This document shows positions 1 through 46,088 of a stretch of DNA of 46,088 nt, one piece after another. The notes under the pieces were generated by a model. That model was given only the letters and a program-made list of their open reading frames with translations, did no database searches and had not been told where the DNA came from. The translations under genes were made by a program, and so were the position numbers. Source of the stretch: a virus; the IMG/VR virus record IMGVR_UViG_3300022220_000006, positions 1 through 46,088 of that record; one strand, 5' to 3'. Numbering within the stretch: position 1 is the stretch's first letter; the number at the start of each line of letters is the position of its first letter.

Positions 1-3000
1 CCAAGTAGTTTCAGACACTTGTGTTGATGAACTGGATTCTGATTCACTACTTGGAGACGATTCGGAACTGGATGAACTAGATTCACTGGAAATACTTTCA
101 CTTGATGAGGTGGACACTGATGTAGAACTTGACGAAGACGTTTTACTCAAAAAGGTGGAACTAGAACTAGAACTGCTCTCAATAACCAAAGTACTAGAAC
201 TAGAACTACTTGAGGAAATTGAAGTTGAACTCGACGTTTTACTAAAAAATGTAGAACTAGAACTTAATGTACTTGAACTACTATTACTAGATGACGTTAC
301 TGATTGCTCAGTAGAAGAACTCGATGAAGACGATGAAGTACTTACACTAGAACCAGAACTTTGCAATAAGGTTGAACTACTATTTGAAGTTGAAGTTGTT
401 AGATCATTAAAAGTTGATGAAGAACTAGAGTTAGAGCTGTCAGAAGAACTGCCAGAAGTTTCTGACACCACCGTTGATGATGAACTACTATTACTTGATT
501 CTGACGTGCTTGAGCTTGTCTTAGAAAAGAATGTAGAACTTGAGGATGGTGTCGAAGATGATTCGCTACTTTGTGTCGTTTCTGATGATACCGATTGAGA
601 TGATTCACTTGTGCTGCTACTGCTGGTTGAACTGCTTGTTAAGCTTTGTTCTGTTGAATTAGACGATGATGAGCTTGTTGTTAAGCTAAAAAACGTTGAT
701 GAAGAACTAGAAAACGAAGAAGAACTCGAATTTGAAGAAGTTTCGCTTACTTCTGTAGAACTTGATGATAATTCAGAAACACTAGAATTAGAAAGCGTTG
801 ATGATGAACTGCTCGAAGAACTACTAGATTGAGAAGACGATTCGGAACTTGCTGAAGTTGAAGGACTTGATACAGACGTATCCGAACTTGAAGTAGTTAA
901 ACTAAAAAATGTAGAACTAGAACTCAATACATTTTGTGTACTTGTGCTTTCCGATGATTCTGTAGTGGAACTACTTGTCAAACCCTGTTCTGTTGAACTA
1001 GACGATGACGAACTTGTTGTTAAGCTAAAAAACGTTGATGAAGAACTAAAACTCGAACTAGAACTGGAACTATTAGATGAAGATGATACTGAAGTGGAAC
1101 TACTTGATGATATACTACTTGACGACGAATCCGTACCCATCGTCAATTCCCAATCGTCACTCATCCAAAAGTGACCAAAACCACCATGAGCGTTTGATGT
1201 GAAAGTTACCTTCGATAATTTAGAAAAAGTTGGTTGGGGTAAAACATGTTTAACAACTCCAGTAGTAACCGGAATTGTATGCGTACCAGTGCTTACTCCT
1301 AACTCATCAAACCCTTCAAAAGTTAACGAAGTAGTACCAAATACTGTTGCACCTACTGATAACCCTTTTACATATAAACTAATAAAATCAAACGGAGAAG
1401 TACCGGCTGCAATCTCCATATCAGTCACAGCAGTTCCAGTGAGCTGTGTTGCAACATTTGGATTTGATGGAAAATCAAACTGATCTAACCCATTATTGGT
1501 TATAACTTGGTGGGTAGCGGTAACTAAATCAGACCAATTAAATCCACGATATGGGTTGCTAGGTGTACCATTTCCAAATGCGTCAGGTATAACATCATCA
1601 AAGTTTAAAATTATATTTTCACCAGGTGAACTACTGGAAGAATAGGAACTATATTCCAAACTAGTTGAGGTAGAAAGAGAAAAAGTGCTTGATAAACTGC
1701 TTGATTGAGAAGAAGAGTTACTACTTGTACTACTATTGGATGACTCTGAAAGTGTCGATGCGCTTGAAGAACTAGATGTGGATGTGTCAGAACTGGAAGT
1801 TGTTAAGCTAAAGAACGTAGAACTTGAACTCAATATACTTTGTGTACTGGTACTTTCTGATGATTCGGACGTTGAAGAACTTGTACTAACACTTGATTCG
1901 GAAGTAGAACTAGAAGAGCTAGTTACGCTTTGTTCTGTTGACTCAGAAGTACTTGAACTTGTTGTTAAGCTAAAAAATGTACTGGAACTGGTTACAGTTG
2001 AACTACTACTCGAACCTGTACTGCCAGATGTAGTTGAAGAAGAATTTGAACTACTTGAAGAAGAATCAACATTTAACTGTATTTTTATATCATCCATAGT
2101 AAAATATGGATCTAAAAATCCTCCAGAAGGAACACCGGTAAATTGAATTTTAGACAGATTAGAAAATATATTAGTAGGTAACGTATGTTTAACAAAAAGA
2201 GAGATTAACGGAATTGTATGCGTCCCGGTACTAGTACCGGTTTCATCAAACCCTTCCAGGGTTACTGCTGAAGCTCCAACATTCAAACCACCAAAGGTTA
2301 AATCACGGAGATACAAACTAATAACACTAAACGGAGAACCTTGATCAATTTCTATTGAAGCGGGAGCGGCATTACTTAATGTTGCTACTTTAGGGTTACT
2401 AACAAAATCAAATAAATCTAACCCATTGGTTATTAAACCAGTATGGGAAAAAGCATCCAAATTTGTGACAGTAAATCCTTTATATGGAGATGGAACAGTT
2501 CCAAATCCACTACTAATCACAGGAACATCGCCAAAATCTAATACAATACACCCTTCAGTCGAACTACTTGATGTAAAGGAACTGAATTCTTGGCTTGATT
2601 GGCTACTTGACGTTGAACGTAGTTCAGTAGAAGAATCACTTGAAGTACTGCTGGAAGTGGTTAACGCTTCAGTTGAACTTGAACTAGAATTAACACTAGA
2701 ATCAGAACTAGAACTTGAACTCGTTGTTTTACTAAAAAACGTTGATGAACTAGATAGTGTACTTGAATCAGAAGAATCTGAACTGGTTTCAGAAACCAGT
2801 GTGGAACTAGAAGAAAATTCTAAAGTACTTTGTGAAGAAGAATTAGACGAAGATGATATTACTAAACTAGAAAAGCTTGAGCTTGTTTCGGAACTGGTAC
2901 TATCTGAAGAGCTTGTACTTGAACTAGAAGTGGTGCCAAGATCGGTACTGCTACTAGATAAGGAAGTTGAAGAGCTTTCGCTGGTACTAATCTCAGTACT

Positions 3001-3360
3001 AGAACTGGAAGTGGTCAGATCTTCTGTAGAAGAAGATGATAAACTAGATGAGAACGATTCACACAATGTGTCGCGTTCCGCTTTAAGCTCAAGCATCGTC
3101 TTCGGAAGTTTTGTGACAAGAATTCTGTCACCTTGCTGCACATCAGTATCAGGTAGGAAATAGAATAAATGACGCGATTTTCCAGTTTCAGCAGGTATCC
3201 CATATTGGTCCAATGTGTCTCTGCCAACATGCTCCCTAGTTGTTGGTACATTTCTTGCTATTGTTGCCCAATCGACAACTGCTTCAAAATATTCATTTCT
3301 ACCAATATTAGACCTTCGTTGGATCGCACATTCGGAACTTAACAAAGATAAGAAGGACAT
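1..3360 (-). CDS. Serine-rich virion/adhesin-like protein, 3' part beyond window (partial)
   Basis: The reading frame is open from an ATG at 3360 down to the window edge with no stop, so only the N-terminal ~1120 residues are visible. Residues ~1-100 form a normal-composition N-terminal domain with a stretch reading DVQQGDRILVTK, which resembles phage head-closure/neck domains. After this come long serine/threonine tracts with short motifs such as STFFSLTTS and STEQS. Two similar globular modules (about 2090-2560 and 1140-1640 on the plus strand) each read roughly NGLDxFDFxSNPxVATL then GFDExGxSTGTHTIP. They look like duplicated beta-sandwich carbohydrate-binding modules. Ser codons alternate between AGT and TCN. 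No clear Shine-Dalgarno site precedes the ATG, but no better start exists. It is probably a fibre, collar or decoration protein; the exact role is unknown. Confidence 0.8.
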   Translation of the reverse strand, partial: MSFLSLLSSECAIQRRSNIGRNEYFEAVVDWATIARNVPTTREHVGRDTLDQYGIPAETGKSRHLFYFLPDTDVQQGDRILVTKLPKTMLELKAERDTLCESFSSSLSSSSTEDLTTSSSSTEISTSESSSTSLSSSSTDLGTTSSSSTSSSDSTSSETSSSFSSLVISSSSNSSSQSTLEFSSSSTLVSETSSDSSDSSTLSSSSTFFSKTTSSSSSSDSSVNSSSSSTEALTTSSSTSSDSSTELRSTSSSQSSQEFSSFTSSSSTEGCIVLDFGDVPVISSGFGTVPSPYKGFTVTNLDAFSHTGLITNGLDLFDFVSNPKVATLSNAAPASIEIDQGSPFSVISLYLRDLTFGGLNVGASAVTLEGFDETGTSTGTHTIPLISLFVKHTLPTNIFSNLSKIQFTGVPSGGFLDPYFTMDDIKIQLNVDSSSSSSNSSSTTSGSTGSSSSSTVTSSSTFFSLTTSSSTSESTEQSVTSSSSSTSESSVSTSSSTSESSESTSTQSILSSSSTFFSLTTSSSDTSTSSSSSASTLSESSNSSTSSNSSSQSSSLSSTFSLSTSTSLEYSSYSSSSSPGENIILNFDDVIPDAFGNGTPSNPYRGFNWSDLVTATHQVITNNGLDQFDFPSNPNVATQLTGTAVTDMEIAAGTSPFDFISLYVKGLSVGATVFGTTSLTFEGFDELGVSTGTHTIPVTTGVVKHVLPQPTFSKLSKVTFTSNAHGGFGHFWMSDDWELTMGTDSSSSSISSSSSTSVSSSSNSSSSSSSFSSSSTFFSLTTSSSSSSSTEQGLTSSSTTESSESTSTQNVLSSSSTFFSLTTSSSDTSVSSPSTSASSESSSQSSSSSSSSSSTLSNSSVSELSSSSTEVSETSSNSSSSSFSSSSSTFFSLTTSSSSSNSTEQSLTSSSTSSSSTSESSQSVSSETTQSSESSSTPSSSSTFFSKTSSSTSESSNSSSSSTVVSETSGSSSDSSNSSSSSTFNDLTTSTSNSSSTLLQSSGSSVSTSSSSSSSSTEQSVTSSSNSSSSTLSSSSTFFSKTSSSTSISSSSSSSSTLVIESSSSSSSTFLSKTSSSSSTSVSTSSSESISSESSSSSSESSPSSESESSSSTQVSETTW

Positions 3361-3382
3361 AATTTATAACGCTATTTGAATT

Positions 3383-4237
3383 TTATTGACAAGTGTTACT
3401 ACCATTACCTATTACATCCAGATTTATTGCATAGATTCCGCTATCTAATATTTTACCATTATCTGGTGGTATACTAAGATCGTATGCCACAACCGTCTTT
3501 GGGATGTTTGGATGTTGATCATCATCGTTGCCAAGATAATTGGAACCTGGCTTGTTTATACACGCCATAACTGGAACGTTTCGTATCTTGAATTTTGATA
3601 TGATTCCATCAAAAATAAAGCGTGGGTTGGTAACGTCAGTAGTTTTCTGAGCACCTAAAGTAATTCTAGTTACACCCTGCGGGAACCCATCAATAATTGT
3701 CTTTTCAAAATTATGAATCCACTGTCCAGGTAGTTTTTGTGCGTAATACGCATTCTTTTGAATCTTACCATTGATACGAATAATAGGATGAATTCCATTC
3801 GAACCTACTTTTATTGTATACCATTCTCCGACAATAAGAGCGGTTGTAATAGCTCTAGCTTCAAACATCTTCAATGCAATCTCTGTCTCATTTTCAAACA
3901 AATGATGATCGACTAACCAATCAGCATACATAACAATAAAAAATTGAGCTTCACCAGGTTCATCTAACCAATTCAGAACTCCCGCTGCCATAGCATTACT
4001 GAATTGTTTATTAGCATCTGACAAACGCCATAAAATAGTTGAAGATCCTTGACCAGACGGTACACTATTCATCTTAAACTTGACAATAACGGTAGAAAGA
4101 TCATCAATCTTCCTAATAGCTGGACCAATGTCTCCTACAAGATATGAATCCGTACCATTAAACTCGTAACCGCATTGTTGTGAAAAACCACTGAAACAAA
4201 TGAAAAAACTAAAAGCAAAAAATAACACACTCTTCAT
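3383..4237 (-). CDS. Exported concanavalin/LamG-like protein
   Basis: About 284 aa. I chose the ATG at 4237 because GGGAG lies 8 nt upstream; an in-frame GTG at 4246 is less likely. The N-terminus is a classical signal peptide: MKS, a phenylalanine-rich hydrophobic core, then FSGFSQQ as the likely cleavage site. The mature part begins with YEFNGTDSYL, the usual opening strand of LamG/concanavalin-like sandwiches, and has the later strand pattern expected of that fold (WYTIKVGSNG, FIFDGIISKFKIRN). It lies directly between the head-tail gene and the Ser-rich gene at 3360. A signal peptide is unusual for a virion protein. It may be a secreted lectin, or a virion part with a hydrophobic N-terminus. 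Confidence 0.7.
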   Translation of the reverse strand: MKSVLFFAFSFFICFSGFSQQCGYEFNGTDSYLVGDIGPAIRKIDDLSTVIVKFKMNSVPSGQGSSTILWRLSDANKQFSNAMAAGVLNWLDEPGEAQFFIVMYADWLVDHHLFENETEIALKMFEARAITTALIVGEWYTIKVGSNGIHPIIRINGKIQKNAYYAQKLPGQWIHNFEKTIIDGFPQGVTRITLGAQKTTDVTNPRFIFDGIISKFKIRNVPVMACINKPGSNYLGNDDDQHPNIPKTVVAYDLSIPPDNGKILDSGIYAINLDVIGNGSNTCQ

Positions 4238-4238
4238 A

Positions 4239-4934
4239 TTAAACACTCCCTATGTACAAACCTTCTGTGTTTGGTAACAGATCAAATAAAAAATTTATAT
4301 AATCATCGAACGACATAATCATCGAAGATTTGGATGCTGACCCAAGTTGATACTCATACCGTCCTATCTTCTCCTTAACTTTACCGAATGCATAAGTTTC
4401 TGCATCAATCATTTGTAATGATTTACCGATCAACAATAGCTGAAGCAGTTTTAACATACCTGTCGCTACCGTTCCAAAAACGCCTGTCAATTTAACATTG
4501 TTTAATCCAGGTGGAAAGAAGTTGAGAGTATTAAGATCATCAATATCAGCGATGGTTTCTATTTGGTGAAAATTGGGTTTAATCAATCTAATTACACCGG
4601 TATCGCATGCCCATTCAACTTCTCTATCTTCTCCAGTAAGTGTTAATGATTTAGTTCTTTCATTACTATAAATAATAGTAATATCAGTAAGCTCAATAAT
4701 CGGAACACGTGGACTAATGACGCAACTTTCTCTTTTGCCATCCACATACAATACACTACTAGACTGTTCCCATTGTGTATTTGTCTTACATGCTATCATT
4801 TCAGCAGATGCTAATCTTATATAACTAGGTAGATTGTCCATACAGAATGTAGGATCGATCATAATGAAAAATTCAACTATCTCATCATCGCTTAAAAAAT
4901 CTGTTGCGTTTATCTGACCTAGTTCACAGCTCAT
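4239..4934 (-). CDS. Probable head-tail connector/adaptor protein
   Basis: 231 aa. The N-terminal third is alpha-helical (FLSDDEIVEFFIMIDPTF). The middle has a beta-rich insert, and residues ~145-175 read FPPGLNNVKLTGVFGTVATG followed by a hydrophobic helix LLQLLLIGKSL. This layout (helix bundle, insert giving ...VKLTGxFG, then a long helix) is typical of phage gp6/gp15-type head-completion adaptors. The start overlaps the stop of the upstream gene by ATGA at 4931-4934, so the two are translationally coupled. The position, downstream of the capsid genes and next to fibre genes, fits a neck role. Assignment is by pattern, not by close homology. Confidence 0.55.
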   Translation of the reverse strand: MSCELGQINATDFLSDDEIVEFFIMIDPTFCMDNLPSYIRLASAEMIACKTNTQWEQSSSVLYVDGKRESCVISPRVPIIELTDITIIYSNERTKSLTLTGEDREVEWACDTGVIRLIKPNFHQIETIADIDDLNTLNFFPPGLNNVKLTGVFGTVATGMLKLLQLLLIGKSLQMIDAETYAFGKVKEKIGRYEYQLGSASKSSMIMSFDDYINFLFDLLPNTEGLYIGSV

Positions 4935-5952
4935 TTTTGTTGCTTCCTTAAATATGCTTCTTGATACTTCTTAAATTTTTCGGCAAATGGATAATACATT
5001 TCTTCGGTTCTTTCTTTGGTGGTATCACCAAAATCAAAAGTTGCATCCATTACAGCATTTTCTAGTGGTACATAATCAAAAGTTTTTAAACCACTATTTG
5101 GGTTTGTATTATAAATGTTTAACCCGTATTTTGCACCTTCTTTCTTAATCCACGGCATGTACTCGTCATTCATCCGCTTGTAAGTGGAGTTGTTTCCTTT
5201 AACACCCATATTTGGATCTCTACCATCTGTAAAACAGTATTTGTCTTCGGCCGTCATGTTGCAATCCACACCTACTAAATATATCTTGCGAAATCCCAAA
5301 AGGAACAGAATTCTGATCGCAGATACCATAACAGATCTGTTACCGCCATATTGCGCTGCGCATCCCCAATTAATCGTAGCTTCAGTAAAGAATCTTGGTC
5401 CATGAAACTTTGAATTTCTTGTAAAATAAGTTACATTGGGACATGTTCTAACAACGTGTGTTGCTGGACCCCAGATCCCTCTGTCTTCTATGTATCTTGA
5501 ATCCCATAACTCTTTTTCAGCATTTGAATACGGTGTAAACTTTTGAATTTTGGGATCTAACCAAACAGATAACATAAATCTCGATGGATCATCTACACAA
5601 ATAAACGAATCAGGACGAAACATAGATACACAATTATTCATGCACATTGTGTAACATTTTTGTAATAATGTTGTATCAACTTTTTTTAAACTTGGACCAC
5701 CACCTACTAAAAAAGCGGTTGCACCTTTGAATCTTCCAACGGCAGTATAATCAACATTACGTTAGCAGAAAAAAAGAACGGCTTATATTGATTGAACTCT
5801 CCCGCATAATCATATCCTACCATCCGATCACGATCATGTTTCCATCGTGTACCGTCACCTTTGTCTTGTTTTAACCCACGATCCGCTCTTGATGTTATTG
5901 ATTTAAAATTTGTTTTACCTTCTCTTGGAATACCTTCTGATTTTTTCTTCAT
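4931..5952 (-). CDS. DUF115/MAF-like glycan or morphogenesis enzyme, split by a -1 frameshift
   Basis: Two adjacent reading frames join into one protein of about 340 aa. The upstream frame (5952 to 5707) starts MKKKSEGIPREGKT and reads AGEFNQYKPFFFSAN, then runs out of frame. The other frame continues NVDYTAVGRFKGATAFLVGG, GPSLKKVD and on into MCMNNCVSMFRPDSFICVDD. The switch must occur near 5758-5763, because the second frame has a TAA immediately before it (5762-5764). The G-GGPSL motif and later GGNRSVMVSAIRILFLLGF followed by KIYLVGVDC match the DUF115 family, which includes MAF flagellin glycosyltransferases and phage 'morphogenetic' proteins. A one-base deletion (or error) around TAACG is the simplest explanation; -1 recoding is possible. 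If the split is real and not recoded, the gene is broken. Confidence 0.7.
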
Positions 5953-5963
5953 TCTATCCTCTT

Positions 5964-6704
5964 CTATTGTTGAACTAGTTTATCAAATTCATAGCGATGG
6001 TGTTGCAAGTGATATTGTTTTTGTGGAAACTCTAACTTCACTACCTTATCAAACTTACTCCTAAATGTTCGGTCACTCTTATATGTTATTGATCTAAAAA
6101 AGTTTCTATCCCTGTTTTGGTTTGCATTTACATATATTTCATCTTTTAACTCTTTTGTAAAAACAAACTGCGTATTACCAGCACCTGGTGCAGTAGTAAT
6201 ACGTGTTTCCATATCAGTAGTATACATTTTAATAGTATTTGGTATGTAAGATGGGTAAACAAATCTAGATATAAGTTCATCCATTTTGTCTATATCATCA
6301 GTACTGGTTCTACATACTGTGTACATGTTTGATTCGTTATCTGAAATTTTTTCTACTTCCAAAGCAGCTTCAATTAAAGCATCAAAAAAAAGCGGATCAT
6401 ATACATGATCAGCATCAGCAAATAAAACACAATCGGTATCTGCATCCAAATTTTGCACTTGCCAATTTCTTTGTGAACCTCTAGTGTTAAATTGTGTATC
6501 AAATCCAGTTACGCGTACAAACTCACCAAAGACATCACCAACTAATTGAGAAGTCAATTGTAATCTACTATCTTCTCTATCGAAAGTTGACACCCTTACT
6601 TGTATATCGTACTTAGATACTGCTCTACAATCTTTTATTGAACTTAACATCCAATTAAGACGCTTTTCGTATCCGTAGCAGAACACCATAACTTCAATTT
6701 TCAT
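5964..6704 (-). CDS. Glycosyltransferase, GT-A fold (GT2-like)
   Basis: 246 aa. It begins with a beta strand typical of GT2 enzymes (MKIEVMVFCYGYEKRLNWML) and carries a DxD motif at residues 97-99 within VLFADADHVYDP, where a divalent metal and the nucleotide-sugar would bind. RGSQRNWQ (residues ~75-82) resembles the acceptor/donor loop in this fold. The C-terminal region is rich in basic and aromatic residues. The ATG overlaps the end of the upstream sulfotransferase by 11 nt. Donor and acceptor are unknown. The setting among Ser-rich fibre genes and other glycan genes suggests modification of a phage protein or host surface sugar. Confidence 0.75.
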   Translation of the reverse strand: MKIEVMVFCYGYEKRLNWMLSSIKDCRAVSKYDIQVRVSTFDREDSRLQLTSQLVGDVFGEFVRVTGFDTQFNTRGSQRNWQVQNLDADTDCVLFADADHVYDPLFFDALIEAALEVEKISDNESNMYTVCRTSTDDIDKMDELISRFVYPSYIPNTIKMYTTDMETRITTAPGAGNTQFVFTKELKDEIYVNANQNRDRNFFRSITYKSDRTFRSKFDKVVKLEFPQKQYHLQHHRYEFDKLVQQ

Positions 6705-7407
6705 TCTCTATCCCTTTAAATTCTATTGCTTTTCCACCACGACGTTCCTTAACTTCAAACCATCTATTCACTATTTGCACTTTCGTCTCTGGCAATCTAA
6801 TATCTTTCTCTTCTATCCCAACGAACCTTAAAAATTCCAGCATTTTACTAGATTCGTTTAACTCTTGTATATCAAACAGTTTAATTTGTGAACCATATAC
6901 ATTTTGATAACATTGGATATATGTCTGATATAATTCTATATATTTACTAATTACTTCTTTAAGTAATAACCCCTCACCTAAATCGGGAAAGCATATTTCC
7001 CAATCACTTTTACACCTGCCACGATCTTTTCTGTTCCAATAATTTTTATACTTCATGTCACCTTCGCAACGCTTAGTGACCTTTGTATAATGTGATTTCA
7101 CAGTTTCTTCTAAATCCCTAGTTAATGCATATACTTTTGCATTAGGAAAAACTTTTAATAAATCAGGTAAGTACCAAGTATAAAAAAAGCCATTAAAACA
7201 TAAATACTTTTTATGAAAGTATCTATTCTGTACTGCTTCAATATTTTTATTTAACAGTGCTATATCCTTTTTATATGGCAACTTAGGAGCGTGCTCATGG
7301 GTGAAGGACGAATATTGCTGACTTGCTAGCACATGAGCAATACTTTTACTACCTGTCCGTCCTGGGGATAATCCGATGATCACCTGCTGCGTAAATCCTA
7401 GTGGCAT
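6694..7407 (-). CDS. PAPS-dependent sulfotransferase
   Basis: 237 aa. The N-terminal strand-loop IIGLSPGRTGSKSIAHVL (residues 10-27) is the 5'-phosphosulfate-binding loop of sulfotransferases. The second signature VYALTRDLEETVKSHY (92-107) supplies the Arg97 and Ser105 that hold the 3'-phosphate of PAPS. It would move a sulfate from PAPS to a hydroxyl, most often on a sugar. The start overlaps the upstream cupin by 59 nt, and the PAPS loop would be damaged by choosing a much later start. Length is short but normal for bacterial and phage sulfotransferases. The substrate is not visible; nearby glycosyltransferases make a glycan likely. Confidence 0.85.
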   Translation of the reverse strand: MPLGFTQQVIIGLSPGRTGSKSIAHVLASQQYSSFTHEHAPKLPYKKDIALLNKNIEAVQNRYFHKKYLCFNGFFYTWYLPDLLKVFPNAKVYALTRDLEETVKSHYTKVTKRCEGDMKYKNYWNRKDRGRCKSDWEICFPDLGEGLLLKEVISKYIELYQTYIQCYQNVYGSQIKLFDIQELNESSKMLEFLRFVGIEEKDIRLPETKVQIVNRWFEVKERRGGKAIEFKGIENEN

Positions 7408-7786
7408 TATTAATCTCCATATCGTCTTTATTTGTTATATTACTCATGGACCCGCCACAAGATTCTCTATCAATATCCCCCAGTTCTAACTGTACCCAAT
7501 AAACTTCCAATACCTCAGCATCTTCTACCACTTGGAATTGGTGGTATTCATTTGGCTTAACAACCGTCCTATCACCTGGACCAAGAACTGTTACATCACA
7601 CAGATTATAATCATTCTTCCAAACTAAAATTTTAATCTTACCACTAATCACATAAAACATATTGTGTTTGTGAGTGTGTCGATGTTTTGAACACTGCTTA
7701 CCGGCTTCACACCGCATATATTGCACTTCTGAATTGGCATTGCTGAATACCAAATTTGTGCTTCCCCAGACCTTGCCACTCTTCAT
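7349..7786 (-). CDS. Cupin-domain protein
   Basis: 145 aa. The first cupin motif is clear: H35, H37 and H41 in KHRHTHKHNMFYVISGK, followed by the Gly turn. The second motif is PNEYHQFQV with H82. These residues bind a metal in a small beta barrel. The sequence resembles stand-alone sugar-phosphate isomerase-like cupins (mannose-6-phosphate isomerase type II C-terminal domain). The last ~20 residues (NNATRIYAAGDHRIIPRTDR) overlap the sulfotransferase start and have no cupin character, so the original stop may have been lost. It may act on a nucleotide-sugar precursor. Activity is unproven. Confidence 0.75.
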   Translation of the reverse strand: MKSGKVWGSTNLVFSNANSEVQYMRCEAGKQCSKHRHTHKHNMFYVISGKIKILVWKNDYNLCDVTVLGPGDRTVVKPNEYHQFQVVEDAEVLEVYWVQLELGDIDRESCGGSMSNITNKDDMEINNATRIYAAGDHRIIPRTDR

Positions 7787-7809
7787 GATGTTAACTCCTT
7801 TCCGTTACG

Positions 7810-8052
7810 TTATTTCCTCATCTCTTTGTCATAACATTCATCGTCTTTAGCAAAACGTTGACGACCATCTTTACCCATCATCCATGGATTAGTTAATGTT
7901 CTACCAGAGACTAGTTCATCCTCATCAAATGTCTTTTCAAGGATAACTTTGTTTAACCGTCTTATCCTTCTATTGTTAATCCTCTTATCCTTTTTTTCTG
8001 ATACCGCTGTGGTCACCCCACAAATCGGAGTTTTTCTTCTTGATCTGCTCAT
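7810..8052 (-). CDS. Small basic conserved phage protein, unknown function
   Basis: 80 aa. It begins MSRSRRKTPICG, a start I recognise from a family of short basic proteins found in many phages. It is rich in Arg/Lys in the first half (RINNRRIRRLNK) and in Asp/Glu/Lys toward the end. There is no transmembrane segment, signal peptide or Cys-based zinc motif. It lies 2 nt from the neighbouring glycosyltransferase gene, so it is translated with it. The charge pattern would suit nucleic-acid or virion contact, but no role can be assigned. Confidence 0.65.
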   Translation of the reverse strand: MSRSRRKTPICGVTTAVSEKKDKRINNRRIRRLNKVILEKTFDEDELVSGRTLTNPWMMGKDGRQRFAKDDECYDKEMRK

Positions 8053-8054
8053 GT

Positions 8055-8792
8055 TTACCTAGCATGAAAATAATGTTTGAAGTTCGAATAACCTATACCT
8101 CGACCAAGACGTTCGGCGAGGTAAAATAAGAAAGTGTCGTGTGACGGAACTGGCATCCGGCCATGCCGTATCGAACTGGCATTACATAGGTCAACGGCGT
8201 GTTTAATGAACGCTCCTTTTTGTATGCAACAAAACGATGCAATTCGTTTATGGCCATATCTAGACTCTTTAATGTCATTGGGGTATCTATGTTCTGTCCC
8301 GATGAAACATTCGAATTGTTCGCACCAATCTCCCAATCTGTCAAACCAGTGATAACCGGTTCTGTCATACTCTGGATCTGCTTTGCATTTGGTGTATCTC
8401 CACTTATGTCCAATAATAACTTGTCTATTATATTTTTTGGGTAATTCAAAATTAGGACCTTTTAGATGAGTATCTCCGTCTAATTTAATTGAGTACTTGG
8501 TTTTTACATGCTCATGAACGCCAAATATAAATGCCGATAACATTTCTTCTTTAACTGTTTCGCATTCAGGTTTTGACCAATTGATAAGTTCTATCGGATA
8601 ATTATATTTCTCCAATAAACTCGGTTTGAGTATAGAATTAGCAGCTTGATATGCGTTAGAATGTGCAAATACCACAATTGGAGTGTTTTGAATAAACGGA
8701 TCTGCGTGCCAATTATTCAATGCTCTTTCAAACTTTTTTAAATATCTTCCATTATTAGAAACCGCTGTACAAATCGTGAATTCGTTACCCAT
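8055..8792 (-). CDS. Putative glycosyltransferase, GT-A fold
   Basis: 245 aa. The N-terminus alternates strand and helix as in GT-A enzymes (FTICTAVSNNGRYLKKFERAL). A DxD motif lies at residues 105-107 in YSIKLDGDTHLKG. The C-terminal half has many His, Trp and Tyr residues (HKWRYTKC, GYHWFDRLGDW) and an SHDTFLFYLAE segment that could supply the late acidic/His residues of this fold. Family identity is less certain than for its neighbours. A 19-residue reading frame with a strong ribosome binding site overlaps its start (8785-8844), so its translation may depend on that small frame. Confidence 0.6.
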   Translation of the reverse strand: MGNEFTICTAVSNNGRYLKKFERALNNWHADPFIQNTPIVVFAHSNAYQAANSILKPSLLEKYNYPIELINWSKPECETVKEEMLSAFIFGVHEHVKTKYSIKLDGDTHLKGPNFELPKKYNRQVIIGHKWRYTKCKADPEYDRTGYHWFDRLGDWCEQFECFIGTEHRYPNDIKESRYGHKRIASFCCIQKGAFIKHAVDLCNASSIRHGRMPVPSHDTFLFYLAERLGRGIGYSNFKHYFHAR

Positions 8793-8844
8793 TATGCCAC
8801 CTTTTCAATTTACCGTCACAATCTTCTACTTTACATATTTCCAT
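8785..8844 (-). CDS. 19-aa possible leader peptide with paired cysteines
   Basis: ATG at 8844 is preceded by GGGAGG with about 9 nt spacing, a stronger ribosome binding site than that of the downstream gene. The peptide reads MEICKVEDCDGKLKRWHNG and its stop overlaps the start of the glycosyltransferase at 8792. The CKVEDCDGK part resembles the N-terminal zinc finger of phage HNH endonucleases such as the one at 32278, so it could be a remnant of such a gene. It could equally be only a ribosome-loading device. Too short for certainty. Confidence 0.35.
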   Translation of the reverse strand: MEICKVEDCDGKLKRWHNG

Positions 8845-8849
8845 ATCTA

Positions 8850-9701
8850 CTAAACCTCCCAGCATAAACCTTTTCTAAATGAAGCATCTCTCAATCTGCG
8901 ATCACCAAATGTATCTTTGACACTTATAAATTTTTCATCAACCAGTTCTCGCCACTGTTGGTACCAATATTCGCATAATGGAAAAACCTCACGAAACACA
9001 TGCTTGTAACCATGGTAGTGGACGATAGTTACATATTTTGATTCACCCTTATAGAATTTTGCACTAGCATTCCATGTAGTATTAACCATTATATGAGGGT
9101 ACTTGTGTAGTAATACTTGACAAGCGAGTTCATCAACCATTCTGCGGGTGCAGTTTTCCCTTTGACCTTGTAAAGTAAGATCATGCCATTCTAAGAAAAT
9201 ATTGAAATCGGAATATCGATATTCTCTTGAGAAACCAAAAACGCCAGTATTGACCGCTTTTCCATATTCAACAGCTTTTTCTATTTCTTCTTCTGGTAAA
9301 ACCTTGGACCATTGCCGGATTCTTCTTTCAATAGTTCCTCCCCGCGTAACCCATCCTGTAAAATGTGTAACCAAGAACCCGTATCTTTTGATTAGGTTCC
9401 AAATAGCGTCCAATGAAGATAAAATTAGGGTATCTGAATCTAAATATAGAACGAGATCATAATCGTCTACATATTTACCAAGAGCTGGCTTATCGGCGAG
9501 AGCATTAGTTACTGTGGATTTTTCGGTTTCACGTAGAATAACGTTATACCGTTCTAAACGTTTAAGGAGGTATTCAGATTGTTCTCCTTCATAAGCGAGT
9601 ACGATGTCACCATCATAATGTTTTCTTAAACTTGCTATACTCACTATTAATCGGATTGTACATTTCTGTCCTCGGTTGTAATACAACACACATTTCTTCA
9701 T
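8850..9701 (-). CDS. Glycosyltransferase, GT8-like
   Basis: 283 aa. LRKHYDGDIVLAYEG gives the first Rossmann-like strand-helix unit. DYDLVLYLDSDTLIL carries the DxD (D88, D90) in the sequence context usual for GT8 enzymes, and VNTGVFGFSREYR matches their 'N-x-G-V' acceptor loop. HYHGYKHVF near residue 235 fits the C-terminal HxxGxxK-type motif that closes the active site in GT8. GT8 members move glucose or galactose, including onto glycoprotein sugar chains. It sits directly downstream of the giant serine-rich gene (21 nt gap), which is suggestive of a shared purpose. The donor sugar is not predictable. Confidence 0.8.
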   Translation of the reverse strand: MKKCVLYYNRGQKCTIRLIVSIASLRKHYDGDIVLAYEGEQSEYLLKRLERYNVILRETEKSTVTNALADKPALGKYVDDYDLVLYLDSDTLILSSLDAIWNLIKRYGFLVTHFTGWVTRGGTIERRIRQWSKVLPEEEIEKAVEYGKAVNTGVFGFSREYRYSDFNIFLEWHDLTLQGQRENCTRRMVDELACQVLLHKYPHIMVNTTWNASAKFYKGESKYVTIVHYHGYKHVFREVFPLCEYWYQQWRELVDEKFISVKDTFGDRRLRDASFRKGLCWEV

Positions 9702-9721
9702 ACTTTATTCCTTCATTACAA

Positions 9722-12700
9722 TTACGAACTTGTACTGGTATAAGAAGAATTTTCATCTGCTGCTGGACCAGATACTCTAGTAACGCCATTATTATCTGTT
9801 AAGTGAACAAAACCAACAGAATCATTTCTTGTTCCATTTAACTCATCTAAATTATAAAACGCTGATAATGATGTCAATAACCCAGCCGATAGATCACCGT
9901 ATAGAAGATTCACCCCTCCATTCCATAATTCATTTCTATCAGATTCGGACAGAACTCTATTTTTCCATATACCGACACTAGCCACACTACCAGTCATTTC
10001 TTCTTCAACATTATCTAAAAAGTCTGTATACTTGCCACCAATATAAAAATCTATATTATGATTGTTTATACCGAAAAATGAGTGAGGTTCAATGTCTGCC
10101 GCACCATCATTTACCTGTAAACCTAATTCATTACTAGTTGCATCATGCCAAGCAACAATATGATACCACTTGTTTACTGCTGGAGTAATAGAGTTTAAAA
10201 CTTGATTATTATTATCATTTTGATCTTCAACCATAAATTTGAACTTATTTGCTGGACCGCTCCAAAGCAATTTATATTCACCTTCTTCATCCCCCCACCT
10301 ACTTAAAATTACATGATCCCCGCTAAATGGTGCAAGATCAAAACGCACCCACACTGATACTGTAAAATCAATATTACCCGCTTGAGTGGCAACATTTGAA
10401 CCCCCATTTAAGTATTGTGCACTAGACGCTTCAAAATGTGCAGCAAATGGTGCCGTTCCAGAACTCATACTGCTTGAAGAAGAACTTGAACTAAAACTAC
10501 TTTCACTGGTAAGTGACACTTCAGTTGAACTGGAGCTAGACGAACTAGAACTCGTAGTCAGTAAAAAAGATGAACTACTAGAAGAAGACCAACCGGAAAA
10601 CTCTATGCTTGATGTCGAAAAACTGGACCCTTCCGACGCAACAGGTCCAACTCCCTGTGAAACATCATAAGCGTTAAATTCTTCACCGATAACCCGATCA
10701 TATCTACTTGTTGCTCCTGGTTCATCCAAATGAAAATAACGTTTTATATCTACTTTTAACCCAGCAGACAATTGTGACCACTTAAGACCTTCACCAACAT
10801 TATATAACTCATGAACCTCTTGCTCGGTTAATGTTCTGTGCCATAAACCTGCAAGTGCTAAACGACCAACAAAGGGGTATAGTACTTCCGGCACAGTCGG
10901 ATCATAATCAACACACCCAATATGCACTGTAGTTTGGGGGTTTTCATTAGGTAGAACCTTATGAATACCAGTCGAATGAGGGGTAGTATCAATAACACTG
11001 TCATTAACTGTAATCCCAATAACATCATTGGCACCGTCATGATAAGCAGTTACATAATACCATGTGTTCACTTTAAGTGCTACTGACGATGTTACTTGGT
11101 TTGTGGTATTGATACCATCATCAGAAACTCTAAACCTTAACTCATCACCGTGTTGGTACAATGAAAATGATCGTTCATCTTGAAGTTCCCCTTCCCAATA
11201 ATTGTATATCCCTCTATCCACAATAGATAAACTAGTTGTAAACACCCATATACTGATGGTGAAATTTTGATCTACTGAAGGTATAATCCAATCACTAAAG
11301 TCCTGAACCCAACCTGACCACACTCTTTCAAAAGCAGATGACGCATCAAATACTGTAGCAAAATTAGTGACACTGGAAGAACTTAAAGAGCTAAAAGAAC
11401 TACTTGTGAATGATACTTCAGTTGAACTCGACGAACTAGTGAAAACTTCAGTCGAACTTGAAGTCGCTATTTCTGAAGAACTTGTAGTCAACAATTCAGT
11501 TGAACTTGTTGAACTGCTTGAAGAACTTACAGAACTACTGGAACTTGTCGTCAACAATGCAGTTGAAGGTGAAGAACTACTTGTAGTCAATAATTCAGTT
11601 GAAGATGAAGAGCTAGAAGAAGTACTAGAACTAGTTGTTAACAATTCAGTTGAAGATGAAGAACTTATAGAGGTACTGGAACTAGTTGTTAACAATTCAG
11701 TTGAAGATGAAGAACTAGAAGAACTACTTGTCGTCAACAATGCAGTTGAGCTAGAAGAACTACTTGTAGTCAATAACGCAGTTGAAGATGAAGAGCTAGA
11801 AGAACTACTTGTAGTCAATAATTCAGTTGAAGGTGAAGAACTACTTGAAGAACTTATAGAAGTACTGGAACTAGTTGACAACAATTCAGTTGAACTGGAA
11901 GTTAAGAGTTCTGTTGAACTTGTAGTCAACAATTCAGTTGAACTTGTTGAACTGCTTGAAGAACTTACAGAACTACTGGAACTTGTCGTTAACAATTCAC
12001 TAGAACCAGTAGAACTACTGGTCGTCAATAACGCAGTTGAAGATGAAGAGCTACTTGTTAATGATACTTCAGTTGAACTACTCGTCGTCAATAACGCAGT
12101 TGAAGATGTAGAACTACTTGTGAATGATACTTCAGTTGAACTGGAACTTGTAGTTAATAACGCAGATGAACTTAACGAAGAAGAGGTTAAACTAACTTCA
12201 GTTGAACTGGTACTATAAGAACTGAAACTTGAGGATTGTGCTTCTGTAGAACTACTCGTAGTTAAGAGAAAAGTTGAACTGGAAGAAGAAGACCAACTGG
12301 AAAACTCAACTGTAGAACTGGATGATAAACTCGATGAAGAAGAAAAGGAACTATTTAATTCTGGAGCTGGACCAATGCTATATCCAACTGTATTGGTATC
12401 TGATAAATCGTTTGACCCTTCACTATCATATCTCGTACCAGAAGCTTCTTTCAAATCCCAATATGATATTAAAGACGATTCATATTGTGAAGGTAATTCA
12501 GAACGCTGATAACCATACCCACCATTCCATAATCCATTACGTAGAGATTCAGTCAAAGCGTGACCCCAATAACCGACCATTGAGATTCTACCATCCAAAT
12601 ACGCCGTTCCGTTCACTCTGCCTATTTCGAATTGTGAACTAGTATTAACAAAATTACCCGTATGTGGAGCTGTATTAACCACACCGTCATTAATATGAAT

Positions 12701-15700
12701 TCCAATAAAATCATCAGTCTTATCATAAAAACCAATAACCAAATACCAGGTATTCGCTTTTATAGCACCCACATAAGTATCTTCAACCACTACCGTTGTT
12801 GAACTATCATTGGAAACACGGAAACTAAATTTCTTAGTACTTGAATTGTATAACAGAGAAAATTGTTTATCGGAAGGTTCATTCCATTTGCTAACCAACC
12901 CATAAGAAGTCTCTATAGAATCTAAATACACCCAAGCCGATATCGTCATTGGATTAATATCTGGCTGTAAAGTCGGATTACTGGCAATACTTAAATATTC
13001 CGAGTTTGCGGAAACAAATCTTGCCGATTTACCCAACTCGGTTGATAAAGACAATAATTCTGTCGAAGACGATTCTTCTGTAGAACTAGAGCTGAATGAT
13101 GTATTTAGAGCCGGTTCTGGACCCTTTACTCTTAGTACCCCACCATTATCCGTTAAATCGTTTGACCCGTGTGAATCGAATCTGGTACCACTCAACTCAT
13201 CCAAATTCCAGAATGATTCAAGATTCAACTTTTGAAATTCCGGTACATCTTCATAAGGTAAAGCCATACCCTGATTGTGCAATGCAATACGATCATCGCT
13301 ACTGAGAACTCGGTTACGCCAATATCCAACAGACGAAATTCCTCCCTGCCAATGATTTGCTGCACTAGTTATCTTCCACGCACCAATTAGAAAATCTGCG
13401 CCACCCTGAAATACTGTCTCGTCGTATGTAGCAATAACCGCAGTGTCATCATTAACGGCAATACCGATTTCGTTATTAACTGAATCATGCCACGCAGTTA
13501 CAAAATACCAGGTATTATAATTTACTGTATTAACAGTATATGATGCTGTAATCGTAACTTGCCCATTTCTTGAAACTGACCATATAAACCTATCAGCCGC
13601 ACTTGGGTTAAAAGTTAAACTATATTCTCTTAAATTAGAACTACTGGTCCATTTAGACAAAATAACATCTTCAAACGTAGACCCAGAATCAACGTAAACC
13701 CACGCCGCAAAAGTAAAACTGATATCTCCAGGTGATAAAGAAGCGTTGCTGGCAATTTCCAAATACTGATCCGTTCCGTTAAACGCAGCAGCAAAAGGTA
13801 TTTCCCCTGATGATGAAGAACTACTTACACTTGTTGTACTTGGAGAACTGCTCGAAGTTAAAGAAACCTCTGTTGAGCTAGAACTAAAAGATGATTCAGA
13901 TGTCGTACTTAAAGAGGAAGTAGATGAACTCGTTGTGTTTATTTCACTCGAAGTTGACATTTGTTCAGTTGAACTGGTAGAACTAACGGATGTAGAACTT
14001 TGAGAAGTTGAGCTTAAAGAGGTAGAACTGGTAGACAGGTTTATGGTAGAACTGGTAGACAGGTTTAATGTAGAACTTGTTGTCTCACCAATACCAGAAG
14101 ATGTACTAGTCACACCACAAAATGTAGAACTTGAGGTGGTTTCACTACTCGTTGATTGTATTGAAGTTGAACTAGATGAAAAAGAACTGAATTCTTCCGA
14201 AGATTCTGATGTTGCCAGTTTATAAAACCTACCGGTGCCACCATTATATAATGCTTGTACATAAGCATCTAAATCTTCAGTAGTTGCAAATAATGAACTT
14301 GTATCTCTCCACATATATAGTTCATCAATTGCCGCATTGATCCCTTGAACACCCGCTATTTCCAACCCAACTCTGAATGTGTCAGTAGTCACTGTATCAA
14401 TTGTAAATGAGCTATCATACTCGGCTGCTAATACCCCATCCACATATAATCTCATCAAGTTAAGATCTTCATCAATAAACACTGCAAAATGTGTCCAGCA
14501 ATCAACGCCAAACTCTAAATCAGTAGTTGTAGTGTCTAAACTTATGTTTCCAGTGGTAGTATTAACAAATAATAAATACCCGTCTTTTGGAGATGTTTTT
14601 TGTGTTAACCGAACTTGGAAATCATTTGCAAATACTGTGTCATCAAGAATAAAAGTTTGTGGGTTAACCCAAACAGAAAATAAATTAGATGCTTGTAGAT
14701 TTGTTTCATTATCTATAACTTCTAAATAATCCGAATCCGCATTAAATGAAGCAGCGTTTCCATTGATTCCGTTAACATTCGTGACAGTATTAAATGCGGT
14801 TAAGTTAGCGGTTGATATTCGATCAACAACAGTACCACTTTCGGCATTTTCCATTGACCACACGTGTGCCAGTTTTGTTTCTACACTATCCAATAGTGCA
14901 TGGTTAAATCCTTCACCAGCTTCACTTGTACTAGATGATGACACACCTGAGAGTGCAGTTGAACTAGATTCTGAACTAACTGATATAAATGTACTCGAAG
15001 ACGTAGAAGATTCAGTAGAAAAATTATCAATAGCAATACCATATTTATTACTTGCATATGTATTTATTTCTTCAATTCTCTCTTCACTTATTTTATCCGC
15101 GAATATTAAAATTTCCGCTATATCCCCATCAAAAAAATCTTCTTCAGTAACACCAGTTGCGGGTAACGCACCAACTAGCAACCTAGCTGTTGAATCGTAT
15201 ACAAAACTACCTCCATAGAATAGCGTATCACCAGCTTGATTGTTAAAATAAGTTTTAGCTTCTCCCTCTACATCAAACGCGGTTGCGTGTATATGGAAGT
15301 TTTCAATATCTTGTGCAAAGGTTACATTAGTACCAGATTCACCAAGTCCAGTACGTTTAATTCTTGTATCAACTTCACCACCACCAGAACTATTATATCG
15401 TGCAAACCAACCGGTTGGACTGGCTTCAGGGTCATAATATGCCAATGCTACTTGATCAGATGGATCTGGATTACTAGCAACACCAATAACAAATATTGTA
15501 AATTCTTTACCTTCCAAAGCAGTAATTCTGCCAGCATCTAAGAAATTATCTAAACCATTAAATCTTATTACAGGTTTACCGTGAACAACATTTGTTCGTA
15601 AGATCGGTTGCTCTGATAAGTTTGCATTTATCAAATGATTATCGTGTCCAGATTGATCATGCCACTCTTCTACTGGATCATTATGTACTGATTCAGTAAC

Positions 15701-17644
15701 ACCCGCATCAATATAAGTACCCTTTTCTGCCATATACCAAGCGCGTAAATTGGTGGAATCAAACTCCCCTAGTGTCTGAGAACTAGAAGTGCTTGTAGAC
15801 CCTACCACCTCTGTGCTACTTGTTGTTTCTACAGCAGTACTGCTGCTCAGTGAAGTTTGTTCACCTGAACTGCTCGATGAACTTAAAGTAGATGAACTGG
15901 AATGACTTACCGGTTCACTAAATTCTTGCGAAGTGGTAGATACACTTGATGTAGACAACCCTACTGTAGAAGTAGAACTACTAGTATAACTACTAAATTC
16001 CTGACTACTTGTGCTTAAACTGGTTTCTGACGAAGAATCAACTGATGACAATGAAGAAGTTGCTGACACCACAGACGAACTTGATGAATATGAAGTAAAA
16101 TCTTGTGAAAATTCTTGTGAAGACGATGAAGTAAGACGTTTATAAAATCTACCAGCACCACCATTATACAATCGTCTTACGAAAAGTTCCTCTTCTCCTT
16201 CGTTAGCAAATAACGGATTTGAAGATGTACTTCTTCTCCAAATATAAATTTCATCTACTGTACCGTCTAAATAAAGATCATCCGTAAATCTACGTTGTCC
16301 AATTGTAAATGCTTCTTGCGGATCTAAACCTGATAAACTAAGCGTTACATCAGTATCAGTATCAACTTTTACTCCATCCACATACATAGATTGTATTCCT
16401 CTAACCGGAGAAAAAGACCAAACAACATGATAAAACCTATCAGTTGATTTAATCGCATTTAAATCAGTTGATAAAACACCACCACCATTTGTTTGCCACG
16501 TAAGTGAGTTTTCAAAACCAGCTTGATCTACTGAAGAAAAACCTAAAGATGCTGTACCATTACCGATATCTAATACTCGACCACTATCGCTCAAGTTATT
16601 CATTTTTAACCACAAGGAATATACCAATTCATTTGTTGAATTTGGTATAAGTTCGGTTGCACCACCTTGAACACCTAAATAACTATCAACTCCATTAAGA
16701 AATCTCCCTACCCCGTCTTTTCCTGGTACTGTAACGGGGTTGTTAATCTCTAATAATACTTTACTACCTGCTTCCGGTTGTATAAGTGTGTCATCAACAT
16801 CTTCCATTTTCCATACAACAAACAAATCAGTTTCTATTTCGTCAAGAACAAGATCGTTGAACCCACCCCCGAGCGCACTGGAAGAAGAAGTGCTTGAGCT
16901 GAAAGAGCTGCTTGAACTGGAAGAAGAACTGGTTGTTAATATTTCAGTTGACGATGAACTTAAAGAGGTTGAAGATTGAGAAGTAGTACTTGCAGAAGAT
17001 GGAGAAGTAGAACTTAGAGAGGTTGAAGAACTGGTACTGCTAGATAATGATGATGAACTACTGGTAAATGATACAAATGTAGAACTCGAAGTAAAACTTT
17101 CAAAAGTTGAAGAAGAAGAACTAGTAGATGATGATGTTGAAGAGGTTAACACCGCTGTAGAGCTTGAGCTAGAAGTGGATGAACTCTCACTTTGAGATGT
17201 ACTGCTACTAGATAATGAAGTAGAAGTGTCAAGTGCTATTGTACTACTACTTGATATTGATGTACTTGAAGATGACGATTGAGAACTTGAACTTGATTCT
17301 TCAGTTAATGCGCCAGTATAAGTGGATAATATAATGTATTGACTATTTTCTTCATCAACTATTAATCGGACAGCACTATTACCGCTAGGTAAAGTAAACG
17401 CAGTTAGACCATCTATGGTTACTGATGGGTCATCAGTTATAAATTCAGCAATGCTTGAACCCGTTAACTTAAAAAACACTTCACGTAAATTGTTTCCCAC
17501 AATTGTTGGTAGAACAAAAGTGTCGTCTACCGCCAAATCAAGTTTTACGATTGATCCAAGATCGCTACTACTAAGTGCTTGTCCTGAAAAATATTCTTTG
17601 TAATCAAAGTTAACTGTACTGTTTACTGAACGAAAAAGTGACAT
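9722..17644 (-). CDS. Giant serine-rich protein with about seven LamG-like lectin domains
   Basis: About 2640 aa. The ATG at 17644 forms a TAATG overlap with the previous stop; an ATG two codons earlier (17650) is also in frame. Residues 1-115 form a globular, probably virion-anchoring domain (MSLFRSV then alternating strands). Lectin-like domains start near residues 263, 630, 925, 1285, 1550, 2100 and 2400. Signatures such as AAFNGTDQYLEIASNASLSP, FAAWVYVDSG and a closing GISSVGYWRNRVLS are typical of LamG/concanavalin folds. They are joined by Ser/Thr linkers; the longest runs from about 1770 to 2095 and repeats STELLTTSSS-type units. Domains 4 to 7 are clearly homologous to one another. 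It is likely a fibre or surface adhesin that binds glycans, with linkers that could be glycosylated. Confidence 0.85.
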   Translation of the reverse strand: MSLFRSVNSTVNFDYKEYFSGQALSSSDLGSIVKLDLAVDDTFVLPTIVGNNLREVFFKLTGSSIAEFITDDPSVTIDGLTAFTLPSGNSAVRLIVDEENSQYIILSTYTGALTEESSSSSQSSSSSTSISSSSTIALDTSTSLSSSSTSQSESSSTSSSSSTAVLTSSTSSSTSSSSSTFESFTSSSTFVSFTSSSSSLSSSTSSSTSLSSTSPSSASTTSQSSTSLSSSSTEILTTSSSSSSSSSFSSSTSSSSALGGGFNDLVLDEIETDLFVVWKMEDVDDTLIQPEAGSKVLLEINNPVTVPGKDGVGRFLNGVDSYLGVQGGATELIPNSTNELVYSLWLKMNNLSDSGRVLDIGNGTASLGFSSVDQAGFENSLTWQTNGGGVLSTDLNAIKSTDRFYHVVWSFSPVRGIQSMYVDGVKVDTDTDVTLSLSGLDPQEAFTIGQRRFTDDLYLDGTVDEIYIWRRSTSSNPLFANEGEEELFVRRLYNGGAGRFYKRLTSSSSQEFSQDFTSYSSSSSVVSATSSLSSVDSSSETSLSTSSQEFSSYTSSSTSTVGLSTSSVSTTSQEFSEPVSHSSSSTLSSSSSSGEQTSLSSSTAVETTSSTEVVGSTSTSSSQTLGEFDSTNLRAWYMAEKGTYIDAGVTESVHNDPVEEWHDQSGHDNHLINANLSEQPILRTNVVHGKPVIRFNGLDNFLDAGRITALEGKEFTIFVIGVASNPDPSDQVALAYYDPEASPTGWFARYNSSGGGEVDTRIKRTGLGESGTNVTFAQDIENFHIHATAFDVEGEAKTYFNNQAGDTLFYGGSFVYDSTARLLVGALPATGVTEEDFFDGDIAEILIFADKISEERIEEINTYASNKYGIAIDNFSTESSTSSSTFISVSSESSSTALSGVSSSSTSEAGEGFNHALLDSVETKLAHVWSMENAESGTVVDRISTANLTAFNTVTNVNGINGNAASFNADSDYLEVIDNETNLQASNLFSVWVNPQTFILDDTVFANDFQVRLTQKTSPKDGYLLFVNTTTGNISLDTTTTDLEFGVDCWTHFAVFIDEDLNLMRLYVDGVLAAEYDSSFTIDTVTTDTFRVGLEIAGVQGINAAIDELYMWRDTSSLFATTEDLDAYVQALYNGGTGRFYKLATSESSEEFSSFSSSSTSIQSTSSETTSSSTFCGVTSTSSGIGETTSSTLNLSTSSTINLSTSSTSLSSTSQSSTSVSSTSSTEQMSTSSEINTTSSSTSSLSTTSESSFSSSSTEVSLTSSSSPSTTSVSSSSSSGEIPFAAAFNGTDQYLEIASNASLSPGDISFTFAAWVYVDSGSTFEDVILSKWTSSSNLREYSLTFNPSAADRFIWSVSRNGQVTITASYTVNTVNYNTWYFVTAWHDSVNNEIGIAVNDDTAVIATYDETVFQGGADFLIGAWKITSAANHWQGGISSVGYWRNRVLSSDDRIALHNQGMALPYEDVPEFQKLNLESFWNLDELSGTRFDSHGSNDLTDNGGVLRVKGPEPALNTSFSSSSTEESSSTELLSLSTELGKSARFVSANSEYLSIASNPTLQPDINPMTISAWVYLDSIETSYGLVSKWNEPSDKQFSLLYNSSTKKFSFRVSNDSSTTVVVEDTYVGAIKANTWYLVIGFYDKTDDFIGIHINDGVVNTAPHTGNFVNTSSQFEIGRVNGTAYLDGRISMVGYWGHALTESLRNGLWNGGYGYQRSELPSQYESSLISYWDLKEASGTRYDSEGSNDLSDTNTVGYSIGPAPELNSSFSSSSSLSSSSTVEFSSWSSSSSSTFLLTTSSSTEAQSSSFSSYSTSSTEVSLTSSSLSSSALLTTSSSSTEVSFTSSSTSSTALLTTSSSTEVSLTSSSSSSTALLTTSSSTGSSELLTTSSSSSVSSSSSSTSSTELLTTSSTELLTSSSTELLSTSSSTSISSSSSSSPSTELLTTSSSSSSSSSTALLTTSSSSSSTALLTTSSSSSSSSSTELLTTSSSTSISSSSSTELLTTSSSTSSSSSSSTELLTTSSSSPSTALLTTSSSSSVSSSSSSTSSTELLTTSSSEIATSSSTEVFTSSSSSTEVSFTSSSFSSLSSSSVTNFATVFDASSAFERVWSGWVQDFSDWIIPSVDQNFTISIWVFTTSLSIVDRGIYNYWEGELQDERSFSLYQHGDELRFRVSDDGINTTNQVTSSVALKVNTWYYVTAYHDGANDVIGITVNDSVIDTTPHSTGIHKVLPNENPQTTVHIGCVDYDPTVPEVLYPFVGRLALAGLWHRTLTEQEVHELYNVGEGLKWSQLSAGLKVDIKRYFHLDEPGATSRYDRVIGEEFNAYDVSQGVGPVASEGSSFSTSSIEFSGWSSSSSSSFLLTTSSSSSSSSSTEVSLTSESSFSSSSSSSSMSSGTAPFAAHFEASSAQYLNGGSNVATQAGNIDFTVSVWVRFDLAPFSGDHVILSRWGDEEGEYKLLWSGPANKFKFMVEDQNDNNNQVLNSITPAVNKWYHIVAWHDATSNELGLQVNDGAADIEPHSFFGINNHNIDFYIGGKYTDFLDNVEEEMTGSVASVGIWKNRVLSESDRNELWNGGVNLLYGDLSAGLLTSLSAFYNLDELNGTRNDSVGFVHLTDNNGVTRVSGPAADENSSYTSTSS

Positions 17645-18396
17645 TAGCATAAACTCTGGCTTGTTGTTGAACTAGAAGTAAATGAAACAAAGGTGCTAGA
17701 ACTACTAGTTGAAAACGATGAAGAAGAAGTAAAACTAGAAAACTCTTGTGAGGTACTCGATGTTGACCTATTGATTGTTGAACTAGAAGAACTATAAGAA
17801 GAGGTTTCTGACACCTCAGTACTGGAACTAGAACTTGTTTCAGATAATGCACTACTTGAACTGGAAGTAAAACTTACCGCAGTACTAAACGAACTTATAG
17901 AAGTGGAACTTTCTGAACTTGTTGACAAACCAATAGTTGAACTACATGAAGATTTGGACAATTCTGAACTCTCACTAGAGGAAGTGGAACTGGAAGTTTC
18001 TAATACAGAAGAACTAGAAAATTCTTCCACAGAAGTAACAAACTTTCCTTCTAATATGTGCCAACGGTTTGCAGCTTTCTCAGTTGACAATAAAGCACCA
18101 TTATGTCCTAGAACCAGTTGAAACGTTGCTGTGACACCACCATCAATATTCTCTCCCCAATGAGGAAATAAAGTAACTAATCTACCGTCTTCCTGTGTAA
18201 AAACAGAGGTAAATGCAAACGTTACCATTGATTCATACATAAACTTGGTATGAGGTAACCTTATAAACTGCACATTGTTACCTATGAGTACAAGCTTATT
18301 GGCTATGGTCTCATCTAGTTCCGTATACAGATCATTTATTGTTACAATTCCCGCCAACTGTAACGGGTTTAGTAAGCTTCGAAACAGATTTATCAT
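17644..18396 (-). CDS. Serine-rich protein with globular N-terminal domain
   Basis: 250 aa. Residues 1-118 form a globular domain starting MINLFRSLLNPLQLAG, similar in its first residues to the giant protein (MSLFRSV). From residue ~125 the chain is almost all Ser/Thr with the same short motifs (SSTFVSFTSSS, TEVSETSS) and ends SQSLC. It has no lectin domain. The stop overlaps the start of the giant gene (TAATG), so the two are translated together. The start overlaps the end of the sugar-dehydratase gene by 65 nt; the match of MINLFRS with MSLFRS supports this start. It may be a short partner or capping subunit of the giant fibre. Confidence 0.75.
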   Translation of the reverse strand: MINLFRSLLNPLQLAGIVTINDLYTELDETIANKLVLIGNNVQFIRLPHTKFMYESMVTFAFTSVFTQEDGRLVTLFPHWGENIDGGVTATFQLVLGHNGALLSTEKAANRWHILEGKFVTSVEEFSSSSVLETSSSTSSSESSELSKSSCSSTIGLSTSSESSTSISSFSTAVSFTSSSSSALSETSSSSSTEVSETSSYSSSSSTINRSTSSTSQEFSSFTSSSSFSTSSSSTFVSFTSSSTTSQSLC

Positions 18397-19312
18397 TTAG
18401 TATACTTTTTGTAAAACGATTTCCAATCAATGAATTGTTAACTATATATCTATTGTTGCTGTGCATATCAAATAAATCTGAAAAATTTCTTTCCTCAACA
18501 AGTTTCGTATACAGCGACAATGTGTACTCTAACTGTGACGTTTCAGAAAATGCATAATCACCAGTACACTCTAACATCATATTGTCTTCTGGCCGTACAT
18601 ATAGTTCGTAATCAGGACCAAGCATCCAAGATACATAATTGGCAATCATAAATCTTGACATCTCACAATATTCAAATTCTTCTGTTGTTGGTAATCCACA
18701 CTTCTGTATATTGGTTAATCCATTCACTATCCAATCAGTAAACTTGGATACGTGGGAAAAACATAGGTGCCGTAACAATTCATCTTCAACCATGTACCGA
18801 TTGTATTGAAAAAACTCTGATAACATATTATTAACAAAAAGATCGCTTCTTACCCGCAATGTTCCACCATATAACTCTGGTGTTGGTATAACGGCAATAT
18901 TTCTATTGAGTTGTTTTTCTATCCCATTTACCAATAAGGTTTGATAGTTGTAATAAAGACCATCATCCTTATTTAGATTTTCATCCATCGTTGTGAACAC
19001 CACCGTATCGGTTTCTATTAATTGTCCACACTCAAGAATCTTATCAAAATAAATATCTTGATACTTCTTAAACGATTCTTCACTATAAAAACTGCCAATA
19101 TCGATAGTGGAGCAAATGAAAATTATTTCATACTCTTCCAACTCCATTAATTGGATATCGATAAAGTTTGTACTTTTGACCTTCGCTTTGACAGGTAAAT
19201 AAGCAGAGCTAAAAACGTTAGTATCATAAACAACCACCTCATGTTTCTGTTCTAACTTGTTTGTTAAGTGAGATCCGAGGTAGCCACACCCCCCAATAAT
19301 CGCAATTTTCAT
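18332..19312 (-). CDS. NAD-dependent epimerase/dehydratase-like protein (extended SDR)
   Basis: About 326 aa from the ATG at 19312, which has AGGGG upstream; an in-frame ATG at 19351 would add 13 residues without a better site. MKIAIIGGCGYLGSHL is the dinucleotide-binding GxxGxxG loop, and HEVVVYDTN supplies the acidic residue that selects NAD. PELYGGTLRVRSD and later blocks follow the nucleotide-sugar epimerase layout. The catalytic YxxxK is not clear: the expected place reads YYNYQTLL, so activity is uncertain. It may make a nucleotide-sugar for the glycosyltransferases in the same transcription unit. Confidence 0.7.
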   Translation of the reverse strand: MKIAIIGGCGYLGSHLTNKLEQKHEVVVYDTNVFSSAYLPVKAKVKSTNFIDIQLMELEEYEIIFICSTIDIGSFYSEESFKKYQDIYFDKILECGQLIETDTVVFTTMDENLNKDDGLYYNYQTLLVNGIEKQLNRNIAVIPTPELYGGTLRVRSDLFVNNMLSEFFQYNRYMVEDELLRHLCFSHVSKFTDWIVNGLTNIQKCGLPTTEEFEYCEMSRFMIANYVSWMLGPDYELYVRPEDNMMLECTGDYAFSETSQLEYTLSLYTKLVEERNFSDLFDMHSNNRYIVNNSLIGNRFTKSILNDKSVSKLTKPVTVGGNCNNK

Positions 19313-19416
19313 AACATTTTCCCCTGTAGCACATAATTCTATATCGTACACTATAACATAAAAATTAGTATGTCAAGATGACAGCTCATAATATATCTAC
19401 TTCAATTGTGTTTTAA

Positions 19417-20901
19417 CTAGTTATTAGTTTTGATGTACTTTCTCTGACCACAATCCCAAATTTTATATAAACCGTTTTCATACCCTAATTCACCAGGGAA
19501 TTTCATTCTATTATATGTATTTTTTCCATCTGTCCACTTAAAGCTTAAATGCTCTGTTTTTTTAATAAAACCTAATTTTTCTAAATACTCCCCATTACCA
19601 TATCTTAAATCTATAAACGTTTGCAAGCTTTCTATTTGGTAATTGTTTAGACAAAATTTTAACAACTTAGAAAAACCACCAACTACATTATGGTTTATTT
19701 TATGACAAAATCTGGAAACGTCATAATGGTTTTGTTTTTTCTTGCAAATTTGAATTAATGTAACTAATACATTTTCAAAGAATAAACCAACTCTTATTTT
19801 ACCTCTACCAGAACCCATTAAATGATTTTTTTGATAAAATTCGTTTGATACATTTGAATCGACTTCTCTTATTGTACATTTTCTTGCTAAAACCCTTTGT
19901 GAATTACCTAGTCTATTCATAATAATTGATTTCACAATTGGGGTTTTGTTTTCAATTTCGTTTGATCTGAAAAACAGAGGGTCGAACCCGCTGTTTAAAT
20001 ATACTTGTCTTTTGTTTTGGTGATACCTTTTATCTTCATTAATTTTATCACAATGCCAAAACAGTCCATCGCACTCGATAGCTAATTTATTTTCAACAAC
20101 AAAATCACAAAAATATCTTTTACCGCAATCATTTTTTATACACTTTTCTTCTTGAAAAACTATTTTTTCTAATAGTAAAATATCTTTGATAATTTGCTCA
20201 ATGATGGTTTTATCTTTCGATTGGCACATTTTTATAGTTTTTTCAAAACCATACTTTTTAATTAAAGAACCAAAATAGTGATAGTTATATGGTAGATCCT
20301 TACTGAGATCTTTTCTTGTCTTTCCACCATACAGCACAACATGACCGTTTGATATTTTTGTCTTCTCCCTCTTTCTTATTACGCTATCCAAATTAGAAGC
20401 GTTTTTGACACCGTACCTCTCTAACATAGTTTTTTGAATATTGTTTACCATTTCCGACATATCAACTTTACTCTTACCGTTTTCTCGGTTCAGTATTTGT
20501 CTATCTTGGTGTACATTCTGACCCCGCATAACTAGATGACAAGAGCCATAAAACTCTCCGAAAGTTTTATCTAAAAATTTAGATTTACCAGTGGATGTAC
20601 CACAATATTCTAGCACTACAATATGTGGAAACTTTTTTGATAACCTTTCATTAATTTGTTCTATAGTTAATGGTTTTCTTTTACGTTTTTCTTTTAAGTT
20701 TTTTTTCGTTCTTTCTGGGTGATGGCAATAACCCGTTAAAACTTTTTTGGTTGAAGTAGTAAACTTACCATACTCTTGATCATAAAACACAGAGTTTAAA
20801 TCCATATTAGAACCTGCGTATTCTATTAGGACTTTGTCAACAATAGTTCTTTTTGATAGTTTTTCATTATATTTTTTTATAAACGCTTTATTGTCCGCCA
20901 T
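19417..20901 (-). CDS. Free-standing homing endonuclease, VSR/EDxHD-like
   Basis: 494 aa. The middle (about residues 265-320) reads FVVENKLAIECDGLFWHCD and later YHQNKRQVYLNSGF, the E-x-DG-x-WH pattern of very-short-patch-repair-like nucleases used by phage homing endonucleases. MLERYGVKNASNLDSVIRKR (about 160-180) is a helix-turn-helix-like DNA-binding motif common in this group. The C-terminal part (from VLARKCTIREVDSNVSNEFY) resembles an acetyltransferase-like accessory domain often fused to them. The gene is more A/T-rich in wobble positions than the capsid gene and sits just after the capsid terminator, a typical insertion site. Its target is probably a nearby structural gene in related phages. 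Confidence 0.8.
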   Translation of the reverse strand: MADNKAFIKKYNEKLSKRTIVDKVLIEYAGSNMDLNSVFYDQEYGKFTTSTKKVLTGYCHHPERTKKNLKEKRKRKPLTIEQINERLSKKFPHIVVLEYCGTSTGKSKFLDKTFGEFYGSCHLVMRGQNVHQDRQILNRENGKSKVDMSEMVNNIQKTMLERYGVKNASNLDSVIRKREKTKISNGHVVLYGGKTRKDLSKDLPYNYHYFGSLIKKYGFEKTIKMCQSKDKTIIEQIIKDILLLEKIVFQEEKCIKNDCGKRYFCDFVVENKLAIECDGLFWHCDKINEDKRYHQNKRQVYLNSGFDPLFFRSNEIENKTPIVKSIIMNRLGNSQRVLARKCTIREVDSNVSNEFYQKNHLMGSGRGKIRVGLFFENVLVTLIQICKKKQNHYDVSRFCHKINHNVVGGFSKLLKFCLNNYQIESLQTFIDLRYGNGEYLEKLGFIKKTEHLSFKWTDGKNTYNRMKFPGELGYENGLYKIWDCGQRKYIKTNN

Positions 20902-21003
20902 GTTGTCCCTTTTAAATTAAATTTGATACACCTACTACTTAATATATCGCATCATTATTAAAAATACAACACTTCTGAGCATATTAAATGGGTTAAAAAT
21001 TAC

Positions 21004-21037
21004 AAAAAAAGGACCACCCTTGTAAAAAGGTGGTCCT
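21004..21037 (-). terminator. Intrinsic terminator after the capsid gene
   Basis: On the minus strand a 9-bp stem AGGACCACC / GGTGGTCCT is followed by seven T. It lies 22 nt past the capsid stop, as expected for a Rho-independent terminator, so full-strength capsid mRNA would end here and downstream fibre and glycan genes would be expressed less. Confidence 0.85.
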
Positions 21038-21058
21038 GATTAGTATATAACTAGTTGA

Positions 21059-22051
21059 TTAGCAAACGGCTGTGTCTAAATCTTTAATGCGTACAATTGC
21101 ATCTCGATAGAAGTAGTTAAAAGCTATCCGCTCACTCACGACCCACTTGATTTGCTCTGATTCTATAATCTCATCTGAAGCAATTCGGATTAATCTTCGA
21201 TCACCCAATTGTGGTACGTCCCTACGATACATCACAATTTGTCCAGAAGGAGCAAATGGAGCTTCATAGAAAGGAACACCGTACACAGGAGAAACCAGAG
21301 AATTACCCTCACCAGCCGAACCTAAACCCGTTAGGAAGGATGCTAGTGCTAATCCAGAAGTATCAGCAGCTTTGAAAAGCGAATTCTGTCGCATTTTAGC
21401 AGCTTGATCAGATGGAACGATACCTACGATACGGTTTTTAACCCGACCATATTTACCAAGATTATATAGTGCGCAGTTAATCATGTCGAGGTCAAGCTCT
21501 GCACTAGCAGCATCGACTTCTTCAGCAGCGTCTGGTGTAGCAGCAACTGTAAAAATACCTTCAAAAACTAATCGAGGATCTCTATTAAACCAGTTTGCTT
21601 CAGTTGCAGAATCAGGAGTGGTAGCCGTTGCTAAATGAGCAGGGTCACCGGTCAACATAGATGATTCTTCAGCTTCAGCAAGTGCGTCTCCAGCGTCGTT
21701 CAGTACCTGGGAAACAATATCAGGGGTAACTGCATTGTCCTCAAGTGCTTCAACATCGCCAATGGAGAAGGTCATTAATTTCTTGGCTTCCCAAGTAATG
21801 CTCGAAGCACTGATAGTACTTTGAACCGCAGTAACCCCATCAGGGATGTAGTATGCGCTTTGACCAGAAACACGCTTACTCTTGCGCATAATTCTATCTG
21901 TCATCGTAAATGTATTAACAAACCGTCGCATAATATTCAGTTCTCGAACTAAATCGATCACTTCCCGTGCTAACGGTTTTGGAAGATACGCGTTGACGGA
22001 CGCGCCATCCGTAGCGATACTAATCGCCGATTTGATTAATGTATTGTTCAT
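21059..22051 (-). CDS. Major capsid protein (HK97 fold)
   Basis: 330 aa. SGQSAYYIPDGVTAVQSTIS and EAKKLMTFSIGDVEALEDNA match the N-arm/E-loop region. VSQVLNDAGDALAEAEESSMLTGD is the long spine helix. IVMYRRDVPQLGDRRLIRIASD and WVVSERIAFNYFYRDAIVRIKDL form the P-domain end typical of this fold. It follows the protease/scaffold gene with an 18-nt gap and is closed by a strong terminator, as expected for a highly expressed virion gene. Confidence 0.9.
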   Translation of the reverse strand: MNNTLIKSAISIATDGASVNAYLPKPLAREVIDLVRELNIMRRFVNTFTMTDRIMRKSKRVSGQSAYYIPDGVTAVQSTISASSITWEAKKLMTFSIGDVEALEDNAVTPDIVSQVLNDAGDALAEAEESSMLTGDPAHLATATTPDSATEANWFNRDPRLVFEGIFTVAATPDAAEEVDAASAELDLDMINCALYNLGKYGRVKNRIVGIVPSDQAAKMRQNSLFKAADTSGLALASFLTGLGSAGEGNSLVSPVYGVPFYEAPFAPSGQIVMYRRDVPQLGDRRLIRIASDEIIESEQIKWVVSERIAFNYFYRDAIVRIKDLDTAVC

Positions 22052-22069
22052 TATATGGTTCGTCCCTTA

Positions 22070-23314
22070 TTATTTAGAATTCAATGCGACGTGTCCAGCA
22101 AACATCATGCACCGTGCTTGCTCTTTTTCTTCGTCACTTAACTTTTTATATTCAGAATCACTTTCGCCAAGCTTAAGAATATATCGCATGGTGTCCGTGT
22201 CAGTTGCGGATTTCAGGGTCTTTTTAATTTCCCCTGGCTTGTTATCATCCTTGTTGTCTAGATCACCAGCAACACCTTTCTTACCAGGTTCACTAGTATT
22301 TCCACCTTCTTTCATGGATTTAACAGCATCAGTTAAGGTGGCCAATGCGTTTATAATCGCAACATTGTTACTATCCTGAGTATTTTTAGCAAGTTCGTCT
22401 GCTTTCAGTTTATCGGCGACTTCTTTCTCCGCTTTTAAGCGTTCTGCTTCGTCTGCTTCTGCTTTGGCTACTGCTTCGGCTTTGGTTTTATCGTGAGCCA
22501 CAAATGCTGCAACAATCTTTTCATCCAGAGCCGTGCCCATTTTACCAATTAATCCTTCAAGTTTAGCGTCAAGAGCATCTGCAACTGATTTATTAATCAG
22601 ATCTGCCGCAGTTGTCATTTTGCTGTCTACGTTATCGTTCATGATGTTTATGTCCTCTTTAATATGTTCGTTGTACTTACTCTTCGCATTATCAAAAGAT
22701 TTAGAAATTACCTCGGTTACACTTGAGCTTTTATTCATCGGTATTCCTACCAATGATACTTCTACAAGATCCATCCCTTTTATCACATAAGCTTCTACAC
22801 GTCCTTCTCCATCTTCTCTAACTTCAACCTTTTTTGGTCGTAATCGAATACTAAAAGAATTGAGAATTCCCTCTTCCGCTTTTGTCCATATATCGTTAAC
22901 ATCTGCCGCTTTTGATATAAATCCTTCAAAAAAAAGACCTTTATTTTTATCAATAGAAGTTGAAGAGACAATTCCAATTGGAATAGATGTATCATGATTA
23001 AGAAACATCGTAGAAGAACCTGGTTGTAATAGATCTTTGCGTGCGTCAATAAAAGTTTCTATTGGTATAATGTCTTTTGCACGATCTTGTTCGGTGGTGC
23101 CAGCAAAACCCTTGATAGTTCTACCAGTTGGTTTTGCTCGTGGATTAACTGATCTCATTTCAAGCTTACCAGGTTTTATCGGTCCCTTAATGTTATCATC
23201 GTCAAATTCTTTTGTGTCTTCCAAATCGAATAGAGATTGGACGGTATACTCTTTCTCAATACCGTATTTCTCAAATTCCTCTGGGTATATTTCTCTAGTT
23301 ATAGACGGCTTCAT
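22070..23314 (-). CDS. Prohead protease fused to a scaffold-like region
   Basis: 414 aa. The N-terminal ~210 residues are an HK97-type (U35) prohead protease: MRSVNPRAKPTGRTIKGFAG, catalytic His107 in STMFLNHDTSIPIG, Ser153 in ILNSFSIRLRPK, and VEVSLVGIPMN near 185-194. The C-terminal half (from ~230) is strongly charged and helical (KAEADEAERLKAEKEVADKL), as in delta-domain scaffolds that the protease later removes. It overlaps the portal gene by 20 nt. The order portal, protease, capsid is standard. Confidence 0.9.
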   Translation of the reverse strand: MKPSITREIYPEEFEKYGIEKEYTVQSLFDLEDTKEFDDDNIKGPIKPGKLEMRSVNPRAKPTGRTIKGFAGTTEQDRAKDIIPIETFIDARKDLLQPGSSTMFLNHDTSIPIGIVSSTSIDKNKGLFFEGFISKAADVNDIWTKAEEGILNSFSIRLRPKKVEVREDGEGRVEAYVIKGMDLVEVSLVGIPMNKSSSVTEVISKSFDNAKSKYNEHIKEDINIMNDNVDSKMTTAADLINKSVADALDAKLEGLIGKMGTALDEKIVAAFVAHDKTKAEAVAKAEADEAERLKAEKEVADKLKADELAKNTQDSNNVAIINALATLTDAVKSMKEGGNTSEPGKKGVAGDLDNKDDNKPGEIKKTLKSATDTDTMRYILKLGESDSEYKKLSDEEKEQARCMMFAGHVALNSK

Positions 23315-24992
23315 AATCTTCTAAATCCTTATACAATGGTGAATCACACACCCCTTCTGTTATTCTATCGAAATGGTGTTTAAAAATCTTTTTATTTCCT
23401 AGAGTTTTTGTCAAAAAAAGATGCTCCACTGAACTACACACTTTCCAACAAATACTTTTTTCAACCAAAGTTCTGAAGTTTGATTCGTAATAAACTTCAA
23501 AACATTTGAAAACTTTTTTCACATTGGTAAAATCAATTTTTACTTTTCTTTCGATTAAGAATTCACAGTAATTTTTTACTGTGTTATTAAACTTGTTCAG
23601 TTCAGCAGTTCCAAGTACACCATGAAAAATTTTAGTATTAGCAATTGGTTTACTGTTATTTGCTGCACCTTGTTCTCTAGGTGGCACTAATCTACCAGTA
23701 TCTGGATCGATCTGAGCACCACCAGGTTGCACAATAACCGGTGATTCACCCCACTTAACCGGAGCCATGTTTCTACTTTTTCTAACTTCATTGACAGTAA
23801 TGACAGTGTTCCTAAGGTCTCTTTCGTCGATCTCTGATTGAACAACAAGATCTAATTTATCTAACTCTTCGAAAGAAATCTTAATATCATTGAATCCAAA
23901 ACCATCTTGGATGATTTCACGTGTGTAAGATTCGGCTTCTAGATCAAGTAACGGTCTTAACGACCCTTCTTTGTAACAACTAACCGCTTCATCTTTGTTT
24001 TTTATTTGTCCTGGTGCCGCAGAGGATAATCCAAACATTACAGCTTGCATTCCAAATACAGCAAAAATTTTATCTCTTAACTCAATCCCGTATTCTTGGA
24101 ATTGCATATCTTGATTGGTTAATGCCATCCTTACCCAGTTAATCTTTTTATTGATAACTGCCATTTTGTGAGCATTCTGCGCACCGCCGAATTTGCACCG
24201 CCAAGCTTCTTCCACCTTCTTTACATCAGTACGTTTTCCGTCTTCTATTGAAAGAATACCGGACGCTTCACTGCCATTAACAAAGAAATTTCCATTATAT
24301 GACGCACGTAAGATGTCAGCCGCAACTGAGTTGGCGAGGGTATCAAGAGGTTTTAATCCGTATAAACTTCCTACTACTGGATCAAGTACAGCGAAAATTA
24401 CTTCGTTCTTATCAAACACCGATTCTTCTGCGGCGTGGGATGAAAGCATATTACCGACACTCAGTTTGTAGGTTTTGAATTCGGCAAGGTTTCCAAACTT
24501 ATCAGCATTGATTTCTATATTCGCCGCTTGTAAATTGTGTAATTCCAATATCTGGTTTGTGCCACGAAGATTAATATCTTCTGTATCATTTACTTTTTCA
24601 TAAGCAGCATGACCATATATTTGTAAATCTTTCAAAAACTTATATCGCATTTGACGAAAAGTTTCTTTATTGTTGTTTGGGTTCTTAAGAAACTTTTTAA
24701 CAATTTTAATACGTTTTTCTGTCGCAGGACGTAAATCCTGTGAAGTATCTATCGGTATTATCTTTGGTTTAACTTTCACACAATCACTACATCTTCGATT
24801 GATTGTAGACAAAACCCACTCGTTAGCTTGGTATAATCTAAAAGCGTCTAAACTAGATAACTTCAAAAGAGAATTCTGAAGAAAATTATCTTGTGATCTT
24901 ACATCTTCAATAAAAGCAGAAGATTTCTTTATCCTTGTTCCTTTCAGCAGAGCTGGGAGTGTATTATTAACCCGTTTAACTACCGTATTCAT
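23295..24992 (-). CDS. Portal protein
   Basis: 565 aa. The stem and wing pattern is typical of HK97-family portals: WVLSTINRRCSDCVKVKPKI near residue 65, FRQMRYKFLKDLQIYGHAAY near 115-135, ILELHNLQAANIEI, VIFAVLDPVVGSLYGLKPLD, and IFAVFGMQAVMFGLSSAAPG with LRPLLDLEAESYTREII in the C-terminal half. It forms the dodecameric DNA-entry ring. The last ~110 residues (from KPIANTKIFHGVLG) are lysine- and cysteine-rich and resemble a separate extension; I cannot match this part to known portals. An 84-nt AT-rich gap separates it from terL. Confidence 0.85.
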   Translation of the reverse strand: MNTVVKRVNNTLPALLKGTRIKKSSAFIEDVRSQDNFLQNSLLKLSSLDAFRLYQANEWVLSTINRRCSDCVKVKPKIIPIDTSQDLRPATEKRIKIVKKFLKNPNNNKETFRQMRYKFLKDLQIYGHAAYEKVNDTEDINLRGTNQILELHNLQAANIEINADKFGNLAEFKTYKLSVGNMLSSHAAEESVFDKNEVIFAVLDPVVGSLYGLKPLDTLANSVAADILRASYNGNFFVNGSEASGILSIEDGKRTDVKKVEEAWRCKFGGAQNAHKMAVINKKINWVRMALTNQDMQFQEYGIELRDKIFAVFGMQAVMFGLSSAAPGQIKNKDEAVSCYKEGSLRPLLDLEAESYTREIIQDGFGFNDIKISFEELDKLDLVVQSEIDERDLRNTVITVNEVRKSRNMAPVKWGESPVIVQPGGAQIDPDTGRLVPPREQGAANNSKPIANTKIFHGVLGTAELNKFNNTVKNYCEFLIERKVKIDFTNVKKVFKCFEVYYESNFRTLVEKSICWKVCSSVEHLFLTKTLGNKKIFKHHFDRITEGVCDSPLYKDLEDYEAVYN

Positions 24993-25076
24993 ATATATCC
25001 AAAATGTAATTTAGTTAGAAATAGTTGTGTACGTACATATATATCTTACGGTTTCGAGTTATTATTCTTTTTTTTA

Positions 25077-26826
25077 TTAACCGATATCAATTGTTCCAAA
25101 TTCAACTCCCGTAGACGTATTTGATTCTGCATTCCATATGCTACCGCAGAAGCCGTCCCATACATCTTTACTTTCCTTAAACGCGTGATCTACTTTTCTA
25201 CCGTTAATAATCTTCAGATTTTTTGCTTCTTTGCACAAAATCATGTTGTATGGATATGTCACACGACCTTCAGTTATTGCAATTTTTACACTATCTGGTG
25301 GATATGGATTTGATCCACCTGGAACACGATCCAACGATAACAATTCACAATCAACTCCGTGATCCTCGATACTCTGCATCGCATGCACACTTTGAAATTG
25401 GTCAAACGAAACCAGTGCCAAATTCACATGTATCGATTTCAGATGGTAAATAATAAAATTCAAAAAGTTATCATAATAGAATTCACCATTTTTTAACAAC
25501 CTTTGGTTCTGATCTGGCCGAGTATCGACAAAACCAACAGCATCAATTTTTATCAACGGTCTCTCAACTGTTTTTATAGTTTGCTCATCTTTATCATCGT
25601 CTCCATAAATACCTAATTCATTTTTGTCCACTTCCGTAACTTCAAATTCTTTAGTACCGATAACATGTGCAATAGAAAACCCGATTCTGTCTTTATTTTT
25701 TGCAAGGTCAACATGCATGTAATAATCGATATCTGGATCTCCTTCAAACCAAGATCTCCACTTGCCGTTACCTTGGTAAGCATTTACTTTGCAATCTGCA
25801 TAATTAAAACAAGCATAAGGATCGTCTATCTCTAATCTCTTCACGTAAATTGGACATGTTTTACACGTATCACAAACATGTTCTACCAAGTAATTGGGAT
25901 CTGACCAAAACGATTCCATTACCCCCATCGGTTCTGCACCATAATCTCTCATGGTTCTACGCCGATCCCTTTTTAACCTTTCTTCAAAAATTGATATTGG
26001 TGTGTTGGGGTTTATATCCCACGACGCACCCTGAACAACATAAGCATCAGGTTTATCTTTGGTCATTCTACCTTTCAGTTCATAGAACTTTTTCATGGTA
26101 AAATCGTCGTCTTCATTTGGTGTGGTAATCCCAATCATCTTGTAATGATGTGGAAAGCGAGTTACATGAACCAAATGCAGCTTCCCAACATTCTTTGGTT
26201 CGCGATGTATCTTCCATTGTCTTTTTATCTTGAGATTCTATATAAAATGCCATCTCATCAAACACAGCTTGTAGAGTGTGATAACCTAACCAAGCATACC
26301 CTTGTGAGTTAGCTGATAGAGCTACGACTCCTTTTTCAAAATTAATTCTCTGAGAAGAGATTGGAGCGTGTTTACCATGCATCCATGCGTTCTTTAAAAC
26401 CATAGTTTGAGAAAATTCAGTGAAAAATACGTTCTTAGCTTGGTATTCATTCCTGGCAATGTTAATAAAATAAATATTTGATCCTGGTGATAACCCGTAG
26501 AAATCTTGTGGATTGTACATACACAAACATCTATAAATACCATAACTGTGTAATAAAGCGGCCAGAAAATCTTTGCCAGATCCTTTTCCGAGCAGTAGTA
26601 TAGATTCACGTACATTTTCTTGTACGACATTCCATCCAATTTCCATAATTTTTGGACGGCACCCTTTTCTTCCATCCCATTTCAGATTACAAAAGGATTT
26701 TGATTCTGTATATTCTTGAAAATCAACTGGTTTGTGTTCCCATACCTGGTCATTATCATAATCGACAATCGATGACGCTAAGTATCTGAAGGGGTCAATT
26801 GCCGTTTGTATTTTAGATGGTGGCAT
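25077..26826 (-). CDS. terL: Terminase large subunit, split by a +1 frameshift
   Basis: Two overlapping frames give one ~580-aa protein. The first (26826 to 26113, 237 codons) has Walker A GKGSGKD at residues 80-86 and Walker B AVFDEMAF at 187-194, then at residue ~217 leaves the family pattern and ends with an unrelated tail. The second (up to 26174) continues it as RFPHHYKMIGITTPNEDD and holds the RNase H-fold nuclease: Asp in YYMHVDLAKNKDRIGF, Asp in LALVSFDQFQSV and the final acidic cluster in VDHAFKESKDVWDG. A CxxC...C cluster (CDTCKTCPIY) lies between. The shift lies near 26155-26165. The packaging motor needs both halves, so this is an error, a mutation or programmed +1 recoding (a CTT T run is present). 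Confidence 0.85.
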
Positions 26827-27553
26827 CTATTATTCCCCTATTAATTAACTTTTCTATCACTTCTATATCTTCTGGTCTATCAACTCCGATCATATACTTA
26901 TCACAAATAGTAACATGAATTGTATAGTTGTTGTCTAATAAACGTAGTTGTTCTAAGTTATTATCTATCTCATTCACTGTTCTGGGTAATTGAATAAAAT
27001 CTTTTAGCACCTGTTTCTTAAATGCGTATATACCAACATGTTGCTTCGGATAATGTTTTTTGCCAAACTGTTCCCACGGATATATTCTTCTGGCAAACTG
27101 CTTTGCAAACCTGTATTCATCGTGAACCACTTTCACCACATTACGCTTAAACATTTCCAGATAATATGAATGCATCATTACTCCTAATGTCTCAACATCT
27201 GCTTCATATTCGATCATGTTGTCAATCATATTATTAATCATGTAGGGTTTAAGTAGTGGCTCATCACATTGTAAATTAAACACAATATCCGCATCATAGT
27301 GTTTATTTGCTACTTCAGCGACTCTATCAGAACCAGTTTCATGTTGGTCGGTTTTATGACAATTCATTGCTCTCGATACACAGAATCTATAAATCTTATC
27401 TGAATCTGTAGCAACACATACGTGATGTAAATCTGATGCTATTGCTGCTGCGTAAACCCACTGAATCATAGGTCTAAAGTTGATCTCCGCTAAAACTTTT
27501 CCAGGAAACCGTTCTGAATTCATCCTTGCGGGAATTATACCTACGGTACGCAT
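26813..27553 (-). CDS. kdsB: CMP-Kdo synthetase-like cytidylyltransferase
   Basis: About 246 aa from the ATG at 27553, which has AAGGAG 8 nt upstream. VGIIPARMNSERFPGKVL is the CTP-binding loop, HETGSDRVAEV and FNLQCDEPLL the metal and sugar contacts, KQHVGIYAFKK and EQLRLLD the conserved C-terminal blocks, and MIGVDRPEDIEV the closing motif. These are the hallmarks of KdsB. It would couple CMP to Kdo or a related keto-sugar. Its position between the two terminase genes is odd, since packaging genes are usually adjacent. The product could feed the phage glycan genes or alter host lipopolysaccharide. Confidence 0.85.
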   Translation of the reverse strand: MRTVGIIPARMNSERFPGKVLAEINFRPMIQWVYAAAIASDLHHVCVATDSDKIYRFCVSRAMNCHKTDQHETGSDRVAEVANKHYDADIVFNLQCDEPLLKPYMINNMIDNMIEYEADVETLGVMMHSYYLEMFKRNVVKVVHDEYRFAKQFARRIYPWEQFGKKHYPKQHVGIYAFKKQVLKDFIQLPRTVNEIDNNLEQLRLLDNNYTIHVTICDKYMIGVDRPEDIEVIEKLINRGIIDATI

Positions 27554-27571
27554 ATCAATTTCTCCTTGCAA

Positions 27572-28366
27572 TTACTCTTTTCTGTTTTCATTTTCTTTCT
27601 CTCTCACTAATCTATCGTTAGCTGTTTGTAGATTACCTTTGGTAGCAACACTAATCGTCATCAGTTCCGTCTGAACCTGTAACATAATATCTTGATCGTT
27701 TATATTTCTTTTTAGTATCTCCACTAAAGTTCGGAGAAACACATTTAATCCTTCTGGTGTCATTAAAAATTGATCTCCAGATCCTGCACGCTGTATTCTT
27801 TCAATACAACCACCAATATTTTTAACTGTTTCATTAATATTTTTAACAGTTTTATCAGAGAACACATCCTGATGACGATAGAAAGTATCCATAACTAAAT
27901 CATATTTAGTACTATCTGGGTCATTAGAGCGGAGAATAGATTTTAAACGGGTAAGTAAATCCTTTATAGTGATCTTGTCTGGTTGGGTAAGTTTATTAAT
28001 TAAACCGGTAAGTAAAGTACGCAACACTGCTAAATCTTGCTTATGATCTAGTATGGTTGGTTCATTCAGGTAAGCGTCAAATAATGTATGTAGACTGTTC
28101 TTGTAAACTTGCGGTACTTCTCTTTTTACATTTACTATCGATCTATCATAATCGTGTTCTCTGCAAAATACTGATCCTGGCATTACTGCACAAGGACATC
28201 TAAGTACCTTATCTCCCGTTTCCCCTTTCTCTCTTCGAAAATGAAAACATCTCAAACCTTGTTCACGATCTGCATTTACAAAATGCTTTTTTCCTATTTG
28301 ATCAGCGTGTTTGTTAAGCAAAAATTTATACTTCTCGAACATTCGCGTCTTAGCTCGTAAATCCAT
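27572..28366 (-). CDS. Probable terminase small subunit, with Cys/His cluster
   Basis: 264 aa. Residues ~35-70 carry RCFHFRREKGETGDKVLRCPCA and VFCREHDYDR, a Cys/His set that could bind zinc. The middle is helical (LFDAYLNEPTILDHKQDLAVLRTLL), a pattern I associate with small terminases of environmental phages. The C-terminal part is coiled-coil-like. It is the first gene of the leftward unit, two genes before terL, and has AAGGA 9 nt before the ATG. The assignment rests on position and composition more than on a diagnostic motif. Confidence 0.5.
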   Translation of the reverse strand: MDLRAKTRMFEKYKFLLNKHADQIGKKHFVNADREQGLRCFHFRREKGETGDKVLRCPCAVMPGSVFCREHDYDRSIVNVKREVPQVYKNSLHTLFDAYLNEPTILDHKQDLAVLRTLLTGLINKLTQPDKITIKDLLTRLKSILRSNDPDSTKYDLVMDTFYRHQDVFSDKTVKNINETVKNIGGCIERIQRAGSGDQFLMTPEGLNVFLRTLVEILKRNINDQDIMLQVQTELMTISVATKGNLQTANDRLVREKENENRKE

Positions 28367-28581
28367 AATTACAATCCTTTCCTCTGCTAATATATCGAAT
28401 TGGATTGCACCATATAGAAGTTTTCCCCTCCTTTTTTTATCTAACAGTTGTCCTCGCGCACGTGCGTGCGCGTATATATATAATATTATTATATATATTA
28501 TTATATTACGGCTCGTAAGAGCCAGTAGTATATATTAATATAATACTAATATTAGTACTCCCCACCCACGGACCTCCCTTT
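28367..28581 (-). promoter_or_regulatory. Structured 5' leader of the leftward late operon
   Basis: The ~200-nt leader has no gene. It holds two perfect hairpins: GGCTC/GAGCC with a 4-nt loop (28510-28523) and a 7-bp CGCGCAC/GTGCGCG stem with a 4-nt loop (28455-28472), separated by long TA-rich stretches. It also carries the 16-mer AACTGTTAGATAAAAA (28434-28449, minus sense), found again in the same sense at the start of the small RNA at 45074. The leader may control stability or translation of late mRNA. Confidence 0.5.
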
Positions 28582-28610
28582 AATATAACACCAGTGTAAT
28601 TATTTGTCAA
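28582..28610 (-). promoter_or_regulatory. Sigma70-like promoter, leftward late operon
   Basis: On the minus strand TTGACA (28610-28605), 17 bp, then TATATT (28587-28582). Upstream is an A/T tract reading TTTAAAAAAGTACTTGACA, which recurs in closely similar form before the promoter at 34146. Transcription would start near 28575. Confidence 0.75.
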
Positions 28611-28747
28611 GTACTTTTTTAAAAAATAATAAAAAAAGTTTTTTTGATTAGTGGTTTTTTTCGGATTAGTAGTTTTTTCGGATCAGTGGTTTACAAGAAA
28701 AGAAGAGTATGTGCACCGTTTTTTTTGAATTTTTTTTCCAAACTTGG

Positions 28748-28776
28748 TTGACAATCAATATTGGTAAGGATATAGT
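28748..28776 (+). promoter_or_regulatory. Sigma70-like promoter, rightward operon
   Basis: TTGACA (28748-28753), 17-bp spacer, TATAGT (28771-28776). It faces right, divergent from the promoter at 28582-28610, with about 140 bp between the two -35 boxes. Transcription starting near 28783 gives a leader of about 240 nt before the HAD gene. Confidence 0.75.
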
Positions 28777-28778
28777 AG

Positions 28779-28947
28779 TATTAAATAAACGAAACTATGC
28801 TCAACTATAAACGATAGTAAATAAACAATATCGATATACGTTTTCAAGCGAAGAGCTACTGGACGATCAATGAGAACACATGCAATGACATATCGAAATA
28901 TGCTATCAACGATATTAAATAAACGAAACTATGCTCAACTATAAACG
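28779..28947 (+). repeat. Two copies of a perfect 35-bp direct repeat
   Basis: Positions 28779-28813 and 28913-28947 are identical; both contain TAAATAAACGAAACTATGC and end ACTATAAACG. The 99 bp between them has no gene. The first copy starts at the -10/+1 region of the rightward promoter, so both lie in or at the start of the transcript. They could be operator sites or structured RNA elements. No function can be inferred from the sequence. Confidence 0.85.
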
Positions 28948-29020
28948 GTAAAGAAGGTAAAAATAAAGGATTGTAATAAAGATGAGGTAGTCACTTACAG
29001 GAAGGAATTAGAAGTTAAAT

Positions 29021-29455
29021 ATGGAGTTACATAAACCGTTTGTGTGTTGTCTTGATTTTGATGGCACAATTATTCATCATCCTGGCAACAAATCTTTTGA
29101 TTCATATGGTGCGGAACCAGAGATACCGGTTCCGTATGCACTAGATTGGTGTCGAAATTTTAACTCACTTGGTTTAAGGTTAATTTTGTGGACATCCAGA
29201 GGAACGCAGAGTTTTTTAGATAAAGCGATTCAGTACATGGAAAAAGCCGGTATCGATTTGTGGGATGTTAATAACAATGAAGAACAAAAACAATGGAGTG
29301 ATTCTAGAAAAATTCACGCACATGTTTATGTAGATGACAATGGACTCTCCCCTCTTTGTTATCCGATTCCTGGTAAACGAGGAGTGGTGGATTGGACATT
29401 GTGTGGTCCAATGGTTCTAGACCGGTACAATAATAAGGACAAGTACTATTCGTGA
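29021..29455 (+). CDS. HAD-superfamily phosphatase-like protein
   Basis: 144 aa. Motif I is CLDFDGTII (nucleophile D12, acid D14), motif II is ILWTSRGTQ, and VYVDDNG near 103-109 resembles motif IV, so the core fold is present. The protein is small with little cap domain, like phage nucleotide or polynucleotide 3'-phosphatases. It is the first gene after the rightward promoter. The substrate is not predictable; nucleotide monophosphate or RNA-end repair are both possible. Confidence 0.75.
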   Translation: MELHKPFVCCLDFDGTIIHHPGNKSFDSYGAEPEIPVPYALDWCRNFNSLGLRLILWTSRGTQSFLDKAIQYMEKAGIDLWDVNNNEEQKQWSDSRKIHAHVYVDDNGLSPLCYPIPGKRGVVDWTLCGPMVLDRYNNKDKYYS

Positions 29456-29673
29456 AATACAAATACTTGAAAAACGCGTTAGCAAACGCAATTAATAGGT
29501 GGGAAATTACTGGTCCTGAATCAGGAAAACGTATTTCAATCTCTATGTTTGTATACTGGCGAGAAGATCAGGTTAAAAGAGCCAATAAATGTTTCAAAAA
29601 ATTTTATCAGATTAGGTTCATTAGAACTGACAATCCAGTGTTTCCAAATCAAATACTGGTTATTAAAAAATGA
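29452..29673 (+). CDS. Small hypothetical protein
   Basis: 73 aa starting with GTG at 29452, overlapping the HAD gene by 4 nt. It is basic, with ISISMFVYWREDQVKRANKCF in the middle. No motif, signal or membrane segment is recognisable. The overlap with the HAD stop suggests coupled translation. Confidence 0.5.
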   Translation: MKYKYLKNALANAINRWEITGPESGKRISISMFVYWREDQVKRANKCFKKFYQIRFIRTDNPVFPNQILVIKK

Positions 29674-29703
29674 AGAAGCGGCTAGAACAATATACTCACT
29701 AAG

Positions 29704-29785
29704 GGGTAGGTATCCAAGTAGCGAAGGACGCGCACTGTAAATGCGTTACGTAGAAACGTCGTAAGTGCAATTCTTACCCTACCCA
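29704..29785 (+). tRNA. tRNA-Tyr (anticodon GTA)
   Basis: Seven-bp acceptor GGGTAGG/CCTACCC, D-stem TCC/GGA, anticodon loop CTGTAAA with GTA, a long variable arm (class II, as in bacterial tRNA-Tyr) and T-arm GTAAG-TGCAATT-CTTAC. Discriminator A at 29785. CCA is not encoded. Confidence 0.85.
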
Positions 29786-29791
29786 AATTTT

Positions 29792-29916
29792 GGAAGGGGT
29801 CCGGTAGATCTAGGACACGGAGTGGAATACTTTCCCATTGAATCAAAGAGAATACATTTTTGAAATCCGCTGACGTATAAAAGCGTTCGAGAATTCGATT
29901 CTCTCCCCTTCTGCCA
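29792..29916 (+). tRNA. tRNA-Ser (anticodon TGA) with ~37-nt insertion in the anticodon arm
   Basis: Acceptor GGAAGGG pairs with CCCTTCT (one G-U), then discriminator G and an encoded CCA (29914-29916). D-stem TCC/GGA is present. The 3' side of the anticodon arm is TTTGAAA-TCCGC (29859-29870) with anticodon TGA. Its 5' partner ACGGA lies at 29817-29821, so about 37 nt (29822-29858) sit between stem and loop. Removing them gives an 88-nt class II tRNA with a variable-arm stem GACG/CGTT, the right size for tRNA-Ser. The T-stem has a mismatch at the usual G53-C61 pair. Within the insert, TCAAA can pair with TTTGA of the anticodon loop. Either a tiny intron or a defective gene. Confidence 0.7.
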
Positions 29917-29938
29917 TTTTTAAGCGCAGATACCATAA

Positions 29939-30175
29939 ATGAAAATTGAAATAGACATATCTCAGATTGAGCAATTATTTTTGGACCTTGTAATAACTAA
30001 AAAATGTAGTTACTGTGATTGTAACGCTACACATAAATTTACTGAGACTCCAATCGCATATCCAGCAGTGGATAAAAAGGAATGGAGAGCTTTATTTTGT
30101 GACAAATGTGGTCATAAAACTGTATATCAACAGTTAATTATTGGGAAAGCATGTTTGGATATAGAAATCATTTAA
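29939..30175 (+). CDS. Small protein with zinc-ribbon-like cysteines
   Basis: 78 aa. Four cysteines in two pairs (CSYCDC near residue 23 and CDKCG near 55) could bind zinc. The rest is helical and acidic. There is no strong ribosome binding site before the ATG. It lies among tRNA genes in the rightward transcript. Function unknown. Confidence 0.6.
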   Translation: MKIEIDISQIEQLFLDLVITKKCSYCDCNATHKFTETPIAYPAVDKKEWRALFCDKCGHKTVYQQLIIGKACLDIEII

Positions 30176-30186
30176 GGGTACAAAAA

Positions 30187-30256
30187 TTGCGGCTAGCTTA
30201 TTGGAAAAGCGTCAGGGTATGACCTGGAGATGCAGTTAGATCTGCGCCGCAACCCA
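30187..30256 (+). tRNA. tRNA-like gene, shortened, isotype uncertain
   Basis: A perfect 7-bp acceptor TTGCGGC/GCCGCAA is followed by C and an encoded CCA. D-arm GCT/AGC with GG in the loop is present. The anticodon stem CAGG/CCTG leaves only a 6-nt loop (GTATGA); a 7-nt loop would give anticodon ATG. The T-arm is GCAG/CTGC with a 6-nt loop. The total is 70 nt, shorter than normal. The C discriminator is typical of tRNA-His, but a GTG anticodon is absent. Confidence 0.5.
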
Positions 30257-30275
30257 TTTTTAGAGGATGTAAATT

Positions 30276-30392
30276 ATGAGTGGTTATACTTTATATCGTT
30301 TGTATAATAAGAAAAAGAAATGTTATGTTGGCGTACCCCAACGGCAGAGGGACCGGTCTTATGAATTGTATATGTGGGAAATTTGTAAATGA
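30276..30392 (+). CDS. 38-aa small protein coupled to the PurN-like gene
   Basis: ATG at 30276 with GAGGA about 8 nt upstream. The peptide reads MSGYTLYRLYNKKKKCYVGV then QRQRDRSYELYMWEICK. It is basic and aromatic. The stop overlaps the PurN-like start as ATGA at 30389-30392, which supports real translation. The YTLYRLYN...YVG stretch is faintly like a GIY-YIG N-terminus, but too short to call. Confidence 0.55.
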   Translation: MSGYTLYRLYNKKKKCYVGVPQRQRDRSYELYMWEICK

Positions 30393-31096
30393 AAACAGTT
30401 ATACTGTTTATGTCTGGAACTGGCTCTAACGTTAATAAAATCTTAGAACGAGTATATGTTAGATTCAAAAGCAAATTTAAATTCTTTATCTTTACTGATG
30501 CATTGGAATCTAGAGCGTATGAAATATCTCTTAAGTATAGAGATGTTGGTTTTTTATATTTGGATATGAAAAACTTCTATAGTGAACGCGGTTACAGCTC
30601 TACTTCTTTATTACAGACAAATGGATTTGTAATAAGGGAACAGTATACTGCTTACATGTGGGATATGTTAAGAGTATATGATCCCGTTCTTGGTATATTT
30701 GCTGGATTTGAAGTGCTTTGTAATATCTGTAACCATTTTCGTTGTATCAATATTCATCCTGGTGATCTGACGCAGGAAAAAGATAACAAACGTATTCTTG
30801 TTGGTTTGGGAACAGCTCCAATTAAACAAGCTATACGTTATGGATACAAAACCATGTGCTCAACTGTTATTGAAGTTGATCCTATTTATGAATTGGATGA
30901 TATGGATTCTGGTAAAATATTAGATATTTCTCCAGAAGTTCCTATAACAACTAATGGACATACATGTGAGGAATTAGTAAACAACCAGGAGATCTTGGAA
31001 AGTTTAGCTAAAACTAACTTGCGCCATTTGAAAGAACAAGGAGACTGGTATGTGTTTCCGCGCTGCGTTGAAGGAGAACTAAAAAAACTATTATGA
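30389..31096 (+). CDS. PurN-like formyltransferase
   Basis: 235 aa. MSGTGSN at residues 8-14 is the phosphate-binding loop of phosphoribosylglycinamide (GAR) formyltransferase. GIFAGFEVL matches the AGFM-type block. N121 and H123 in CINIHPGDL are catalytic residues, and D173 in DDMDSGKILD is the third (DxGxI). It would add a formyl group from 10-formyl-tetrahydrofolate in step 3 of purine synthesis, complementing the phage purM at 37841. The Pro-Ser after IHP is replaced by Pro-Gly, and the folate loop is shorter than in the host type. A specialised formyltransferase, for example on a sugar nucleotide, is an alternative. Confidence 0.75.
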   Translation: MKTVILFMSGTGSNVNKILERVYVRFKSKFKFFIFTDALESRAYEISLKYRDVGFLYLDMKNFYSERGYSSTSLLQTNGFVIREQYTAYMWDMLRVYDPVLGIFAGFEVLCNICNHFRCINIHPGDLTQEKDNKRILVGLGTAPIKQAIRYGYKTMCSTVIEVDPIYELDDMDSGKILDISPEVPITTNGHTCEELVNNQEILESLAKTNLRHLKEQGDWYVFPRCVEGELKKLL

Positions 31097-31632
31097 AATT
31101 AGAAGATGTAACTAGAAGACACAGAATAGGTAAATATATTGATTACAAAAATTACAAGATAGGTCTTGAAATCGGTGTTAGAGAAGGAAACAATTCTTAT
31201 AACCTATTAAAAAGCTCTAAATTAGAAAAACTATATTGTGTAGATCCATGGACCATGACCAGGGTTCGAGGTATGACAAGAAATTCAAATGGTAATAAGT
31301 TTATGTCAGAAGCTGTTGTGAAGCTAAATGAGTTTGGTGACAGAGCTATAATGATAAGAGCTAAATCACAGGAAGTATCTCATTTATTTTATGATGGATT
31401 TTTTGATTTTATACATATAGATGGAGCACACACACGTCCTTGGATTGATCAAGATATAGAATTGTATTGGGATAAATGTCGTAGTGGTGGTTTATTTACT
31501 GGTCACGATTACTCTTCTAACCCTAAACATGCTGGCACGGTAAAAGATGCGGTTGATGAATTTGTGAAAAGAGAAAAGCTAAAGTTATACTGCACTAATG
31601 ACAGATTGGCGACATGGATGATACAGAAATAA
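31093..31632 (+). CDS. Class I SAM-dependent methyltransferase
   Basis: 179 aa. GLEIGVREGNNSYNLL is the SAM-binding glycine loop (motif I). YCVDPWT is the acidic end of strand 2. FIHIDGAHTRPWIDQDIELYWDKC and GGLFTGHDYS follow the pattern of the Methyltransf_24-type group often found with glycan and natural-product genes. It overlaps the PurN-like gene by 4 nt. Substrate unknown; sugar O-methylation is plausible from family usage. Confidence 0.75.
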   Translation: MKLEDVTRRHRIGKYIDYKNYKIGLEIGVREGNNSYNLLKSSKLEKLYCVDPWTMTRVRGMTRNSNGNKFMSEAVVKLNEFGDRAIMIRAKSQEVSHLFYDGFFDFIHIDGAHTRPWIDQDIELYWDKCRSGGLFTGHDYSSNPKHAGTVKDAVDEFVKREKLKLYCTNDRLATWMIQK

Positions 31633-32291
31633 TGAGACAATTGATTCCAATAAACTTCCAACAAGCAGTGATGGAGGAAACACCTGAAGGACACTTTTAT
31701 AGGACACCCACTGGCAATCGATACGCATCATCAACGACCATACTTGGAGCTACTAATGCTGAAAAAGATGAGATTCTTAAAGCATGGAGGGTTAGAGTAG
31801 GTCGTGAAGTGGCACAGTATATTACTGATGAATCTGCAATTATTGGTACGGAAGTACACACTATGATAGAGTATTACATAAATGGTTGTTTCTTACCAAT
31901 ATCTCCCAGATTAATCTCACAAGCACATTTTAACAATCTCAAATCATTGGTTAATAAAATTGATAACTTTTATGGAAATGAAATCAGATTGTGGGATGAT
32001 AAACTTGGAATAGCAGGTACTGCGGATAATATTAGTTATTATAATGGTAAGTTATCTGTTGTGGATTATAAGACGAAACGACGACCACAAAAGGAAGAAT
32101 ATTTGTGGGATCATTATCTCCAACTGTCCAGCTATGCATATATGTTTCAAAAACTAGAAGGAGTTAAGGTTGAACAGGTAGTACTCCTTATTTCCAGTGA
32201 AACGAATAGTAGACAAGAGTTTATTGTCGATCCTAGGAATTACTTTATTCCTTTAGTGAAACGTATTAAAATGTATTATGAAAAAATGTAA
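31614..32291 (+). CDS. RecB/Cas4-like PD-(D/E)XK nuclease
   Basis: 225 aa from ATG 31614; an ATG at 31632 makes a TAATG junction with the previous stop and is an equally good start. GTEVHTMIEYY (78-88) is the helix preceding the core. GIAGTADNIS supplies D138, VVDYKTK supplies D151 and K153, and QLSSYAYMF gives the Gln-Tyr motif of the RecB family. These residues complete a metal-dependent nuclease site. Such proteins act as DNA exonucleases in phage replication and recombination. It is followed by an HNH homing endonuclease. Confidence 0.85.
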   Translation: MDDTEIMRQLIPINFQQAVMEETPEGHFYRTPTGNRYASSTTILGATNAEKDEILKAWRVRVGREVAQYITDESAIIGTEVHTMIEYYINGCFLPISPRLISQAHFNNLKSLVNKIDNFYGNEIRLWDDKLGIAGTADNISYYNGKLSVVDYKTKRRPQKEEYLWDHYLQLSSYAYMFQKLEGVKVEQVVLLISSETNSRQEFIVDPRNYFIPLVKRIKMYYEKM

Positions 32292-32880
32292 AGTTAAAAA
32301 TTGTATAAAAAAGCACAAAGCGAAGGGTTATTGTAATAGACACTATCATCAAATAACACTTCATGGTAAAATATTAGAACGTACAAGATTTGATCCAAAT
32401 AAATTTATTATTAAGGATGACCACTGTTTAATAGAACTATATAATCAAAAGAATATTGTTATTGCTTATACAATTATTTCTTTATGTGATGTAGAAAAAT
32501 GTAAACAACATAAATGGTGTTTATCTGGACAATATGTAGGTACTCAACTAAAAAACCGTAAAAGTATGCTCTTACACAATTTCATACTTAATCGTTATAC
32601 CGGTGATCGGACAATTGTTTGTGATCATGATGATGGTAACCCATCAAACAATAGAAGAGAAAATTTAACAATACGATCTGCAAGCGATAATATACGAAAA
32701 TCAAAAATACAAATTAATAATACATCAGGATACAAAAATATATATTGGCACAAAAGAAGAGGTAAATGGCAGGTGTCAATAAGTGTTAATAAAAAACAAA
32801 AACATCTAGGATCTTTTATTGATATCGAAGATGCAAAATTATGCTTAGAAAAAAGTAAGTACGTTTGGAAACAAGCATGA
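32278..32880 (+). CDS. HNH homing endonuclease with AP2 DNA-binding domain
   Basis: 200 aa. The N-terminus has a Cys/His finger (CKVKNCIKKHKAKGYCNRHY). The HNH core is HNFILNRYTGDRTIVCDH then DGNPSNNRRENLTIRS, and the C-terminal AP2-like domain reads GYKNIYWHKRRGKWQVSISV. It overlaps the upstream nuclease by 14 nt. Its 3' end (VWKQA) is nearly identical in DNA to the start of the methyltransferase at 32980, marking where it was inserted. Confidence 0.85.
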   Translation: MKKCKVKNCIKKHKAKGYCNRHYHQITLHGKILERTRFDPNKFIIKDDHCLIELYNQKNIVIAYTIISLCDVEKCKQHKWCLSGQYVGTQLKNRKSMLLHNFILNRYTGDRTIVCDHDDGNPSNNRRENLTIRSASDNIRKSKIQINNTSGYKNIYWHKRRGKWQVSISVNKKQKHLGSFIDIEDAKLCLEKSKYVWKQA

Positions 32881-32951
32881 AAAAAAAGAGTTGGAGACCA
32901 GTAATAGAACACGGACAAGAGATCCGAGAGAATTCTTCTCAGAGTTTCTAA
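32877..32951 (+). pseudogene. 24-aa remnant resembling the start of the FkbM gene
   Basis: ATG overlaps the HNH stop (ATGA). The peptide MKKKSWRPVIEHGQEIRENS aligns with MKRRVWKQALEHGQDVHRDI at 32980. It ends after 24 codons. This looks like a duplicated, truncated copy of the 5' end of the next gene, produced when the HNH gene was inserted. It may still act in ribosome re-initiation. Confidence 0.6.
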
Positions 32952-32979
32952 AAAGACTGAATATGTACAGGAAACAATC

Positions 32980-33651
32980 ATGAAAAGAAGAGTTTGGAAG
33001 CAAGCATTAGAACATGGACAAGATGTCCACCGAGATATTAGTTCACTATTACCAAGCTATAAATGTAAAACAATATTTGATGTTGGTGCGTTTAAGGGTT
33101 CCTTTACAGAGATTTGTTTATTTAACTATTACGATCCATCTATTTATTGTTTCGAACCAGTGAAAGCAAATTATGACATATTGGTTTCAAAATACAAAAA
33201 TAATAACAATGTAAAAGTAGAGAGTTGCGGATTAGACGATAAAGATGGTATCAAAACAATCTATATTTCTGAAGATCTTTCTATGTGCAGTTTGTATTCA
33301 AAACACCATACACAACACGAAACCAGTTATTTAACAACTCTTAATTCTTATTGTGGTAGTAGAGAAATTAAACAGATTGATTTCTTAAAAATAGATACAG
33401 AAGGAAATGACCTTAATGTTCTAAGGGGGGGAGATAAACTTCTGTTAAATCATCAAATAAACTTTATCCAAGTAGAAGCTAGTATGAATCATGCAAACTG
33501 TTCTCATGTTCATATTAATGTATTCAATGAATATATGCACGGTTATGGATATTACTTGTTCGGGGTTTATAATCAATGTTTAGAGTGGCAATTGCAGAAA
33601 CAATATATGCGAAGAGCTGATTTGATATATATATCAAAAAAAATGATCTAG
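32980..33651 (+). CDS. FkbM-family methyltransferase
   Basis: 223 aa. IFDVGAFKGSFTE is motif I. YCFEPVKANYDIL is the SAM ribose contact, and QIDFLKIDTEGNDLNVLRGG is the strongly conserved FkbM signature. Its family methylates hydroxyls on sugars and small molecules. The N-terminal stretch before motif I (30 residues) is where the HNH-associated duplication lies. CAGGAAAC lies about 9 nt before the ATG. Confidence 0.85.
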   Translation: MKRRVWKQALEHGQDVHRDISSLLPSYKCKTIFDVGAFKGSFTEICLFNYYDPSIYCFEPVKANYDILVSKYKNNNNVKVESCGLDDKDGIKTIYISEDLSMCSLYSKHHTQHETSYLTTLNSYCGSREIKQIDFLKIDTEGNDLNVLRGGDKLLLNHQINFIQVEASMNHANCSHVHINVFNEYMHGYGYYLFGVYNQCLEWQLQKQYMRRADLIYISKKMI

Positions 33652-33672
33652 CAAAATTTAAACCGATTTATA

Positions 33673-33698
33673 TTAATAGTGTAATGTTACACTATTAA
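33673..33698. repeat. 12-bp perfect inverted repeat
   Basis: TTAATAGTGTAA, TG, TTACACTATTAA. It lies between the FkbM stop and the tRNA-Gly-like gene, 3 nt before the acceptor. There is no U-tract, so it is not a standard terminator. It could be a processing signal for the tRNA or an operator site. Confidence 0.8.
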
Positions 33699-33700
33699 CT

Positions 33701-33764
33701 GGCGAGTTTCGTCTAATTGTAAGATCGGTGATTTCCAACCAAGGTTCGATTCCCGAACTTGCTC
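33701..33764 (+). tRNA. tRNA-Gly-like gene (anticodon TCC), shortened
   Basis: Acceptor GGCGAGT pairs fully with ACTTGCT (two G-U pairs) and a C follows. The loop TTTCCAA carries TCC, and the T-arm keeps GGTTCGATTCC. The 3' side of the anticodon stem and the T-stem are too short: the total is 64 nt, at least 7 less than normal, as if a few bases after the anticodon loop were lost. CCA is not encoded. Probably degenerate, or matured in an unusual way. Confidence 0.45.
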
Positions 33765-33788
33765 TAACCTATATAAGGAAATGGTAAT

Positions 33789-33929
33789 ATGGCAGCTAAT
33801 GCATCAGATTACAAATTGTTCGAACAAGAGTATAAACTATTATGCAACAAGTATAAACTAGAATATGTTGTGAGACGAAGACAGTTAGTTCTTGCACCAA
33901 AACAACCCGTTATTAAGGGGAAATCATAA
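33789..33929 (+). CDS. 46-aa hypothetical protein
   Basis: ATG at 33789 with AAGGA upstream; the stop overlaps the next start (TAATG at 33927). The peptide is helical and basic (YKLLCNKYKLEYVVRRRQLV). There is no motif that I recognise. The coupling and ribosome binding site make real expression likely. Confidence 0.6.
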   Translation: MAANASDYKLFEQEYKLLCNKYKLEYVVRRRQLVLAPKQPVIKGKS

Positions 33930-34129
33930 TGAGTATCTGGGACAAAATAAAAAAAGATGCCAGCTCTGTTGCTACCGTGGCCGAGGGTGCTGCTAGAGTA
34001 GTAGTAGCGGCACCGCACGTTACTAAGGGAATAGCAGACACAGCAACTTCCGAGATAGAAGTTGGTGCTGATACGGAAGTTGGTATTAATACGGAAATTG
34101 TAGATGTGGCTGAGGAAGCGTTATTGTAA
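33929..34129 (+). CDS. 66-aa hypothetical protein, amphipathic N-terminus
   Basis: MSIWDKIKKDASSVATVAEG then Ala/Val-rich helix to about residue 40, then an acidic tail with repeats of the form EVGADTEVGINTE. It has no transmembrane helix long enough to be certain. AAGGGGAAATCATA before the start is a good ribosome binding site. Unknown function; it is the last gene before the non-coding stretch at 34.14 kb. Confidence 0.6.
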   Translation: MSIWDKIKKDASSVATVAEGAARVVVAAPHVTKGIADTATSEIEVGADTEVGINTEIVDVAEEALL

Positions 34130-34145
34130 TTCTTTTAAAAAGTAC

Positions 34146-34174
34146 TTGCATTCATGTGAGAGTGGATGTATACT
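34146..34174 (+). promoter_or_regulatory. Sigma70-like promoter before the 34.2 kb non-coding region
   Basis: TTGCAT (34146-34151), 17 bp, TATACT (34169-34174). The upstream TTTTAAAAAGTACTTGCAT matches that of the late-operon promoter at 28610, and the TGTATACTATATA around the -10 matches the promoter at 45036. Confidence 0.7.
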
Positions 34175-34180
34175 ATATAC

Positions 34181-34490
34181 AGTAAAGCTAAAAGTAGAGT
34201 TGGTGGAGGGTTTTAGGATTCCTCCTTTGGTCTTGTAGTTCCCCCCCACCACCTCTTCCTCAGAAAACACTGGTGCGGTTAGCGGTTTTCATTTCTTCCC
34301 TTTACCGCATTAGTGTTTACTAAAGAGGGAAAATACGTTACCCTCCCTTTTGTATCTCCGGCGCGTGAACGCGATGTTTCTTGAGTTAGATCAAGCGGAG
34401 TACGTTTTATACTCTGAATGCAGGGGAAGTAACTGGTAGGAGCATCATTTTATAGCAGGGTATAGAATCGGTTACTTGCTACCTTCTAGA
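34181..34490 (+). ncRNA. Candidate structured non-coding RNA
   Basis: About 310 nt with no reading frame on either strand, starting just after a good promoter and ending 2 nt before a convergent gene. Strong stems: GAGTTGGTGG/CCACCACCTC (34197-34206 with 34246-34255, one mismatch) and a 13-bp stem ACACTGGTGCGGT with ACCGCATTAGTGT (34267-34279 with 34304-34316, two G-U). Smaller ones: GAGTA/TACTC near 34398-34413 and AAGTAAC/GTTACTT (34427-34433 with 34471-34477). It does not resemble tmRNA, RNase P, 6S RNA or a group I intron. The G-U pairs argue for RNA, not DNA, structure. Confidence 0.6.
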
Positions 34491-34491
34491 A

Positions 34492-34986
34492 TTAAACTGG
34501 CTCATTATGTGTTTTATCGCCAGGCAGTTTAATTAAAATAGGTTCCTCTTTGAGAGATGACGATTTAGACATCAAATCCTGTCCTTGAGACCACCCTAAA
34601 CGGTCAATTATTGACTGCTTTTGATTGTCAGCTCCCTTTTTTATTATATTCCTCTTAACATGATGCAGTAATGATGGTACATCTTTATATATCTTGCGTG
34701 TAGTATTGTTTTTTTTATGATCTTTTTCACATTTGTATACTGCACATGGAATATGTTGTTTTTCACAAAAATCTATGAATAATTTGTTAACATTGCACGC
34801 AGTTACTACAACATAATCAATATCACTAACTCCCATGGTAGATATTGCTCTATTTACTGTCTCTACTTCTATTACCTCAGATACACCATCATTAAGTTCT
34901 TTAATTAAGCTGTCTACCTCCGGGTCCCTATCAAGCTCAACTATTAAAACTCTATATTTAGTATTAAATAGTTCGCATTTATCCAT
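34492..34986 (-). CDS. Hypothetical protein, receiver-like alpha/beta fold
   Basis: 164 aa. YRVLIVELDRDPEVDSLIKELN and later DIDYVVVTACNVNKLFIDFC alternate strand and helix like a response-regulator receiver or a small Rossmann domain. The acidic pocket expected of a receiver is incomplete. The tail is Lys/Ser-rich and ends HNEPV. It is the last gene of a leftward pair with the membrane protein at 35236. Confidence 0.5.
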   Translation of the reverse strand: MDKCELFNTKYRVLIVELDRDPEVDSLIKELNDGVSEVIEVETVNRAISTMGVSDIDYVVVTACNVNKLFIDFCEKQHIPCAVYKCEKDHKKNNTTRKIYKDVPSLLHHVKRNIIKKGADNQKQSIIDRLGWSQGQDLMSKSSSLKEEPILIKLPGDKTHNEPV

Positions 34987-34987
34987 T

Positions 34988-35236
34988 TTAAGTTTTCCTT
35001 AGAAACTCTCTTTCAATACGTAAAGCGAGTTCCGATATCTCCCTCTGTGCCGTGAGACGAAACTCTGCATTATCTTCCGCTATTTTAATCAGATCTCGTT
35101 GCATTACATTTTGGAGGGTAGCAATTTCCCCGCTTATAGCACCAATATATGAAAAGATTTTAAACGCTACGGTAATTAAACCAATCAAAAATGTAAATAT
35201 ACCAATGATCCCTGCTATTGTTCCTAGCTCTATCAT
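34988..35236 (-). CDS. Small membrane protein with coiled-coil tail (holin-like?)
   Basis: 82 aa. Residues 7-32 are one hydrophobic helix (GIIGIFTFLIGLITVAFKIF), followed by ISGEIATLQNVMQRDLIKIA and a charged helix. The size and one N-terminal membrane helix would suit a holin, spanin or a membrane anchor. No lysis enzyme lies beside it, so the role is open. It has no clear SD site, and follows the terminator at 35292-35319. Confidence 0.5.
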   Translation of the reverse strand: MIELGTIAGIIGIFTFLIGLITVAFKIFSYIGAISGEIATLQNVMQRDLIKIAEDNAEFRLTAQREISELALRIEREFLRKT

Positions 35237-35291
35237 TATGCACCCTCGTTAGGTTAATTGTCTAAATATTAATATATCGAAAGAGCATGTA

Positions 35292-35319
35292 AAAACCGTC
35301 GGATAAATCCGACGGTTTT
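35292..35319. terminator. Strong bidirectional hairpin terminator
   Basis: AAAACCGTCGGA, loop TAAA, TCCGACGGTTTT. The 12-bp stem has A on one side and T on the other, so it works on both strands. It lies 13 nt past the stop of the leftward gene at 35333, which it most likely terminates. Confidence 0.85.
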
Positions 35320-35332
35320 GATAAAGCAACAC

Positions 35333-35719
35333 TCAATTTACATCTTCCGGCACGACAACATCAGGTTGGATTATCTCCTTAACATCAATTGCTGGCACAT
35401 CACCATCATCCAACATTGGTGTTGGTTTAACAATCCCATTTTTGAGATCTTCTAATTCCTGTCTTAATTTTTCGTTATCATCAGATAAAGCTTGGATCTT
35501 TTCATCCACAGGTGATTTATTATTTGCGTCGATATAATCATTCATTTTCTTAACATGATAATCAACTGCGTCAGTTTTGGTTCCTTTTGGGAAATACGCA
35601 AATAGGTCGTCACTAGGGTTAGAGTTACTAATTCCCTGTTTTTCTTCTTGGTTAAATTGAATAACAATTGTGTGAGATGATGCATCTACGTGCTGTTTAC
35701 CATCAATTTGAATTAACAT
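35333..35719 (-). CDS. Hypothetical acidic coiled-coil protein
   Basis: 128 aa. The first 35 residues form a beta-rich segment (LIQIDGKQHVDASSHTIVIQF). Residues ~70-95 form a coiled coil (EKIQALSDDNEKLRQELEDLK), and the acidic tail reads LDDGDVPAIDVKEIIQPDVV. A good terminator follows it. No family recognised; possibly a virion-associated or assembly protein. Confidence 0.6.
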   Translation of the reverse strand: MLIQIDGKQHVDASSHTIVIQFNQEEKQGISNSNPSDDLFAYFPKGTKTDAVDYHVKKMNDYIDANNKSPVDEKIQALSDDNEKLRQELEDLKNGIVKPTPMLDDGDVPAIDVKEIIQPDVVVPEDVN

Positions 35720-35733
35720 CTTTAACTTTCCTT

Positions 35734-35988
35734 TTATAGTTCGTTAATAATTGCGTTGAATTCTTTTACTGTTTTCATATTACGCTTACAAACCTTATTA
35801 TCAATTGTAAGCGTAAAACCTGTACGGTATACTTGTACACCTAAATTCTTAATACCTTTAGAAGTACTTATTAGAGCGATTGTATTAATCAACTTCTCCA
35901 TAGCAAGATCAAATGTGATCGCTGTCTTCTTAATTGGTTTTTCTTCTGTTGCTGTCTTCTTAATTGGTTCTTCTGTTGCTGTTGCCAT
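35734..35988 (-). CDS. Hypothetical protein with short N-terminal repeat
   Basis: 84 aa. The N-terminus repeats (E)EPIKKTA twice (MATATEEPIKKTATEEKPIKKTA), encoded by nearly identical DNA. The rest (ITFDLAMEKLINTIALISTS) is a small alpha/beta domain. It lies in tandem with the genes on either side (14 and 11 nt gaps). Function unknown. Confidence 0.6.
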   Translation of the reverse strand: MATATEEPIKKTATEEKPIKKTAITFDLAMEKLINTIALISTSKGIKNLGVQVYRTGFTLTIDNKVCKRNMKTVKEFNAIINEL

Positions 35989-35999
35989 TACTTTCCCTT

Positions 36000-36500
36000 T
36001 TAGTTTAAATGTGGTTGACGGCAGCTCTGTAATAATGTATGTAACTGAGCTGGTTTTTCAAAATTAAAAATCCCCATCACCTTGTTAAGACAGTGATACA
36101 GTGTATTAACTAAATCTCCCCGTTTTATTATTTCTTTCATTAATGGCTCTATTTCTTCTGTTTTTAGGTCAAGTTTAGCAGCATATAAGAGAAAACAGAG
36201 TATAAACTGTTTATTAATCTCTTTTTTTCCATATATTTCTTCTGCTCTTGTGTGTTCACTAACAAATTTTTTAACTGCTACGTCATAATCAATACCTCCT
36301 TGTGTAATGATTTTCGCAAAATACTCTACACTGTCTATACTATAGTGGTGTTGACATATTTGTTCTATAATGCCGTTTACTTTAGGTATGTTTGAATATT
36401 TGTTAGAAAATTGTTGTAGTTCCCATTCATAGTTGAGATCATTTCCTTTCCCTTTATTAAGGGTATCGTAAATGTATTTATACACTTCACCCTTGTTCAT
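36000..36500 (-). CDS. Hypothetical helical protein
   Basis: 166 aa, mostly alpha-helical and charged (VAVKKFVSEHTRAEEIYGKK, FILCFLLYAAKLDLKTEEIE). The start overlaps the previous gene by 14 nt. It has no signal peptide and no recognised motif. Confidence 0.55.
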   Translation of the reverse strand: MNKGEVYKYIYDTLNKGKGNDLNYEWELQQFSNKYSNIPKVNGIIEQICQHHYSIDSVEYFAKIITQGGIDYDVAVKKFVSEHTRAEEIYGKKEINKQFILCFLLYAAKLDLKTEEIEPLMKEIIKRGDLVNTLYHCLNKVMGIFNFEKPAQLHTLLQSCRQPHLN

Positions 36501-36966
36501 GCTCTATATCCTCCTGAAATATACACGAATCCCAACAATTGAAATCCTTATCGTACTTTAATAGGTGACATCTTGTTATACAATTATCGACAAATAGTTT
36601 TAGATGTATATTGATTAATGGATCGTTGTGCATAAAACATAAAACATGGATATAATGGTCAAAAAGAAACTCTTTCATGTAACAATCATCCTGACCATTA
36701 GGTCTTTCATTGTGATTGAACATAAACACCCAATTACTCATTAATTCAGTATTCATTTCTTCTTGATAGATATTATATGTAATATTCCGAATTAAACCAT
36801 ACCATTTAGATTTGTTGTTGTCATGATTGTGTATTTTTTGTGTTGTCTTAAAGATTACAAGTGGTGAATTTTCGCAATAATGGTCATGGTTGAACCGAAG
36901 GTGGTATACCATCATGTTTTCATCAGGAACTGAATTAAGATTATCAAAACTATTTACTTCATTCAT
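36487..36966 (-). CDS. Hypothetical His/Asn-rich protein
   Basis: 159 aa. It is rich in His, Asn and Cys (RFNHDHYCENSPLVIF, KIHNHDNNKSKWYG). There is no clear family. It overlaps thyA by 4 nt (ATGA) and the next gene by 14 nt, so it is co-translated with both. It may belong to nucleotide metabolism by location, but this is a guess. Confidence 0.5.
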   Translation of the reverse strand: MNEVNSFDNLNSVPDENMMVYHLRFNHDHYCENSPLVIFKTTQKIHNHDNNKSKWYGLIRNITYNIYQEEMNTELMSNWVFMFNHNERPNGQDDCYMKEFLFDHYIHVLCFMHNDPLINIHLKLFVDNCITRCHLLKYDKDFNCWDSCIFQEDIEHEQG

Positions 36967-37841
36967 ACTGACACCGGTGCTTTTATAAATTTTTGTGGAT
37001 TATATCCTATTAGCTCAAAATCATCTACTTCATAATCCCAAATATTATCTCTTCTCTCCCTAATAATTAATCTAGGTAGTTTACCAGGAATACGATTTAA
37101 CTGTTCATTTACTTGTTCGTAGTGATTACTATAGATATGTAAATCGCCGAACATATGAATAAATTCATGTGGTACCATATCAAGACGGTGAGCTATGATG
37201 TGTGTAAGTAATGCATAAGAAGCGATGTTGTACGGTACACCGATGAAAGTATCACACGAACGCTGAAATAAAATACAACTTAAATGTTTGACATCATTTA
37301 TTTCCTGAACTTTAAATTGTGTTATTACATGACACGGTGGTAAAACTGAAAAACCATTCTCAATATTCCATACATGGCTTTCCTTTTCTATCGGTAAATC
37401 TGATGCATTCCAGAGACAAACCACGTGTCTACGAGAATAAGGGTGATGTTCCAGATTATACAACAGATCTCTTAATTGATCTACCGCAACAACATCATTA
37501 CCTGCATGTCTGTTCCACCGTCTTAGTTGTTCACCGTATACCGCACCCAATTCACCTGTTTCAGGGTGTGTCCACGGCTCCCAGATTGTTTTTTTATTGG
37601 AATCTTTACCATAAGTAATCTCTCTAAGCTCATCATTATTTGTACTACCTCTGAGAATCCAAATTAATTCTCCAGCAACATTACGAAAATTAATCTTTTT
37701 AGTAGTTAGCAACGGAAAACCGTTTTTTAAATTAATTCTCATCTGTTCCCCAAAAATAGATTTGGTACCTGTACCTGTTCTGTCGGGACCGCTGATACCA
37801 TTTTTCAATACTTTTTTTACTAAATCTAGATATTGTTTCAT
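36963..37841 (-). CDS. thyA: Thymidylate synthase
   Basis: 292 aa, full length for ThyA. R21 in SGPDRTGTGT and the cofactor region GFPLLTTKKI are present. The active-site cysteine is C170 in VLPPCHVITQFKV. QRSCDTFIGVPYNIASYALL (193-212) binds dUMP with R194, S195 and D197. It converts dUMP to dTMP using methylene-tetrahydrofolate and would supply thymine for phage DNA. The stop and start overlap purM (single base) and the next gene (ATGA), giving one translational unit. An Asn at the dUMP site supports dUMP, not dCMP, as substrate. Confidence 0.95.
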   Translation of the reverse strand: MKQYLDLVKKVLKNGISGPDRTGTGTKSIFGEQMRINLKNGFPLLTTKKINFRNVAGELIWILRGSTNNDELREITYGKDSNKKTIWEPWTHPETGELGAVYGEQLRRWNRHAGNDVVAVDQLRDLLYNLEHHPYSRRHVVCLWNASDLPIEKESHVWNIENGFSVLPPCHVITQFKVQEINDVKHLSCILFQRSCDTFIGVPYNIASYALLTHIIAHRLDMVPHEFIHMFGDLHIYSNHYEQVNEQLNRIPGKLPRLIIRERRDNIWDYEVDDFELIGYNPQKFIKAPVSV

Positions 37842-38734
37842 TAGTAACTCTCTCTTAACAGTGCTTTTCCATTAATTCTCACTTCTCCATCTCCTGGTGC
37901 TACTTTACCGAGGATATAGTGCTCAAATGATACGTCTGGCATCTTCTTTACTATAACAATCATCCCGATACCCATATTAAATTCACTAAATGCTTGTTGT
38001 GAATTCATCCCGCTTGATACTAGCTTGAAAATCCTTTCTATTTTATAATTTAGTTCTAAATCGAAATCTACATCATTTGAGATGGTTCTGTATAAATTAC
38101 ACCAACCTCCGCCGGTGATGTGGCATATAGCTTTCATTTGCACTCTTTTATCGTAAAGCTCACCAATTTCATTAAAATAGGTTTTGTGTGGTACGAGCAA
38201 CCTGTCCCTTATTGTTCCCTCACGGTACGGCTCACCCATTTTGTTTTTCAGAACTTTTCTGGCAATAGTGTACCCATTAGTATGTAATCCAGAAGAAGGT
38301 AAACCAATTATTTGATCGCCAGTACAGATGGCTTGTCTTGTGGTAAACTTTTTTCCAATTAATGTACCAACAACAGATAAAGCTTGTGTTTTATAAATAT
38401 CGTCCATTATAGCAGTTTCGCCACCTATCAATGAACAATTATTATATTGACACGCTGTTGTCATACCTTCTATAAGATTAGAATACTCACGAACATTTTT
38501 TTTTGGCATACCTATATAATTAGTAAATGCTATCGGTTCGGCAAATTCACACAATAAATCATTAACACAATGGTTCACAACATCATGACCAATAGAAGAA
38601 TAATTACTAGCTAATAGTGATTTCGTCCCAACACCATCAGTAGTAGTCACGTACTCCCCTTTATCAAATTTGATATGTCCACCGAAACGATTGTAATTCT
38701 TTCCAAGAATTTTACGCAGTGTACCCATGTGCAT
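37841..38734 (-). CDS. purM: Phosphoribosylformylglycinamidine cyclo-ligase (AIR synthetase)
   Basis: 297 aa, a little shorter than bacterial PurM. TTTDGVGTKS and VVNHCVNDLLCEFAEPIAF match the ATP/substrate loops. SLIGGETAIMDDIY, GLPSSGLHTNGYTIAR, ICHITGGG and FNMGIGMIV are the conserved blocks. Several N-terminal residues of the host enzyme are missing, and Gly-Ala in 'GAEP' is Glu-Phe here. It makes the imidazole ring of purines, step 5 of the pathway. Coupled to thyA by overlap. Together with the PurN-like gene at 30389 it boosts nucleotide synthesis. Confidence 0.9.
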   Translation of the reverse strand: MHMGTLRKILGKNYNRFGGHIKFDKGEYVTTTDGVGTKSLLASNYSSIGHDVVNHCVNDLLCEFAEPIAFTNYIGMPKKNVREYSNLIEGMTTACQYNNCSLIGGETAIMDDIYKTQALSVVGTLIGKKFTTRQAICTGDQIIGLPSSGLHTNGYTIARKVLKNKMGEPYREGTIRDRLLVPHKTYFNEIGELYDKRVQMKAICHITGGGWCNLYRTISNDVDFDLELNYKIERIFKLVSSGMNSQQAFSEFNMGIGMIVIVKKMPDVSFEHYILGKVAPGDGEVRINGKALLRESY

Positions 38735-38820
38735 GTCCTTATTTTTTCTTACTGTTACTGTTTCTGATAATTAGTATATAACCCAAATATTCTTTAACAC
38801 TTGATACACTTTATTTGGTA

Positions 38821-39135
38821 TTAAATTTTTGTCCCCATTACTTTTAGTTTTAAGGAATTTTCTTTATATTCGTTTATTACCGTTTTAAGAAGGATATCAA
38901 TATAGTTTTTGTACGCTTTTTCACAATCGCTATTGGTAACACCCATTGTACCCATGTTAAATGAACACGAATCACGATTTTCAAAGCGCACACTATTTGA
39001 TATAGAGTAGATTGGTTGCTTCTCCTCTAATTTTTTTGACAGTTCTGTTAATGTTTTACCCATTTCTCTACATACCTTTTGTTTACTAGATAAACGATTC
39101 ATATACCTTCTATCGTTTTCTGATACCATCTTCAT
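38821..39135 (-). CDS. Hypothetical protein
   Basis: 104 aa. The N-terminal half is a basic helix (YMNRLSSKQKVCREMGKTLT), then FENRDSCSFNMGTMGVTNSD and another helix. It overlaps the DUF1353 gene by 26 nt, so the two are coupled. Nothing known is recognised. Confidence 0.55.
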   Translation of the reverse strand: MKMVSENDRRYMNRLSSKQKVCREMGKTLTELSKKLEEKQPIYSISNSVRFENRDSCSFNMGTMGVTNSDCEKAYKNYIDILLKTVINEYKENSLKLKVMGTKI

Positions 39136-39616
39136 GTCTCCTATATTTATTAAATGCTACCCATCCGCCAGCTCGTACACCTAAATAAGTAATTTTGTTA
39201 ATTGTACCGAAACCATTTACAGCGATAGCGATTTTGCAAAAAAGAATATCCCATTTTTTACGTTTTTGAAAAGTAAAATATTTAGTTATTTTAATTGGTT
39301 TGTTACCGTTAACATTATAACCATTGATAAACCTGTTTTTGTATCCAAAATCATGAATTATACTAGGGATCATAAGAATACCTGTTGGGTGCAAAAGCGA
39401 CCAAAAAAATCTTGGCACAGATGCGCCGTCAAAAACAAACCCTTTAGGTATAAAACATGGTAAGTTGTTGATGTTAAAATAAAAGTTTTCCTCTAATTCC
39501 CATTTGCGAGTTGAGAACCACCCCTTAACACGACGAAACCAATTCCCTTCCTTTGTCTTAATGGGAATTGGTTTTAACACAGGTGGTTTTTTACATTTAA
39601 AAATGATCTCATTCAT
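39110..39616 (-). CDS. DUF1353-family phage protein
   Basis: 168 aa. FIPKGFVFDGASVPRFFWSL then PSIIHDFGYKN is the conserved core of DUF1353, a family common in phages near lysis and tail genes, of unknown biochemical role. The conserved Asp/His pair (FDGA, IIHDF) hints at a metal-dependent enzyme. An ATG overlaps the next gene. Cellular role unknown. Confidence 0.75.
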   Translation of the reverse strand: MNEIIFKCKKPPVLKPIPIKTKEGNWFRRVKGWFSTRKWELEENFYFNINNLPCFIPKGFVFDGASVPRFFWSLLHPTGILMIPSIIHDFGYKNRFINGYNVNGNKPIKITKYFTFQKRKKWDILFCKIAIAVNGFGTINKITYLGVRAGGWVAFNKYRRHEDGIRKR

Positions 39617-39708
39617 GTAACCCCCTATTTAAGAAACCGTAACAACGGATCAGGTATCCCTATAATAAATAGTGTTTCTAAATAATTGTTATTTCAATCA
39701 TGTACCCT

Positions 39709-39978
39709 TTAACCTTTCTTTTGAGATAATTCGAGAACTCGCTTGTCTTGTAGGTCTTTCATAACCTTTATTCCATCCCTAACTGTTCCGTGAAAATCTA
39801 AAAGATCGCGCTCATAATCAGATCCGCTATAGTTTTTATCTTTGCTTAATTCGAGAGCGAGCATAAAACCACGATAATAGTTTAATCTTGCTACGTGTAA
39901 TAACCCTAAAGGATCATCTGTATATTCTCCGATTGTTGCTTGAATAAAACGTTGACTGATTCTATTTACTTTTGACAT
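39709..39978 (-). CDS. Hypothetical small helical protein
   Basis: 89 aa, rich in helix (YYRGFMLALELSKDKNY), first gene of this leftward unit. AGGAG lies 5-8 nt upstream of the ATG. It starts 15 nt from the 52-bp palindrome at 39993-40044 that probably regulates it. Confidence 0.6.
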   Translation of the reverse strand: MSKVNRISQRFIQATIGEYTDDPLGLLHVARLNYYRGFMLALELSKDKNYSGSDYERDLLDFHGTVRDGIKVMKDLQDKRVLELSQKKG

Positions 39979-39992
39979 TGTTTCTCCTAAAA

Positions 39993-40044
39993 TTAAGTGT
40001 ATGTTAATATATAATGTTTACATTATATATTAACATACACTTAA
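39993..40044. repeat. 25-bp perfect inverted repeat between divergent genes
   Basis: Arms start TTAAGTGTATGTTAATATATA and pair over 25 bp with only two T between them. Both strands contain TATAAT-like -10 boxes (ATATAATG). It sits exactly between the leftward gene at 39978 and the rightward promoter at 40087, where an operator or a cruciform-prone origin would lie. As RNA it would form a very stable hairpin. Confidence 0.9.
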
Positions 40045-40086
40045 ACCTATTGAATTCAACAGGTAAAAAAATTTTTAATTTTCAAC

Positions 40087-40115
40087 TTGCAAATATTTGA
40101 AAGGGGGTCTATATT
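40087..40115 (+). promoter_or_regulatory. Sigma70-like promoter of the rightward early genes
   Basis: TTGCAA (40087-40092), 17 bp, TATATT (40110-40115), preceded by CAAC. Transcript start near 40122, giving a ~95-nt leader with two hairpins before the first gene at 40217. Confidence 0.7.
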
Positions 40116-40161
40116 GTTTTTGTTATGGTTCATTGTGTGTTTAGCTCTTTGACACACGATA

Positions 40162-40189
40162 TAGAGAAGGGGGTGATGTCCCTTCTCTA
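40162..40189 (+). promoter_or_regulatory. Leader hairpin before the early genes
   Basis: A perfect 10-bp stem TAGAGAAGGG / CCCTTCTCTA with an 8-nt loop GGTGATGT. A second 6-bp stem GTGTGT/ACACAC lies just upstream (40135-40157). No U-tract follows, so it is not a plain terminator. It could protect the mRNA 5' end or be a protein-binding site. Confidence 0.6.
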
Positions 40190-40216
40190 CTCTTAATGTT
40201 TAATTGGGGAACAATC

Positions 40217-40597
40217 ATGAAAATAATTACTTATAATGTACGCTCACGCTCGCGTATAATATTAGCAACAGTTACGGTTGTCGAGAGTCACGGACAATAT
40301 GCTCGTGGTATTGCCATACGGTGTGCTACAGATGTTTTTAACAAAACAAAAGCATTCAATATTAGCCAAGGAAGAGCATTTAAAGCATTTAATGAGAAAA
40401 AAAATAATAGTATAATAAGACCAGAAAATAGTCATAATCAACCAGTTAACTTAATCGCGTTTCTTGGTTGCGTGACAGAATACGATATACTTGAGATTAT
40501 ATCTTGTCCACGTGGCAGTTTAGGTTTTTATAAAGGTATATTCGATCCTCAACTAACCGTTCACGAAATAAATATGCTAAACGCAGCAAAATATTGA
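40217..40597 (+). CDS. Hypothetical protein, first of the early gene string
   Basis: About 126 aa from ATG 40217, with GGGGAACAATC upstream; an in-frame ATG at 40196 lacks an SD site. It is basic (NVRSRSRIILATVTVVE, QGRAFKAFNEKK). No membrane segment or motif recognised. First gene after the promoter at 40087, so likely expressed early. Confidence 0.6.
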   Translation: MKIITYNVRSRSRIILATVTVVESHGQYARGIAIRCATDVFNKTKAFNISQGRAFKAFNEKKNNSIIRPENSHNQPVNLIAFLGCVTEYDILEIISCPRGSLGFYKGIFDPQLTVHEINMLNAAKY

Positions 40598-40598
40598 T

Positions 40599-40718
40599 AT
40601 GTATGATAATAATAAAATGTTTATACTAATGTTGTCAGGGGGATTAGCTCTGCTATTCTTTTTATTGTCCTTAATGCATGTGTCCAATACATTTATGGAG
40701 CTAATGGGATTACAATGA
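40599..40718 (+). CDS. 39-aa small membrane protein
   Basis: Reads MYDNNKMFILMLSGG then LALLFFLLSLMHVSNTFMEL, one strong membrane helix. The start is 1 nt after the previous stop; the stop overlaps the next start (ATGA at 40715). Coupling on both sides supports it as real. Small membrane proteins of this kind often occur in phage early regions (superinfection or holin-like), but this is not proven. Confidence 0.6.
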   Translation: MYDNNKMFILMLSGGLALLFFLLSLMHVSNTFMELMGLQ

Positions 40719-41020
40719 AATACGATAAAAATACATCTACTACTCTTATGAAAGAGTTTATTAATGATTGGGCAAGTACACTTAATTATGAACAGATGGT
40801 TCATTTAAGTATTCTAATGGCTAACGGTCACCAGTTTGAGTTATCGCCATCAGAAACTGCAACAATTATTTTACACGTTTTATGTAAACGCACAAAGACC
40901 TTGCCAGGTGAACATAAAGAATGCATAACTGATAAGCTTTCTGAGCGATTTAAAGTAATTCGACAACAATATGTAAACAAACATAGCGAAGATGACGACA
41001 ATGAACCGAATCTCGTATAA
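40715..41020 (+). CDS. Hypothetical helical protein
   Basis: 101 aa, helical and charged (FINDWASTLNYEQMVHLSIL, TIILHVLCKRTKTLPGEHKE). Coupled to the previous gene by ATGA. Overlaps the next gene by about 29 nt. No family recognised. Confidence 0.55.
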   Translation: MKYDKNTSTTLMKEFINDWASTLNYEQMVHLSILMANGHQFELSPSETATIILHVLCKRTKTLPGEHKECITDKLSERFKVIRQQYVNKHSEDDDNEPNLV

Positions 41021-41210
41021 CGCTACCATAGTTGGTTTGATAGATGTTCCAGATAATTGGCGGATAGATGATATGGCTAAGTTTATTGCTAAATATTTAG
41101 CAGAAAAGAAAAATGTACAAGTTAAAATGGTAAACCAGTATTCATTAACGGAGGTAATAAATGAAGGAACCCAATCTAATGTATCTACTAACAAACAAAA
41201 AAAAAGTTGA
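40992..41210 (+). CDS. Hypothetical protein
   Basis: 72 aa; the start may instead be the ATG at 41001. IDDMAKFIAKYLAEKKNVQV forms an amphipathic helix, and the tail is Lys/Gln-rich. It overlaps the following 44-aa gene by 50 nt. Function unknown; moderate support only from its place in the gene string. Confidence 0.45.
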   Translation: MTTMNRISYNATIVGLIDVPDNWRIDDMAKFIAKYLAEKKNVQVKMVNQYSLTEVINEGTQSNVSTNKQKKS

Positions 41211-41295
41211 TACAGAATACCTGTTAATGTACATTGCAATACAAATCAAGGAACTAAAAGAGTGCTTAAAAAATCAAAAAAGCAAAATACCATAG
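41161..41295 (+). CDS. 44-aa hypothetical protein
   Basis: ATG at 41161 has a perfect GGAGG with 6-7 nt spacing, the best ribosome binding site in this part. The peptide MKEPNLMYLLTNKKKVDTEY ends in a basic helix (KELKECLKNQKSK). No known family. Confidence 0.6.
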   Translation: MKEPNLMYLLTNKKKVDTEYLLMYIAIQIKELKECLKNQKSKIP

Positions 41296-41338
41296 TAGAC
41301 AATATTATAATATTAGTATGGGTAAGGGGGAACTAACC

Positions 41339-41593
41339 ATGATAATACAAGACACATGGTTTTGGGGTAATAATGAAAGTGTAACTATTGAATTTACTAC
41401 AACGACATCAGATAAATATAGAACATTGCTTATACCATACGAAAAGTTGCCAGAACTCGTCAATGGTCTAAGCAAACACTTAGACAAACCAACTGCAAAC
41501 GAATCTAGAACAAGGGGACTTTTCGTATGTAAGTGCACAACATTAAGTCTTTTTTTTATAATAATACTTATGATATGGGTGGTCTTTTTATGA
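41339..41593 (+). CDS. Hypothetical protein with C-terminal membrane helix
   Basis: About 84 aa; I chose the ATG at 41339 because AAGGGGGA lies 8 nt upstream. MIIQDTWFWGNNESVTIEFT begins a beta-rich domain. The C-terminal 20 residues (LSLFFIIILMIWVVFL) are a tail-anchor membrane helix. The stop overlaps the next start as ATGA. Confidence 0.6.
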   Translation: MIIQDTWFWGNNESVTIEFTTTTSDKYRTLLIPYEKLPELVNGLSKHLDKPTANESRTRGLFVCKCTTLSLFFIIILMIWVVFL

Positions 41594-41847
41594 CGAAACA
41601 GGAAGTAGAAAAATTAAGTAGATCAATTCAAACTTATGATACCGCAGTACATCATGCCGGTAGAGAAGTACTCGGCATTGGCACTTTTTCTAGTTTTTAT
41701 ATGCTATACCTCAAAGTGAAAGAGCATGAAATAAAAGCACATAATAAGAACTGTAGTACTGTTGTGACCCTAAAGTATGATGTTGATAATGAAAAACTGC
41801 AAATTGGCGAGTCTCAATCTCAAATGACTACCTGGGGAATACCGTAA
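41590..41847 (+). CDS. Hypothetical protein
   Basis: 85 aa from ATG 41590 (ATGA overlap with previous stop). MTKQEVEKLSRSIQTYDTAV then FSSFYMLYLKVKEHEIKAHN is helical; the C-terminal part is beta-rich and polar. No known family. Translational coupling supports this start over a GTG 57 nt upstream. Confidence 0.55.
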   Translation: MTKQEVEKLSRSIQTYDTAVHHAGREVLGIGTFSSFYMLYLKVKEHEIKAHNKNCSTVVTLKYDVDNEKLQIGESQSQMTTWGIP

Positions 41848-41852
41848 ATACC

Positions 41853-42038
41853 ATGAATCTAATTCGTAAACTTATAAGTGTCGTGTATTGTGTGCAAAAA
41901 CATGAAACTAAACCCATACATTACCAAAAATACGGTTATCAATATAAAGAATATATGATATATGAAAGAAAAATATATTTTTCAATGTGGTATACTGATA
42001 ACACACATTTAATAGTAGACAGAACGCAGCTTTCTTAA
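41853..42038 (+). CDS. Hypothetical small basic protein
   Basis: 61 aa, Tyr/Lys-rich (HYQKYGYQYKEYMIYERKIY). There is no strong ribosome binding site. A 7-bp hairpin CTTTCTT/AAGAAAG overlaps its stop (42030-42052). Weakly supported. Confidence 0.45.
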   Translation: MNLIRKLISVVYCVQKHETKPIHYQKYGYQYKEYMIYERKIYFSMWYTDNTHLIVDRTQLS

Positions 42039-42089
42039 GTACTGCAAGAAAGTTAGTAGTATATAATACCAAAACGAAAGAAGGTACAG

Positions 42090-42296
42090 ATGCATATAGA
42101 CATATCTAATGATGAAGAAGAAGAGTTGGAAGATAACAATACCATTATAAGGGGTGTTTGTGAAGCAGGAATAAAAGAATGTGACGAAGAAATTAAATAC
42201 TTTTATCGTATTGACGACAATGTGGAGACGTCTTTTTGGCAAGGTAAACAAGAAGCTTACAGAGAAGTTATTTACCTTTTAACATCGGAAATCTAA
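42090..42296 (+). CDS. Hypothetical acidic protein
   Basis: 68 aa with an N-terminal acid run (SNDEEEELEDNNT). WQGKQEAYREVIYLL is a helix also seen, in similar form, at the end of the 55-aa protein at 42845 (GYLEGILDTLAE). GAAGG precedes the start. A TATAAT-like -10 (42062-42067) lies just upstream but lacks a clear -35. Confidence 0.5.
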   Translation: MHIDISNDEEEELEDNNTIIRGVCEAGIKECDEEIKYFYRIDDNVETSFWQGKQEAYREVIYLLTSEI

Positions 42297-42297
42297 T

Positions 42298-42576
42298 ATG
42301 AGTTATGACTTAATAAGCAAAACAACACCAAGAGCGAGAAAAGATCACCGGTGTATTTGGTGTGGCGGCACTATAGAAAAAGGTCACAAGTATATACGGG
42401 AAAGATCTACTTACAACGGAGAGTTTCAAAATCATGCTTGGCATGAAGTGTGTTTTGTATCGTTTTGTGATTCACCAGAAATTGAAGGTGAGTTTGATGC
42501 TTATTGTATGGCCAAAGGAGGACTGGAACATAGGTACGATCCAATTTTAGATAAAGAATGGGTTAGTGATCAATAA
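42298..42576 (+). CDS. Zinc-binding small protein, HNH-like Cys/His pattern
   Basis: 92 aa. HRCIWCGGTIEKGHKYIRER then NHAWHEVCF provides a Cys2...His2/Cys zinc site and a WH pair as in treble-clef fingers. I recognise this as a recurring phage protein, function unknown. It could be nuclease-like, but the catalytic HNH set is incomplete. Starts 2 nt after the previous stop. Confidence 0.65.
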   Translation: MSYDLISKTTPRARKDHRCIWCGGTIEKGHKYIRERSTYNGEFQNHAWHEVCFVSFCDSPEIEGEFDAYCMAKGGLEHRYDPILDKEWVSDQ

Positions 42577-42600
42577 AAAATAGAATCTTAAGAGGGAAAA

Positions 42601-42822
42601 ATGGGTAGGGAATACTATTTAATAGAAGCAAAGTTCATAACGGGTGACACTAGTTGGAAAAAAATGTACTATATTGAGTGTGATAACATAACAGATGCAA
42701 TTAAACACATAAAAGATGAAAGAATAAAATATCATGTTAAACCAAGAATAGAATTTCTTTCAGTTAAAAAAACAACCTTAACTTTTATTACTTCAATAAC
42801 AACTGAAAGAGTTTACTTATGA
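42601..42822 (+). CDS. Hypothetical protein
   Basis: 73 aa. MGREYYLIEAKFITGD then CDNITDAIKHIKDERIKYHV form a small alpha/beta domain. GAGGGAAAA before the ATG is a good ribosome binding site. No known family. Confidence 0.6.
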   Translation: MGREYYLIEAKFITGDTSWKKMYYIECDNITDAIKHIKDERIKYHVKPRIEFLSVKKTTLTFITSITTERVYL

Positions 42823-42844
42823 AAAATAATAACAAAGGAATACT

Positions 42845-43012
42845 GTGTACCAAGTGACAGAACAGATATCGATGACAGATCTAATTGAAAAATGTAAAAA
42901 AATTAGATATAGAATCGATGTTGAAGAACCAACAGGATACAAATTAGGATATTTAGAAGGTATACTTGATACACTAGCAGAAACCGTTCATTTTTATGAA
43001 ATGAAACCATAA
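42845..43012 (+). CDS. Small hypothetical protein, GTG start
   Basis: 55 aa from GTG 42845, which has AAAGGA upstream; an ATG at 42872 would give 46 aa. The sequence is helical and acidic (TDLIEKCKKIRYRIDVEEP, GYLEGILDTLAETVHFYEM). No motif. It stops 11 nt before the exported protein at 43024. Confidence 0.5.
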   Translation: MYQVTEQISMTDLIEKCKKIRYRIDVEEPTGYKLGYLEGILDTLAETVHFYEMKP

Positions 43013-43023
43013 GGGGAACAATT

Positions 43024-43278
43024 ATGAAAACAATAATACTATCTTTATTACTAACAATTAGCGCAAACGCACAGTTTCTTACAGTAGACGGAACCGGTGT
43101 TGACCAAAGAGTCATTAAACGCAGCGAAATCACTTCACTATGGCGATCCTGTAATCCAGATGGTCTATGTGTTTATTTTATAAAATTTGTTGATGACAGA
43201 TTATCCTTTAGTATTACCGAAGCAGAATACGAACGGATAGCAACTATATTAATCGGTGTTCAAGAAACAGGAGAATAA
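43024..43278 (+). CDS. Small exported protein
   Basis: 84 aa. MKTIILSLLLTISANAQ is a clear signal peptide with cleavage after ANA. The mature part has two Cys (RSCNPDGLCVYF), possibly a disulphide. AAGGGGAACAATT is a strong ribosome binding site. A small secreted or periplasmic protein expressed early is unusual and could act on the host envelope or block superinfection. Confidence 0.65.
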   Translation: MKTIILSLLLTISANAQFLTVDGTGVDQRVIKRSEITSLWRSCNPDGLCVYFIKFVDDRLSFSITEAEYERIATILIGVQETGE

Positions 43279-43295
43279 TAGGGAATCCACGAGTA

Positions 43296-43952
43296 ATGAA
43301 TGAGAAAAAAGTTAAAATTGTTAGTACCGGACAATATTCTGATTACCAAGTTTTAGCGGTATTTACCGAAGAAGACAAAATAGTAGATTTTGTAAAAAAC
43401 TATAATGAAAATATTAACGACATATATGATTATAAAGCAAGAATAGAAGAAGTACCACTAAATCCGTTAATCGCATCTTTCACATGGTATTGTGTACGTA
43501 TGCATTATGACGGTACAGTGATAGAGTATAACAAAGTATTTGAACAGTTAAACGATCAAATACCATATTCCGATATCGGTGTTTTTTACGTACAAACTGA
43601 AGATTTCAATACTGCGATCAAAGTTGCCAATGAAAGACGTATACAATTAATTGCTAACAATAAGTGGTGGTTAAAGCGTTTGATGTATGTTCTTTATGGT
43701 TTTGATGGTGAAATAAAAGAAAAAGGGAACCAGGTTTATAACGGAGCAACAAATAAAACAAAAGATATATCCGTTAGAGACACCTATGATATGACAGGTT
43801 TACGAGTATGGTATAACCTGGACATATTAGATACTAAAAAGAGGAGGGTAGAGCGTCTCAAAAAACATTTGAACTGGATGATCCAAAAAGAAAAAAAAAG
43901 TAAAATGATTCCAGACATTCCACTATTTATAAAAGGGTTAATAGAAGTATAA
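43296..43952 (+). CDS. Hypothetical phage protein, DUF-like
   Basis: 218 aa. KIVSTGQYSDYQVLAVFTEE then KIVDFVKNYNENINDIYDYK resembles an N-terminal domain I have seen in several phage hypothetical proteins (short strand-helix unit ending in an acid loop). The C-terminal half is basic (KKRRVERLKKHLNWMIQKEKK). Role unknown. Confidence 0.55.
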   Translation: MNEKKVKIVSTGQYSDYQVLAVFTEEDKIVDFVKNYNENINDIYDYKARIEEVPLNPLIASFTWYCVRMHYDGTVIEYNKVFEQLNDQIPYSDIGVFYVQTEDFNTAIKVANERRIQLIANNKWWLKRLMYVLYGFDGEIKEKGNQVYNGATNKTKDISVRDTYDMTGLRVWYNLDILDTKKRRVERLKKHLNWMIQKEKKSKMIPDIPLFIKGLIEV

Positions 43953-43955
43953 AAT

Positions 43956-44126
43956 ATGAAAATTACAGGTGTTAATGCACTATCAAAGTTCATTGATCAA
44001 AAGCTGATTGAACTGAACAAAGAACACGAAGCATGGGAGAAACACCATACGCAAATCGAAGTAATAAAAGCCAAAAGAGATATATTAATCGAATTAATAC
44101 AAGTAATCGCAACGGGAACAGTATGA
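43956..44126 (+). CDS. 56-aa hypothetical coiled-coil protein
   Basis: MKITGVNALSKFIDQKLIE then LNKEHEAWEKHHTQIEVIKA, a single long helix. It ends ATGTV-like with the stop TGA overlapping the next ATG (44123). The frame explains why the next gene cannot start earlier in its own frame. Unknown function. Confidence 0.55.
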   Translation: MKITGVNALSKFIDQKLIELNKEHEAWEKHHTQIEVIKAKRDILIELIQVIATGTV

Positions 44127-44728
44127 TTGACAACTTTGAACAAATCAAACAATTACTAAAATTTGAAGAAGAACAGTTTTATTTTATACAGATCCTTCAG
44201 AGAAACAAAGATGGAAACAGTATTAACGGTAACAACCGCAATCGTTTGATCTACTCTTATTATATAAATAGCGAAGAACGGTATGACAATAGAACATCAG
44301 AAATCAAAAAAATGTGTGCTTTATTCAATGCAAGAGCAATGATACACCTGTCACCACGTAACTACCAAACCATCGCGCTTCAACATTTAGCACTATGCGC
44401 TGAACAAATTGCAGGTGGAAATGTTACACACCTGCACCGATCCTACAATTCAACCTGTGGTCGTAACAAGGGAACCAGTAAACTTTGGATCATTGATCTA
44501 GATGGAGATGAAGCTACCCAAACTGAAGCAATTGATAAAATGCACAACTTTATCAATCACTTGCAACCATATACTGCGCTTAACCCTAACAAAATAGAAG
44601 CCAAAATCCCTTCTAAAACTGGTTTACACATCATAACACACCCTTTCAATCTGCAAAAGTTTGAACAACAATATCCTAATATTGAAGTACACAAAAATAA
44701 TCCAACTAACCTATACATACCATCATGA
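44123..44728 (+). CDS. Possible archaeo-eukaryotic-primase-fold protein
   Basis: 201 aa from ATG 44123 (ATGA overlap). KLWIIDLDGDEA near residue 120 is a hydrophobic-DxD strand like primase motif I, and KIPSKTGLHIITHPF near 160 gives a Gly-x-His unit like motif II (sxH). A third acidic strand is not obvious. I recognise similar stand-alone proteins in environmental phages, unassigned. An alternative is a nucleotide-binding protein of another fold. It sits directly before the repeat-rich control region, which fits a role in replication. Confidence 0.45.
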   Translation: MIDNFEQIKQLLKFEEEQFYFIQILQRNKDGNSINGNNRNRLIYSYYINSEERYDNRTSEIKKMCALFNARAMIHLSPRNYQTIALQHLALCAEQIAGGNVTHLHRSYNSTCGRNKGTSKLWIIDLDGDEATQTEAIDKMHNFINHLQPYTALNPNKIEAKIPSKTGLHIITHPFNLQKFEQQYPNIEVHKNNPTNLYIPS

Positions 44729-44784
44729 TCAAAAAATCACCGCAACAAAGAGTAAAATAAGATCACAAAAAAGGAGTGAAAAGC

Positions 44785-45024
44785 ATGCTTATTACATTCG
44801 ACACAGAAGAAAAGGACACAATCACTATTGACCATACACATTTCTATATTGCACAAAACAAGTGCCACTACTATATAGTAACGCAATTTACAAAAATATG
44901 GACAGTATCAGAAGATTGTGTAGCGCGTATCATAAAAGAGATCGAAAATTACGAAGACCTAAAATTACAAAAAGACGCCGCTATAGTATCCATAGAAATG
45001 TGGCTAAGAAATCAAGAAATATAA
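44785..45024 (+). CDS. Hypothetical small protein, last gene before the repeat region
   Basis: 79 aa from ATG 44785, with AAGGAG 8 nt upstream. MLITFDTEEKDTITIDHTHF then KIWTVSEDCVARIIKEIENY. No family known. It ends just before the promoter at 45036. Confidence 0.6.
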   Translation: MLITFDTEEKDTITIDHTHFYIAQNKCHYYIVTQFTKIWTVSEDCVARIIKEIENYEDLKLQKDAAIVSIEMWLRNQEI

Positions 45025-45035
45025 TAATATAGAAC

Positions 45036-45064
45036 TTGATATGTATACAAAATCGGTGTATACT
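45036..45064 (+). promoter_or_regulatory. Sigma70-like promoter of the small RNA
   Basis: TTGATA (45036-45041), 17 bp, TATACT (45059-45064), preceded by GAAC. The GTGTATACTATATATA around the -10 matches the promoter at 34146. Transcript start about 45071. Confidence 0.7.
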
Positions 45065-45070
45065 ATATAT

Positions 45071-45137
45071 ATAAACTGTTAGATAAAAATCCACTAAACC
45101 AAAACCTCTTAGTTTAGGGGTCTTCCCCCTACTTTTT
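45071..45137 (+). ncRNA. Candidate ~67-nt small RNA with terminator
   Basis: It starts at the promoter above and ends at an intrinsic terminator: TAGGGG, loop TCTTC, CCCCTA, then C and five T (45115-45137). No reading frame. A second stem CTAAAC/GTTTAG (45094-45117) overlaps the terminator stem, so two folds compete. Near its 5' end it carries AACTGTTAGATAAAAA (45074-45089), the same 16-mer found in the leader of the leftward late mRNA. CTGTTAGA is complementary to TCTAACAG in the repeats downstream. Confidence 0.6.
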
Positions 45138-45172
45138 ATTACCTAGAGTACAAATGTGAAATCTTATTAATC

Positions 45173-45254
45173 ACGTCTAACAGACAGGAAATTGGTTTCA
45201 AATTTTTGCAGAATTTTTTTTTATATTCAACTTGTAATATTACGTCTAACAGAC
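45173..45254. repeat. Pair of ACGTCTAACAGAC repeats
   Basis: Identical 13-mers at 45173-45185 and 45242-45254, 69 bp apart; each is followed after a short gap by TTTCAAA. The second is a 6-bp palindrome (ACGTCT aac AGACGT). Possible binding sites of a repressor or initiator. Confidence 0.75.
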
Positions 45255-45376
45255 GTGTTTCAAAAAAAAATACTATATATTTTTTGGAGTTGCTATCTTA
45301 TACCGGCAGTATACTTTCCCTATATACGGACATAGGGGGGGCATTTTACAGGTATAGCAGGATTGGTGCCAATGCT

Positions 45377-45410
45377 CAAATGGCACACTATATGCTATAC
45401 GTGCCATTTG
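45377..45410 (+). terminator. Hairpin with T-rich tail
   Basis: Stem CAAATGGCAC / GTGCCATTTG, 10 bp, with a 14-nt loop, followed by CATTTTCTTTTTTTC. It could end a rightward transcript that reads through the small RNA terminator, or be a binding site. The loop is long for a strong terminator. Confidence 0.5.
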
Positions 45411-45548
45411 CATTTTCTTTTTTTCTGGGGAAAATATGGTCTATTTTATGCTGACTGGGAAACTGGCTATTTTTTACGATTATAGCGTATTGCGGTATTG
45501 TGTATGTCATATCAAATCATATGGAAAAAAAGTGCATTACAAGTGATT

Positions 45549-45578
45549 AATACCAGGATATCCTGATATCCTGGTATT
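45549..45578. repeat. 14-bp inverted repeat with a later half-site
   Basis: AATACCAGGATATC, CT, GATATCCTGGTATT. A single half-site ATACCAGGATAT recurs at 45753-45764 in similar flanks (TTTCATAT). Spacing and symmetry suggest a dimeric DNA-binding protein. Between the sites the DNA is almost all A/T. Confidence 0.75.
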
Positions 45579-45817
45579 TCATATAACATTTAATGCATAA
45601 TTTTTTCCATATATTTCTTGTGTATAGTCTTTATATTGCATAGTTTTGCTCAGTTTCTTTTTTTATTGCGTTCATCTAGCATTCTTTATATTATTATTAT
45701 TGTATTTTATATTCAGTATTATTTAATAAATTTTTATTATCTTTAATTTCATATACCAGGATATTTCAGGTGTTAAACAATCGTTTAAATATTCAAAATA
45801 AGCGCGTGAAGCCACAA

Positions 45818-45901
45818 TTCAAACGAGCGTTTGAATTTATGTAAAGTACATATTTTCTTACCTGCAATATTTCAAACGAGCGTTTCAAACGCTCGTTTGA
45901 A
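45818..45901. repeat. Palindromic TTCAAACGAGCGTTT sites
   Basis: One 18-bp site TTCAAACGAGCGTTTGAA (45818-45835) and one 31-bp near-perfect palindrome (45871-45901: TTCAAACGAGCGTTT, C, mirror arm). All share TTCAAACGAGCG. They lie 62-145 bp before the iterons. They look like operators for a repressor, or partition sites. Confidence 0.8.
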
Positions 45902-45962
45902 TCACTACTATTAATTTTTTATTGTACTTTATCTAATGCAGCTCTTTTCTTGTTTCTAACAT

Positions 45963-46046
45963 ACAGAAACTTGTAATTTTGACAACAGAAACTTGTAATT
46001 TTGACAACAGAAACTTGTAATTTTGACAACAGAAACTTGTAATTTT
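45963..46046 (+). repeat. Four tandem 22-bp iteron-like repeats
   Basis: Three full copies and one truncated copy of a 22-bp unit beginning ACAGAAACTTGTAATTTT, at 45963, 45985, 46007 and 46029, with no gaps. A 22-bp period is two helical turns, the hallmark of iterons that bind a plasmid replication initiator. An AT-rich stretch lies to the left (45580-45780). No initiator gene is visible before the window ends. Confidence 0.85.
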
Positions 46047-46088
46047 AGCGTATAAATTTTCCTTTGTTCGGATAGTCTCTTACTATAG

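Follow-up and report, generated by a model that had tools for sequence, protein, structure and literature searches.

A conserved glycosyltransferase cassette beside polyserine proteins suggests virion self-glycosylation in uncultured tailed phages

Introduction

The SRRP loci of Gram-positive bacteria place a giant Ser-rich surface protein beside several glycosyltransferases (GTs), including GT8 types, while chloroviruses and mimivirus encode GTs that glycosylate their capsids or fibrils independently of the host secretory route. MAF (DUF115) proteins glycosylate flagellin, and Maf acts in the cytoplasm (PMC4065374). Closest to the present case, the mycobacteriophages Che8, Corndog and Myrna glycosylate their virions, with phage-encoded GTs that modify the phages' own capsid and tail tube proteins (PMC12363180, citing Freeman et al. 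2023).

Here we analyse a window of 46,088 nucleotides (IMG/VR record IMGVR_UViG_3300022220_000006), a fragment of the genome of an uncultured tailed phage in which genes for polyserine proteins lie among genes for putative sugar-transferring enzymes. We propose, at a probability of about 0.62, that this phage O-glycosylates its own Ser-rich proteins.

Results

A preliminary description had placed three Ser-rich proteins (here SERA, SERB and SERC) around or beside genes for a GT8, a second GT with a DxD motif, a GT2, a sulfotransferase, a cupin and an SDR; all of these are present on the minus strand, as are all genes described here:

1..3360, minus strand: SERA, with a head–tail adaptor-like N terminus (about residues 1–95) and a Ser-rich extension; runs off the contig
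4239..4934, minus strand: head–tail adaptor (connector) gene, adjoining the cassette
4931..5647, minus strand: C-terminal part of a MAF/DUF115-like enzyme (phrog_4603, 3.8e-5), frameshifted in this contig
5752..5952 (approximate), minus strand: N-terminal part of the MAF-like gene in a different frame, located by tblastn with intact homologues
5964..6704, minus strand: GT2-like glycosyltransferase (weak Pfam match, 0.0067, below cut-off; profile A8)
6694..7407, minus strand: sulfotransferase (PF17784, 2.3e-6, above the Pfam cut-off), accessory
7349..7786, minus strand: WbuC-like cupin (PF07883, 8e-9, above the Pfam cut-off)
8055..8792, minus strand: glycosyltransferase with a predicted GT-A fold and an invariant DxD (alignment A7, AlphaFold, Foldseek)
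8850..9701, minus strand: GT8-like glycosyltransferase (PF01501, 9.7e-5, just below cut-off; profile A5)
9722..17650, minus strand: SERB, 2642 residues, seven LamG domains with Ser-rich tracts between them
17644..18396, minus strand: SERC, a small N-terminal domain and a Ser-rich C terminus
18332..19351, minus strand: SDR/nucleotide-sugar epimerase-like gene, probably starting with the ATG at 19312 (PF01370, 0.0023, below cut-off)
26813..27571, minus strand: kdsB, CMP-Kdo synthetase (PF02348, 3.4e-40), same direction as the cassette

Serine makes up 38.9% of SERA, 23.2% of SERB and 28.7% of SERC, and 46–58% of their tracts; all six Ser codons occur in the proteins. SERA combines three tracts (723 residues in total) with two repeated beta-type domains, and SERB carries 881 residues of Ser-rich tract along with its seven Laminin_G_3 domains (PF13385, E = 1.4e-65); the homologues of SERB and SERC in the relative G001 have 2142 and 267 residues. 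Since tandem DNA repeats (period 18–111) are mainly confined to positions 11543–12170, slippage accounts for only part of the Ser tracts. A motif shared by the window, G001, G010 and L383, STE[VA]SETS / [LQRI]EFSS[FW], exceeds its frequency in shuffled sequences and is a candidate recognition motif only, as tandem duplication or common descent can yield the same pattern.

The three proteins had been labelled fibres, which fits in part. SERA appears from its sequence to be a neck protein that carries a Ser-rich extension and not simply a fibre: its homologue in record L035 matches the head–tail adaptor family phrog_615 (3.3e-5), with support from an N-terminal alignment. As a head–tail adaptor with a polyserine tail, SERA should place at least one Ser tract on the virion neck. 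The product of 4239..4934 is linked to a second L035 protein (phmmer, 1.3e-39) that matches the head–tail adaptor family phrog_442 (3e-5).

From the window proteins alone, the GT8, GT2, MptE/MAF and SDR assignments fall below Pfam cut-offs, and relatives and structural models add support. For the GT8 and the second DxD enzyme the original assignments find backing in profile or model matches. The GT8-like profile, in whose alignment D88-x-D90 is invariant, matches glycogenin-2 (0.0019) and Skp1 galactosyltransferase (0.0093) among PDB sequences, and the AlphaFold model of the 8055..8792 product (pLDDT 88.6) resembles GT-A enzymes, among them B3GNT2, xyloside xylosyltransferase 1 and UGGT (best Foldseek E = 1.5e-7), and gives this protein a predicted GT-A fold alongside its DxD metal-binding motif. 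The GT2-like profile, with its own invariant DxD, matches in the PDB the glycosyl transferase 5tze (5.8e-7) and the probable beta-1,3-GlcNAc transferase 6h1j (0.0078), which we take to be wall teichoic acid glycosylating enzymes of the TarS/TarP type. None of these three GTs of the window has a membrane-helix-like segment, as expected if protein glycosylation is cytoplasmic.

The fourth enzyme had been read as DUF115/MAF-like from an open reading frame at 4931–5647 that proves to be the C-terminal part only, with a frame break near 5752–5758 (tblastn). The terminase of the window is likewise split over two frames, which makes indels in the assembly likely. The window protein is 49% identical to an L035 protein (tblastn), and its MptE/MAF Pfam match is below cut-off (0.0043), as is that of the L035 protein to PF01973 (1.8e-6; 28.3 bits against a curated cut-off of 34.6 bits); the MAF-like profile A6 matched nothing among PDB sequences. 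The assignment itself is backed by fold: the AlphaFold model of the L035 protein has as its top PDB match the MAF 5mu5 (Foldseek E = 8.7e-5, probability 1.00), followed by archaeal (MJ) HPPK and CstII, at TM-scores that are low for all of these (0.32–0.36 by query), which is consistent with a fold of the MAF/GT42 sialyltransferase type. Used singly as a query, the MAF-like protein gave no match in the viral contigs or the phage collection. Only two strong MAF matches occurred in 289 Verrucomicrobiota genomes, so MAF is not a core host gene there.

The CMP-Kdo synthetase-like gene turned out to be a true kdsB (TIGR00466, 159.7 bits against a cut-off of 155.2), lying between the terminase and an upstream phage gene; the window also encodes a thymidylate synthase. 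The sulfotransferase, counted at first as a member of the cluster, is present in the window and stands outside the conserved core, with a homologue in one relative only (G001). The cupin (cupin_WbuC, 7e-7, below its cut-off) is a recurring cassette member with homologues in L034, L385, L386, L389 and L391, and the place of the SDR (galE, 2.1e-6, below cut-off), a short way past the capsid gene, is conserved in relatives.

The core of MAF-like, GT8-like, GT-A and GT2 genes was found again in 22 other viral contigs, and MAF and GT8 occurred together in 18 of the 21 records tested. Capsid, SDR and GT genes stay together and in order in G001, G010, G071, L002 and L034, the order in G010 and G071 being SDR–GT8–GT2–MAF–adaptor–Ser-tailed neck protein. 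The cassette sits between the capsid gene and the head–tail adaptor in the window, G010 and L379; phage-encoded GTs thus lie in or near the structural operon, a placement that fits virion self-glycosylation. In a Planctomycetota metagenome-assembled genome (MAG), L404, the neighbouring MAF and GT-A/GT8 genes each overlap a kdsB-like gene. A 548-kb phage, found from the Ser side only, encodes three polyserine proteins and a pair of MAF-like proteins; a reading frame resembling CMP-sugar cytidylyltransferases lies near one of the pair. Searches of GenBank phages by DNA and with the GT8, sulfotransferase and SERB gave no matches. The cassette is also present in Verrucomicrobiota and Planctomycetota MAGs, which points to such hosts, and all eight genome matches of the GT8 profile came from these phyla; the hosts are probably Verrucomicrobiota or relatives. 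Matches of the capsid profile to 388 Verrucomicrobiota genomes were weak throughout, so the host is not fixed via prophages.

A survey of co-occurrence, proposed in the preliminary description, found Ser-rich proteins commoner with the enzymes. A Ser tract, taken as a stretch of 30 residues with at least 50% Ser, is encoded by 17 of 22 cassette contigs against 0 of 14 random viral contigs that were not host-matched (P about 3e-6); leaving out the window's own lineage gives 14/19 (P = 1.4e-5). Among the 17 positives, G073 (0.50) and G083 (0.53) are borderline, and G075 and G083 have no GT8 match. The same threshold was reached by none of 1180 reading frames from the 14 random contigs and none of 664 from 80 random pieces. 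Within cassette contigs, the density of Ser-tract genes is about fivefold higher at up to 2.5 kb from the cassette (P = 2e-5; 3.4–4.1-fold without the window lineage, P = 0.002–0.007), the spacing shrinking to 33 bp in L383, 73 bp in L386, 3 bp in L389 and 156 bp in L402. In G011, G073, G079 and G081 the Ser genes lie 20–75 kb away; five cassette contigs, which may be incomplete, have no Ser tract (G012, G072, G082, G084, G085); and G002 has Ser tracts and an SDR, with no MAF or GT8 in a sequence ending 4.5 kb past the capsid gene. A scan for repeated TCN was set aside as a Ser-positive set, being unfair because it mostly matched other frames, and yielded one real polyserine phage (G476); a repeated-WSN scan of the 289 Verrucomicrobiota genomes was dropped as unspecific (Thr, Arg, Cys and antisense runs).

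Discussion

The locus shares with SRRP loci a giant Ser-rich protein adjacent to GT genes, and differs in having no visible cell-wall anchor and in its setting on a virion instead of a cell surface; Pfam matches of window proteins from 1–28.4 kb include no GtfA/GtfB-type (GT4) initiating pair and no SecA2/SecY2 export. Likeness to the MAF flagellin GTs lies in the fold match, a weak profile similarity, a cytoplasmic character and, in some genomes, nearby CMP-sugar cytidylyltransferase genes; the phage proteins are shorter, the proposed acceptors are polyserine virion proteins instead of flagellin, and the donor may be CMP-Kdo instead of a nonulosonate. Chloroviruses and mimivirus likewise glycosylate themselves with their own GTs, but they are eukaryotic viruses with other enzymes and targets. 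Self-glycosylation, shown for the mycobacteriophages (PMC12363180, citing Freeman et al. 2023) and proposed here from genes alone, is on capsid and tail tube in those phages; here its enzymes would be a MAF/GT8/GT-A/GT2 set and its targets polyserine LamG and neck proteins. The phenomenon itself is not new in phages; the enzyme set and target would be, and our literature search found no report of this system.

Serotype-converting and other phage GTs that modify host surface sugars are well known, and the enzymes might accordingly alter host LPS or capsule, excluding rival phages or changing the receptor, with the Ser tracts as ordinary flexible linkers. The TarS/TarP-type matches of the GT2 profile and a phage-borne kdsB, Kdo being an LPS sugar, fit this account; we nevertheless consider it unlikely, as the genes scanned include no membrane GT, flippase or polymerase, the cassette sits inside a late structural operon between capsid and adaptor, and Ser-tract genes cluster with it within genomes. 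Clustering also bears on whether polyserine proteins and sugar genes are merely common, and functionally unlinked, in phages of Verrucomicrobiota and Planctomycetota: the origin of all GT8-profile genome matches and the unmatched controls would allow it, yet a host or habitat effect should not make the genes direct neighbours 3–156 bp apart in the four contigs named above, and we rate it highly improbable.

Another virion protein, such as the capsid or the LamG domains, could instead be the acceptor and the polyserine tracts unmodified spacers. Some cassette phages do lack Ser tracts, and capsid and tail tube are the mycobacteriophage targets (PMC12363180), but the proximity and co-occurrence statistics are specific to Ser-tract genes, which makes this reading decidedly unlikely. 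That the GTs modify DNA bases or are idle cargo is scarcely credible. Phage DNA glucosyltransferases exist and the window has a thymidylate synthase, but no DNA-type GT turned up, and we rejected DNA glycosylation on that ground; in addition, MAF, GT8, sulfotransferase and kdsB are unsuited to base modification, and the core is conserved across distant phages.

For glycosylation of the phage's own Ser-rich proteins, we infer acceptor, enzyme order, sugar and benefit from gene content, the conserved cassette, folds, placement, co-occurrence and proximity. A phage-encoded cytoplasmic O-glycosylation cassette would act during late gene expression, its soluble MAF-like, GT8-like, GT-A/DxD and GT2-like enzymes building a glycan on the phage's polyserine proteins. 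The acceptors would be Ser/Thr residues of the LamG proteins, whose genes lie between those for capsid and head–tail adaptor, and of the adaptor's own tail. The MAF-like enzyme may draw its donor from the CMP-Kdo synthetase, and SDR, cupin and sulfotransferase may make or decorate sugars. Neck and fibres would thereby carry a brush, mucin-like, hydrophilic and resistant to proteases, that could space the lectin domains and shield the virion or tune its binding. More tentatively, and at less than even odds, MAF–GT8–GT-A–GT2 may be a portable module of many uncultured phages, mainly of Verrucomicrobiota/Planctomycetota-type hosts, that lays a mucin-like O-glycan coat on virion polyserine tails, including that of the head–tail adaptor, from a CMP-Kdo type donor, and also acts on host Ser-rich RHS/LamG surface proteins.

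We know of no purpose assigned to the polyserine-LamG proteins that metagenomic phages encode; if the link to glycosylation is true, they would be explained as substrates, and the compact soluble enzymes could serve for O-glycosylation of designed Ser tracts. The same pairing in many unrelated phages suggests, from their sequences, that they may sugar-coat their own particles, which would extend virion glycosylation well beyond mycobacteriophages.

Organization of the morphogenesis operon

The window spans 46,088 bases and is an IMG/VR virus record that is incomplete. Morphogenesis genes of a tailed phage form an operon on its minus strand, in which a cassette of glycan genes and three Ser-rich proteins (SERA, SERB and SERC) accompany the structural genes.

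Minus strand, first part, in order: upstream gene, kdsB, terminase (two frames), portal, protease, HK97-type capsid
Minus strand, after the capsid: homing endonuclease, SDR, SERC (17644-18396), SERB (9722-17650, LamG), GT8-like, GT-A (8055-8792, DxD), small ORF, cupin
Minus strand, after the cupin: sulfotransferase, GT2-like, MAF-like (resembling DUF115-type flagellin glycosyltransferases), head-tail adaptor, small LamG-like protein, SERA (1-3360)
29021-33651, plus strand: HAD phosphatase-like, formyltransferase-like (PF00551, 6.8e-4), Methyltransf_24 (1e-15), FkbM methyltransferase (TIGR01444, 7e-23)

The plus-strand genes, among which an exonuclease gene and an HNH gene are scattered, could act on the glycan that the cassette would make. 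Two other loci (L399 and L404) likewise have Methyltransf_24 or FkbM genes close to the cassette. Elsewhere, at 36963-38734, a gene for thymidylate synthase is next to one for an AIR synthetase-like protein (PurM), and the small LamG-like protein adjoining the adaptor (3383-4246) has a hydrophobic, signal-like N-terminus (MKSVLFFAFSFFICFSGFSQQ) and no Pfam match.

The terminase large subunit (25077-26826) occupies two overlapping frames and is a single ORF in relatives, while the MAF gene is frameshifted near 5752-5758 relative to its homologues; together, these breaks suggest assembly indels. Because the terminase is split as well, an assembly error is the likely cause of the MAF break, a dead copy being the possible alternative.

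Polyserine tracts and their carriers

In single tracts of the Ser-rich proteins, Ser makes up 46-58% of residues and Thr 9-20%; all six Ser codons are used across these proteins. The tracts lie between folded domains, of which SERB has seven of the LamG type. Tandem DNA repeats at 11543-12170 encode TELLTTSSS-type units in SERB, and STE[VA]SETS and [LQRI]EFSS[FW] units occur repeatedly in the tracts of several phages. The SERA N-terminus is alignable with the neck protein of a relative (L035, from contig G010) that matches the phrog_615 head-tail adaptor; a polyserine tail on such an adaptor is found in the window, G010 and G071 (L379). Judged from the adaptor family, a tract on such a head-tail joining protein would be expected at or close to the surface of the virion, provided that it is not cleaved off.

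Recurrence of the cassette with Ser tracts

The viral contig G001, found by searching for the tract motif, has the window's order (capsid-ORF-SDR-SERC-SERB-GT8-DXD-cupin-ORF-SULF-GT2, SULF being the sulfotransferase), with 40% identity in GT8 and 65% in the capsid. Capsid scans and GT8/MAF profile scans yielded additional phages. The slot between capsid and SDR, which holds the homing endonuclease-like gene in the window (19417-20901), holds a GT2-type glycosyltransferase (L002, L034) or an unassigned ORF in relatives; other glycosyltransferases, GT4/GT2-like by eye, directly follow the capsid gene in L023 and L024 of the same capsid lineage, which makes this position look like a hot spot for genes of glycan synthesis. 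GT8 is fused to GT-A in L002, L034 and L035. More distant phages (G011-G014, G072-G086) keep MAF, GT8 and GT-A together, often with GT2 and cupin, in shuffled order.

The preliminary description expected Ser-rich proteins to be commoner alongside these enzymes, and this was borne out in the comparison with control contigs. Defining a Ser tract as an ORF with at least 50% Ser over 30 residues, and leaving out the window, we found one in 17 de-duplicated cassette contigs (G001, G010, G011, G013, G014, G071, G073-G081, G083, G086; G071, G074-G078, G080, G083 and G086 counted on flanks of up to 10 kb only, G073 and G083 borderline at 0.50 and 0.53) and none in five (G012, G072 with 180 of 186 kb seen, G082, G084, G085). 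As controls, 14 contigs were picked with an arbitrary 15-mer; none of their 1180 ORFs, from 1.12 Mb of sequence, had such a tract (Fisher p = 3e-6, or 1.4e-5 without the window's lineage), nor did any of 664 ORFs of 80 further control pieces. G001 was first picked up via its Ser motif and by the GT8 scan only later; G083 and G075 have MAF and no GT8 match. Fifty records (30 random, 20 from a repeated-TCN scan) gave no MAF match.

From the Ser side alone, the only clear multi-gene polyserine phage was G476 (548 kb), with two MAF-like proteins, one near a cytidylyltransferase-like ORF, and no GT8 match. G002 has Ser tracts and an SDR, yet no MAF or GT8 up to the contig end.

Host context

A pure host effect could pair tracts with cassettes; clustering within genomes argues against this. 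Of the Ser-tract genes in the cassette sequences covered, 14 fell in the 175 kb closest to a cassette (up to 2.5 kb away) and 20 in the other 1,259 kb, a 5-fold enrichment (p = 2e-5); without the window's lineage it was 4.1-fold (9 versus 16; p = 0.0018), or 3.4-fold (p = 0.007) when the GT8 gene was taken as the anchor for G014, all figures being approximate because nine loci were covered by flanks only.

All eight genome matches to the GT8 profile came from MAGs, seven assigned to Verrucomicrobiota and one to Planctomycetota. Among the cellular loci, L402 encodes, 156 bp after MAF, a Ser-rich protein that matches LamG and, weakly, RHS, L403 a Ser-rich ORF 646 bp before MAF, and L404 overlapping MAF, kdsB-like and GT-A/GT8 genes. 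These neighbourhoods suggest a module common to such bacteria and their phages, with a CMP-sugar as donor, although binning errors or prophages are possible sources of the MAG matches.

A candidate glycosylation pathway

Sulfotransferase, cupin and kdsB passed family cut-offs. The GT8-, GT2- and MAF-like proteins fell below them with window proteins alone and were tested further with profiles of relatives: GT8 matched glycogenin and Skp1 galactosyltransferase, and GT2 matched the PDB glycosyltransferases 5tze and 6h1j, which we take to be TarS and TarP. The MAF-like model (pLDDT 79) best matched MAF of Magnetospirillum, then an archaeal HPPK and CstII sialyltransferases, with modest TM-scores; the DxD protein, as modelled (pLDDT 88.6), is a GT-A fold.

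The presence of the cassette, its gene order, folds, recurrence and proximity to Ser tracts are what the analysis shows directly. In the pathway we propose, the Ser tracts would be the acceptors, MAF would use CMP-Kdo, GT8, GT-A and GT2 would extend the glycan, and SDR, cupin and sulfotransferase would tailor it. No membrane-helix-like stretch was found in the GT2, GT-A and GT8 proteins, which fits action in the cytoplasm, where Maf glycosylates flagellin (PMC4065374). The main rivals to glycosylation of the polyserine proteins are that the cassette modifies the host surface instead, or acts on another virion target.

Phage-encoded glycosylation is already known in mycobacteriophages, where it modifies capsid and tail tube (PMC12363180), whereas polyserine proteins and a neck tail are the targets proposed here. 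Our literature search returned no report of this enzyme set, polyserine targets or a polyserine neck tail; within that search, all three appear new.
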